From contig JAGHSK010000004.1 in NCBI GenBank assembly GCA_018065895.1, forward strand, positions 1 to 45,256: a stretch of DNA of 45,256 bases, in the 5' to 3' direction. A program made the translations under genes and the position numbers. The DNA comes from Candidatus Cacconaster equi. GTDB lineage: Bacteria > Bacteroidota > Bacteroidia > Bacteroidales > UBA932. Within the stretch, counting starts at the first letter, position 1; each line of letters starts with the position of its first letter. A model generated the notes under the pieces. The model was not told the DNA's origin, searched no databases, and saw nothing but the letters and a program-made list of their open reading frames with translations. Positions 1-45,256 of this stretch are shown piece by piece.

Positions 1-140
1 CGGGAAGCGGCTCAAATGCCGCTACGCAAACTTACGAGTTCTAATCGAAAAATAATTTTCGCCTTGTAACTAATTGATTTTTAATTTATAAAACCGTCTT
101 AGAGATTTATTCTCCGGACACTAATGATGCTGCTTAAAAC
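1..140. other. Left-edge non-coding stretch
   Basis: No open frame or RNA gene is recognisable here. A short inverted repeat (AGCGGC at 6-11 with GCCGCT at 18-23, 6-nt loop) sits at the extreme left and may be the end of a terminator or RNA whose body lies outside the window. The rest is AT-rich and leads into the gene at 141. No clear TAnnTTTG box is visible. Confidence 0.4.
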
Positions 141-650
141 ATGAAAAAATCAATTTTATTCGCCTTTGGATTATTGGTATGCACTGTCCTGACCGGCTAT
201 GCCCAACCTTCGGAGCTTGAGAAACAACTAATGCAGAAGCAGATGGATTATCAACTCTCAAGGATGGGTAGAAAGGAAGAGGTTAAAATAAACAGAAAAT
301 GGACTATTGTCTCAAAGATCGGGGAAACTACGGTGCTCATGGCGATTCCGGATCTGCATTGCTGGTATCTTGGAGAAATTTCAATTGCTTCGCGAAAAAA
401 CATAAGAAGCGGAAAGGGCCTGTATATGGGTGAGGATGAAACCTGCTACTGCAACTGGAAACGGGATTCAAAGCACGGAGATGGCTTTCTGCTCCAAGAA
501 GACGGGGAGATTGTCGCCTGTACCTGGAAATGGAACGTTTTGGACAAAAAATCCATACGTGCAGCCACAGATGATGAAAGAGCTTTCTTTGAGTCCGAGA
601 TAAAACGCACGAAAAAACTTGTTTCAATCTCGCAACCTCGGTTCCGGTAG
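141..650 (+). CDS. Small secreted protein of unknown function
   Basis: 169 aa with an N-terminal signal peptide: MKKS, a hydrophobic core at about residues 5-17, and a likely cleavage after GYAQ near residue 22. The mature part is charged and rich in Trp and Lys, with a stretch around residues 95-130 containing CYC and two Trp-Lys pairs. I recognise no family. No further membrane segments are visible, so it is probably periplasmic or exported. The gene is convergent with the MFS permease on the other strand, only 6 nt from its stop, and no terminator lies between them. No promoter of the Bacteroidota type is evident upstream. The ATG at 141 is chosen because it gives a complete signal peptide. 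Confidence 0.7.
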   Translation: MKKSILFAFGLLVCTVLTGYAQPSELEKQLMQKQMDYQLSRMGRKEEVKINRKWTIVSKIGETTVLMAIPDLHCWYLGEISIASRKNIRSGKGLYMGEDETCYCNWKRDSKHGDGFLLQEDGEIVACTWKWNVLDKKSIRAATDDERAFFESEIKRTKKLVSISQPRFR

Positions 651-656
651 CGACAA

Positions 657-1901
657 TCAGTCGAATTTGTGCTTGTTCTCAACGAGAGGCTTCGCCCAGA
701 TGCCGATGCTGAAGATATAGGCAACGGTAAGGCAGACGAACATCATTCCGAAGCGCAGCCCCATGAGGTCGGAGAGCCATCCCACGACAAGCGGACCAAG
801 TGCGCCTCCCACGATGCCGGTACAAAGGATGCCGGCAAACGAACCGTGATGCTTTGACACTGAATTCAGAGCGAGCGAGAAAACAATCGAATACATTACG
901 GAGATTGAGAAGCCGAAGGCAGGGAAGCCGATGAGAGCCATCTTCGCATTGCCGAGCAGAGCCGTCAGAAGCGCTGCCAGAGCAAGCACGCATGCTACCC
1001 GCAGTACCTTTTTCGAATCCCACAGACGGAGCGCTACAAGGCCGACGATGCATCCGATTGACATCAGTCCCCAGAACTGTCCCACTACACTTGCGCCGGT
1101 TGTCTGAGGGTCGAGAGAGTGGTAATCCATCAGGAACTTGGATATCCAGTTTGCCACACCCTGTTCAGTCGCAGTGTAGCAGAGGATGCCGAGGAAAAAG
1201 AGGTAAACGTATTTGTTCTGAAGCAGCTCCTTGTAAGATGCTATTCCACCACTCTTTTCATCGTCCTGAAGCTCCATCTCGGGGAATTTGATGAAGATTG
1301 TCACAACTACCATCAGAATGAGTATTCCCGCGAAAAGCCAGTACAGGGAGACCCACGGAAGAGATTCCGGAGTGAACCTGCTCAGTATGCCTCCGACTGG
1401 AGAGAGGGCTTTCTGCCCGGTAAGCTGTTGCACAAGGGAAGAATATACGAGCGGACTGACGAACGATGCGGCTCCGAAGACCAGCTGTCCCATCACTGAG
1501 AAAAAAGCGAAGTTCTCTTCGCCTCCGGCAACCCTGGTCATCGGGTTGATGACAGTCTGAAGCATCGCCATTCCAAGACCGATTGTGAACGAAGATATCA
1601 GAATCACCGTGAAGGTGGGGATGAAGGCGAAAAGCAGTGAACCGAGCAGAGGCAGTGTGAATCCTGCAAGCAGCACCGCCTTCTGGCCGAACTTCTCTAT
1701 CATAATTCCTGCAGGGATGGAGATTACAGCATAGGCAAGGAAGAACGAGGTGGGGATGAAGGCCGCAAGAGCCAGATGCGACAGATGGAAATTGTCGATG
1801 ATGTCAGGGATCAGCGGACCGATGATGTTGGTGATGAATGAGATGACGAACCAGAACACCATAATGACCGCAACGATGCCGTAATAATGCTTTTTACCCA
1901 T
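657..1901 (-). CDS. MFS permease, FHS (fucose permease-like) type
   Basis: 414 aa integral membrane protein with about twelve hydrophobic segments and the two-half organisation of the major facilitator superfamily. The segment IPAGIMIEKFGQKA matches the loop 2-3 region of the fucose:H+ symporter family (IPAGILMKKLSYKA in FucP), followed by GLGMAMLQTVINP at the position of GLGCLETAANP. This makes a proton-coupled uptake permease for a sugar or similar small molecule likely, but the substrate cannot be read from the sequence. The frame is open to 1919, but a -7-like box TAAATTTG at 1921-1928 would start transcription near 1914. The ATG at 1901 (MGKKHYYG) is therefore the better start. It is not in an operon. 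Confidence 0.85.
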   Translation of the reverse strand: MGKKHYYGIVAVIMVFWFVISFITNIIGPLIPDIIDNFHLSHLALAAFIPTSFFLAYAVISIPAGIMIEKFGQKAVLLAGFTLPLLGSLLFAFIPTFTVILISSFTIGLGMAMLQTVINPMTRVAGGEENFAFFSVMGQLVFGAASFVSPLVYSSLVQQLTGQKALSPVGGILSRFTPESLPWVSLYWLFAGILILMVVVTIFIKFPEMELQDDEKSGGIASYKELLQNKYVYLFFLGILCYTATEQGVANWISKFLMDYHSLDPQTTGASVVGQFWGLMSIGCIVGLVALRLWDSKKVLRVACVLALAALLTALLGNAKMALIGFPAFGFSISVMYSIVFSLALNSVSKHHGSFAGILCTGIVGGALGPLVVGWLSDLMGLRFGMMFVCLTVAYIFSIGIWAKPLVENKHKFD

Positions 1902-1920
1902 TTTTAAACGTTTAATCATA

Positions 1921-1928
1921 CAAATTTA
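1921..1928 (-). promoter_or_regulatory. Predicted -7 box of MFS permease gene
   Basis: TAAATTTG on the minus strand matches the Bacteroidota -7 consensus TAnnTTTG. It lies about 20 nt upstream of the ATG at 1901. No good -33 TTTG is seen at the expected spacing, so it is a partial match. Confidence 0.5.
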
Positions 1929-1970
1929 CAAAAAAATGTTGTTGTGAATCATACTTTCGTGTACATTCAG

Positions 1971-1978
1971 TATCTTTG
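1971..1978 (+). promoter_or_regulatory. Predicted -7 box of the nuclease operon
   Basis: TATCTTTG matches TAnnTTTG and lies 15 nt before the ATG at 1994. A clean -33 element at 19-nt spacing is not seen. It is divergent from the MFS promoter, 42 nt away. Confidence 0.5.
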
Positions 1979-1993
1979 TGAAAAGCTTTTCTG

Positions 1994-2857
1994 ATGAGAC
2001 TCGCCCGGACAACAATCATTGCACTTTCGTTCATCATTCTCCTTTCAACAGGCGCGTGCGCGCAACAGGGTAGCGGTACAACGCCGTTGCGTCCGTCCCT
2101 CTGGCTTGAGTTGCCACAAACGGATCCGGCGGATTCCGCGAATGTATATACAGTCGTGATGAAGATTGACGGGGTGAATCAGCGCAATTACTCCTTCCTT
2201 TGGAATGAATCCAGAATGACCTCCTCTTGGGTGGCTTATCCGCTTTGCCGGGGAAATATGGGCCAGGGAAAGCGAAGCAACGCTTTCGGATTGTGCCCGC
2301 TTCTCCCTGCAGACAAGCAGCCTTTGCTTGAAAAGGGATACAGAAAGGGGAACGGCGGATGGTATTCCCGTGGACATCAGATTCCTTCAGGTGACCGTCT
2401 TTCATACAAGGCCAACGTTCAGACATTCTATGGAATCAATATGACTCCGCAGGATGAGGGTCTCAACGGAGGCGTGTGGGAGTCGTTGGAGAGCAGAGCC
2501 CGTTCGCTTGCGCTCAGGTGTGATACCTTATATGTTGTCACAGGTTGTACCTATGACGGTTACCAGGGAGAATATGTTCTTGACAACAATGGAAGACAGG
2601 TGGATGTCCCTACAGGCTATTACAAGGCCCTGCTGATGCTCTCGTCAGGGGAATTCCATGGTTGCGGGTATTTTTTTGAGAACAGACCTTACGAAAGCGG
2701 AAGCCTGAAACGCTCGATGATGATGCCTCTGTCAGAGCTTGAACGGATGACGGGGATGACATTCTTCCCTAATCTGAAAAAGATTGTAGGGGAGGAGCGC
2801 TATGATGAACTCAAATCTGAAAATCCGCTTGAACAGGGCTGTTGGGGAAGAAACTAA
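1994..2857 (+). CDS. Secreted DNA/RNA non-specific endonuclease (NUC1 family)
   Basis: 287 aa with an N-terminal hydrophobic signal (residues 5-22) ending in a lipoprotein-like STGAC, so it is secreted or lipid-anchored. The betabetaalpha-metal nuclease core is clear. SRGHQIPSGDR (residues 125-135) corresponds to the DRGH motif, with His128 as general base. INMTPQ (148-153) precedes N158 and E166 in the NxxxWxxLE-type metal-binding helix. The usual first Asp of DRGH is Ser here, as in some other bacterial members. Such enzymes cut DNA and RNA without sequence specificity and serve in nutrient scavenging or competitor and eDNA degradation. The gene starts an operon with the secreted unknown 9 nt downstream and the PhzF gene. 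Confidence 0.88.
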   Translation: MRLARTTIIALSFIILLSTGACAQQGSGTTPLRPSLWLELPQTDPADSANVYTVVMKIDGVNQRNYSFLWNESRMTSSWVAYPLCRGNMGQGKRSNAFGLCPLLPADKQPLLEKGYRKGNGGWYSRGHQIPSGDRLSYKANVQTFYGINMTPQDEGLNGGVWESLESRARSLALRCDTLYVVTGCTYDGYQGEYVLDNNGRQVDVPTGYYKALLMLSSGEFHGCGYFFENRPYESGSLKRSMMMPLSELERMTGMTFFPNLKKIVGEERYDELKSENPLEQGCWGRN

Positions 2858-2866
2858 ATACTTCAT

Positions 2867-3817
2867 ATGAAAAGATATATTTTTATACTGTTGATGGCTC
2901 TCATTGCCACAGAACCTCTTTTGGCTCAGGAAAATCTGGAGAGTCCGAAGCAGTTCCGCCGCGAAAATTCGAAGGCTCAGTGGTCGAAAATCACCAAGGA
3001 GACTATGGCGGTGCCTTATTTTGTCGGCAAGCCGGCAGCGACCCTTGAAGGCTTCGCCTTTATGGAGTCGCTCGATGACAAGGATCTGTGGGAGATGGAT
3101 GCCCGGATAATTTCAACCTTCCTTTCAGGCGAAGTGCCGTCTGCGATGCGTCAGTTTCGAAAAATACGTTACAAGACATCTGTTTGTGACACGGTGGAGA
3201 TATTGAAAAAGCCGCACATCGTGGAGATGTGGATATTGCCTGAATACGTGAGTGTGGGAAAGGATGAAGATTGCGTGAGAATGCCTATGGGCCCAATCGG
3301 TGCCCAGGTGATTGCCGATTCGCTGAACTGCTGCCTTCCTACCACTTATCTGGTTGATCGTATTTATGATGCTGCGGAGGGAAGAATCGATATCTTTCCG
3401 TTCCGTCCGCATGGCTCGCGCAATCAGACTGCACTTGTGTATCACGACAGCAATAATGCGATAAAAGCTCTTTACAAGGCTTACGGATACCGTTACGGAC
3501 AGTTGATATCCGGTCTTAAGAAGGATATAGTTCTGACCAGCTATGTAGAGAGAAACCCGGAATATTCCAGGAATGTGGCCATTTACGGCTGGCAGCATCC
3601 CGACGGAACACTCCAGCAGCCGCTCTTTATCCGTCACGGCAACTTCTATGCTGACTACAGCCACGGAATCAGGCTGATCTGGCATACCGTCAAGATCGAC
3701 GGAAAGGAGTATGAACTGCGTGACGTGATGTGCGACAAGGATATGTACCGTCTCGTCAGTGATGAGCCTATGCCGCTCAAATACGCATCGTTCGCATATC
3801 AGAAAAGATGGAACTAA
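2867..3817 (+). CDS. Secreted protein of unknown function
   Basis: 316 aa with a signal peptide (MKRYIFILLMALIATEPLLAQE, cleavage near residue 21) and no other membrane segment. The mature protein is of mixed composition with scattered Trp and Tyr and two Cys around residues 155-156. I recognise no domain. The gene starts 9 nt after the nuclease stop and its end lies 14 nt before the PhzF ATG, so all three are probably one transcript. The position next to a secreted nuclease may mean a shared periplasmic or extracellular role, but this is only context. Confidence 0.75.
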   Translation: MKRYIFILLMALIATEPLLAQENLESPKQFRRENSKAQWSKITKETMAVPYFVGKPAATLEGFAFMESLDDKDLWEMDARIISTFLSGEVPSAMRQFRKIRYKTSVCDTVEILKKPHIVEMWILPEYVSVGKDEDCVRMPMGPIGAQVIADSLNCCLPTTYLVDRIYDAAEGRIDIFPFRPHGSRNQTALVYHDSNNAIKALYKAYGYRYGQLISGLKKDIVLTSYVERNPEYSRNVAIYGWQHPDGTLQQPLFIRHGNFYADYSHGIRLIWHTVKIDGKEYELRDVMCDKDMYRLVSDEPMPLKYASFAYQKRWN

Positions 3818-3831
3818 AGGGGGATGCCGCT

Positions 3832-4638
3832 ATGAAAGCTGACTGCTATAAGGTGAATGCATTTGTGGACAAGACCCTTGGGTTCAAAGGTAATGCCGCC
3901 TGCATAGTGCCATTGGACGAATGGCTTCCGGATGCCGCGATGCTCCGTCTTGCGAAGGAGAACGGAGTGGCGGAGACAGCCTTTTTCATCCGTAATCCTG
4001 AAGGCTCGGAGAACGCGTTCTCGCTTCGCTGGTTCACTCCCGACATTGAGATGGACCTCTGTGGTCACGCCACCCTTGCCACTGCCTATACAATCGCAAC
4101 TCAGCTCAACTACGGCCATGATGTAATCACATTCAGCAGCAACAGCGGCAATCTGGCCGTTTCAGTCAGGGACGGGCTCTGTACCCTCGATTTTCCTTCA
4201 AGACCTCCAAAGCCGGCCCGGCTTCCGCAGAATATACTTGATTCGTTGAGCATCAAGCCGAAGGAGGTGTTGCTTGCGCGTGACTACGTGCTCCTCTACG
4301 ATAAAGAGTCGGATATACGTAACATCACCATCGACAGAGAGATGTTCGACCGTCTCAACATTGATCCGGGTGGGGTGGTGGTGACTGCTCCCGGAGATTC
4401 GTGTGATTTCGTGTCACGCTTCTTCACTCCGCAAGCCACTATTCTTGAAGACCCTGTCACTGGTTCGGCTCACTGTTCTCTCATACCTTACTGGAGCGCG
4501 AAGATTGGAAAGGTGGAGATGACGGCTCATCAGATATCTGCTCAGGGCGGTACTCTCTACTGCCGTGAATGTGGGGAGAGAGTCAGAATAAGCGGAAGGG
4601 GAGAGGTTGTCAAGAAATTCGAAATAAATTTTGGATAG
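3832..4638 (+). CDS. PhzF family isomerase/epimerase-like protein
   Basis: 268 aa of the PhzF fold (two DapF-like halves). The family Glu is present in NGVAETAFF (Glu48 counted from this start), DLCGHATLA gives the GHAT loop, and EDPVTGSAHC is the conserved C-terminal active-site segment. Family members catalyse isomerisation by proton transfer (PhzF in phenazine synthesis), but most single-copy homologues outside phenazine clusters have no assigned substrate. No phenazine genes are nearby, so that pathway is not implied. The frame is open to an ATG at 3808 that overlaps the previous gene, but MKADCYKVNAF at 3832 aligns with the family start and has the purine-rich AAAGGGGG upstream. The tRNA promoter overlaps the end of this gene. 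Confidence 0.85.
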   Translation: MKADCYKVNAFVDKTLGFKGNAACIVPLDEWLPDAAMLRLAKENGVAETAFFIRNPEGSENAFSLRWFTPDIEMDLCGHATLATAYTIATQLNYGHDVITFSSNSGNLAVSVRDGLCTLDFPSRPPKPARLPQNILDSLSIKPKEVLLARDYVLLYDKESDIRNITIDREMFDRLNIDPGGVVVTAPGDSCDFVSRFFTPQATILEDPVTGSAHCSLIPYWSAKIGKVEMTAHQISAQGGTLYCRECGERVRISGRGEVVKKFEINFG

Positions 4639-4660
4639 TCAAAAATATTGCATACTTTTG
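4630..4660 (+). promoter_or_regulatory. Promoter of tRNA-Lys, embedded in phzF-like stop
   Basis: TTTG at 4630-4633, a spacer of exactly 19 nt, and TACTTTTG at 4653-4660: a full match to the Bacteroidota sigma consensus TTTG-N19-TAnnTTTG. The -33 element lies within the last codons of the PhzF-like gene. The predicted transcription start is near 4667, about 14 nt before the mature tRNA. Confidence 0.75.
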
Positions 4661-4680
4661 CAATCCCAAAACGAGGGAAT

Positions 4681-4753
4681 GCTTCCTTAGCTCAGTTGGT
4701 AGAGCACGACACTCTTAATGTTGGGGTCCAGGGTTCGAGCCCCTGAGGGAGCA
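4681..4753 (+). tRNA. tRNA-Lys (anticodon CTT)
   Basis: A complete cloverleaf is visible. The acceptor stem GCTTCCT pairs with AGGGAGC (one T-G pair), followed by D arm GCTC/GAGC, anticodon stem CGACA/TGTTG with loop CTCTTAA, and T arm CAGGG-TTCGAGC-CCCTG. The anticodon CTT at 4714-4716 reads AAG (lysine). The discriminator is A, and CCA is not encoded (the sequence continues ACAG). It stands alone with its own promoter and terminator. Confidence 0.97.
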
Positions 4754-4754
4754 C

Positions 4755-4791
4755 AGAAAAGCCACTGATATTCAGTGGCTTTTCTTTTTTT
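4755..4791. terminator. Strong bidirectional intrinsic terminator
   Basis: A perfect 14-bp stem (4755-4768 with 4772-4785, 3-nt loop TAT) is followed on the plus strand by TTTTTTTATTTT. It ends the tRNA transcript. On the minus strand the stem itself ends in TTTTCT, 11 nt past the stop of the BACON lipoprotein gene, so it can serve both directions. Confidence 0.9.
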
Positions 4792-4795
4792 ATTT

Positions 4796-6547
4796 TCAAA
4801 TATTCTGTGCATCGTCAGGGAAAACCAAGTAAAAAAGTCCACCTCTATCCAAGAATGATACTCCACAGTGCCATAAATAAATGAGTTTGTTCGAAGTGTC
4901 ATAAACATCAACGTGCAGCACGGATTGGGAATTGAATGGTGGGATGGCGACTTCCAATATTCCATCAACGTCTACGGCATCACGATATACGGTGACTTCT
5001 TTCTTATCACCATATACAAATTGCGGATCCCAATCGGGGTCTCCTAATAAATTGTCCTTATAGATTGGATATTCGAACTTTCCGGCAACGTTTTTTCCGT
5101 TTCCATCGTATATTTTTATATACCAGAAGTTGGGGACATCTTTAACCTTAATCCAAAAATATGCCGAACTGTATTCCATATTGACGCGGCACTCGGAATC
5201 CACTGCTCCCTTGATACCGCCGAAAAATATATACTCTAACTTATTATGGACAGCAGCAGGGTAGTTTACTATGACTCGGCCGAAATGGCTTGTTTCCTTA
5301 ACGTACCCGGCCGGGTAGGAGATCGTATAATCTGCTTCTCTTGGAACGCGTACACAAGATTCTCCGGTAGTTTCTGTCCATTCAATGGGATAGTTCCGGC
5401 CATTTACGGTTGCAAGGTTCCCTATAATGAATGGTCTCCTTCTAAGATTCCCGTCTGATTCCAATATCAGAGTACGTAAAATGGATCCCTGCACAAACTG
5501 TTTTTCCAAAATTACAGGATCGTTGTTGACAAAACGGATCGTTCCGACACGTTTTTCAGCAGACGTGTTCGCTGCAATATTGACAGTCACTTCATAGATC
5601 TCTTTCTCAAGTTCCCGCTTCTCGAAGGTAATCCAGTTGACGTCAGTGGTAACTTCGAATGGCTCTACGGCGAGTATCTTGTAAGTTCCACTCAGTGCTT
5701 CTGGAGATTCCGTGTCCGGAAGACTGTGAGTGAATCCAGTGGTGGAAAGAATCTTGATTGTGCTACCTGCCGGGAGATAGAAGTATTTCCAATATGAGGG
5801 CAGTGTTTCTTTGGGAAGTCCATGCTCTTCATAATATTTCTTCAGATTGTCGAATACTGTTTCCATATTCAACTCCTGGCCCGGCTGAAACAGTTCCTCA
5901 CTGGTCTGTGCCGATAATGTGCCGTCCTTTGCAAACTCTTCGGCAGCTTTGTTGATGATTGCAGTCAATTCGCTCGCGCTCCTTCCATTCTGCATAGCGC
6001 AGGTCGTGAGCAGGAACATCGCATCGGCATCGGAGCCCCCTGTCAAATCCATTCTGGAGAAATCGATATCCGCGCCTGCCATATTGACTGTTTTGAAAAA
6101 CTCAACCTGTGCCTGCTCTCTGGCTTCATTATATTTCATCCCTGAAGAGACAAGGTTCATTATTCTTTTTTTTGTTATTGTTGTCAGCAGGTTCAAGTTG
6201 ACTTTAGCTTCACTTGATTTGACAAATGCTTCAAGACATATCTCGGAATCTGAAATGCGGCCTGTCGTCTCATCGAAATAGCGCCCATCGGCCTTCACCT
6301 CATAAAATGCGGCATCAGGACATCCGACGTTGATTGAAAAAGCCGCAAGGCTGCCTTCGATTTTTGCCGCAAAAACATCACCGGTCGCAATGACTTCTTT
6401 ATTGTATGCAAAAGCTTTGACATCGGAACCTTCCACGAGGTATCCCTTCTGGGCGAATCCGCTGATGACGTCGACTGGCCTCCCGTTATTCAACTTTTCA
6501 CAAGAGACAAGGGCAAGAATTGCTGCAAGAATAAATATTTTTTTCAT
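4796..6547 (-). CDS. BACON-like domain surface lipoprotein
   Basis: 583 aa. The N-terminus is a lipoprotein signal (MKKIFILAAILALVSC, Cys16 as lipidation site). Residues about 100-240 are helical with no recognised family. Residues about 294-355 (EPFEVTTDVNWITFEKRE onward, with VTVNIAANTSAEKRVGTIRF) have the beta-sandwich pattern of BACON domains, which in Bacteroidota are common on exported carbohydrate- or mucin-directed proteins. No catalytic domain is visible and no SusC/SusD pair adjoins it, so its role is unknown. The frame extends two codons upstream to a TTG, but the ATG at 6547 gives the standard signal. The gene ends at the shared terminator. Confidence 0.75.
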   Translation of the reverse strand: MKKIFILAAILALVSCEKLNNGRPVDVISGFAQKGYLVEGSDVKAFAYNKEVIATGDVFAAKIEGSLAAFSINVGCPDAAFYEVKADGRYFDETTGRISDSEICLEAFVKSSEAKVNLNLLTTITKKRIMNLVSSGMKYNEAREQAQVEFFKTVNMAGADIDFSRMDLTGGSDADAMFLLTTCAMQNGRSASELTAIINKAAEEFAKDGTLSAQTSEELFQPGQELNMETVFDNLKKYYEEHGLPKETLPSYWKYFYLPAGSTIKILSTTGFTHSLPDTESPEALSGTYKILAVEPFEVTTDVNWITFEKRELEKEIYEVTVNIAANTSAEKRVGTIRFVNNDPVILEKQFVQGSILRTLILESDGNLRRRPFIIGNLATVNGRNYPIEWTETTGESCVRVPREADYTISYPAGYVKETSHFGRVIVNYPAAVHNKLEYIFFGGIKGAVDSECRVNMEYSSAYFWIKVKDVPNFWYIKIYDGNGKNVAGKFEYPIYKDNLLGDPDWDPQFVYGDKKEVTVYRDAVDVDGILEVAIPPFNSQSVLHVDVYDTSNKLIYLWHCGVSFLDRGGLFYLVFPDDAQNI

Positions 6548-6632
6548 AAACAATCGGATGATATGGTAAAATTACTGAGCGCTACGCGCGCGAACGCGAA
6601 ATTAAGAATTTTATGGCCCTTTTCAAAACTCA

Positions 6633-6660
6633 AAGGGGTTGACCTTGCGACCAGCCCCTT
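6633..6660 (-). terminator. Likely terminator of lipoprotein gene at 6684
   Basis: Read on the minus strand, AAGGGG and TGG pair with TCA and CCCCTT across one mismatch, with an 8-nt loop TCGCAAGG. An interrupted T-rich stretch (TTTGAGTTTTG) follows. It begins 23 nt after the stop codon at 6684. The U-run is imperfect, so efficiency is uncertain. Confidence 0.55.
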
Positions 6661-6683
6661 CATTATTTATATGTGTGTTGAGA

Positions 6684-7490
6684 TTATCTGAGGAGGCTGT
6701 CGTGTGATACTGCGAGCTCTTCATTCATTCCATCAAGCTGTTTCTTGAACATTTCAACATTGATTGCATCAATCTTTGTGAGAGGCTTGAGAGTCTCGTT
6801 CAATGCAGCATATTCAGGGTTGACCTTTGCAAGGTCTTCAACACCGAGAGTAAGGAGGGTTACATACCAGGTGAAGTCTGTTGCAGACTGGTCGTCGAAG
6901 GCAACGATGAACTTGTCGCTGTTCTTGCCGGCAATATACATCTGCTCAACAAGTGCTGCAGAAACTGCTTCCCAGAAGAGAGGGAGACGGTCAGCTTCTT
7001 TTGATTCCTCGTAGAAAGCCTTGAGGTTTTCCTTGATTTCAACGCCTTCGCTGAAGTTCTTGAGTGCAGGGTCGTTTACGTCAGCATAGAGCTTTACGAG
7101 AGCTGCAGTGTAGCTGTCGGTAGGCATATCGTACAGGCCGGCGATTTCTTTGTCGATGCACATTACTGCGATTGCGCGATATTTCTGAGAGAGAGTCTGC
7201 ATATCCTTGACAACTGCAGGATCTGTGAGATAGTCAGGTTTTACCTGTTTTTCCTTGTCGCTGAGAACAACTTTGCCATCCTTTACTGAACCTACGATGC
7301 CGATAGGGTTGATCTTGACAAGCTCTGATGCAAGGCTGTCGAGGTGAACCATGATTTCCTGCTCGGCGTAGATCTCTGCCTGAGTCTTCTCAGGAGCGAC
7401 TTCTTGAGCCTCAGCACTCTTCTTCTGGCCGCATGATACTGCCAGGACAATGCACATGGCAGCTGCGAGAATAGATGTGATTTTTTTCAT
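6684..7490 (-). CDS. Lipoprotein of unknown function, downstream of ABC transporter
   Basis: 268 aa with a clear lipoprotein signal (MKKITSILAAAMCIVLAVSC, lipidated Cys20) followed by a short charged linker QKKSAEAQEVAPEK. The remainder is mostly helical and acidic, rich in Leu, Ala, Asp and Lys, without recognisable motifs or further membrane segments. It starts 21 nt after the stop of the ABCG-like gene and has no promoter of its own, so the two are probably co-transcribed. A periplasmic partner or accessory of the transporter is a reasonable guess from position only. Confidence 0.75.
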   Translation of the reverse strand: MKKITSILAAAMCIVLAVSCGQKKSAEAQEVAPEKTQAEIYAEQEIMVHLDSLASELVKINPIGIVGSVKDGKVVLSDKEKQVKPDYLTDPAVVKDMQTLSQKYRAIAVMCIDKEIAGLYDMPTDSYTAALVKLYADVNDPALKNFSEGVEIKENLKAFYEESKEADRLPLFWEAVSAALVEQMYIAGKNSDKFIVAFDDQSATDFTWYVTLLTLGVEDLAKVNPEYAALNETLKPLTKIDAINVEMFKKQLDGMNEELAVSHDSLLR

Positions 7491-7511
7491 TTTGATAGAT
7501 TAGATTAATTG

Positions 7512-10400
7512 TTAATATTGTTTTTTCAATTTGTCTGGTAAGTTTATCAGCAGTATTGCAGTCAACAGGATGCTCATTATAAGGAGCACTCCAAGGTCGA
7601 ACCACAAGGTAGGTATCTCCGCCTTTCCTATGAATTTCGATGAACTGTAGAATGGCGCGCGGCCGTTGTGGGTGACAGGGTCGAGGTAGATCGCTCCGAC
7701 TTTAGGAACGATGACATCGTCGATGATCTCCGTCAGGACCTTCGATTGGCCGTTAGTGACTATGTTTTCAAGGTCGAGGTTCCAATTGTCTCTCTTAAGG
7801 CTGACCAGATAATCCTTTCCCTTTTCCTTTATGATTCCGGCTATCATCTTGTCTTTCTCCAACGTAAGTTTGTTGCCTCTGCCGTTGAGGGTCCGCTTGG
7901 CTTGAGAAAGGTAGTCGAGAACGCCCTGGTAGGTGTATTGGCCTTCGAACCGGGTGTCTGTCGCATCCTCAATGATGTGCATGTTCTTCCTGACGATTGC
8001 CGTATGTTTTTCAGCTCCATCCTCGTGCTTGTCCATCTTTGACTTCATGGTCTCCATCTGGGATTCCATTTCGTAAATCATCGATTCGCTCAGGAAGAGG
8101 CACTGGTATCTTTCCTTGTCGATGTCGAAGAAAGGCTTTTCGTAGCGGTTGTAGCAGTATGAGCCGGTTGCTATGGCTTCATAAGACCATCTTGACGGAA
8201 TGATGTCGCCAATCAGAGGCACGTTGCCGGTAGTGCTCTTGCCGTTGAGATCGGAGAACGGAACAACGAGCCCGCAGAGCAGAATCTGAGGGATAAGCAG
8301 GATAGGGATGCTTATGTATATCGTGACAACGGAGTTCAGGCACTGTGAGAGCAGAAGTCCTATCAGGCTTGAAAGCAGGGATGTGATGAACAATATGAGC
8401 CACCACATCAGGAACATTCCGTGAAGCCCCATCAGCAGATTGCCTACAATGATGAACAATGCTGTCTGGATGAGCGACACGACGGCCGAATAAGCCACCT
8501 TGCTCAATATGTAGCTGCCATAACTCAGATTGAGATATTTTTCCCGTTTCAGCAGGGCTCTGTCACGAATGATCTCCTCCGCGCTGCCGCTCATTCCGAG
8601 GAACGTCGCGACAATAACTGCCATGAAGAAGTAGGTGACAAGGTTCTTGTTGTCCATCACCGAATAACCTTCGATAGGGGCGTAGTGGGTGAGCAGGCCG
8701 CATATGACCGCGAGTATCGGCGCTTCCAGCAAGGTGATGATGAGATATTGCCGGTTCGTGAGTTTCGCCTTGACATTCCTTTCAAGGAAAATCAGGAACT
8801 GCTTGAACCTGTTCGGCTTTCTTTGGCCGGAATCCGGCACTTCCAGTTTTTCCGGTTCTCCGCCTTCGATGCGGCTGGCGCGGTACATGTCGTGCCACTG
8901 CTCAGGAGTCGTCTTGCGGTTGGCTGTCGGAACGCCACTGTTGTCCAGCGCTTTCTCGTCGATTATATTAAGCACTACTTCAGGGTTGACGTTGCCGCAG
9001 GCCGGACAGGTGCTTGTTTCTGCGTCGGCATAATTGGCGGCTCTCTTGAAGTAGGTGACTGCATCGATAGGGTTTCCGTCAAAAACGGGATATCCACCTT
9101 TGTCGAGAAGCCACAGCCTGTCGAAGAGCTTGTAAACCTCACTTGAAGGCTGGTGGATGTTGACGACAACCAGTTTGCCTTTGTTGGTCTGGTCTTTCAG
9201 CAGTCCCATCACGTTTTCGGTATCCGCAGACGACAGTCCGGAGGTAGGCTCGTCGAGGAATAGCACTGCCGGCTCCCTGATGAGCTCAAGCGCGATGTTA
9301 AGACGTTTTCTCTGACCTCCTGAGATTGATTTGTTCAGAGGTGAGCCTACTACAAGGTCGCGTGCATGGTCAAGGCAGAGATCCTGCAGCACATGCATCA
9401 CTTTCCTGTCAAGTTCGGCATCGCTTATGGAAGCGAAGCAGAGTTTGGCGGTGTAGTAGAGGTTCTGATATACGGTAAGCTCTTCGATGAGCAGGTCATC
9501 CTGAGGTACGTAGCCAATCAGTTCTTTGACCTTCGGGTCGTTGATGTTGTGGCCGTTTATCGACAGCTTTCCGCTCTGTGGCTTGAGAGAGCCGTTGAGT
9601 ATGGACAGGAGCGTGGTTTTGCCTGTGCCGCTTCCTCCCATAATGGCGACAAGGTCACCGCTGTGAAGATCGAAGGTGAAGTTGTGAAGACCGTTTACAC
9701 TGTGCGGAAAATGGAAGTTCACGTCTCTTCCGCTATATGTGACGCTTTCTGTAAGCGATTCGTCATAAGGCAGGTGGACGGTTGAATAATAAACCGGGAA
9801 GCCCTTGCCGCTCTTGAGTACGCCGCTTTTCGGCCAGACCTGGAATGAATCGGGCAGAACGGGCATATCATTGAAGAAGACATCGCTTCCTCCACTGTAG
9901 GAGAAGAGCAGTGTGCTGCTTCCGGCAATCCACAAGGTCTTGAATATGCCTTCGCATCCCGGGAGGGTCTGGAGTTTGACGCTGTCGCTCTCGCGGCCCA
10001 GCACGAAATTCATGAACTCCCCGAAGATGGAATCGTCAACGGAGAAGAGTTTGGCAATCTGCGGGAATATCTCTTCGTTTTCAATGGACGAGTCGGAGGC
10101 GACGTGGCAGAACTCCATCAGTCGGAGCAGCATGAGGGTGAGTTCGTCCTGATTGATCCTTCCCTTTATGTTCGAACAGATCTGTTCTACAATTTTATCC
10201 TTGTCAATCTGTGAATCAATCTCGTAGAGTGAACGCAGGTCGCCGTAGAGGTCCATGTACGAACTCGTGTTGCGCAAACCGAAATGCCTTGACAGGTAAT
10301 CGTTGAGCAACTTTTCGGATTTACCGTGATCAGTGTCGCTCTTCGCACCAATCAGCGCAAAGAGATTTACAAGTCCGGCAAGTGTCGTATCGTTCAGCAT
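7512..10400 (-). CDS. ABCG-like ABC transporter, ATPase fused to ABC-2 permease
   Basis: 962 aa. Residues about 1-130 form a helical acidic domain, possibly TerB-like. The nucleotide-binding domain has Walker A GGSGTGKTT (255-263), signature SGGQRKR (about 360-366), Walker B LFLDEPTSGLSS (about 380-391) and a following H-loop NIHQPSSE typical of ABCG/white-type half transporters. A CPAC pair and a charged linker lead to an ABC-2 membrane domain of about six helices, with a large soluble loop before the last helix. It is probably an exporter; the substrate is unknown. The frame is open to an ATG at 10442, but a full promoter ends at 10430, so the ATG at 10400 (MLNDTT) is the likely start. It heads an operon with the lipoprotein gene. 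Confidence 0.88.
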   Translation of the reverse strand: MLNDTTLAGLVNLFALIGAKSDTDHGKSEKLLNDYLSRHFGLRNTSSYMDLYGDLRSLYEIDSQIDKDKIVEQICSNIKGRINQDELTLMLLRLMEFCHVASDSSIENEEIFPQIAKLFSVDDSIFGEFMNFVLGRESDSVKLQTLPGCEGIFKTLWIAGSSTLLFSYSGGSDVFFNDMPVLPDSFQVWPKSGVLKSGKGFPVYYSTVHLPYDESLTESVTYSGRDVNFHFPHSVNGLHNFTFDLHSGDLVAIMGGSGTGKTTLLSILNGSLKPQSGKLSINGHNINDPKVKELIGYVPQDDLLIEELTVYQNLYYTAKLCFASISDAELDRKVMHVLQDLCLDHARDLVVGSPLNKSISGGQRKRLNIALELIREPAVLFLDEPTSGLSSADTENVMGLLKDQTNKGKLVVVNIHQPSSEVYKLFDRLWLLDKGGYPVFDGNPIDAVTYFKRAANYADAETSTCPACGNVNPEVVLNIIDEKALDNSGVPTANRKTTPEQWHDMYRASRIEGGEPEKLEVPDSGQRKPNRFKQFLIFLERNVKAKLTNRQYLIITLLEAPILAVICGLLTHYAPIEGYSVMDNKNLVTYFFMAVIVATFLGMSGSAEEIIRDRALLKREKYLNLSYGSYILSKVAYSAVVSLIQTALFIIVGNLLMGLHGMFLMWWLILFITSLLSSLIGLLLSQCLNSVVTIYISIPILLIPQILLCGLVVPFSDLNGKSTTGNVPLIGDIIPSRWSYEAIATGSYCYNRYEKPFFDIDKERYQCLFLSESMIYEMESQMETMKSKMDKHEDGAEKHTAIVRKNMHIIEDATDTRFEGQYTYQGVLDYLSQAKRTLNGRGNKLTLEKDKMIAGIIKEKGKDYLVSLKRDNWNLDLENIVTNGQSKVLTEIIDDVIVPKVGAIYLDPVTHNGRAPFYSSSKFIGKAEIPTLWFDLGVLLIMSILLTAILLINLPDKLKKQY

Positions 10401-10429
10401 TGACCTTTTCAGTCTAATCCATATTCCTG

Positions 10430-10460
10430 CAAATTTAATCATTTTTCACATATAAACAAA
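10430..10460 (-). promoter_or_regulatory. Full Bacteroidota-type promoter of ABCG-like operon
   Basis: On the minus strand TTTG (10460-10457), a 19-nt spacer, and TAAATTTG (10437-10430) match the consensus exactly. The transcription start is expected near 10423. An ATG at 10442 lies upstream of the -7 box and cannot be the start on this transcript, which sets translation at 10400. Confidence 0.75.
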
Positions 10461-10480
10461 CGGCGATATCGTATTTGTGC

Positions 10481-10488
10481 TATCTTTG
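10481..10488 (+). promoter_or_regulatory. Predicted -7 box of scpB
   Basis: TATCTTTG matches TAnnTTTG and gives a leader of roughly 50 nt before the ATG at 10548. No TTTG is seen 19 nt upstream. It is divergent from the ABCG-like promoter, and the two overlap around 10457-10481. Confidence 0.5.
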
Positions 10489-10547
10489 CATCAGGTTGAT
10501 GACACTTCAACCGTTTTGTCGGACAAACTGATGAAAAGATCACATAT

Positions 10548-11399
10548 ATGGAAAAATTCGAGATTTCTTCCCTTGACCTTCTGAAGGTATCCATAGATGA
10601 CAGAATATGCTTTGTCACTATGGCTAATTCATCCCACTTCAATTGTTTGAGCGAACGGATGTGCACACAGTTGATAACTGCATTGAAATACGCTTACGAA
10701 ATGGAATGCGTAGGTATCGTGCTTAAAGCTGAAACAAGGCATGATGTGTGGAGTGCGGGCCATGATATCAATGAACTTCCTCTCGAAGGAAAGGATCCTC
10801 TTTCATATGACGTGCCTATGGAGAAACTTCTCCGCGGAGTTCAGGACGTTCCTATTCCAGTCATTGCATGTGTTGACGGCACGGTATGGGGAGGCGCCTG
10901 TGACCTGTGCACGTCCTGCGATATGATTGTGGCATCCGACAAATCGACTTTCGCCATCACACCTGCGAAGATAGGCATCCCATACAATGCATCGGGCATC
11001 AGCCACTTCATCAGGCAGCTCAGCCTGAACAAGGCCAGAGAGATGTTTTTCACCGCCACCCAGATAACCGCTCAGGAGGCCAACAACGTAGGTTTCGTGA
11101 ATCACGTGGCCTCATCTGACAATCTTGACGATGTTCTTTCAGAACGTATATTGAATCCGCTCAGACGTAATTCGATTCTATCGGTAAGCGCAATCAAGCG
11201 CCAGTTCAGGATTCTTTCCAGAGCATCCAACGTAATCTCCGCCGAGAGCTTCGAGAAGATTGATTCTTACCGTGAGAAGGTTTTCAGGGGAGAGGATTAC
11301 GTGGAGGGAATCAAATCCTTCCTCGAGAAGCGTGCTCCTCAATTCAAAGGCAAGGCCAAAGACCTTGATACAGGAGCTCACGAAACAGACAATCTATAG
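10548..11399 (+). CDS. scpB: Methylmalonyl-CoA decarboxylase (crotonase family)
   Basis: 283 aa crotonase-fold protein with a long collinear match to E. coli ScpB/YgfG, recalled from memory. SAGHDINELP and DPLSYD (residues 69-88) carry His72 (E. coli His66). TVWGGACD (112-119) forms the oxyanion-hole glycines. PYNASGI (145-151) carries Tyr146 (E. coli Tyr140), all at a constant offset of six. The C-terminal ITAQEANNVGFVNHV and the ending FLEKRAPQF also match. The enzyme decarboxylates (R)-methylmalonyl-CoA to propionyl-CoA, a step of succinate-to-propionate metabolism. About 25 residues at the C-terminus extend past the E. coli protein. The gene is monocistronic and convergent with the S58 peptidase gene, overlapping it by 6 nt. 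Confidence 0.85.
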   Translation: MEKFEISSLDLLKVSIDDRICFVTMANSSHFNCLSERMCTQLITALKYAYEMECVGIVLKAETRHDVWSAGHDINELPLEGKDPLSYDVPMEKLLRGVQDVPIPVIACVDGTVWGGACDLCTSCDMIVASDKSTFAITPAKIGIPYNASGISHFIRQLSLNKAREMFFTATQITAQEANNVGFVNHVASSDNLDDVLSERILNPLRRNSILSVSAIKRQFRILSRASNVISAESFEKIDSYREKVFRGEDYVEGIKSFLEKRAPQFKGKAKDLDTGAHETDNL

Positions 11400-12377
11400 A
11401 TTTTCAAGAAACTGGCTGTCGGCCATCCTTGACGTTTTCACGGCGTTGAGGATGGCCGCTTCCATTGCTCTGGAAGCAAGGGTACCCACCACGTTGATGT
11501 CTGCCCTGACGAGGCTCTTTCCGGCTGCCACCGCGTAGATGGTGTCGCCGTCGGCCATCGTTCCCACCGGCCTGATGCATCTTGCATAGGCGTTGCGGGT
11601 CATCTGTGCAATCTTGTAGAGTCCTTCTCTCGTGAAGTCGGCATTCACGAAGACGACACCTATCGTGGTGTTCTGTCCGTCGGTGAAGAGATTGCCCGAA
11701 TGCACAGTGCCGTAAAGGGCGTCTTCGGCGCTGCTGAATCCTTTTCTGTCAGGAGTGGTCATTCCGGCGATTTTCACACCTGAATCGAAGATGTCGCCAT
11801 ATGAATTGACCACTACGCAAGCTCCGACTTTAATATTACCGATTCTGTATGCTGCATAACCGATACCGCTTTTCTGCGACTGTTTCATTCCGCACGCTTT
11901 CCCGATAGTGGCACCTGTACCTGCACCAACGCTTCCGCTTTGCGGAATACCTCCGTAGAAGGCATCCTGGCAAGCCCTGTATCCCATAGCGGCATCCGGA
12001 CGGACATCAGATTTACCGTATGACAGATCGTATATGTCACTTTGCACTACAATCGGAACGGTCGCTGCTCCCGTATTGAGGCCTATCCCTTTTTCTTCCA
12101 GATATCTTTCAACTCCCGTGGCTGCTTCAAGGCCGAATGCCGATCCTCCGCCGAATACAAGTGCGTCAAGTGGAGTGTCGTTGCGGGCGAGATCCAGTAC
12201 ATTGGTTCCGCGGGAAGCCGGACCGCCGCCGCTTACGTCAACGGCCGCTCTTGCTCCGTGTGGAAAATGGAACAGAGTCAATCCCGTCCCTGCGATTTCG
12301 TCGGTGATGTTGCCTGTCTTGATACCTTCCATTTCGCTGAATGGTATTTCAGATGCTATTGCGGAAAGATTTTTCAT
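11394..12377 (-). CDS. P1 family peptidase (S58, DmpA-like aminopeptidase)
   Basis: 327 aa of the DmpA/L-aminopeptidase D-esterase family, Ntn-type hydrolases that self-cleave into alpha and beta chains. Recognisable are RAAVDVSGGGPASRGT, the strongly conserved LVFGGGSAFGLEAATGV (residues 73-89), SGSVGAGTGATIGK, and QNTTIGVVFVNA (235-246), where cleavage after Asn236 would expose Thr237 as nucleophile. No signal peptide is visible, so it is cytosolic. Substrates in the family are small N-terminal amino acid amides, esters or beta-peptides. The frame runs to 12425, but a -7 box at 12399-12406 lies inside that extension, so the ATG at 12377 is preferred. Confidence 0.88.
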   Translation of the reverse strand: MKNLSAIASEIPFSEMEGIKTGNITDEIAGTGLTLFHFPHGARAAVDVSGGGPASRGTNVLDLARNDTPLDALVFGGGSAFGLEAATGVERYLEEKGIGLNTGAATVPIVVQSDIYDLSYGKSDVRPDAAMGYRACQDAFYGGIPQSGSVGAGTGATIGKACGMKQSQKSGIGYAAYRIGNIKVGACVVVNSYGDIFDSGVKIAGMTTPDRKGFSSAEDALYGTVHSGNLFTDGQNTTIGVVFVNADFTREGLYKIAQMTRNAYARCIRPVGTMADGDTIYAVAAGKSLVRADINVVGTLASRAMEAAILNAVKTSRMADSQFLENL

Positions 12378-12398
12378 GTTTTTATGAATATGATTCAA

Positions 12399-12406
12399 CA
12401 AAGGTA
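12399..12406 (-). promoter_or_regulatory. Predicted -7 box of S58 peptidase gene
   Basis: TACCTTTG on the minus strand matches TAnnTTTG. It leaves a short leader of about 15 nt before the ATG at 12377. No -33 TTTG is seen at 19 nt. Confidence 0.5.
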
Positions 12407-12440
12407 GTGATTTTTGTTCCCACATTCCGCCTAATTCTGT

Positions 12441-12448
12441 TATATTTG
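12441..12448 (+). promoter_or_regulatory. Predicted -7 box of cstA-like operon
   Basis: TATATTTG matches TAnnTTTG, 17 nt before the ATG at 12466. The nearest TTTG (12413-12416) is 24 nt away rather than 19, so the -33 element is weak. Confidence 0.5.
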
Positions 12449-12465
12449 CAGTTCAATCAGGTATT

Positions 12466-13920
12466 ATGTACACTTTTACGACGGGTATTGTCCTGCTTGT
12501 CCTGGGATATCTTTTTTATTCCAGATTCGTGGCGGGAGTCATAGGGATTTCACCTGACAGGAAGTCTCCTGCACTCAAGATGGCTGATGGTGTGGATTAC
12601 GTGCCGATGCCTACCTGGAAGGTATTTATGATCCAGTTCCTGAACATTGCGGGGCTCGGGCCGATCTTCGGAGCCATTTCAGGTGCTGCATTCGGCCCTG
12701 TGGCATATTTGTGGATCGTTTTCGGCAATATCTTCATGGGAGCCGTACACGATATGTGCGTGGGCGTTCTTTCGATGAGGAATGACGGAGCAAATCTTCC
12801 TACGCTGGTCGGGCGGCATCTTGGATCCAGAATGAAAATAGTGATGGCTCTTCTGACGATAGGACTTCTGCTGGCCATAGCGGGTTCCTTCATCGGCGGC
12901 CCTGCCGATCTCCTTTCAATACAGACCGGTTGGAGCAAGATGCTTTGGGTTTGTATAATTTTCGGATATTACGTCCTTGCCGCAATCGTATCCATCGATA
13001 AAATCATCGGTAAGATATATCCTCTTTTCGGAGCGTTTCTCCTTTTCATGGCTCTGGCTGTGGGGGTAATGATGTTCCATTATGCTTTTTGCGGTGACGT
13101 GACGATTCCTGAACTCACCTCTGAAACATTTCACAACTACCACTGGAACCCGAAGGCAAATCCAATTTTCCCGATGATGTTCATCATCATCTCCTGTGGA
13201 GCCTTGTCTGGATTTCACGCCACTCAATCTCCTTTGATGGCCCGCTGCTTGAAAAACGAGAAATACGCCAGGCAGATTTTTTACGGCTCGATGATATGCG
13301 AAGGCATTGTCGCAATGATATGGGCTACCGCTGCAATGACATATCTCGGTGGACCTGAGGCACTTAACGAGGCGATGGCATCCGGAGTGACTCCTGCGAT
13401 GCTTGTCGACAGAATCTGCCGCTCCTGGATCGGCAAACTTGGAGGTCTGCTGGCCATTGTCGGCGTGATCCTCTGTCCGATTACGAGTGGAGATACGGCT
13501 CTCAGAAGCATGAGGCTCACCGTAGCCGAGCTGCTTAAAGTTGATCAGCGCAAGGTCTTCAAGAGAATATTGGTTTCCATCCCTGTCTTCGCCGCCGCCT
13601 TTGCGTTGTGTATGCTTGATTTCAACATTATCTGGAAGATGATGGGAATCTTCAACCAGACATTGTCGATGGTTATTCTCTGGACTATGGCAGAGGCTCT
13701 CAAACAGCGCAGCAAACACACCTGGATACTCTCAATTCCGGCAACTTTCATTTCGTTCATCTGCATACTGTACTACCTCTCTTCTCCTCACGAAGCTGGA
13801 GGAATGGCGATAAATTACTCTTGGAGCTGCGCTATTGCCGCATTCCTGACGCTTTGCCTCGATTACTTGTTTTACACGGACAAAATATCGGAGATAAGGA
13901 ACCTTGAAAATCGAAAGTAG
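12466..13920 (+). CDS. cstA: CstA-type carbon starvation/peptide transporter
   Basis: 484 aa, highly hydrophobic with about twelve or more membrane helices. The N-terminal half carries the CstA signature: DGVDYVPMPTWKVFMIQFLNI, then GLGPIFGAISGAAFGPVAYLWIVFGNIFMGAVHD, and later SGFHATQSPLMARC and GDTALRSMRL. E. coli CstA and BtsT are about 700 aa, so this is the shorter type found in many Bacteroidota. Family members take up peptides or pyruvate when carbon is limiting, and the substrate of this short type is not certain. Its 3' end overlaps the next gene by 17 nt, suggesting one transcript. Confidence 0.88.
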   Translation: MYTFTTGIVLLVLGYLFYSRFVAGVIGISPDRKSPALKMADGVDYVPMPTWKVFMIQFLNIAGLGPIFGAISGAAFGPVAYLWIVFGNIFMGAVHDMCVGVLSMRNDGANLPTLVGRHLGSRMKIVMALLTIGLLLAIAGSFIGGPADLLSIQTGWSKMLWVCIIFGYYVLAAIVSIDKIIGKIYPLFGAFLLFMALAVGVMMFHYAFCGDVTIPELTSETFHNYHWNPKANPIFPMMFIIISCGALSGFHATQSPLMARCLKNEKYARQIFYGSMICEGIVAMIWATAAMTYLGGPEALNEAMASGVTPAMLVDRICRSWIGKLGGLLAIVGVILCPITSGDTALRSMRLTVAELLKVDQRKVFKRILVSIPVFAAAFALCMLDFNIIWKMMGIFNQTLSMVILWTMAEALKQRSKHTWILSIPATFISFICILYYLSSPHEAGGMAINYSWSCAIAAFLTLCLDYLFYTDKISEIRNLENRK

Positions 13921-14662
13921 CTTCCAGCGGTTTCTTGACAGTGAGGGTGTCGTGTATGAGATGCTCTCCGATTGCCTTTTCCGCTTTCCGGAAAACGACA
14001 TTATGATGGAGGTAGTTCCGCTTGGAAAGAGCGTCGTGCGTAACGATGACGGCAGAAAATATCTGTTTGAGGATGTATGGCGCAGGAATGAAGATGTCGT
14101 CAGAGCCCGTGTGCTTGCTCATCTGGGGCGTTTCACAGGCATATTCGCCCGCAAGTGCGAAGTGTCACGGCTCGATACGCCGCAGTCGAATGATTTTCTG
14201 TCGAAATACCATACCTACGGTGCGGCACGCAGCAAATACCGCTACGGGCTGATTGCCGAAGGGAAGCTTGTCTGCGTCGCCACCTTTTCTTCGGGACGGC
14301 AGATGAATATTGACCGCCACGTGGAGTCCTATGAATGGGTGCGCTACGCCTCTTTGCCGGATGTGAGGGTTGTCGGGGGGATGGGCAAGCTGATGAATGC
14401 CTTCATTGATGATGTACACCCCGGCGAAATTATGTCGTATGCCGATTTGGAATGGTCTGAAGGTATGGTTTACAAATCACTCGGGTTTGTCGAGGCGGGC
14501 TTCCGTCCTCCGGTTGACTTCTATGTCAATACGGAAACGTGGGAGAGAATTTCGCTTCGCAAGCTGGAATGTGACAGGGCATACAGAAAAAAGGCTCTCG
14601 ACAATGAGAGCCTTGTGAAAATATCCAATCTCGGGAGCATCAAATATCTGAAGACTATTTGA
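13904..14662 (+). CDS. Orphan phage-type domain protein (Vsr/homing endonuclease C-terminal-like)
   Basis: 252 aa. The central part resembles the region following the nuclease core in phage Vsr-like and homing-endonuclease-like proteins: LFEDVWRRNEDVVRAR (about residues 54-69), IFARKCEV, then FLSKYHTYGA, YEWVRYASLPDVRVVGGMGKL and MSYADLEWSEGMVYKSLGF. This second block has a GNAT-like look (strand-helix, VVGGMGKL). Only about 45 residues precede the block, too few for a complete Vsr nuclease, so the nuclease core is degenerate or absent. The start is a TTG at 13904 overlapping cstA by 17 nt; the first ATG is at 13961. Its end overlaps the HerA-like gene by 8 nt. Function is unknown. Confidence 0.65.
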   Translation: MKIESSFQRFLDSEGVVYEMLSDCLFRFPENDIMMEVVPLGKSVVRNDDGRKYLFEDVWRRNEDVVRARVLAHLGRFTGIFARKCEVSRLDTPQSNDFLSKYHTYGAARSKYRYGLIAEGKLVCVATFSSGRQMNIDRHVESYEWVRYASLPDVRVVGGMGKLMNAFIDDVHPGEIMSYADLEWSEGMVYKSLGFVEAGFRPPVDFYVNTETWERISLRKLECDRAYRKKALDNESLVKISNLGSIKYLKTI

Positions 14663-16274
14663 AGATGCTTTTGAGAATCTCTTGAGTCACCTTTCGCGTA
14701 GCCGTGTTTGCTGCAGTCTGTGCGGCTTTGCCAAGAATGTCTCCACCTGTCTTTTTCGTCGACTTTTTGGTGGTAGAAGTTCTCTTTGAGCCTCCGGTGA
14801 TCTGTTTCGCCGCCTGTGTACCGATGCTGTGGGCGAAGCTTGTAGCCGCAGCTCCGAGAATTGTGCCGAGGATTGTGCGTTTTATCGTCTGTTTGCTTTT
14901 CTGAGCCTTTTCAGCCTCTTTACGGGCCTTGGCCTCCTCTTTTTCCTTTTGTCTGGCCTCTTCTTCAGCCTGTCTGGCGTTTTCAACCTCCTGGTTCACT
15001 TCTGAGAGAATTTCGTAAGCACTCTCTCTGTCGACGAAGTTGCGGTATCCGCGGATTCTTGCAGGAACGCCTTTCTCGATGTCGAGACGCTGTCCTTCGG
15101 TTATTGCTCCTATCTGGCTCAGCGGGAAGAGTATTTTTGCGCGTTCAACAATGGTAGGGGATCCCTTCTCATCAAGGACGCTTACCAGAGCTTCTCCTGT
15201 TCCGAGGTCCATTATGGCATCTTCCGTCCTGAAGGCGGGGTTCGCGCGGAATGTCTGAGCTGCGGAACGGACAGCCTTCTGGTCCTGAGGGGTGAAGGCC
15301 CGTAAAGCATGCTGCACGCGGTTTCCCAGTTGTCCGAGAATGTCAACCGGAATGTCGGTAGGGGACTGGGTGATGAAGTATATGCCCACGCCCTTGGAGC
15401 GAATCAGCCTGATGACCTGCTCGATTTTGTCAACCAGCGCCTTGGATGTGCCGTCGAACAGCATATGTGCCTCGTCAAAGAAGAACACCAGCTTGGGAAG
15501 GTCTGCATCGCCGATTTCAGGGAGACGGCTGTAGAGTTCGGTCATAAGCCACAACAGGAAAGTTGAGTAAAGTTTCGGATTGAGCATCAGCTTGTCTGCC
15601 GCAAGAACGCTCATCACGCCTTTTCCTCCTTCGCAGTCCAGCAGATCTTCCACGTCGAACTCAGGCTCTCCGAAGAATTTGTCACCGCCTTCGCTCTCTA
15701 TTGCCAGAAGGCCTCTCTGGATGGCTCCGATGCTTGCAGATGAAATATTGCCGTATTCGGTCGTGAATTTTGAAGCATTCTTGCCCACGAAATCCAGCAT
15801 CAGCTTCAGGTCTTTCGTGTCAATAAGCAGAAGGTTGTTTTCATCGGCAATCTTGAAGACTATGTTCAGGACTCCGCTCTGCACTTCATTCAGCTCCATA
15901 AGTCTGCTGAGCAGTTGAGGCCCCATGGATGATATTGTAGCCCGCATCGGGATACCCTGTTCTCCGAACACGTCAAAGAAACGTGTCGGGCACCCCTTGA
16001 ACTGAGGGTCGGAGATGCCGAATTCAGGGCAGCGTTTTTCGATGAAGCCGCTCATCTTTCCTGATTGGCTGATGCCTGAAAGGTCTCCCTTCATATCAGC
16101 CATGAAACAAGGCACTCCTGCCTGTGAGAATGTTTCGGCCAGAACCTGAAGTGTTACCGTCTTTCCGGTGCCTGTGGCTCCGGCTATGAGTCCGTGGCGG
16201 TTTGCCATTCTACCTGTCAGACAGATTGGCCCGTTTTCGCTGTGGGCGATATAAAGCTTGCCGTCGATGTACAT
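14655..16274 (-). CDS. HerA/YjgR-like P-loop ATPase (DUF853 family)
   Basis: 539 aa. The N-terminus NGPICLTGRMANRHGLIAGATGTGKTVTLQ resembles E. coli YjgR, with Walker A GATGTGKT at residues 32-39. FMADMKGDLSGISQSGK follows, then Walker B LVFFFDEAHMLF, and VGIYFITQSPTDIPVDILGQLGNRVQHALRAFTPQD, the arginine-finger region of HerA/FtsK-type motors. From about residue 430 the protein turns into a Lys/Ala/Glu-rich coiled coil and a basic Thr/Lys-rich tail (SKRTSTTKKSTKKTGG). HerA relatives translocate DNA; the role of the YjgR group is not established. It is the last gene of the amidase-uvrB-relA-uvrA-GNAT operon, 21 nt after its neighbour, which would fit a DNA-related role. Confidence 0.85.
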   Translation of the reverse strand: MYIDGKLYIAHSENGPICLTGRMANRHGLIAGATGTGKTVTLQVLAETFSQAGVPCFMADMKGDLSGISQSGKMSGFIEKRCPEFGISDPQFKGCPTRFFDVFGEQGIPMRATISSMGPQLLSRLMELNEVQSGVLNIVFKIADENNLLLIDTKDLKLMLDFVGKNASKFTTEYGNISSASIGAIQRGLLAIESEGGDKFFGEPEFDVEDLLDCEGGKGVMSVLAADKLMLNPKLYSTFLLWLMTELYSRLPEIGDADLPKLVFFFDEAHMLFDGTSKALVDKIEQVIRLIRSKGVGIYFITQSPTDIPVDILGQLGNRVQHALRAFTPQDQKAVRSAAQTFRANPAFRTEDAIMDLGTGEALVSVLDEKGSPTIVERAKILFPLSQIGAITEGQRLDIEKGVPARIRGYRNFVDRESAYEILSEVNQEVENARQAEEEARQKEKEEAKARKEAEKAQKSKQTIKRTILGTILGAAATSFAHSIGTQAAKQITGGSKRTSTTKKSTKKTGGDILGKAAQTAANTATRKVTQEILKSIFK

Positions 16275-16295
16275 AGCTTTCTTGTTTTTTTTGAT

Positions 16296-17423
16296 TTACT
16301 GGATATTCTTGATATAGCAGCGGGCGCGTTTGTGGAGCCTTGTCTCGAATCTGTTCCACATATTCTGGACATTGCAGTTGGTTTCGAGCTCGCGTGTAGT
16401 CTCGATGTATTTGATGTTGTATTTCTCGAATGCAGGGATGATTTTGTCAAAAATCATTGCGTGAACGCCTTTGGTCCTGTATTCCTTGTCTATTCCGATA
16501 AGCAGGGTGTCTATCGTGTCGTTGTGCTTCATAGCGTGAAGGATGTGAATGAATCCGAAAGGGAACAGCTTGCCTCCGGCCTTCTGCATTGCCTTGGCCA
16601 TAGACGGGGCGCATATTCCGAATCCTACAATCTTGTTCTCATTGTTGAGCACGAACGAAACGAAATCAGGAGTGAGCATCGGAACAAACTGCTTCTTGAG
16701 GTCTTCAATCTGACCTTCGTTCAACTCCGAATATCCGTGAATGTCGGAGTAGGCGCGGTTCATCAGTTGGGCGACCTCATCAAGGTATCCCAATATCTTT
16801 TTCTTGGAGCTGACGTCAGCTTGATGAAGACTGTATTTTTCTTCGACCACTTTGGCTATTCTGTGGTAGTCATTCGGAATCGGATGCGGCACAGTCACCT
16901 GATACTCCACCCAGTCGGTATCCTTCACGAAACCGTGCCTCAGAAGTTGAGGCTCATAGTATGGATAGTTGTATTTGCCGTATGCCGTAGGAAGTTCATC
17001 AAAGCCCTCCACACACACTCCGGAGGCATCGAATTCAAGAAATCCGAGCGGACCGTTGAGAATCTCCATCCCCTTGTCCTTCGCCCACTCGGTAACCGTG
17101 CCTACAAGGACGTCAACCACGTCGTTGTCATCTATGAAGTCAATGAACCCGAAGCGGGCGATTTTCTTGTCGACCTTTCTGTTGTACTCCCTGTTTATGA
17201 TTCCGGCCACCCTGCCGACAGCTTTTCCTTTTTCGTCGAATGCCATCCAGTACTTTCCTTCACAGAATTCGAATGCGTGATTTTTTTCCGGGTTGAGGAC
17301 GTCCATGTCGCCGGCCTCAAGTGTCGGTACGTAATAGGGCTCATTTTTGTACATCTCATTTGGAAAATGCACGAATTGTTTGAGCTCTTTTCTTGTCTTT
17401 ACCTCTTTGATGGTAACTTTCAT
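16296..17423 (-). CDS. GNAT-fold protein of unknown substrate
   Basis: 375 aa, soluble. The N-terminal half (residues 1-120) contains PNEMYKNEPYYVPTL and KAVGRVAGIIN. This is followed by the strongly conserved-looking GPLGFLEFDASGVCVEGFDELPTAYGKYNYPYY. The C-terminal half has IVGFGICAPSM and TLLIGIDKEYRTKGVHAMIFDKIIP, an acetyl-CoA-binding-like motif of GNAT enzymes. It is probably two GNAT-like halves; I know of no assigned substrate. It lies 15 nt after uvrA and 21 nt before the HerA-like gene in the same direction, so it is co-transcribed. The very long open frame on the opposite strand is antisense and not a gene. Confidence 0.7.
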   Translation of the reverse strand: MKVTIKEVKTRKELKQFVHFPNEMYKNEPYYVPTLEAGDMDVLNPEKNHAFEFCEGKYWMAFDEKGKAVGRVAGIINREYNRKVDKKIARFGFIDFIDDNDVVDVLVGTVTEWAKDKGMEILNGPLGFLEFDASGVCVEGFDELPTAYGKYNYPYYEPQLLRHGFVKDTDWVEYQVTVPHPIPNDYHRIAKVVEEKYSLHQADVSSKKKILGYLDEVAQLMNRAYSDIHGYSELNEGQIEDLKKQFVPMLTPDFVSFVLNNENKIVGFGICAPSMAKAMQKAGGKLFPFGFIHILHAMKHNDTIDTLLIGIDKEYRTKGVHAMIFDKIIPAFEKYNIKYIETTRELETNCNVQNMWNRFETRLHKRARCYIKNIQ

Positions 17424-17438
17424 ATGCTTAAGTCTTGT

Positions 17439-20219
17439 TTAGTTCTGTTTAAGTCTCCTTATCGCCTGTGCAGTGACGGTGTCGGACTTGAGAAGGTCTT
17501 CCGGAGTTCCGGCAAACACAACTTCGCCTCCGCCGGCTCCTGCGTCAGGCCCCAGGTCGATAACCCAGTCGGCTGACATTATCACGTCGGTGTTGTGCTC
17601 CACCACCAGGATGGAGTGTCCCTTGTCGAGCAGGGCGTTGAATGATTTTATCAATTTCTCGATATCGAAGAAATGAAGTCCCGTTGTAGGCTCGTCAAAA
17701 ATGAAAAGGATGGAACCGTCGGAGGCATTGTCCTTCCCGAGGAAGGATGCAAGCTTGATTCTCTGGCTTTCTCCTCCGCTGAGTGCGCTGCTGCTGTGTC
17801 CGAGGGTGATATAGGAGAGTCCCACGTCCATCAGCGGCTGCAGTTTCTCGGCAATTCTTCTTGCGTGCGGGTCTTCCTGTGAGCCGAAGAAATCCACAGC
17901 CTCTTCCACGCTCATGTTCAGCACGTCATTTATGTTCCTGCCTTGATATTTCACCTCCAGGATATCGCTCTGGAAGCGCTTTCCACCGCAGGATTCGCAC
18001 ACCATCTCCACATCTGCCATGAACTGCATGGGGATATGGATGACACCCTCTCCAAGGCATTCCGGGCATCTTCCTCCGTCGATGTTGAAGCTGAAGTGGG
18101 AGTGCCCGTATCCGTTCAGTTTCGCATACGGTTGTTCGGAGAAGAGCTTGCGGATATCGTCGTATATTTTCAGATATGTCACGGGATTGGAGCGGGTGCT
18201 CTTTCCAATCGGATTCTGGTCTATGAATTCGACTTGCGAGATCTTCTCGAGGTTGCCCCCGAGCGACTTGAAGATTCCCGGTTTGCCTCCGATCTGGTTG
18301 ATGTGGCGGAAGAGGGCAGGGTAGAGAATGTCTCCCACCAGTGATGACTTGCCGCTGCCGCTGACGCCGGTAACTACGGTCAGACAACGGAGCGGGAACT
18401 TCACGTCGATGCCCTTCAAGTTGTTTTCGCGTGCGCCGAGAACATCGATGGAATACTTCCAGCTTCTTCTCTTCTCCGGTACGGCAACCTTGCGCTTTCC
18501 AGAGAGATATTCGATCGTGAGCGTTTTGCTTCCTGACTGAATGCCCTCCTGCGTCGTGCCCTGGAACACCACCTTCCCTCCATTGACACCGGCATACGGA
18601 CCGATGTCAATCAACTGGTCAGCCGCTTCCATTATGTTGCGGTCGTGTTCTACGACAATTACGGTATTTCCTAAATCGCGCAACCGCTTGAGGACCTGTA
18701 TGAGCCTTTCCGTGTCGCGCTCATGCAGGCCTATGCTCGGTTCGTCGAGAATATACATCGAACCGACGAGATTGTTTCCGAGGGAGCTCACCAGATTTAT
18801 GCGCTGGCTCTCTCCACCGCTCAGTGTATTGGACGGGCGTGACAGAGTGAGGTAGGAGAGTCCGACGTCCTGAATGTATCTGAGGCGTGAACGTATCTCC
18901 TTGAGAGGCCTTTCGGCTATATTCCTGTCATATTCGTCAAGGTGCAGATTGTCAAAGAACTCAGCCAGAGTCCCTATAGGCATCTCCATAAGTTCGGCGA
19001 TGTTCTTTCCCCCAACCTTCACATAAAGCGCTTCCTTGCGCAGGCGTGATCCGCCGCATTCGCGGCAAACCGTTTTTCCGCTGTATCTGCTGAGCATATA
19101 GCGGTACTGTATCTTGTACTTCTGGCTTTCCACCCAGTCGAAGAAAGGGAGAATTCCGGTGAAATATTCGTTTCCATTCCACAGGAGATCCTTCTGCTCT
19201 TTTGTGAGTTCGATGTACGGCTTGTGAATAGGGAATCCGAACTTGCCGGCATTCATCACAAGGTCATCCTGCATCTTGCCCATCACATCTCCTCTCCAGC
19301 AGGCCACAGCTCCCTGATATATGCTCAAAGTCTGATCGGGCACCACAAGGCTCTCGTCTATTCCTACAATTTTGCCATATCCTCCACATACCGGACAGGC
19401 TCCCAAAGGATTGTTGTAGCTGAACAGATATTCCGAAGGTTCCTCGAATCTGATTCCGTCCGTTTCAAATACACTGGAGAAGTTGTGCATTCCCTCCCCG
19501 TCGAATACGGAAATATACCCGTTTCCTTTGCTGAATGCTGTCTGAACCGAATCCAACGCCCTGCTTCGAGTATCATCGTCGGTGTCAACCGTAAGCCTGT
19601 CCACCAGAAGCATCATTCTCTCACGATAGGAGTCCATCTGCTCAAGAACCTGTTCTATGCGTGCTATTTTGCCGCTTTCCGAGCAGAGTCTAGTGAATCC
19701 GTCCTCCTTTAGGCTGAGCAGTTTTTCCACCTTGTTGTCCTCTTCCCAACGGATTTCCGCCAGAATCAGAGCCGTGCTTCCTTTTTTGAATCCGAGGATA
19801 GTCTCCACCACGCTCTTTGCCGTGTCACAGGTGACCTCCTTTCCCGAAACCGGAGAGTATGTCTTTCCAATCTTTGCGAAAAGAAGCCTCAGGTAGTCGT
19901 ATATTTCGGTGGTGGAGCCGACAGTGGAACGCGGATTGCGGGTGTTCACCTTCTGTTCTATAGCAATAGCAGGCGGGATGCCGCTTATTTGATCCACGTC
20001 AGGCTTTGTCATTCTGCCGAGGAACTGGCGGGCGAAGGACGAAAGGCTTTCCGCGAAGCGTCTCTGTCCCTCTGCGAAAAGCGTGTCAAAGGCAAGCGAC
20101 GACTTGCCGCTGCCTGAAATGCCTGTAATCACGACGAATTTCCCGATAGGGATGTCAAGGTCGATATTCTGCAGGTTATTTACTCTTGCGCCCTTTATGT
20201 GTATCTCCTTTTTCTGCAT
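17439..20219 (-). CDS. uvrA: Excinuclease ABC subunit A
   Basis: 926 aa, close to the 940 aa of E. coli UvrA. It has two ABC ATPase modules: Walker A GISGSGKSS near residue 33 and GVSGSGKSS in the second half, each with an LSGGESQRI signature and a LDEPS/FDEPT Walker B. Two zinc modules are present (CPVCGGYG with CRECGGSRL; CPECLGEG with CESCGGKRF). NTRNPRSTVGSTTEIYDYLRLLFAKIG matches the family. UvrA recognises bulky DNA lesions and loads UvrB. Some Bacteroidota carry more than one UvrA; the sequence FVVITGISGSG and RRFAESLSSFARQFL could belong to a paralogue. Its start overlaps the RelA-like gene by 44 nt, and IHIKGARVNNLQNIDL begins at residue 6, so the start cannot lie much later. Confidence 0.95.
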   Translation of the reverse strand: MQKKEIHIKGARVNNLQNIDLDIPIGKFVVITGISGSGKSSLAFDTLFAEGQRRFAESLSSFARQFLGRMTKPDVDQISGIPPAIAIEQKVNTRNPRSTVGSTTEIYDYLRLLFAKIGKTYSPVSGKEVTCDTAKSVVETILGFKKGSTALILAEIRWEEDNKVEKLLSLKEDGFTRLCSESGKIARIEQVLEQMDSYRERMMLLVDRLTVDTDDDTRSRALDSVQTAFSKGNGYISVFDGEGMHNFSSVFETDGIRFEEPSEYLFSYNNPLGACPVCGGYGKIVGIDESLVVPDQTLSIYQGAVACWRGDVMGKMQDDLVMNAGKFGFPIHKPYIELTKEQKDLLWNGNEYFTGILPFFDWVESQKYKIQYRYMLSRYSGKTVCRECGGSRLRKEALYVKVGGKNIAELMEMPIGTLAEFFDNLHLDEYDRNIAERPLKEIRSRLRYIQDVGLSYLTLSRPSNTLSGGESQRINLVSSLGNNLVGSMYILDEPSIGLHERDTERLIQVLKRLRDLGNTVIVVEHDRNIMEAADQLIDIGPYAGVNGGKVVFQGTTQEGIQSGSKTLTIEYLSGKRKVAVPEKRRSWKYSIDVLGARENNLKGIDVKFPLRCLTVVTGVSGSGKSSLVGDILYPALFRHINQIGGKPGIFKSLGGNLEKISQVEFIDQNPIGKSTRSNPVTYLKIYDDIRKLFSEQPYAKLNGYGHSHFSFNIDGGRCPECLGEGVIHIPMQFMADVEMVCESCGGKRFQSDILEVKYQGRNINDVLNMSVEEAVDFFGSQEDPHARRIAEKLQPLMDVGLSYITLGHSSSALSGGESQRIKLASFLGKDNASDGSILFIFDEPTTGLHFFDIEKLIKSFNALLDKGHSILVVEHNTDVIMSADWVIDLGPDAGAGGGEVVFAGTPEDLLKSDTVTAQAIRRLKQN

Positions 20220-22122
20220 TTTCTGTCGGCTTCTTCCACTCTATCTCCAAAATCCTGTAAGGGAAATTCTCTTTCAGTCTGGCTGCGTTCGGACAGCTCT
20301 GTTTATGTATCTTTATTCCGTCGCGTATGGTCAGGAATCCAAAAACCTCGTCACCATATGTCGGATTGCAACACTTGGCCGTCTTGTAATCGAAATCCTT
20401 CAATCTTGCATCGAGTTTCGGCTTCTTCTGCTGTGTCTGGGCGTGCTCCTGACGGCCTTCGGCCGCCTGCTGGGACACTTTGTCCTGCGTGAGGAATTCC
20501 TTGACCGCAGCCGGATCAACCGAGCCCTCTCCAATTGCACCGAAAAACTCGTTTATTGTCTTGAACTTCAGCGTTTTGACCAAGTTGGCGAGTTGCTCGT
20601 CGCTCATAGCGAGCTTCCAATTCTTCAATCTCCTGTCAAGCAGCTCCTTACCTATGGCGGCACGTTTGTTCTCCTCCTCCTTCAGCTTCTGTTTTATCTT
20701 GCTTTTTGCCTTTGAACTTACTACGAAATTGAGCCAGTCGGCATTCGGCTTCTGATTCTTGTTGCTTATGATATCAACCACGTCACCGGAATGTAGTTTC
20801 TCGCGTATGGAGGCAATCTTTCCGTTGACACGCGCTCCACTGCATTTCAGACCCAGATTCGAATGTATTTCAAATGCGAAGTCAAGTACTGTGGCTCCGG
20901 AGCGCAGCTGTCTGAGGTCTCCCGTTGGAGTGAACACGAGAATTTCGTCGAGCATGAGAGAAGACTGCTCGTACTTCTCCTTCTCACTGCTCTGCATCAG
21001 GTTGCGCAGATTGTTGAGCCACTGTGTGAATCCCTCGCGGCTGCTCTTCACGCCCTTGTATGACCAGTGTGCGGCATGCCCCTGTTCCGCAATGAAATCC
21101 ATCCGCTGCGTACGGATCTGCACCTCCACAAAATATCCATCCTTGGTCTGAACGGTGGTGTGAAGCGATTCATAGCCGTTTTCCTTCGGCTTTGAAATCC
21201 AGTCGCGCAATCTGCTTGTATCGGGAACATATTCCTCCGTCACAAGGCTGTAAACCTTCCAGCAGAGTTCCTCCTCCTTGCTGTGGTCCCCGTCACATTC
21301 GATGATGAAACGCATTGCATACACGTCGTAAATCTCCTCGAATGGAAGATTCTTCGCCTGCATCTTCTTCCAGATGGAATACGGGCTCTTCGTACGTGCC
21401 TTGAGGTGGTATTCTATACCGCTGTTGCTGAGCTTCTCCTTGAGCGGATTTACGAAATCGTTCTGAAGCTTGACGCTTTTCTTTTCGAATTCCTTCAGCT
21501 TTGCCGAGATGTACCTGTAGCTGTCCGGATCATACAGCCTCAGGTAGATATCTTCGAATTCGTTCTTTATCTGGTAGAGACCGAGCTGGTGGGCAAGGGG
21601 TGTGTAGAGCATCATCGTCTCCGCCGTCTTCGTCTTCTGCTTGGCCGCAGGAAGTATCCTGATGTTGCGCATCACTTCCAGACGGTCGGCTATCTTTATC
21701 AGTACTACCCTCGGGTCGGTGGAGTATGATACAATGAGCTTGCGGTACCGTTCAGGGTCAAGGTTGGTCTGTTGCAGCGTGATTCCCGCAATATTGTTGA
21801 GTCCGGTAACAATGTCAAGTATATCCTTGGAATATTTGCTTCGGAAGGATTCCATCAGAGCGGTGTGGTTGAGTTCGGATATCTTTTCCGTTTCAAACCT
21901 GTTCGCTTCGTGGAGAAGGACAGCCGTGACCGCTTCTGCACCGAGGCCAAGCTCCTTCACCACTATTTCGGCAACACCCAGAGGATGCTCGATGAAGGGG
22001 TGATTGTTGCCTCTCGTGCGCATGGCCAGGTGAATGGCTGCACATTCGAACGCAGACATAACCGTTTTCTGGCCGGCAGGCTCGAAAGCTGCCATAATAT
22101 CTTCAAGAACCTTCGGTATCAT
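20176..22122 (-). CDS. relA: RelA/SpoT-family (p)ppGpp synthetase, ACT-less, hydrolase-degenerate
   Basis: 648 aa. Residues 20-155 are an HD hydrolase-type domain, but the catalytic set is altered: His46, His71 and Asp146 remain, the HD Asp is Glu72, and the ED pair is Arg75-Phe76, so hydrolysis is unlikely. The synthetase (residues about 240-356) looks intact, with KENGYESLHTT (313-323), EVQIRTQRMDFIAEQGHAAHWSYK and its key Glu333. A TGS domain (393-455) and a zinc-finger domain (CCNP at 584-587, His606, Cys610) follow. The usual C-terminal ACT/RRM domain is missing; the protein ends in a basic tail. It would make (p)ppGpp on stalled ribosomes, but the missing ACT domain may change ribosome control. 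It overlaps uvrB by 4 nt (ATGA) and uvrA by 44 nt. Confidence 0.9.
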   Translation of the reverse strand: MIPKVLEDIMAAFEPAGQKTVMSAFECAAIHLAMRTRGNNHPFIEHPLGVAEIVVKELGLGAEAVTAVLLHEANRFETEKISELNHTALMESFRSKYSKDILDIVTGLNNIAGITLQQTNLDPERYRKLIVSYSTDPRVVLIKIADRLEVMRNIRILPAAKQKTKTAETMMLYTPLAHQLGLYQIKNEFEDIYLRLYDPDSYRYISAKLKEFEKKSVKLQNDFVNPLKEKLSNSGIEYHLKARTKSPYSIWKKMQAKNLPFEEIYDVYAMRFIIECDGDHSKEEELCWKVYSLVTEEYVPDTSRLRDWISKPKENGYESLHTTVQTKDGYFVEVQIRTQRMDFIAEQGHAAHWSYKGVKSSREGFTQWLNNLRNLMQSSEKEKYEQSSLMLDEILVFTPTGDLRQLRSGATVLDFAFEIHSNLGLKCSGARVNGKIASIREKLHSGDVVDIISNKNQKPNADWLNFVVSSKAKSKIKQKLKEEENKRAAIGKELLDRRLKNWKLAMSDEQLANLVKTLKFKTINEFFGAIGEGSVDPAAVKEFLTQDKVSQQAAEGRQEHAQTQQKKPKLDARLKDFDYKTAKCCNPTYGDEVFGFLTIRDGIKIHKQSCPNAARLKENFPYRILEIEWKKPTENAEKGDTHKGRKSK

Positions 22123-24119
22123 AGCTTTGCAATCTCTTTAAGTGCGTTCATCTCATCTCTATATCGGGCCGCTGCCGTGAAGTCCAGTTCAGCCGCTGCA
22201 TCCTCCATCTTCCTCTTTGACGAAAGGATTGCCTGAGCAAGTTCTTCCTGAGTCATTCGCGAAATTACAGGATCGTCCTGCAGTATTCTCACCTTGTCAT
22301 CAAATGAAGCCGCATACGTGGTCTGTCTTGCATCCAGCGGACTTCTGGCCGTCATTCCCACCTGAGTAGGGGTGATGCCGTGCTGTTTGTTGTACGCCAT
22401 CTGAATCTCACGCCTGCGATCCGTCTCGTCAATCGTTGTACGCATCGATCTGGTGATCGTGTCGGCATACATTATCACTTTCCCGTTAACGTTACGCGCT
22501 GCACGGCCCGCTGTTTGGGTGAGGCTCCTGTCGGAACGGAGGAATCCCTCCTTGTCTGCATCCAGAATGGCTACCAGGGAGACTGTAGGCAGGTCAAGTC
22601 CTTCACGCAGAAGATTGACTCCGACCAGTACGTCGAAACGTCCTGCCTTGAAATCCTCAATGATCTCCACTCTCTCCAGAGTATCGACGTCAGAATGGAT
22701 GTAACGCGTACGGACATCCATTCTGGTAAGGTATTTCTCGAGCTCTTCAGCCATCCTTTTGGTAAGTGTCGTAACGAGAACTCTTTCGTCGTGTTCGGCT
22801 CTGATCTGTATCTCCTCAAGCAGATCGTCAACCTGATTTTTTGTCGGCCTGACTTCGATAGGGGGATCGAGAAGTCCCGTCGGCCGGATAAGCTGTTCTA
22901 TAATCTCTCCGCCTGTCTGCTCCAGTTCATATTCTCCCGGAGTTGCACTGACGTAAAGCCGCTGTCCTACAAGCTGCTCGAATTCATCAAATTTCAGAGG
23001 CCTGTTGTCGGCCGCCGCAGGGAGGCGGAATCCGTATTCAATCAGAGTCTGTTTGCGGGAACGGTCGCCTCCTGACATCGCCCGTATCTGCGGAATGGTC
23101 ACGTGGCTTTCGTCTATGAACAGCAGGAAGTCTTTCGGAAAGTAGTCGATCAGGCAGAACGGCCTCATACCGGGCTTGCGTCCGTCGAAATACCTTGAAT
23201 AATTTTCAATGCCGGGGCAGTAGCCCACCTCCTTTATCATTTCAAGGTCATATTCTACGCGGGTCTGAAGCCTTTTCGCCTCCAGATTCTTTCCTATTTC
23301 CCGGAAATATTCGCATTGCTCGCGCATATCATCCTGGATTGAAGAGACTGCCTGGCGTGACCTCTCCTTTGAAGTCACGAAGTTGTTGGCCGGAAATATG
23401 GATATCCTGTCCAGGAATTCAAGAGTCGCTCCGCTTATCGGGTCAATGGTCTCGATTGATTCTATTTCGTCGCCGAAGAATATCACTCTGCAGGCATAGT
23501 CGCCATATGCGAGGAAAATGTCGACGCAATCGCCTTTTACGCGGAATGTGCCGCGCTTGAAGTCGCCCTCGGTGCGGGAATACAACCCGTCAACAAGGCT
23601 GTACAGAAACTTTTGTCTGTTGAGTTTGTCACCGACGGCAACAGTGACGGTGGTGTCGTGGAAATCTTCAGGGTTCCCTATGCCGTAGAGGCATGATACG
23701 GAGGATACGACAATCACGTCCCTCCGCCCGCTGAGCAGAGCGGAAGAGGCGCTGAGCCTGAGTTTCTCGATTTCATCGTTGATGCTCAGATCTTTCTCGA
23801 TGTATGTGTCGGTGATCGGAAGGTATGCCTCCGGCTGGTAATAGTCGTAATACGATACGAAGTATTCTACGAGGTTGTTCGGGAAGAATGACTTGAATTC
23901 GTTGTAGAGTTGAGCTGCAAGTGTTTTGTTGTGGCTCAATATGAGTACCGGACGTTGCAGGCGTTCAATCACGTTGGCCATGGTGAAGGTCTTTCCGGAC
24001 CCCGTGACACCCATAAGTGTCGTGGCCTGGTTGCCTTCCCTGATGGAGGCACAGATCTGGTCGATGGCCTTTGGCTGGTCTCCTGTCGGCTTGTATTGTG
24101 ACTGAAGCCTGAACTCCAT
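22119..24119 (-). CDS. uvrB: Excinuclease ABC subunit B
   Basis: 666 aa, the usual UvrB length. Walker A GVTGSGKTF (residues 39-47), the beta-hairpin YYDYYQPEAYLP that clamps damaged DNA, DESHVTIPQ as DEAD-type motif II, the motif block LLREGLDLPTVSLVAILDADKEGF, and the C-terminal UVR coiled coil (EDAAAELDFTAAARYRDEM) that binds UvrC. It verifies lesions handed over by UvrA and recruits UvrC. It begins 10 nt after the amidase stop, and its stop overlaps the RelA-like start as ATGA, so the operon is translationally coupled. uvrC is not in the window. Confidence 0.97.
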   Translation of the reverse strand: MEFRLQSQYKPTGDQPKAIDQICASIREGNQATTLMGVTGSGKTFTMANVIERLQRPVLILSHNKTLAAQLYNEFKSFFPNNLVEYFVSYYDYYQPEAYLPITDTYIEKDLSINDEIEKLRLSASSALLSGRRDVIVVSSVSCLYGIGNPEDFHDTTVTVAVGDKLNRQKFLYSLVDGLYSRTEGDFKRGTFRVKGDCVDIFLAYGDYACRVIFFGDEIESIETIDPISGATLEFLDRISIFPANNFVTSKERSRQAVSSIQDDMREQCEYFREIGKNLEAKRLQTRVEYDLEMIKEVGYCPGIENYSRYFDGRKPGMRPFCLIDYFPKDFLLFIDESHVTIPQIRAMSGGDRSRKQTLIEYGFRLPAAADNRPLKFDEFEQLVGQRLYVSATPGEYELEQTGGEIIEQLIRPTGLLDPPIEVRPTKNQVDDLLEEIQIRAEHDERVLVTTLTKRMAEELEKYLTRMDVRTRYIHSDVDTLERVEIIEDFKAGRFDVLVGVNLLREGLDLPTVSLVAILDADKEGFLRSDRSLTQTAGRAARNVNGKVIMYADTITRSMRTTIDETDRRREIQMAYNKQHGITPTQVGMTARSPLDARQTTYAASFDDKVRILQDDPVISRMTQEELAQAILSSKRKMEDAAAELDFTAAARYRDEMNALKEIAKL

Positions 24120-24129
24120 TACTCGTCTG

Positions 24130-25599
24130 TTAGTCGGAATTTTTTGCTTCCCTGACTTTCTTGAGGTAATCCTCGAGGCCGAGGGCCACCTTCTGTGCTA
24201 TTTTCCTGAGATAACCCGGTTCAGAGAGTTTTTCCTCGTCAGGAAGACTGCTCATGAAAAGGCACTCCACAAGCGCGTTAGGATACTCTGTCGGTGCATT
24301 CAGCGAGAAGTTGAAATTGCCGGTGAGCCCGTAGTTCGGAACATCCTCAAGTTCTGTCATGCGGTCGAGCAGGCAGGCTGCAAGTTCGCGGTTGACGATG
24401 TGCTTGTAGTATGTGCTTGTACCCATCGGAACAAGAGGGGATCCTCCGGCATTGTTGTGGATGGATATCATCAGGTCGATGTCGTTGTCAAGGAAAGTCT
24501 TCTTGCGGTCTGACATATCGATTCCTACGTCTTCCTTGCGGCTCAGAACGACTTTAGCTCCCTTCTCCTCAAGAATCTTCTTCAGTTCGTAAACGATGCC
24601 GAGGTTCACGTGCGCCTCCTTCAGGCCGGTTGCACCGACAGCTCCGTATGAGCGTGGTCCGCCGTGCCCTGCGTCAAGACCGATGACCATTCCGTCGACA
24701 CAGATCTGGGCTGGAGAGTGCTTGACGTCAATGACAAGGCTGTTTCCATTGTACTTAACGGAATATCCCCAGGAATATTTTTCCTTCAGTTTGATGACAA
24801 TGCGGAAAATGTCGCTTTCAACCTGCTGTGCATCCACATATTCGACCATTCCCAGATCCCTGCGCTGGGTTATCCAGTTGCTGTTGTTCATCGCTCCGTA
24901 AATGTCCACGTTGATGATTGTCGGATCGACCTGTGTCCAGGAAACATATGGCAGCCTTTCGGGAAGAGAGATGCTGACGCGGTCGCACTTTCCGTTGTTG
25001 TAAATGCTCATGCTGTTGGTGTTGACGAGCTTGTCGCTCTTCTGTGTCGGTTGGGTGTATTCCTTGTCGATGAATGCGAATCTGGTCTCTGAAAGACGGA
25101 TTCTGTAGAGGTCGCCGATTTCACCGGAAACTCTCATCACGATGCCTTCGTCGAGATATCCCATCTTGGAACCTCCGAGACGGTCTTCTCCGGTACCGTA
25201 CTGCAGGTATGCGCCTTCAGCGGTCTCCACGCAGAAATTCCTTTCTTTTATCTCCATTTCCGGTGTTTCCTTCGGTTCAGGACGTCTGTCTCTCTGCTTG
25301 AAATGGACGTTTATGTTCTGTTTGAGGGTCTCCTTCCCGTTTGAGATGCTGATGATAATAGGATTGTCACCTTTCGCCAGTCTGTATTCTTTTCCGAAAG
25401 TTCCTGTCTTGTAAACTTTTACCTGTTCACCGTTCATTATGACCTTGTTGCCGGGGTCGGTTATGCCCACGAAATAGTAGCGGGAACTTGATACGGTGTC
25501 CTGGTGGCGACGCGCCTCTTTGAATGAGATTTCAGCGGATGCCGGAAGGAACGCTCCGACAAGCAGAAACGCTGAGAGAATAATGGAAACCCTTTTCAT
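24130..25599 (-). CDS. N-acetylmuramoyl-L-alanine amidase (Amidase_3) with signal peptide
   Basis: 489 aa. It has a signal peptide to about residue 22, an N-terminal beta-rich part, a possible SH3-like segment (about 120-185), an AMIN-like segment (about 200-295), then Amidase_3 (about 305-485). The zinc ligands are His312 in LDAGHGG, Glu328 in LKEAHVN and His381 in SIHNNAGG. The catalytic Glu445 is in NALVECLFMSS. It cleaves the amide between MurNAc and the stem peptide, in the periplasm, in daughter-cell separation or wall remodelling. A TTG two codons earlier also opens the frame, but ATG at 25599 gives a normal signal peptide. It heads the operon with uvrB. Confidence 0.92.
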   Translation of the reverse strand: MKRVSIILSAFLLVGAFLPASAEISFKEARRHQDTVSSSRYYFVGITDPGNKVIMNGEQVKVYKTGTFGKEYRLAKGDNPIIISISNGKETLKQNINVHFKQRDRRPEPKETPEMEIKERNFCVETAEGAYLQYGTGEDRLGGSKMGYLDEGIVMRVSGEIGDLYRIRLSETRFAFIDKEYTQPTQKSDKLVNTNSMSIYNNGKCDRVSISLPERLPYVSWTQVDPTIINVDIYGAMNNSNWITQRRDLGMVEYVDAQQVESDIFRIVIKLKEKYSWGYSVKYNGNSLVIDVKHSPAQICVDGMVIGLDAGHGGPRSYGAVGATGLKEAHVNLGIVYELKKILEEKGAKVVLSRKEDVGIDMSDRKKTFLDNDIDLMISIHNNAGGSPLVPMGTSTYYKHIVNRELAACLLDRMTELEDVPNYGLTGNFNFSLNAPTEYPNALVECLFMSSLPDEEKLSEPGYLRKIAQKVALGLEDYLKKVREAKNSD

Positions 25600-25632
25600 G
25601 TTCAAAAGAAATTAAAGATATTTTAATAGCTA

Positions 25633-25640
25633 CAAAGATA
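25633..25640 (-). promoter_or_regulatory. Predicted -7 box of amidase-uvrB-relA-uvrA operon
   Basis: TATCTTTG on the minus strand, 33 nt upstream of the ATG at 25599. No -33 TTTG at 19 nt. This is the only promoter-like element I see for the whole six-gene minus-strand run. Confidence 0.5.
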
Positions 25641-25653
25641 CTGAAAAAATTAC

Positions 25654-25661
25654 TAAATTTG
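25654..25661 (+). promoter_or_regulatory. Predicted -7 box of the scaffold/GGGtGRT pair
   Basis: TAAATTTG matches TAnnTTTG. It is divergent from the amidase promoter, 13 nt away. Transcription would start near 25668, leaving about 45 nt before the ATG at 25713. Confidence 0.5.
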
Positions 25662-25712
25662 CCCGGTTTTTGAATCAACGTGACAAAGGAAATTCAAACA
25701 TTCAAAAAAGAT

Positions 25713-26414
25713 ATGCAGTATTCATCAGATGTACAGCACATGTGTGTTGTTGCTAAGGGCCCGAATCACGGCCCGGCTCCAATTCCTGAAGAGGGAAAAT
25801 GGGTAAAGGCAAAGGAAATAAAGGATATCTCCGGAATGACTCACGGAATCGGTTGGTGCGCTCCTCAGCAGGGTGCGTGCAAGCTCTCTCTCAACGTGAA
25901 GAACGGCATAATCGAAGAGGCTCTCGTGGAGACTCTCGGATGCTCCGGAATGACTCATTCAGCCGCAATGGCCGCTGAAATTCTCCCGGGCAAGACTCTG
26001 CTCGAGGCACTCAATACAGACCTTGTATGTGACGCTATCAACACGGCAATGCGTGAACTCTTCCTTCAGATTGTGTACGGACGTACCCAGTCGGCTTTCT
26101 CTGAGGGCGGTCTGGTAATCGGTGCAGGCCTTGAAGATCTCGGAAAGGGCCTTCGCAGCCAGGTTGGAACCATGTTCTCAACCAAGGCAAAGGGTGTCCG
26201 CTATCTTGAAATGGCGGAAGGATATGTTACCAAAATCGCTCTCGACAAAGACGGAGAGGTTTGTGGCTATCAGTTTGTACGCCTTGGCGTGATGATGGAC
26301 AAGATCAAGAAGGGAGTTGACGCAAACGAGGCTCTCAGACAGTCAACGGCAACTTACGGACGATTCACTGCCGAGCAGGGCGCCGTCAAGTTCATCGATC
26401 CAAGAATTGAATAA
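25713..26414 (+). CDS. NifU/IscU-like iron-sulfur scaffold-type protein
   Basis: 233 aa. THGIGWCAPQQGACKLSLNV, LVETLGCSGMTHSAAMA and LNTDLVCDAINTAM place cysteines in the pattern of the IscU/NifU N-terminal fold, but with extra cysteines (WCAP, GAC). The C-terminal third (LEMAEGYVTKIALDKDGEV onward) is specific to this subgroup. The frame is open to a GTG at 25680, but MQYSSDVQHMCVVAKGPNHGPAPIPEEG at 25713 looks like the family N-terminus. It is followed 14 nt later by the GGGtGRT gene, its regular partner in many anaerobes and Bacteroidota. A role in iron-sulfur chemistry is inferred from fold only. Confidence 0.8.
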   Translation: MQYSSDVQHMCVVAKGPNHGPAPIPEEGKWVKAKEIKDISGMTHGIGWCAPQQGACKLSLNVKNGIIEEALVETLGCSGMTHSAAMAAEILPGKTLLEALNTDLVCDAINTAMRELFLQIVYGRTQSAFSEGGLVIGAGLEDLGKGLRSQVGTMFSTKAKGVRYLEMAEGYVTKIALDKDGEVCGYQFVRLGVMMDKIKKGVDANEALRQSTATYGRFTAEQGAVKFIDPRIE

Positions 26415-26428
26415 CAGGAGGAAAAGCA

Positions 26429-27439
26429 ATGATACGAGAAGTTAAATTCGAAAGTCAGGACCGTCGTCTTGACAACATCAACAAGGTACTCAACTCCTAT
26501 GGCATCGCTTCCATAGAGGAAGCCAACAAGATTTGCGACAAATATGGTCTGGATCCTTATCTCGAGTGTGAACAGACTCAGAATATCTGCTTTGAAAATG
26601 CAAAGTGGGCATACGTTGTCGGAGCGGCCATCGCAATCAAGAAGGGTTGCAGGAATGCCGCTGACGCTGCCGAGGCAATTGGAGAAGGACTTCAGGCTTT
26701 CTGCATAAAAGGCTCAGTGGCAGATGACCGCAAAGTGGGTCTGGGACACGGCAATCTCGCAGCACGTCTTCTCCGTGACGAGACAGAGTGCTTCGCATTC
26801 CTCGCAGGTCACGAATCCTTCGCGGCCGCTGAAGGCGCCATCAAGATCGCCGAAATGGCGAACAAGGTCCGCAAGAAACCTCTCCGCGTGATTCTCAATG
26901 GCTTGGGAAAGGACGCGGCGATGATTATCAGCCGTATCAACGGTTTTACATACGTTCAGACAAAGTTTGACTACTTCACAGGAAAGGTAAGGGTGGTTGC
27001 GAGAAAGGCTTATTCTGACGGTCCTCGCGCAAAGGTTAACTGCTATGGCGCGGATGACGTCCGCGAAGGCGTTGCAATCATGTGGAGAGAGAACGTTGAC
27101 GTTTCCATTACAGGCAACTCAACCAACCCTACACGCTTCCAGCACCCTGTTGCCGGTACATACAAGAAAGAACGCGTCCTTGCAGGCAAGCCATATTTCT
27201 CAGTGGCTTCCGGCGGTGGTACAGGACGTACGCTTCACCCGGACAACATGGCTGCAGGCCCTGCTTCATACGGTATGACGGACACTATGGGACGTATGCA
27301 TTCCGATGCCCAGTTCGCAGGTTCTTCATCAGTTCCGGCACACGTCGAGATGATGGGATTCCTTGGAATGGGAAACAACCCGATGGTAGGAGCAACTGTT
27401 GCAGTAGCAGTTTCGGTAGCACAGGCTTTATCGAAGTAA
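26429..27439 (+). CDS. GGGtGRT family protein
   Basis: 336 aa, soluble. It contains the name-giving motif SGGGTGRTLHPDN at about residues 260-272, plus GLGHGNLAARLL, FLAGHESFAAAEGAIKIAEM and NGLGKDAAMIISRINGFTYVQT. The family is defined by this motif and has no established biochemistry to my knowledge. It is consistently paired with the IscU-like gene just upstream. An unusually good Shine-Dalgarno (AGGAGG, 8 nt before the ATG) is present, which is uncommon in Bacteroidota and may support high expression. A terminator hairpin follows 22 nt after the stop. Confidence 0.88.
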   Translation: MIREVKFESQDRRLDNINKVLNSYGIASIEEANKICDKYGLDPYLECEQTQNICFENAKWAYVVGAAIAIKKGCRNAADAAEAIGEGLQAFCIKGSVADDRKVGLGHGNLAARLLRDETECFAFLAGHESFAAAEGAIKIAEMANKVRKKPLRVILNGLGKDAAMIISRINGFTYVQTKFDYFTGKVRVVARKAYSDGPRAKVNCYGADDVREGVAIMWRENVDVSITGNSTNPTRFQHPVAGTYKKERVLAGKPYFSVASGGGTGRTLHPDNMAAGPASYGMTDTMGRMHSDAQFAGSSSVPAHVEMMGFLGMGNNPMVGATVAVAVSVAQALSK

Positions 27440-27460
27440 TACAACAGTTTACATAAATAA

Positions 27461-27497
27461 AAAAACCTGCATTCCGTAATTGGATGCAGGTTTTTTT
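27461..27497. terminator. Bidirectional terminator between GGGtGRT gene and luxS
   Basis: AAAAACCTGCAT (27461-27472) pairs with ATGCAGGTTTTT (27484-27495) over an 11-nt loop, with a T-run continuing to 27497. On the minus strand the same stem ends in TTTTT, so it also ends luxS, whose stop codon (27498-27500) abuts the T-run. Confidence 0.9.
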
Positions 27498-27980
27498 CTA
27501 ATCTTGCGGATAGTGGAGATTTTCCGGCTTAATCTTTTCAAGCACCTCTTCGAGATATTTCCGTGACTCCTTCTTCGCGAGTTCGAGATCTTGAAAGCTC
27601 CAATTCCCGCAATCCTTCGGAGAGGCTCCGGGAACATCCCCTTCAAAGTCCGCTATGAAGCGGAATGTCTCTTTCATCAGTTCAACTATATCCTCCGACT
27701 TCAGATCTCCCTTCACCAGGAAGTAATTGCCGGTAAGGCATCCCATAGGACCCCAGTAAATGACCTTGCCGCTCCATTTCCTGTCGTTGCGCAGAAATGT
27801 GGCTGCGATGTGCTCGATCGTGTGAATCGCCTTGGGGTCGAGGGCGGGTTCGCGGTTGGGCTCCTTCATTCTGATGTCAAAGGTGGTGATGACCTCTCCA
27901 TTGACCGAATCCTTGCGTGAAACGTATATTCCACGCAGCAGCTTGAGATGGTTTATTGTGAAACTGGCTATTTTTTCCAT
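27498..27980 (-). CDS. luxS: S-ribosylhomocysteine lyase LuxS
   Basis: 160 aa, the normal LuxS length. The metal-binding HTIEH (His53, His57) and Cys124 in DCGN are present, and Cys81 in GPMGCLTGNYF is the catalytic Cys. It splits S-ribosylhomocysteine into homocysteine and DPD, the precursor of autoinducer-2, as part of the activated methyl cycle. The gene is alone, with its stop abutting the terminator and a -7 box at 28003-28010. The variant GCLTGNY instead of GCRTGFY is a modest change near the active site. No pfs or methionine gene is in the window. Confidence 0.95.
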   Translation of the reverse strand: MEKIASFTINHLKLLRGIYVSRKDSVNGEVITTFDIRMKEPNREPALDPKAIHTIEHIAATFLRNDRKWSGKVIYWGPMGCLTGNYFLVKGDLKSEDIVELMKETFRFIADFEGDVPGASPKDCGNWSFQDLELAKKESRKYLEEVLEKIKPENLHYPQD

Positions 27981-28002
27981 ATTCGTACTTGTTTGGTCTG
28001 CA

Positions 28003-28010
28003 CAAAATTA
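28003..28010 (-). promoter_or_regulatory. Predicted -7 box of luxS
   Basis: TAATTTTG on the minus strand matches TAnnTTTG, 23 nt upstream of the ATG at 27980. No -33 TTTG at 19 nt. Confidence 0.45.
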
Positions 28011-28023
28011 CAATTAATTTTAT

Positions 28024-28031
28024 TATATTTG
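28024..28031 (+). promoter_or_regulatory. Predicted -7 box of the dapF operon
   Basis: TATATTTG matches TAnnTTTG, 27 nt before the ATG at 28059. It is divergent from the luxS box 13 nt away, and no proper -33 TTTG is seen. It may drive the ten-gene run that follows. Confidence 0.5.
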
Positions 28032-28058
28032 TAGATTATTACCCAATATGAGAAACAT

Positions 28059-28922
28059 ATGAAACTTCATTGCTACAAATACCAGGGAGCCGGCAACGAC
28101 TTCGTGATTATCGACAACAGAAAAGGCGACGTCAATCTTACCGACGAACAGGTAAGACAGTTGTGTGACCGCAGATTCGGTATCGGCTCCGACGGGCTTA
28201 TGCTGCTTGGAGCAGCCCCATCATCCGGTAAGAATCTGGATTTCACGATGCGCTATTTCAATTCCGACGGTCCGGAAGGCACTATGTGCGGAAATGGCGG
28301 AAGATGTCTGGTGGCCTTCGCCGCTCATATGGGCATCAAGAAATTTGAGTTTGAAGCCATTGATGGATATCACAATGCCGAAGTGCTGGAATATGGCCCT
28401 TCACGATGCATAGTCCGTCTGAAGATGCGCAATCTGCCTGTTGTGGATGGAAAGAATCCTGTTGCCAAGCTGGAGGACGGCTATTTCCTCGACACCGGAT
28501 CGGACCATTTTGTAGGCTTCGTCGGAAATGTTGATGAATATGACGTTGACACCAACGGCAAGCGTCTTCGCTGGGACAAACGTTTTCCGAAAGGAACCAA
28601 CGTCAATTTTGTGGAGATTGTCAATCAGGACAGACCGGATGCGGCCCGTGGCCTGAAGGTCCGTACATACGAACGTGGAGTCGAGGCGGAGACATGGGCG
28701 TGCGGTACAGGTGTGACTGCATCCAGCATTGTCTCATATCTGTCAGGCGCAAAGTCGTACGACAAGTTTGAGGCGAACGGCGTGGAGCACGTCAGATTCG
28801 CCATCCGGGCCCGTGGCGACAAATTGAGCGTGGATTTCGTTGCGAATGCGGACGGTTCGTTCGAGGATATCTATCTTACCGGTCCCGCTACAAAGGTCTT
28901 TGAAACCGATATGGATATTTAG
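28059..28922 (+). CDS. dapF: Diaminopimelate epimerase
   Basis: 287 aa, the normal DapF length. It has two homologous halves, each with a catalytic Cys: Cys77 in MCGNGGRC and Cys215 in ACGTGVTAS. GAGNDFVIID opens the protein and RFGIGSDGL follows, both family signatures. It converts LL- to meso-diaminopimelate for lysine and peptidoglycan. It is the first gene of a tightly packed run; the next gene begins 11 nt later. No other lysine gene is adjacent. Confidence 0.95.
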   Translation: MKLHCYKYQGAGNDFVIIDNRKGDVNLTDEQVRQLCDRRFGIGSDGLMLLGAAPSSGKNLDFTMRYFNSDGPEGTMCGNGGRCLVAFAAHMGIKKFEFEAIDGYHNAEVLEYGPSRCIVRLKMRNLPVVDGKNPVAKLEDGYFLDTGSDHFVGFVGNVDEYDVDTNGKRLRWDKRFPKGTNVNFVEIVNQDRPDAARGLKVRTYERGVEAETWACGTGVTASSIVSYLSGAKSYDKFEANGVEHVRFAIRARGDKLSVDFVANADGSFEDIYLTGPATKVFETDMDI

Positions 28923-28933
28923 AATTTCAGGTG

Positions 28934-29734
28934 ATGAAACTGTTCAAGGAAATAGGTATCAAACGCAAAGTATTCTACGGATGCATCGTTCTGGGAGTGG
29001 TGCTGTTCTTTTCGGGTGTGATAAGCATCTTTGAATACAGTACGATGAACGATTATGTTTCCGAGCTTATTGGCGATAATATCAAGAGTATCAATACTGC
29101 GCGTGAACTGCTTTCAGTATCGGAACAATACAATGTCAAGTTGATGAGAGACCTTGTCCTTGACAATGAACAGGACACCATCGACCAGAATATGGTTTTC
29201 GAAAACGCTGAGGTTATCGAGTCATTCGAGGAGGTGAGCCGCGATTTCATAACGAAAGCCGAACGTCAGGCGGCGGACTCGGTCATCTTCGCCTATGCCG
29301 CCTATATGCAGGTGGCCAGGGAGGCTGAACAGATTTATCAGAAGACGTATGCCGAGCGTGAGGATTGGTATTTCAACCGCCTGCAGCCTGTCTATCTCAA
29401 GTTCAGGGGGTATATGATGAAGTTGACGGCGACCTGTCAGGATGCTCTCGTAAAAAATTCACAGAGCCTCCAGGAGGGATTTTACAGGAGTATCATGCCA
29501 CCGTTCGTGTCGATGATCATCGGTATCGTGATGGTGATTCTCCTGAACTATTATCTGAACTATTTCGTCATAAATCCGATATTGAAAATCAACAGAGGGA
29601 TAAAGGTGACAAAGAAACTCGGAAGCTCTTATTCCGTGGATGTTGACAGCGACGACGAGATAAAGGAGCTGAATGAAAACGTCAAGGACATAGTTGACCT
29701 GAACCAGTCATACAGGAAGAAACTCAATCAATGA
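28934..29734 (+). CDS. Membrane sensor with HAMP-like domain, no output domain
   Basis: 266 aa. TM1 at about residues 14-34, an extracytoplasmic helical bundle of about 150 residues resembling the four-helix ligand-binding domain of chemoreceptors, TM2 at about 188-212, then a HAMP-like segment (NPILKINRGIKVTKK, DEIKELNENVKDIVDL) to the end. There is no kinase, cyclase or methyl-accepting domain, so the signal must be passed by protein contact. The stop overlaps the trkH start as ATGA, which suggests the partner is TrkH. The frame has a GTG one codon earlier; ATG at 28934 is used. Function is inferred. Confidence 0.7.
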   Translation: MKLFKEIGIKRKVFYGCIVLGVVLFFSGVISIFEYSTMNDYVSELIGDNIKSINTARELLSVSEQYNVKLMRDLVLDNEQDTIDQNMVFENAEVIESFEEVSRDFITKAERQAADSVIFAYAAYMQVAREAEQIYQKTYAEREDWYFNRLQPVYLKFRGYMMKLTATCQDALVKNSQSLQEGFYRSIMPPFVSMIIGIVMVILLNYYLNYFVINPILKINRGIKVTKKLGSSYSVDVDSDDEIKELNENVKDIVDLNQSYRKKLNQ

Positions 29735-31185
29735 ATCTAGGAATCATATCCAGAAATGTGGGGATAGCGCTTATATGCAACGCCGTCTTCATGTTCCTGT
29801 CAGCTGCCGTAGCGGCCATCAATGGCTTCGATTCCTCATTTTCCCCTTTGATGGTGAGTGCAATGATTACGATGATGGTGGGAATTTTTCCGCTCATATT
29901 CGTACGCCGTAAAAATGACATCAACACCAAGGAGGGACTCGCCATCCTGCTTTTTGCGTGGTTTCTGAGCTGTATCTTCGCAATGCTGCCGTATGTTCTC
30001 TGGGGCGGCCCGTTCTCGGTGGCGAATGCCTGGTTCGAGAGCGCATCCGGAATTACGACTACAGGGGCGACCATTCTCAATGACATCGAATCCCTTCCGA
30101 AAGGACTCCTCTTCTGGAGGTCTTCCACCCACTACATAGGCGGTTTGGGAGTTGTCGTTTTCATAATGATGATTCTTCCATCTTTCGGAACGGTCCGCTT
30201 CAAGATGAGCAAGATGGACCTCGACGATGTGTCAAAGAGCAATTATCGCTATAAATCAGGCAAATTCATAAAGGTGATCATCTCTGTCTACCTTGGAATT
30301 ACCATCTCCGCTTTCTTCCTGTTGATGATTGCCGGGATGCCTATGTTTGATGCTGCGAATCATGCGATGAGCGTTGCCGCTACAGGAGGATTCAGTACGA
30401 GGAATGCATCCATCGCGGCATATGACTCTCCTGCCATAGAACTGGTGCTGGCATTTTTCATGATTGTATCAAGCCTTCACTACGGACTGATATATGCTTC
30501 TTTTGCCACAAGGAGTTTCAAGGTGCTGAAGAACCCCGTTTCAAAATTCTATCTCTCGACAATATTTGTCGTGACAATTGCAGTCACCATCAATATTCTT
30601 GCCTCCGGCCTCGCTGACAGTTTCCTCGAGGGTTTGAGAAACGGTTTCTTCGAGGTGGTTTCAACAATTTCAACCACAGGTTTTGCCATAACGGACACAA
30701 GTTCGTGGCCTGTATTCTCGATACTTCTGCTGATGTACGTTGCCATTCAGTGCGGATGCTCGGGGTCAACGACCAGTGGACTGCGCTCTGACAGAGTGTG
30801 GATATTGCTGAAGGCGGCAAAGGCGCAGCTCGTAAAGATGGCTCATCCCAATGCCGTTGTTCCGGTTAAGACCGATGGTCAGGTGATAGAGAAGGAGATG
30901 CTTTCAAGCGTTTCGATATATGTATGTCTCTACATCATCTTCGTCTTTGTAATGGCTCTGGTATATTCTCTATTCGGGTTTGACATAATGGGCTCGATGA
31001 GCGCATCAATATCGATGATGAGCAACGTCGGTCCTTGCTTCGGTGAATTCGGATCTTCACTCGGTTCATTTGCCGCAGTTCCTGCGATGGCCAAGATACT
31101 GATGGGATTCCAAATGATAGTGGGTCGTCTCGGACTTTATTCAATACTTTTGGTATTCTTCGTATATCGCAGACGTGCAGCATAA
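29731..31185 (+). CDS. trkH: TrkH/KtrB-type potassium uptake channel subunit
   Basis: 484 aa, with four M1-P-M2 repeats. The filter regions are visible as SGITTTGATI, SVAATGGFSTRN, STISTTGFAITDT and SNVGPCFGEFG, each with the selectivity Gly. It takes up K+ or Na+/K+ in the inner membrane. The usual RCK partner (TrkA/KtrA) is not in the window; instead the gene follows the HAMP-like sensor with a 4-nt overlap. The helicase gene starts on its stop codon (TAATG, 1-nt overlap). A C-terminal cytosolic ending is short. Confidence 0.92.
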   Translation: MNLGIISRNVGIALICNAVFMFLSAAVAAINGFDSSFSPLMVSAMITMMVGIFPLIFVRRKNDINTKEGLAILLFAWFLSCIFAMLPYVLWGGPFSVANAWFESASGITTTGATILNDIESLPKGLLFWRSSTHYIGGLGVVVFIMMILPSFGTVRFKMSKMDLDDVSKSNYRYKSGKFIKVIISVYLGITISAFFLLMIAGMPMFDAANHAMSVAATGGFSTRNASIAAYDSPAIELVLAFFMIVSSLHYGLIYASFATRSFKVLKNPVSKFYLSTIFVVTIAVTINILASGLADSFLEGLRNGFFEVVSTISTTGFAITDTSSWPVFSILLLMYVAIQCGCSGSTTSGLRSDRVWILLKAAKAQLVKMAHPNAVVPVKTDGQVIEKEMLSSVSIYVCLYIIFVFVMALVYSLFGFDIMGSMSASISMMSNVGPCFGEFGSSLGSFAAVPAMAKILMGFQMIVGRLGLYSILLVFFVYRRRAA

Positions 31186-32606
31186 TGGGAGTCGAGAGTT
31201 TTTTTGTTGACAGCCTCAGGAAGAATCTTCGGTTCCCTGCGACTCCTTGTCAGGAGCATTTGTTCGATGTGCTTGCGAAATTCACGATGCAGTATGAGGA
31301 GTGCGACCTTCTGGTCGTCAGCGGCTATGCCGGTACGGGAAAGACATCGGCCGTTGCCGCATTCGTCAAGACGCTTTCGGATCTTGGCTATAAATACGTA
31401 CTGCTTGCTCCCACGGGGCGTTCAGCCAAGGTTCTTTCGAATTTCACCGGACGGAAGGCTTCGACAATACACAAACATATCTACCGCCAGAAATCACTTA
31501 AAAACGGGATAGGGGAGTTTGAACTCAATTTCAACAAGACAAAGGATACATATTTCATCGTGGATGAGGCTTCCCTCATTTCAGTTGACCACTCCGCCGG
31601 CGGCGCTCCCAATCTTTTCGGCTCGGGAGACCTTCTGGATGACTTGATATCCTTCGTTCGAAGCGGTGTTGATGACAAACTTGTGATTATCGGCGATCCG
31701 GGACAGCTGCCCCCTATAGGCATGGACCAGAGTCCGGCTCTTGACCTCTCATATATGGGACGTTATGGGAAAGTGATGACGGCGGAACTTTCCACCGTGG
31801 TCCGGCAGGCGGCCGAAAGCGGCATTCTGACCAATGCCACGCTTGTGAGGAATCTCATCGAAAGAGGTGTGGCGGAGAAGCCGAAGATGAGGCTCGACGG
31901 ATTCACCGACGTGGAGCGAATCACGGGAACGGAACTTATCGATGCACTCTCTGACGCAATTGACAAGTATGGTCTTGACAATTTGGCAGTCCTCTGCCGT
32001 TCCAACAAGATGGCTAACCGGTACAATGCTGGCATACGCTCAAGCGTGCTGTATCGTGAAGAGAAACTCTCAAAGGGTGACAAACTTATGGTGGTCAAGA
32101 ACTGCTATCAATTTGTTGAGGATATACCGGAACTGGACTTCATCGCCAATGGGGATGTCGCCCGTCTCGAGAAGATATCTCATTATGAGGAGCGGTACGG
32201 AATCAATTTTGCAGAGGCTGTATTGTCGTTCCCTGATTACAATGACGTTGAGGTGACTGCCAGGGTTATTCTTGACACGCTTCAGAGTGAGAAGCCGGCA
32301 TTGTCGGATGAACAGCAGAACGCCCTTTATCAGGGTGTCAATGAGGATTATTCTCACATAAAAGGTGTGAGAAAAAGGTATGAAGCTGTTCGTGAAGACA
32401 AGTATTTCAATGCTCTGCAGATAAAATACGCCACGGCCATCACATGTCACAAGTCGCAGGGAGGACAATGGAAATGTGTATTCATTGACAATCCCTTTTG
32501 GCACGAATTGACGGTGGATGACCTCAAATGGCTTTATACGGCCATCACCAGAGGAGTGGAAAAAGTATATTTCGTCAACTTCAAAGATGATTTTTTTAAC
32601 GGTTAA
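31185..32606 (+). CDS. RecD/Pif1-like ATP-dependent DNA helicase (SF1)
   Basis: 473 aa. Walker A SGYAGTGKT (about residues 46-54), Walker B FIVDEASLIS, the GDPGQLPPI motif, the following arginine-rich region, and near the C-terminus TCHKSQGGQW and LYTAITRGVEKVYFV (UvrD_C_2-type motifs V-VI). This is the single-polypeptide RecD-like helicase common in Bacteroidota. RecD-type N-terminal domains are absent. Its stop is 12 nt before the YugP-type gene. The exact role, in repair or in recombination, is not readable from the sequence. Confidence 0.88.
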   Translation: MGVESFFVDSLRKNLRFPATPCQEHLFDVLAKFTMQYEECDLLVVSGYAGTGKTSAVAAFVKTLSDLGYKYVLLAPTGRSAKVLSNFTGRKASTIHKHIYRQKSLKNGIGEFELNFNKTKDTYFIVDEASLISVDHSAGGAPNLFGSGDLLDDLISFVRSGVDDKLVIIGDPGQLPPIGMDQSPALDLSYMGRYGKVMTAELSTVVRQAAESGILTNATLVRNLIERGVAEKPKMRLDGFTDVERITGTELIDALSDAIDKYGLDNLAVLCRSNKMANRYNAGIRSSVLYREEKLSKGDKLMVVKNCYQFVEDIPELDFIANGDVARLEKISHYEERYGINFAEAVLSFPDYNDVEVTARVILDTLQSEKPALSDEQQNALYQGVNEDYSHIKGVRKRYEAVREDKYFNALQIKYATAITCHKSQGGQWKCVFIDNPFWHELTVDDLKWLYTAITRGVEKVYFVNFKDDFFNG

Positions 32607-32618
32607 AACATAAGACAT

Positions 32619-33311
32619 ATGAATGCGAACACTACTTATTGGGTTTTGTTCATCGGAGTGGCGGTGCTCAGTTACATTGTCCAGGCAATGTTCCAAAGAA
32701 GGATAGACAAGGCCTCGAGAATCCCTATGAAAAGGGGACTTACAGGCCGTGAAGTGGCAGAACTCATGCTTCGTGACCACGGAATAAACAACGTGTCGGT
32801 AATATCCACCCCGGGCCAGCTTACCGATAACTTCAACCCTTCCAACAATACTGTGAATCTCAGCGAATCCGTATATTCCCAGTCATCTGTTGCAGCGGCC
32901 GCCGTGGCAGCTCACGAGTGCGGGCATGCAGTCCAGCACGCGACAGGCTATCTTCCTGTCAAGCTGCGCAGCGCACTTGTTCCAATCGTATCTTTTTCTT
33001 CAAGGGCTGTGACGTGGGTGCTTCTTCTCGGGATGCTTCTGCTGAAGATATTCCCAGGACTGATGCTCTTCGGCATCATACTTTTCGCCTTGACGACTCT
33101 GTTCAGCATCGTCACACTGCCGGTTGAAATCAACGCCAGCAGAAGGGCCCTGGCCTGGCTTGAAGGTGCGGGTATGACTGATTATTCAAACAGGGATGAA
33201 GCGGAAGGCGCATTGCGTGCCGCGGCATATACTTATGTGGTGGCTGCCTTGAGCTCTCTTGCCACATTGATATATTATATAATGATATTTATGGGCGGAC
33301 GCCGCAATTGA
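32619..33311 (+). CDS. YugP-type zinc metallopeptidase
   Basis: 230 aa integral membrane protein with three to four hydrophobic segments. AAHECGHAVQH (residues 98-107) carries the HExxH zinc motif. The EINASRRALAWL segment follows the second hydrophobic block and probably gives the third ligand. This matches the YugP-like/neutral zinc metallopeptidase family. Its substrate is unknown. It starts 12 nt after the helicase and ends 4 nt before the DPP-IV-like gene. Confidence 0.88.
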   Translation: MNANTTYWVLFIGVAVLSYIVQAMFQRRIDKASRIPMKRGLTGREVAELMLRDHGINNVSVISTPGQLTDNFNPSNNTVNLSESVYSQSSVAAAAVAAHECGHAVQHATGYLPVKLRSALVPIVSFSSRAVTWVLLLGMLLLKIFPGLMLFGIILFALTTLFSIVTLPVEINASRRALAWLEGAGMTDYSNRDEAEGALRAAAYTYVVAALSSLATLIYYIMIFMGGRRN

Positions 33312-33315
33312 TGTC

Positions 33316-35214
33316 ATGAAGAGATTTTTTGTCACATTGTCATTCATTCTGGCTGTCTGCCTTGCACAGGCGCAGACACAGGAACTGATTGAAGGTTGGG
33401 TTAACCCAACCTATTCACCGGATTCCACAAAAATTGCATATACTCTTGACAATGACCTCTATTCGATAGATGTGAAAACGAAAGAGGTTGTTCGTCATAC
33501 TTTTGACGGTACTAACTTGATTCTCAACGGATATGCCTCATGGGTATATTATGAGGAGATATTGGGCAGGCCTTCAAAGTACAGGGCTTTCTGGTGGTCG
33601 CCCGACAGCAAGGTGATTGCATACTACCGCTTTGATGACACGAATGTCCCGATGTTCCCAATATATTATGCGGACGGACAGCACGGCTATATCAGGGAGA
33701 CCCATTATCCGAAGACGGGAGATCCGAATCCTGAAGTAAAAGTGGGCTTTGTTTCAGTTGATGGTGGAGAGACGGTGTGGGCTGATTTCAATCCCACGAA
33801 AGACCAGTATTTCGGCATTCCGTTCTGGAGTGCTGACGGCAGGAACTTTATGGTAGCCTGGATGGACCGCGCCCAGGATAATCTCGAACTTTTCAGTGTC
33901 AGCCCGGTGGACGGACATAAAGTCTCCATTTACAAGGAGCATCAGGACTGCTGGATTGATTGGATGGAAGAGATGCTCTTCACTGACAAAGGAATGTATA
34001 TTGTCCGCGATTTCTCCGGGTGGCAGCAGATATATTTCCTTTCGTTTGACGGATCAACTTTCCAGCAGGTCACAACGGGTGAAAACTGGGGCATTCATCT
34101 GCTGAAGGCGGATAAGAAGCACGTATATTTCACGGCAAGGCGTGAATCCCCGGTCCGTAATGACGTATACCGTGTTTCCATTGTCAGAAATGCACCTGGA
34201 AAGGTTGAACGTCTGTCATATGGTGAATACAATTTCGCTAACGTTCGTTTTTCTCCTGATGGAGAGACGTTCTCTGCTGAAGTTTCGAACTTCAAGACTC
34301 CGAAAAGGATTGTAACTCTTCCATTGCAACCGATGAGGAAGTTTGATCAGACAAAAGTCACAATAAGGAAGGATACGTACAATCCGTCTGATTCCCTGCT
34401 TTCAACCCCTGACCTTCTTTTTGTAAAGATGCGCGACGGAGTTGAGATCCCGGCTTCGGTTATCTGGCCGAAGGATATGGATACGACCAGAAAGTATCCG
34501 GTAATCGTCTATATCTACGGAGGACCTGACAATCCTCAGGTAAAGGATGTCTGGCGCGGTAACAGATTCGCGGAACAGTGGTGGGCAGGCCATGGTGTGA
34601 TTCAGGTCACCTTGGACAATCGTGCAGGAGGATATCTCGGCAAGAAGGGAATTGAATCCGTTTACAGAAAACTCGGTGTGGTGGAACTTGAGGACTTTAT
34701 CGACGGAATCAAATATTTCCGCTCCCTGCCATATGTCGACGGAGACAAAATAGGTGTTTACGGATTTTCCTTCGGAGGGACAATGACGACTCTGTGTGTC
34801 ACTCAAGGCAACGAATATTTCAAATATGGAATCACCGGAGGAGGCGTATATGACTGGAGTCTGTACGACACCCACTATGCGGAGCGATATATGGACCGTC
34901 CGCAGGACAATCCTGAAGGATATGCCGCATCACGTGTTATCGACCGGATGTCGGCATATAAAGGCGACAGTACAAACATGCTTCGCCTGACTCACGGTAC
35001 TGGAGATGACAACGTCCATTTCCAGAATACTCTGCAGTTGATAAACGAACTTCAGAGGCAGCATAAGGACTTTGAACTTATGATATATCCGGGTGGAATG
35101 CACGGATACAGGAATGATCAGGGCAGGCACTCTGATATGCAGGATTTCAGATTCTGGTACAGACATCTGTTCGGAACGGAATTGCCTGAAGAATTGAAAG
35201 AACATTTTAAATGA
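33316..35214 (+). CDS. Secreted S9B dipeptidyl-peptidase IV-like protein
   Basis: 632 aa with a signal peptide (cleavage after AQAQ near residue 20). An N-terminal beta-propeller includes the DPP-IV-type double Glu in YYEEIL (residues 79-82). The C-terminal alpha/beta hydrolase domain has Ser485 in GFSFGG, Asp in GTGDDNVHFQN (564-565) and His596 in GGMHGY. The nucleophile motif is GFSFGG rather than the common GWSYGG. DPP-IV-like enzymes release dipeptides with Pro or Ala at position 2 and feed peptide uptake. It ends with a 4-nt overlap with the phosphohexomutase gene. Confidence 0.9.
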   Translation: MKRFFVTLSFILAVCLAQAQTQELIEGWVNPTYSPDSTKIAYTLDNDLYSIDVKTKEVVRHTFDGTNLILNGYASWVYYEEILGRPSKYRAFWWSPDSKVIAYYRFDDTNVPMFPIYYADGQHGYIRETHYPKTGDPNPEVKVGFVSVDGGETVWADFNPTKDQYFGIPFWSADGRNFMVAWMDRAQDNLELFSVSPVDGHKVSIYKEHQDCWIDWMEEMLFTDKGMYIVRDFSGWQQIYFLSFDGSTFQQVTTGENWGIHLLKADKKHVYFTARRESPVRNDVYRVSIVRNAPGKVERLSYGEYNFANVRFSPDGETFSAEVSNFKTPKRIVTLPLQPMRKFDQTKVTIRKDTYNPSDSLLSTPDLLFVKMRDGVEIPASVIWPKDMDTTRKYPVIVYIYGGPDNPQVKDVWRGNRFAEQWWAGHGVIQVTLDNRAGGYLGKKGIESVYRKLGVVELEDFIDGIKYFRSLPYVDGDKIGVYGFSFGGTMTTLCVTQGNEYFKYGITGGGVYDWSLYDTHYAERYMDRPQDNPEGYAASRVIDRMSAYKGDSTNMLRLTHGTGDDNVHFQNTLQLINELQRQHKDFELMIYPGGMHGYRNDQGRHSDMQDFRFWYRHLFGTELPEELKEHFK

Positions 35215-36875
35215 TTTATACGATGGCAACGGATTATATGGAAAGAGCCAAGAGCTGGCTTTCCGAAGAATTTGACGAAAAGACACGCCGTGAGGTTATT
35301 GAACTTATGAAAGGGGATCCGAAGATTCTTGAGGATGCTTTTTACCGTAATCTGGAATTCGGAACAGGTGGACTGAGAGGCATTATGGGCGCAGGCACAA
35401 ACCGTATGAACAGCTATACTGTCCGTATGGCTACGCAGGGCCTGGCAAATTACCTCAAAAAGACATTCCCGGGTGAAGATATGAGTGTGGTCATATCCTA
35501 TGACAGCCGCAACAACAGCGCACTTTTTGCGAAGGATACCGCCAGAGTTCTGATTGCCAATGATATAAAGGTTTATGTATTCGACAATATACGACCTACG
35601 CCTGAATTGAGCTTCGCCATCAGATATCTCAAATGCGAGGCCGGCATTATGATTACGGCCTCCCACAATCCAAAGGAATACAATGGATACAAAGTTTTCT
35701 GGGAGGATGGCGGTCAGATAATAACTCCACACGACACTGCCATCATAGAGGAGGTCAACAAGATAGAATCCATATCCCAGGTGCTGTACGATGAATCCGG
35801 ACATCCTGACGGAATCGGCGCTGACGTTGACAATGCTTTCCTGAGCAGCGTCCTCTCTCTGCTTCTTTCTCCCGACAGTATCGCCCGACACAGCGACTTG
35901 AAGATTGCCTACACACCTCTTCACGGAACAGGTGTGCGTCTTGTACCTTCCGCTTTGGCCAGAATCGGCTTCAAGAACGTATATCACGTCGATGATCAGG
36001 ATGTGAGTGATGGAAACTTCCCGACGGTCGTTTCTCCTAATCCTGAGGAGCCTACCGCCATGAAGATGGTGATTGACAGAGCTGACGAAGTTGGAGCGGA
36101 CATAGCTCTGGGCACTGATCCGGATGCGGATCGCGTCGGACTGGCGGTCCGGGACGCCGACGGCAGAATGGTTCTTCTCACCGGCAACCAGACAGCCTCC
36201 ATTCTAATAAGCTATATGCTTACCAGATGGCAGGAACTCGGCAAATTGAAGGGGAACGAATATGTGGTCAAGACAATCGTCACTACAGAACTCATACGTA
36301 CGATCTGTGACAAATACAAGGTCAAGATGTACGATGTACTGACCGGATTCAAATACATTGCGGACATTGTCCATAATAACGAAGGAAAATCCACCTTTAT
36401 CGGAGGCGGAGAGGAGAGCAACGGATTCAATGCCGGAGAATTCGTACGCGACAAGGATTCAATCGTGACCTGCTCGCTTATTTGCGAATGCGCCGCATGG
36501 CTTGCCGACCCGGGAAAGACATTGTACGGATACTTGCAGGAGATATATGCCGAATACGGCTATTATAAGGAGAGGCTTCTTTCCGTTACAAAGAAGGGAA
36601 AAGATGGAATTGCCCAGATACAGCAGATGATGGTCGACTTCAGGTCGAATCCTCCGAAAGAGCTGGCAGGCTCACCTGTAGTCAAGGTTATGGATTACAA
36701 ATGTCCTGAAAAGACAGGTCTTCCTTCATCCAATGTCCTGCAGTTTTTCAGTGCTGATGGCTGCAAGGTCACTGTACGCCCTTCAGGCACGGAACCGAAG
36801 ATAAAGTTCTATGTTGCGGCTCGTGGGGCTGATGCTGATTTGAGGAGCGAACAGCTGCTTGAGCAGTTCAGATAA
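35211..36875 (+). CDS. Phospho-sugar mutase (phosphoglucomutase/phosphomannomutase family)
   Basis: 554 aa. It has the phosphoserine loop TASHNPKEYNGYK with Ser151, the metal loop DPDADR (303-308), the sugar loop GGGEESNGF, and the phosphate-binding RPSGTEPK. The length and the sequence LEFGTGGLRGIMG match the PGM2-like group of Bacteroidota (phosphoglucomutase or phosphomannomutase). It interconverts hexose 1- and 6-phosphates. The ATG at 35211 overlaps the previous gene by 4 nt; a later ATG at 35223 is an alternative. The next gene starts on its stop codon. Confidence 0.92.
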   Translation: MIYTMATDYMERAKSWLSEEFDEKTRREVIELMKGDPKILEDAFYRNLEFGTGGLRGIMGAGTNRMNSYTVRMATQGLANYLKKTFPGEDMSVVISYDSRNNSALFAKDTARVLIANDIKVYVFDNIRPTPELSFAIRYLKCEAGIMITASHNPKEYNGYKVFWEDGGQIITPHDTAIIEEVNKIESISQVLYDESGHPDGIGADVDNAFLSSVLSLLLSPDSIARHSDLKIAYTPLHGTGVRLVPSALARIGFKNVYHVDDQDVSDGNFPTVVSPNPEEPTAMKMVIDRADEVGADIALGTDPDADRVGLAVRDADGRMVLLTGNQTASILISYMLTRWQELGKLKGNEYVVKTIVTTELIRTICDKYKVKMYDVLTGFKYIADIVHNNEGKSTFIGGGEESNGFNAGEFVRDKDSIVTCSLICECAAWLADPGKTLYGYLQEIYAEYGYYKERLLSVTKKGKDGIAQIQQMMVDFRSNPPKELAGSPVVKVMDYKCPEKTGLPSSNVLQFFSADGCKVTVRPSGTEPKIKFYVAARGADADLRSEQLLEQFR

Positions 36876-39313
36876 TGGTCGACGAGGTTACCAGGGATTT
36901 CATTCTCGAGCACGGCGGGGAAGAGACTTCCAGGCTCCTTTTTGCTGCGGACTCATATCCGGGCGTGGACGTCAGGCAGGCTGCCAGGCTGATAGATGCG
37001 AGAAAGAAGGCGGCTCGTAAGTTGCCCGAATGGTATTCTCATCCCGAAATTGACTATCCTTCCTCTCTGTCACTGGAACAATGCTCCTGCCAGAAAGCAG
37101 CGCAATACAAACAGCGTTTCGTCCCGGAAGGGTCTGTCGTAGCCGACATTACGGGAGGTTTGGGAGTTGACAGCTATTTCCTTTCAAGAAGGGCTGCGCA
37201 TCTCTACTATTTCGAACGTCAGGATGTTTTGTGCGAGGCTGCCCGCAACAATTTCGCCGTGCTCGGTGCTGACAATATCACGATTACCTGCGCAGAGGCG
37301 ATAGATTCTTCGCGCCGGTATGACTTGATATATGCCGATCCTGCCAGAAGAGGCAAATGTTCGGAAAGAGTCTATTCCGTAACGGATTGTGAACCGGACA
37401 TCTACGCCTTGAAGGAGAGCCTTTTCTCTCTCTCTGACAGATTGCTTGTCAAGATTTCTCCGATGGCGGACATTACAAGAACTCTGAAAATGTTTCCTGA
37501 ATGTTCCGAAGTACATGTGGTGAGTGCCGACGGTGAGGTGAAGGAGATACTGCTTTATATGGAGAAGGGGTTCTGCGGCATGCCGAAGACTTTTGCCGGA
37601 AATCTTGAATTCACACAGGAGCAGGAGAGGGAGGCCGGTCTTCGTATCGCGTCCCGTGTGGGCAGGTTGATATATGTGCCGTCGAAGGCAATTCTGAAGG
37701 CCGGGGCATTCAAACTCGTTGCACAAAGATATGGTGTGGAAGCACTTGATGTCAGCACCCACATCTACACTTCAGACGAATATTCTCCTGAATTCCCAGG
37801 CAGGTGTTATACCGTGCAGGAGGTTGTCCCTTGGAACAATTCCGCCGCCTCCCGGATGGCCGGACGCTACCCTTCGGCTGAACTGACTGCCGTGAATTTC
37901 CCGCTCGACACCAATTCGCTTCGCAAGAAATTGAAAATGTCCGACGGAGGAGAGGTCCATATTTTCGCCCTTACGGCCGCAGCTCTCAAAGAGGAAAACA
38001 AAAAGGGACTTGCAATGATTGTGGCCAAGCCGTATGACTCCGGAAAAAGCAATATAGAGTGGCTTTTCGCGCAGGTGCCGTCGTTTCAGAAGGTGGGCGC
38101 CAGAGCATACAAACCCGGAATCGAAACTATGAAGCTGTTCGACGGTAAACTCGGACATCCTCATCTCAAATACAGGACAATCCATATTGCCGGCACGAAC
38201 GGAAAAGGTTCGACAAGCCATATGCTTTCCGCGGGACTTGCCGCGTGCGGGTATAAGGTTGGGCTTTACACTTCGCCTCATCTGAAGGATTTCCGCGAAA
38301 GGATGAGAATCGTTGAAGGATCAGGCTACAGGATGATTTCTCCGGAAAAAGTCGACGGATTCATAGATCATTGGAAGCCTTTTTTCGAAAAGGAAAAACC
38401 GTCATTTTTTGAAATAACCACTGGAATGGCATTTGACTTCTTTGCGAGGGAAAATGTTGACGTGGCCATAATAGAGACAGGCCTCGGCGGACGTCTCGAC
38501 TCGACGAATGTCATTACGCCGGTAATGAGTGTCATAACCAACATAGGACTGGAGCACTGCGAGCAGCTCGGATATACGCTTGAGGAAATCGCAGGAGAGA
38601 AGGCAGGAATCATCAAGCAAGGCGTTCCCGTAGTGGTCGGGGAGATGGTTGAGGAAACCAGGCCTGTCTTTGAGCGGAAAGCCGAAGAGATGAATGCTCC
38701 GCTCACCTTCGCCCGTGAATGTGGACCGTATCTTTCAGTCAATGTGTCTGAACTTGACTTGAAAGGTGATTATCAGCAGCGTAACCTGGTTACCTTAAGC
38801 GCTGCGTCAAGCGTTTTGAGTGAAATCCTTGATATTGACAAAAAGAAATTCGAGGATGGCGTCCGTTCTGCGGCAGGAATCACCGGTCTTCGCGGGAGGT
38901 GGGAGACATTGCGGGAAGCCATCCCTTCAGATGGCACCGGAGGCAGAGGCTTTGCCCGCATAATATGTGATACCGGGCACAATGCTCATGGTTTTCGCTG
39001 GATCAGGGAGCAGATTGACCGTATATGTTGTGACTACGACAATATATTTTTCATCTTCGGTGTTGTGGCTGACAAGGATATTGAGGCAATTGCCTCGCTG
39101 CTGCCACGCGACGTGAATTATATTTTCACCCAGGCTTCGACTCAACGTGCCTTGAAATCCGTGGATCTGGCCAATGTGATGCACGACCACGGAATATCCG
39201 GCCGCGTGACGGCAAGCGTGCGTGAGGCTCTTGCCCTGGCCGACAGCCTTGCAGGAGAAAAGGATCTGATATTTGTCGGCGGCAGCAATTTTGTTGTGGC
39301 GGAGGCTATTTGA
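36875..39313 (+). CDS. THUMP-like methyltransferase fused to folylpolyglutamate synthase
   Basis: 812 aa in two parts. Residues 1 to about 385 are a THUMP-like class I methyltransferase of the PG_1098 type, with the SAM motif VADITGGLGVDS (89-100), YADPARRG as catalytic motif (153-160), and a ferredoxin-like/THUMP-like C-terminal part (VPSKAILKAGAFKLVAQR). From about 392 a complete FolC follows: IEWLFAQVPSFQKVG, the P-loop AGTNGKGSTSH (439-449), SPHLKDFRERMRI, ETGLGGRLDSTN and GEKAGIIKQG. FolC adds glutamates to folate. In most bacteria the two parts are separate proteins. The join at 38027-38054 includes an out-of-frame ATG and an A5 run, so an indel is possible. It starts on the previous stop codon (1-nt overlap). 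Confidence 0.85.
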   Translation: MVDEVTRDFILEHGGEETSRLLFAADSYPGVDVRQAARLIDARKKAARKLPEWYSHPEIDYPSSLSLEQCSCQKAAQYKQRFVPEGSVVADITGGLGVDSYFLSRRAAHLYYFERQDVLCEAARNNFAVLGADNITITCAEAIDSSRRYDLIYADPARRGKCSERVYSVTDCEPDIYALKESLFSLSDRLLVKISPMADITRTLKMFPECSEVHVVSADGEVKEILLYMEKGFCGMPKTFAGNLEFTQEQEREAGLRIASRVGRLIYVPSKAILKAGAFKLVAQRYGVEALDVSTHIYTSDEYSPEFPGRCYTVQEVVPWNNSAASRMAGRYPSAELTAVNFPLDTNSLRKKLKMSDGGEVHIFALTAAALKEENKKGLAMIVAKPYDSGKSNIEWLFAQVPSFQKVGARAYKPGIETMKLFDGKLGHPHLKYRTIHIAGTNGKGSTSHMLSAGLAACGYKVGLYTSPHLKDFRERMRIVEGSGYRMISPEKVDGFIDHWKPFFEKEKPSFFEITTGMAFDFFARENVDVAIIETGLGGRLDSTNVITPVMSVITNIGLEHCEQLGYTLEEIAGEKAGIIKQGVPVVVGEMVEETRPVFERKAEEMNAPLTFARECGPYLSVNVSELDLKGDYQQRNLVTLSAASSVLSEILDIDKKKFEDGVRSAAGITGLRGRWETLREAIPSDGTGGRGFARIICDTGHNAHGFRWIREQIDRICCDYDNIFFIFGVVADKDIEAIASLLPRDVNYIFTQASTQRALKSVDLANVMHDHGISGRVTASVREALALADSLAGEKDLIFVGGSNFVVAEAI

Positions 39314-39336
39314 AGGATTATAAACATTTTTGAAAT

Positions 39337-40677
39337 ATGAAAAGAATAATTGCAATCGTTCTGACATTCTGTGCTTTTGTATGTTCAGCACAGACTCTGC
39401 CAAGCAAATGGAAAGTTACCCGCACCAGTGCGAAGAATTATTGTGAAAGCTGGACGGGCCCGATGCATATGGTTCCGGCAACAGAGTGTGGAACGGCCTA
39501 TCTTACCGTTTTACGGAAAGACGGTGGAAATGATGCCGGGCTCAGGTATTCTATTCACAAGGAGCAGATGCCACGTGTAGAGGGGCTTACGGAGGGGGAT
39601 TGTATGATGATTGTGATTCCTGCCGGAAAGGGGAAGATCGGCCCATACGTCGAGATGGACCTTATGCTTGGAAGCAGACCGGATTCTCCAAAATATTTCC
39701 TGGTGGAATATTTCGACAAAGGTGAGTGGAAAGTTTCACAGGCGGCTCTACGTACCGCGAAGGAGGACCCTTCCATCCGATATAACGTGAAATGCAGCGG
39801 ACGCGACAATGAACCTGCAAACGTGCTTCAGACCATACGCTTCTCAAAGCCTGTGAAGGGGGACGTGAAGATCAGGCTTCGTGTCGTTGGAGATATCTCC
39901 TGCAGTGGAAAACCACTTTCCGGAGATGCGCCAGACAGTGGTGTCCGTATGTTGAGTTACGGATACATAGGCGGATATGTGGCTGACTTCGGGGCCTGGA
40001 TACCGAAAGATACCCTGAAGGTAGGCTGGGTCGGCAATTCGTTCACGTTTGTCAATGCGGCTGACTTTATTCTGAAGAATCTTGCATGGAATGAAGGTCA
40101 CTATCTTGATTTCCGCATCAGCGTATATCCTGGCGCCCGTTTCCGGAACCATCTCATACTTGGAAACTCTCTGGATGTCGTGACTGAAGGCGGGTATGAC
40201 TATGTGATTCTGCAGGACCAGAGCCAGCAGGCCGCCCGTTACGGCCGCGACTCCACTGCCACCATCAGGGAACACAGCAAGACCCTTTCGTCTGTCTTCA
40301 AGTATTTCTCTCCTGACTGCAAGTTCATTTATGAGCAGACCTGGGCGTTCGCACAGGACGATTTCGGAGGATTCGGCAGTTTCGAGGAGTTTGACAGGTG
40401 CGCCGACAAAGGTGCCGCGCTGCTTGCCAAGGTTGTAGGCGGTGAGGTCTCACCGATTGCACAGGCTTTCGCCATCGTACGTGCAGAGCGTCCCGACATC
40501 AACCCGTACAGCACCGATTTCCATCATCCGGCAGATTACGGGGCATACTTGAAGGCTTGCGTGAATTACCTTGTGATGTTCAAGAAGCCCTTCGGCGACA
40601 ATCCTGCTGATTTCGCCCTCAATCCTGAGATTACCGCTTATCTCCGCTCAGTTGCCGAGAGGGTGGTCCTGAAGTAG
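39337..40677 (+). CDS. Secreted DUF4886-like SGNH-type hydrolase
   Basis: 446 aa with a signal peptide (cleavage after CSAQ near residue 19). Residues about 20-220 are a beta-rich domain of unknown family. From about 228 the DUF4886/SGNH-type core begins: WVGNSFTF with Ser235 as probable nucleophile, YDYVILQDQSQQAA, and YSTDFHHPADYGAYL with Asp394 and His396/His397. SGNH enzymes are esterases, so it is probably an ester or acyl hydrolase outside the cell or in the periplasm. It starts 23 nt after folC and 24 nt before the GH3 gene. Its last 206 codons are repeated at 43998. Confidence 0.8.
   Translation: MKRIIAIVLTFCAFVCSAQTLPSKWKVTRTSAKNYCESWTGPMHMVPATECGTAYLTVLRKDGGNDAGLRYSIHKEQMPRVEGLTEGDCMMIVIPAGKGKIGPYVEMDLMLGSRPDSPKYFLVEYFDKGEWKVSQAALRTAKEDPSIRYNVKCSGRDNEPANVLQTIRFSKPVKGDVKIRLRVVGDISCSGKPLSGDAPDSGVRMLSYGYIGGYVADFGAWIPKDTLKVGWVGNSFTFVNAADFILKNLAWNEGHYLDFRISVYPGARFRNHLILGNSLDVVTEGGYDYVILQDQSQQAARYGRDSTATIREHSKTLSSVFKYFSPDCKFIYEQTWAFAQDDFGGFGSFEEFDRCADKGAALLAKVVGGEVSPIAQAFAIVRAERPDINPYSTDFHHPADYGAYLKACVNYLVMFKKPFGDNPADFALNPEITAYLRSVAERVVLK
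40057..40677 (+). repeat. 621-bp direct repeat, copy A (DUF4886 3' part)
   Basis: This segment, codon 241 to the stop of the DUF4886 gene, aligns without any gap to 43998-44618 in the same orientation, 3,941 bp away. The first roughly 210 nt differ at about 8 positions and the next 210 nt at about 50 by my hand count. The repeat brackets the GH3 and lipoprotein-hydrolase genes. Confidence 0.9.
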
Positions 40678-40701
40678 CCGATATCTGATTATATATGGCT
40701 T

Positions 40702-42360
40702 ATGTCGTTTTTGAACCATATCATAATCAAGTTTATGGTCGTTCAGGGCCATATGTCTGTCCGCAGGATGGAGCGTATGGAACGCAGCGGTCGTAAGACA
40801 AATGAGAGACTGCTGTTTTCCATTTTGAGACGCAACAGGAACTGTGAGTTTGGTAAAGAACACAATTTCAGGAACATACATTCCATAGAGGAGTTCCGCT
40901 CCTGCGTTCCAATCTCTGAATACAAGGACTACGACCGGGCCATTTCCCGTATGGAGCAGGGACAAAGGAACGTCCTGACTTCATATTCTGTCAGGTCTTT
41001 CGCAAAATCTTCAGGGAGCGTCGGAAAAATCAAGCGCATTCCCATTACGAGGCCTCACATCAACGTATATATGCGTTATACCCTGACAAGGGCCCTGGCC
41101 CTTGCCGACATCCGGCACCGTGAACTTTACAAACGCCCGCTTCCAAGCGGCAAGATATTCGGCGCGTTGTGTTCGGAAACCAGGATAGTCAACGGCGTCC
41201 GCTACAGTAATGTCGCTGACCTCGGAGCAAGGCATTTGAGATTCATCTATCCCTATATCCTGACAATCCCTTTGCGGACACTGCTGCCATTGGAGGGCAA
41301 CGGGTTTGTCTATTGCTACATCCGTTTCAGCCTTGCTCAGGAGAATGTCAGTTACTTCTTCACGGTCTTCCTGTCGGACTGCGTATATATAATGGACTAT
41401 ATCGACAAGAACCGGGAGATGCTGCTCAGGGATATTGGGAATGGGACAATTGATGAAAGCATCGACTTGGAGCCATCCGTACGCCGCTATCTTGAGAAAA
41501 AAATCAAGCCTCTTCCACAGCGTGCGGCTTTCCTGCGCGAAGAGTTTGAAAAGGGGAAAGATCCGGGACTTGTCAGGCGCATTTGGCCGAAGATGCAGGT
41601 ATATAGCGCAATTGGTTCCGCCACATTCTATCCCTATAAGCATATCGTTGACTCCTGTGCCGGCAACATTTGGCACGACAACCTTATCTACGGCGCTTCG
41701 GAAGGGCTGTTCGCCGCTACCGACAGCCTTGATTCAGAGCGTTACCTGCTCCTTGCGGACAGCTGCTTCTATGAGTTTATCCCGGAGGGTGAAGAGAACG
41801 CAGCCCCCCTGCTGCTTGACGAACTCGAGGTTGGAAAGGAATATGAAATCGTCATAACGAACCAAGCCGGACTGTACCGTTACCGCATCGGAGACATCGT
41901 ACGTATCCTGGGATATAAAGGGGAGACTCCATACCTGGTGTTCTCGCGCAGGCGCGGGGAACTCATCAACATTTGTGGAGAGAAAACCACGGAGGAGGAG
42001 ATGCAGCATGTGATAGACCTTCTCGGGAAGGAATCCGGATGCTCCATCCTGAATTGGGCAGTCTGCGCTGATGACAGCGATTTGGTGCGATGTTATATGA
42101 TTCTTGTTGAAAATGACCGGGGAAAAGACCTTTCCGTATATTCGCAGTGGATCCATTCCCAGATTGCTCAAGCCAACACAAGGTATGCTGATATGTCAGC
42201 TTTCATAGGCCGGGCAGTCATTCTCAACCAGATGCCGGGAACTCACGCGCAGTGGCGCGAACAACGGCTTTCAAATGGCACCTCCGCGGCCCAGTACAAG
42301 CCTGTCCATATTCTGAATACGGAGGAAAAACGGGAATTCTTCCTCTCCCGGACACTCTAG
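40702..42360 (+). CDS. GH3 family acyl-adenylating enzyme
   Basis: 552 aa with no signal peptide, so cytosolic. The GH3 version of the adenylation fold is clear: SSGSVGKIKRIPIT (103-116) as the phosphate loop, YGASEG (330-335), LYRYRIGDIV (391-400) with the ribose-binding Asp398, NICGEKTTEEE (hinge) and the C-terminal QYKPVHIL. Plant GH3 enzymes adenylate carboxylic acids such as auxin or jasmonate and conjugate them to amino acids. The function of bacterial relatives is largely unassigned. It is the last gene of the plus-strand run. Its stop overlaps the stop of the convergent lipoprotein-hydrolase gene in the palindrome CTAG. Confidence 0.85.
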   Translation: MSFLNHIIIKFMVVQGHMSVRRMERMERSGRKTNERLLFSILRRNRNCEFGKEHNFRNIHSIEEFRSCVPISEYKDYDRAISRMEQGQRNVLTSYSVRSFAKSSGSVGKIKRIPITRPHINVYMRYTLTRALALADIRHRELYKRPLPSGKIFGALCSETRIVNGVRYSNVADLGARHLRFIYPYILTIPLRTLLPLEGNGFVYCYIRFSLAQENVSYFFTVFLSDCVYIMDYIDKNREMLLRDIGNGTIDESIDLEPSVRRYLEKKIKPLPQRAAFLREEFEKGKDPGLVRRIWPKMQVYSAIGSATFYPYKHIVDSCAGNIWHDNLIYGASEGLFAATDSLDSERYLLLADSCFYEFIPEGEENAAPLLLDELEVGKEYEIVITNQAGLYRYRIGDIVRILGYKGETPYLVFSRRRGELINICGEKTTEEEMQHVIDLLGKESGCSILNWAVCADDSDLVRCYMILVENDRGKDLSVYSQWIHSQIAQANTRYADMSAFIGRAVILNQMPGTHAQWREQRLSNGTSAAQYKPVHILNTEEKREFFLSRTL

Positions 42361-43877
42361 AACAGCCCCGGTTTGCCGGGGTTCCTATGGGTCAGTTCAA
42401 AGCCCCAGATGTAGAACGTTGCAGGGAAGTGGTCTAGACCGTAAAGCGTCCTCATCCTGACATTTTCGTTGTTGCCGCTGTCATGCAGGTTTCTGTACAG
42501 GGTCTCGTTGATGTTGTAAGGCATAAACGTGTCGCCCTTCGAACAGAATATCAAGAGCGGAGTCTTGGGCGCATATCCGTCGATGAGCGAGTTCTCTCCC
42601 AAAGCGCGCATAAGGGCCTGCCACTCCTTGCAGTTCTTGTCAAGTGTCCCGTCTTCGTTGAAAAGATTGGGATTAAGTATGTCTGTCAGCTTCTCGAATC
42701 CGTGCAGAATGATTTCAGAGGTGATTCCGGAAGGGAAGGAGACATCGGCCAGCCAGTAGCAGTTGTCGTAGGCATCAAAAAAGGAGAGGCTTCCTTCTGC
42801 GAGTTGCAGCCTTACGGCGCAGAATTCCGGAGAGAAGAAATCTTCCAGTAGAAGTTTCTTTTTTTCTCCCTGCCCGTCGTTGTAGAAGAAATACTCCTTC
42901 GGGGAGTATACTGCGTGGGCCTTATAGGAGCTGTTGATGGTGGCGGCAAGAGCGTCAGGCTTCAGGAAATCCATCTGGATGGAGTTGTCATAATTGTCGA
43001 TGCACTGGTCGTACAGGATACTGTAATCCGCGCTGCCCTCTCCCATAAGCGTGCCTCCAAGACGGATCTTGTCCCTGTTGATGTCCGCATATTGGGGATC
43101 GTTTTCCAGGATCTTCAGCACGGCCAGGGCGCAGGCGCCTCCGTTGCTTATTCCCATATTGTATGTGTGATAGTCGGGAGACAGCTCAAAGTTCAAGTCG
43201 GGATTGTCCTTGAGGACATCCAGAAGTTCAAGCGCTGCAAGCTCTCCGTCGATGGCCTGTCTTGCCTTCAGGTTATGCTCTGCAATCGGGACAAAGGTGC
43301 CCGGTTTTCTCTTGTTGATGCCACCTCCCTGATAAAAAGGAGAGACCACCATATCCCTGAACAGAATGCATCTGGCCTGGGTGACGGTTGCGATGAGTTT
43401 CGTCATCGTGTCTGTCATATTGAACATCGAGTGGCTGAGGGAGATGTTGGAGAAGGTGATTTTCCTCCCGTTCTTGAAGGTAGGGAACGATACCAGCGTG
43501 GAAAGGACGATATCCTCTCCGGCAGCGTCCTTGGAGAGATAACTGACCTGATAGGTCCAGAGAACGAGGTTGAGAAGGGTGTCAGAAGAGCACTCAATCT
43601 CCTCGAAGGCGGGAACACCCTCGGTGCCTTCCATATAGGTGTCCTGAAGAGAAGCCATGGTCGAGTTTGCCTCTTCCAGCGCCAGGGCGGCGGATTTGAC
43701 GCTTACCAGGTCGTAGGAAATCAGCTTCGAAGGCTCGACGACCATCACCCGCTGCTCCTCCTGAACATTTTCGGGCTCTTGTGGCAGAAGAGGTTCGGCT
43801 ATTTCAGCACAAGCGCATACGGCGCAGGACATAACGGCCAGCAAGGCGGCCTTCGTCAATTTGTCAAAACAAGTCAT
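42357..43877 (-). CDS. Lipoprotein alpha/beta hydrolase
   Basis: 506 aa with a lipoprotein-like signal (MTCFDKLTKAALLAVMSCAVCAC; the lipidated Cys is Cys18 or Cys23), so anchored to a membrane, probably facing the periplasm or cell surface. An alpha/beta hydrolase triad can be read: Ser in GISNGGA, Asp in CSKGDTFMPY, and His in GLDHFPAT. The rest resembles secreted lipase/peptidase-type hydrolases with a large lid. Substrate unknown. Its promoter is complete and lies next to the 5' breakpoint of the truncated DUF4886 copy. Its end overlaps the GH3 gene by 4 nt. Confidence 0.8.
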   Translation of the reverse strand: MTCFDKLTKAALLAVMSCAVCACAEIAEPLLPQEPENVQEEQRVMVVEPSKLISYDLVSVKSAALALEEANSTMASLQDTYMEGTEGVPAFEEIECSSDTLLNLVLWTYQVSYLSKDAAGEDIVLSTLVSFPTFKNGRKITFSNISLSHSMFNMTDTMTKLIATVTQARCILFRDMVVSPFYQGGGINKRKPGTFVPIAEHNLKARQAIDGELAALELLDVLKDNPDLNFELSPDYHTYNMGISNGGACALAVLKILENDPQYADINRDKIRLGGTLMGEGSADYSILYDQCIDNYDNSIQMDFLKPDALAATINSSYKAHAVYSPKEYFFYNDGQGEKKKLLLEDFFSPEFCAVRLQLAEGSLSFFDAYDNCYWLADVSFPSGITSEIILHGFEKLTDILNPNLFNEDGTLDKNCKEWQALMRALGENSLIDGYAPKTPLLIFCSKGDTFMPYNINETLYRNLHDSGNNENVRMRTLYGLDHFPATFYIWGFELTHRNPGKPGLF

Positions 43878-43904
43878 ATCTGCATCACACTATTTCCAAT
43901 CACA

Positions 43905-43935
43905 CAAATGTACCAATTTTTCTTTTCATATCAAA
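43905..43935 (-). promoter_or_regulatory. Full promoter of the lipoprotein hydrolase gene
   Basis: On the minus strand TTTG (43935-43932), a 19-nt spacer, and TACATTTG (43912-43905) match the Bacteroidota consensus exactly. Transcription would start near 43898, about 20 nt before the ATG at 43877. Confidence 0.75.
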
Positions 43936-43949
43936 TTCATCTGCCGCAT

Positions 43950-44618
43950 ATGCAGCTTGCAATGCCATTTATCGAAAACAATGAACCGCAATTCCTCGCG
44001 GCTGACTTTATTCTGAAGAATCTTGCATGGAATGAAGGTCACTACCTTGATTTCCGCATCAGCGTATATCCTGGCGCCCGTTTCCGGAACCATCTCATAC
44101 TTGGAAACTCTGTGGTTGTCGTGACTGATGGCGGTTATGAATATGTGATTCTGCAGGATCAGAGCCAGCAGGCCGCCGGTTACGGCCGCGACTCCACTGC
44201 CACCATCAAGGAGCACACTCAGACACTTTCTTCCGTATTCCGGTATTTCTCTCCTGACTGCAAGTTTGTCTATGAGCAGACCTGGGCCTTTGAGAAGGAT
44301 GAGTATGGAGGATTCGGAAGTTTTGAAGAGTTCGACAAGTGTGCTGACAAGGGAGCTGAATCGCTTGCCAAACTTATCCATGGGGAGGTTTCTCCTATTG
44401 CGCAGGCATTCGCCGTTGTAAGGGCGGAGAGACCTGACATTAATCTGTATAGCACTGATTATCACCACCCTGCTGATTTCGGTGCATACCTTAAGGCTTG
44501 CGTGAACTACCTCGTGATGTTCAAGACGCCTTTCGGCGATAACCCTGCGGATTTCGCTCTCAATCCTGAGGTTACCGCATATCTTCGTTCAGTTGCAGAG
44601 AGAGTGGTTTTGAAATAG
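43950..44618 (+). pseudogene. 5'-truncated second copy of the DUF4886-like gene
   Basis: From 43998 on, the frame encodes a close homologue of residues 241-446 of the secreted DUF4886-like protein (ADFILKNLAWNEGHYLDF onward to VAERVVLK) without any indel. The upstream part is missing: no signal peptide, no beta domain, and no GNSFT block with the nucleophile Ser. An ATG at 43950 or 43962 would add only 12-16 unrelated codons (QLAMPFIENN). The remaining part still has HHPAD. With no nucleophile and no export signal it is very likely a remnant, although the reading frame has stayed open and many differences are synonymous. Confidence 0.75.
43998..44618 (+). repeat. 621-bp direct repeat, copy B
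   Basis: This is the partner of 40057-40677, in the same orientation and with the same length to the stop codon. Similarity begins exactly after the codons for GNSFTFVN of the full gene. Identity falls from about 96% in the first 210 nt to about 76% in the next 210 nt. Confidence 0.9.
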
Positions 44619-44922
44619 CGATTCAATTTACAGGCTGTACTGAGAATTGCATTGTCGCCTGTGATTTAATTTTCTTTAAACGATAATTATTGCTAACTTT
44701 GTACCTAATATGGTGGTCTCCGAAACCCCATAAGGCCGACCTGCGGTCAAAAGATTCGACCTCTTCCTCCAGCGACTGGGGAACGTTGAGAGCGGCACAA
44801 GCCGTATCTTACTGATATGCTGCCATATAGTTTCAAACGGAGTGAAACGGCGGCAGGTTTTGTTGTATATATAAATCAGACTTAATATTATTGAACAGAA
44901 GTTCAGTTGGTTTGCCGCGAAG
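44619..44922 (+). promoter_or_regulatory. Promoter and hairpin-rich 5' leader of the UpxY-like gene
   Basis: This 304-nt stretch has no convincing gene. A promoter lies at 44671-44701: TTTC, 19 nt, TAACTTTG (44694-44701). Transcription from about 44708 gives a leader of about 215 nt. It holds at least five short hairpins: GACC/GGTC (44738-44748), CCAG/CTGG (44769-44779), CGGC/GCCG (44793-44804), ATATG/CATAT (44815-44828) and GTTTCA/TGAAAC (44830-44848). A seven-codon ORF (44710-44733, MVVSETP) starts nearly at the predicted start site. An attenuation or antitermination leader is plausible but not shown. Confidence 0.5.
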
Positions 44923-45256
44923 ATGGTTAAGAACCGTCCTCTGGTCAAGAGTATTGTCCAACGTGACGGAGTGAAGACCTACATCGCGCCGGTTGTGTCC
45001 AATATCCTCTTCATCTGCTGCACAAGAAGATACATCGATACTCTGGTCGAATGCTGCCCCGGGTCGCTTTATTTCTACGGCAACCCGGAACGAACCGAAC
45101 CACAGGCCATAAACGAAAGGCAGATGCGCAATTTCATGCTCGTCACTTCCGCTCCCGAGGACAGCCTCATACCCCTCGACGAGGTGGACCGCGAATTCCT
45201 GCAGGGCCAGAAGGTCCGTGTGACCGGAGGCATTTTCGAAGGTGCCGAGGGGGTGG
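44923..45256 (+). CDS. UpxY/NusG-like transcription antiterminator (partial, 3' end outside)
   Basis: Open to the window end. The frame encodes a NusG N-terminal-like domain: WFAAK upstream, then SNILFICCTRRYIDTL, MRNFMLVTSAPEDSLIPLDEVDREFL, and the start of a KOW motif (QGQKVRVTGGIFEGAEGV). In Bacteroidota such UpxY-type proteins head capsule or exopolysaccharide operons and prevent early termination. The first canonical start is ATG at 44923, but homology appears to begin upstream (EQKFSWFAAKM), where the in-frame stretch back to the stop at 44872 holds only non-canonical ATT/ATC codons. The true start is therefore uncertain. The gene continues beyond 45256. Confidence 0.7.
   Translation, partial: MVKNRPLVKSIVQRDGVKTYIAPVVSNILFICCTRRYIDTLVECCPGSLYFYGNPERTEPQAINERQMRNFMLVTSAPEDSLIPLDEVDREFLQGQKVRVTGGIFEGAEGV

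Follow-up and report, generated by a model that had tools for sequence, protein, structure and literature searches.

Duplication, truncation and gene conversion, a history ordinary in kind, would probably account for the 621-bp direct repeat that brackets two genes downstream of folC in a 45,256-nucleotide stretch of DNA from Candidatus Cacconaster equi (hereafter referred to as the window). The repeat is shared by a full-length gene (copy A) and a 5′-truncated paralogue (copy B). The near-identical tract at its left end looks, from the pattern of substitutions, like the footprint of gene conversion on an older duplicate, with sequence apparently exchanged between A and B.

A direct repeat with mosaic identity

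The repeat had been described in an earlier note, and its position was confirmed: bases 40057–40677 and 43998–44618, both on the plus strand, align without gaps, with 523 of 621 positions identical (84.2%). In self-comparison of the window, the repeat had a bit score of 681, versus at most 34.6 in five shuffles of three-base blocks, and no other long direct repeats were found. The first segment consists of the 3′ 621 bases of the copy A gene, and the alignment of the copies stops one base beyond the stop codon, the longest exact runs being 66 and 47 bases. The contents between the copies were likewise as described, with a GH3-family gene followed by a convergent gene on the minus strand (42357–43877). 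Two features on which the earlier note was silent are the mosaic identity of the repeat (96%, then 79%) and the 5′ truncation of copy B.

Copies A and B are identical at 173 of the first 180 bases (40057–40236 in copy A and 43998–44177 in copy B, both plus strand) versus 350 of the remaining 441 (Fisher p = 2e-8). The synonymous divergence (dS) was 0.077 within this tract versus 1.55 outside it, a value near saturation, which indicates that the pair is older than the tract; dN/dS outside the tract was about 0.05. The high-identity patch was longer than expected in a permutation test (p = 5e-5, the lowest value attainable with 20,000 codon shuffles), in which the best-scoring segment extended to base 211 of the repeat. 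Copy A and its counterpart in Candidatus C. merdequi (G003; hereafter referred to as C. merdequi) share 133 of 180 bases in the tract and 335 of 435 outside it; because identity is not elevated in the tract in this comparison, constraint cannot account for the 96% match between A and B, and was ruled out as its cause.

Intragenomic conversion between paralogues is a general bacterial phenomenon, release-factor genes being one example (PMC4530459). The present pair shares with such cases a near-identical patch, with a sharp synonymous drop, in otherwise diverged duplicates; it differs in the truncation and apparent decay of one partner, and in that the patch abuts the end of the homology.

Copy A and its truncated duplicate

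Copy A (39337–40677, plus strand; identified by its ORF, Pfam comparison and a structure model) encodes a full-length, probably secreted protein of 446 amino acids, with an N-terminal beta domain and a C-terminal SGNH-like (DUF4886-type) domain. We take its GNSF (residues 233–236) and STDFHHP (residues 392–398) motifs to be candidates for the SGNH block I nucleophile loop and the block V Asp/His, respectively. The “DUF4886-like” label applied previously is marginal: with a Pfam cut-off of 26.7 bits for DUF4886 (PF16227), copy A fell below it (25.3 bits) and copy B above it (27.7 bits). Both the C-terminal domain of copy A and remnant B lie near the profile cut-off for DUF4886/SGNH hydrolases; they differ from the family in the additional N-terminal beta domain of copy A and in the absence from copy B of the first strand and of the nucleophile loop. 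A table in PMC9487903 lists the family without a known activity. The structure model of copy A was of moderate quality (mean pLDDT 62.0) and in Foldseek resembled carbohydrate esterases and O-acetylesterases, which is only a hint of an esterase-type fold; a PDB sequence search with the A1 profile gave no match at E 0.1. DUF4886-type matches at E 1e-20 were present in 41 of 398 family genomes (this one included), and eight others have two to four such matches, so we rejected the idea that a second copy is an oddity of the Cacconaster equi genome. Searches of plasmids with protein A returned four matches, all distant.

Copy B (43998–44618, plus strand; delimited by alignment and ORF) retains an open frame of 206 codons plus a stop. 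Nothing in it corresponds to residues 1–240 of A; it begins after the putative nucleophile loop, which is therefore missing. With C. merdequi as the outgroup, four residue changes could be assigned to A and 17 to B. Strict codon matching to the outgroup, which leaves unassigned 31 of the 76 differing codons outside the tract and one of the seven inside it, gave 23 synonymous and no non-synonymous changes for A, and 19 and nine for B (p = 0.0025); asymmetry at third positions was only marginal (p = 0.042), and all of these tests rest on the one common outgroup. GC3 was 0.522 in copy B versus 0.628 in repeat A. On this sequence evidence, copy B is probably a recent pseudogene and would not be expressed. 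Since its open frame contains possible ATG starts, a product without the N-terminal domain is possible.

The genes between the copies

The first intervening gene (40702–42360, plus strand) encodes a GH3-family acyl-acid amido synthetase-like protein of 552 amino acids, with a Pfam GH3 match at E 3.1e-62 and the sequences SSGSVGK, YGASEG and YRIGD, which we take to be motifs of this family. It did not reach the cut-off for the lyso-ornithine lipid synthetase OlsH, the score being 96.9 bits versus 620 (NCBIfam NF052613). The best PDB match was the plant auxin-conjugating enzyme GH3-1 (E 6e-45), and the nearest strong matches in the 398 family genomes were 32% identical. The protein shares family and bacterial origin with OlsH and other bacterial GH3 enzymes (PMC12493201), but differs in scoring far below the OlsH cut-off and in having a plant enzyme as its closest PDB match. 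It is likely to form N-acyl amino acid bonds. GH3, the sole gene scanned against IMG/VR, was not found there with peptide patterns, and its plasmid matches were distant only (<60% identical, 11 plasmid records).

The second gene (42357–43877, minus strand; delimited by ORF and alignment) overlaps the GH3 gene tail to tail by four bases and encodes a putative lipoprotein alpha/beta-hydrolase-like protein of 506 amino acids. Its N-terminus is lipobox-like and a GxSxG/Asp/His pattern is conserved in four sequences; we read these features, the basis for the label, as those of a lipoprotein hydrolase. Neither Pfam nor NCBIfam gave a match to the protein at E 0.001, and none was found among PDB sequences or on plasmids; at a mean pLDDT of 45.8, the model of its structure was too poor for a fold search. 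A motif scan identified a perfect TTTG-N19-TANNTTTG upstream of the gene (43905–43935, minus strand), one of four in the whole window versus 0.14 expected, which we take to be a candidate promoter of the Bacteroidota type. A sigma-70 and terminator scan gave nothing above shuffles, and no known RNA family reached its gathering score over 36000–45256.

The locus in relatives and the right-hand flank

The comparison collections contained one genome per species. A relative with a single DUF4886-type gene and without the GH3/hydrolase block, which the earlier note had suggested looking for, was found in C. merdequi: the upstream genes are kept, one full-length DUF4886-type gene lies beside folC, and GH3, the hydrolase gene and copy B are all absent. 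The arrangement, which that note had allowed might be common to all relatives, was seen in none of those examined. In fetched DNA, 20 of 20 other congeners had no match downstream of folC to A, GH3 or the hydrolase gene; these congeners also had no DUF4886-type gene beside folC. The relatives searched yielded no close version of either the GH3 or the hydrolase gene.

To the right of copy B lie a leader and the start of an UpxY-type antiterminator gene (44633–45256, plus strand), named through its homologue in another genome (G004), which scored 98.9 bits versus a cut-off of 100. This leader and gene start are 85% identical to those of G004, where another gene, presumably cutC-like, precedes them, and thus mark a right-hand synteny break. 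By DNA similarity, the UpxY side is patchy, occurring in two of 40 genomes, this one included. What follows copy B on this side is unrelated to the sequence after the single C. merdequi gene, where the next gene is, we assume, asparaginase-like. As these right flanks are unrelated, a simple deletion does not account for the C. merdequi locus.

All eight trees inferred from four overlapping short segments placed A and B as sisters, with C. merdequi outside the pair (support 0.81–0.99). The searches did not start from copy B, so a closer match to it could have escaped notice. Because the segments are short and overlap, and dS is near saturation, copy B may be a xenologue that came from a close relative. 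It would then be a horizontally acquired homologue, or the remnant of a crossover, that arrived with the UpxY-linked segment, and the left-end similarity would mark the recombination point. The identity of A and B outside the tract (79%), which barely exceeds that of A and the C. merdequi gene (77%), is consistent with such a transfer, as are the patchiness of the UpxY side and the lower GC3 of copy B, but the sister relationship in every tree argues against it, and we consider it rather unlikely.

The earlier note had further proposed that the block arose by a duplication or an insertion splitting a tandem pair, and that the GH3/hydrolase pair may behave as a loose cassette. Neither an origin of the block through this repeat nor cassette behaviour found support: the copies are old relative to the tract (dS 1.55 outside it), copy B looks like a decaying remnant, the two genes were not seen together as a unit elsewhere, and family scans of the block's genes showed no mobility gene. 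Recombination between A and B would remove 3,941 bp, and a single fused reading frame of full length would remain. Were it frequent, the pair would be deleted and re-amplified in the population, each deletion restoring a full-length A/B fusion beside the UpxY-type gene. The repeats are indeed direct and in register, with the exact runs given above, the copies appear to have exchanged sequence, and the block was not found in relatives; in C. merdequi, the interior is absent next to the same left flank. However, high similarity is confined to about 180 bases, the C. merdequi site is not an exact deletion with the same right flank, and the genes scanned include no mobility gene, making frequent recombination improbable. 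A mobile element or composite transposon was not supported: family scans of the genes identified no transposase or integrase, and no inverted terminal ends were found, with no inverted repeats of at least 25 bases over 38500–45256. Neither an inverted promoter nor a site-specific inversion at copy B was retained as an explanation, the only inverted repeats in 43850–44950 and 40500–40800 being imperfect ones of 10–14 bases, none of them convincing. Phage or plasmid carriage was likewise set aside after the IMG/VR scan with GH3 and the plasmid searches with GH3, the hydrolase and protein A.

The genome is a MAG in 61 contigs (84% complete), and copy B lies only 638 bases from the contig end, so that a contig fusing two organisms or loci through the repeat was considered. 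The contig ends in exactly 127 bases that recur unchanged within a contig from another species (a MAG), and the identity extends no further; 127 is a metaSPAdes k-mer size, and the exact match suggests a graph cut at k = 127. Exact direct repeats in the window reach 66 bases at most, which is shorter than this, so A and B would not merge at that k, and we regard an artefact as very improbable. Also very improbable is that copy B is a maintained silent partner, with A/B recombination reversibly deleting the GH3/hydrolase pair, always leaving one full-length hydrolase gene and bringing the UpxY-headed segment 3.9 kb nearer the folC operon; if true, it would be a built-in switch between amide-making and non-making cell states.

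Proposed history and significance

Under the preferred history of duplication, truncation and conversion, the order of which we infer, a gene linked to folC and encoding an SGNH-type hydrolase, probably secreted, would have duplicated in this lineage (the GTDB genus that includes C. merdequi) after the split from C. merdequi, and purifying selection would have acted on both copies during a long divergence. The 5′ half of copy B, and with it the nucleophile loop, would then have been lost, leaving 206 codons adjoining the promoter region of the hydrolase gene. At or after this truncation, RecA-type gene conversion would have homogenised about 180–211 bases where the region common to A and B begins on the left, and B would since have changed more than A. 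The two genes between the copies would have been gained in this lineage specifically, or else kept here and lost from the relatives examined, and the site downstream of folC would be a variable one.

Silent-cassette antigenic variation of the pilS/pilE type offers a further comparison. The locus resembles such systems in pairing a full-length gene with a 5′-truncated homologue and in the apparent exchange of sequence, but there is a single remnant rather than a cassette array, and copy A has changed little (four assignable residues; none by strict codon matching).

The locus provides a small, clear case in which a live gene and its truncated duplicate appear to have undergone gene conversion, here in an uncultured genus of gut Bacteroidales. 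It also cautions that a direct repeat around two genes need not mean a cassette. The divergent GH3 gene may be a better lead than the repeat, because the assignment of functions to bacterial GH3 enzymes is, according to PMC12493201, just beginning.

Sequence identity between the two repeat copies

The source is a metagenome-assembled Bacteroidales genome (1.65 Mb, 61 contigs, 84% complete), from a genus that includes Candidatus Cacconaster merdequi (G003); the window covers one of its contigs in full (45,256 bases). PMC8957277, the describing paper, assigns this genus to GTDB family UBA932 and names Bact-11 in connection with Ca. Cacconaster. In a self-comparison of the window, copy A (40057-40677) and copy B (43998-44618) were identical at 523 of 621 bases, without gaps and in the same orientation and register, with homology stopping one base beyond the stop codon; the remaining off-diagonal matches were short and weak. 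The match scored 681 bits, versus at most 34.6 bits in five shuffled sequences, and the direct repeat described in the earlier note was exact in place, orientation and register.

Identity was unevenly distributed along the repeat: 173/180 in bases 1-180 (the tract) versus 350/441 in bases 181-621 (Fisher p = 2e-8), with a synonymous divergence of 0.077 versus 1.55. The best-scoring segment (bases 1-211, 8 mismatches) was matched in none of 20,000 codon-shuffling trials (p = 5e-5). Special conservation of the tract was ruled out, as copy A matched the C. merdequi gene at 133/180 bases there versus 335/435 elsewhere. Copies A and B were sisters in all eight trees (a protein tree and a DNA tree for each of four overlapping segments; support 0.81-0.99). 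The natural reading of this mosaic would be an old duplication, to which a gene-conversion tract was added later.

Product of copy A and probable decay of copy B

The gene whose 3' part forms copy A (39337..40677, + strand) encodes 446 residues, with a beta domain at the N-terminus and, at the C-terminus, a domain near DUF4886. For this SGNH-hydrolase family, a published table lists no known activity (PMC9487903). Foldseek matches of its structure model, which has only moderate confidence, hint at acetylxylan and peptidoglycan O-acetylesterases. The product is probably a secreted carbohydrate or cell-wall esterase. The gene starts 23 bases downstream of folC and ends 24 bases before the GH3-family gene, and this spacing makes co-transcription likely.

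The first residue of copy B (+ strand) corresponds to residue 241 of A, just past the GNSF loop (residues 233-236), the expected site of the nucleophile in SGNH hydrolases. Its frame is open as far as the stop common to both copies. With the C. merdequi gene as outgroup, 4 residue changes were assignable to A and 17 to B, all three sequences differing at 5 sites. Third-position changes outside the tract were equal (23 and 22 for the two copies), and the contrast between other and third positions was marginal (p = 0.042). A strict count, requiring a codon identical to that of the outgroup, gave 23 synonymous and 0 non-synonymous changes for A and 19 and 9 for B (p = 0.0025). Outside the tract, this count left 31 of 76 differing codons unassigned; within it, 1 of 7. 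Constraint on copy B seems to have been lost, and this loss seems recent, because the copy is still free of stop codons.

The GH3 and hydrolase genes

The GH3 protein (40702..42360, + strand) retains motifs that we read as those of amido synthetases; its identification as OlsH was ruled out (96.9 bits, cut-off 620). The putative lipoprotein hydrolase gene (42357..43877, - strand) is preceded by its own perfect match to what we take to be the Bacteroidota-type promoter consensus. GH3-like proteins were found in 21 of 40 genomes of the genus, including its own; among the matches listed, those outside it were partial and 26-38% identical. The hydrolase had matches in 3 of the 40, both of those elsewhere being weak and partial. 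Across 398 genomes of the family, GH3 matched two other genomes at E ≤1e-40 (both 32% identical), and hydrolase relatives were detected at E 1e-15 in one other (31-34%); among 393 genomes of the order, no further GH3 match was obtained at E 1e-60. Two GH3-like genes are adjacent and convergent in four congeners, G015, G035, G033 and G025 (loci L022/L035, L018/L036, L020/L039 and L025/L037). Elsewhere in the window, a pair of overlapping, perfect TTTG-N19-TANNTTTG promoter-like sites, one on each strand, lies at 4630-4670, near an imperfect palindrome (4755-4785).

The locus in related genomes

Homologues of the genes at 28,059-40,677 occur in unchanged order in C. merdequi, where a single DUF4886-type gene is followed by a convergent gene that we call asparaginase-like; no match to GH3, the hydrolase or copy B was found within the 20 kb read. 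A relative with one DUF4886-type gene and lacking the block, as sought in the earlier note, thus exists. DUF4886-type proteins were present in 3 of the 40 genomes of the genus and, at E 1e-20, in 41 of the 398 family genomes (own included in both), being common in one other genus. Eight other family genomes carry two to four copies, so two copies are not unusual in themselves. A folC match was found in 36 of the 40 genomes. The DNA 3' of folC (about 6 kb per genome; one contig ended after 1.5 kb) was compared in 20 of the 34 besides the source genome and C. merdequi, and none of the 20 contained copy A, GH3, the hydrolase or the asparaginase-like gene there at E 1e-5. In the window, a PG_1098-like methyltransferase and FolC are fused in one open frame of 812 aa (36875-39313); in C. 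merdequi they form two frames with a 4-base overlap.

Homology with G004, another species of the genus, begins 15 bases beyond the copy B stop. The leader (44633-44922) is identical at 243/292 positions, with 44741-44783 unchanged, and the coding part of the UpxY-type gene at 164/207, so that conservation of the leader is no lower than that of the coding part, although FolC is 59% identical between the two genomes. The leader, which had no Rfam match, is a possible functional antiterminator leader. In G004, the corresponding leader and gene stand after a gene that we call cutC-like. Synteny breaks fall at the right ends of both repeat copies, each seen in one relative, so C. merdequi is not a simple product of deletion between the repeats.

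Contig end and assembly

The terminal 127 bases of the contig (45130-45256) recur unchanged within a G004 contig (C4), with a match no longer than 127; the preceding ~500 bases are identical at 407/499. One of the metaSPAdes k-mer sizes is 127, and a contig broken at a branch of the graph would have only k bases in common with C4, which suggests that the contig stops at an assembly-graph end at this k. Exact direct repeats in the window reach 66 bases at most, shorter than this k, so copies A and B would not be merged, an argument against an assembly error that falls short of read-level proof.

History of the locus

The earlier note proposed that the bracketed GH3/hydrolase pair may behave as a loose cassette. 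The repeat stands; a GH3/hydrolase cassette is possible but unproven, the evidence favouring an ordinary history beside a variable site, in which a gene was duplicated and one copy truncated, with conversion and decay as further steps. We consider this history probable, our confidence being tempered because, in the residue-level count, A has changed as well. Recombination between A and B would be predicted to delete 3,941 bp and, since the two share a codon register, to leave one full-length gene in frame.
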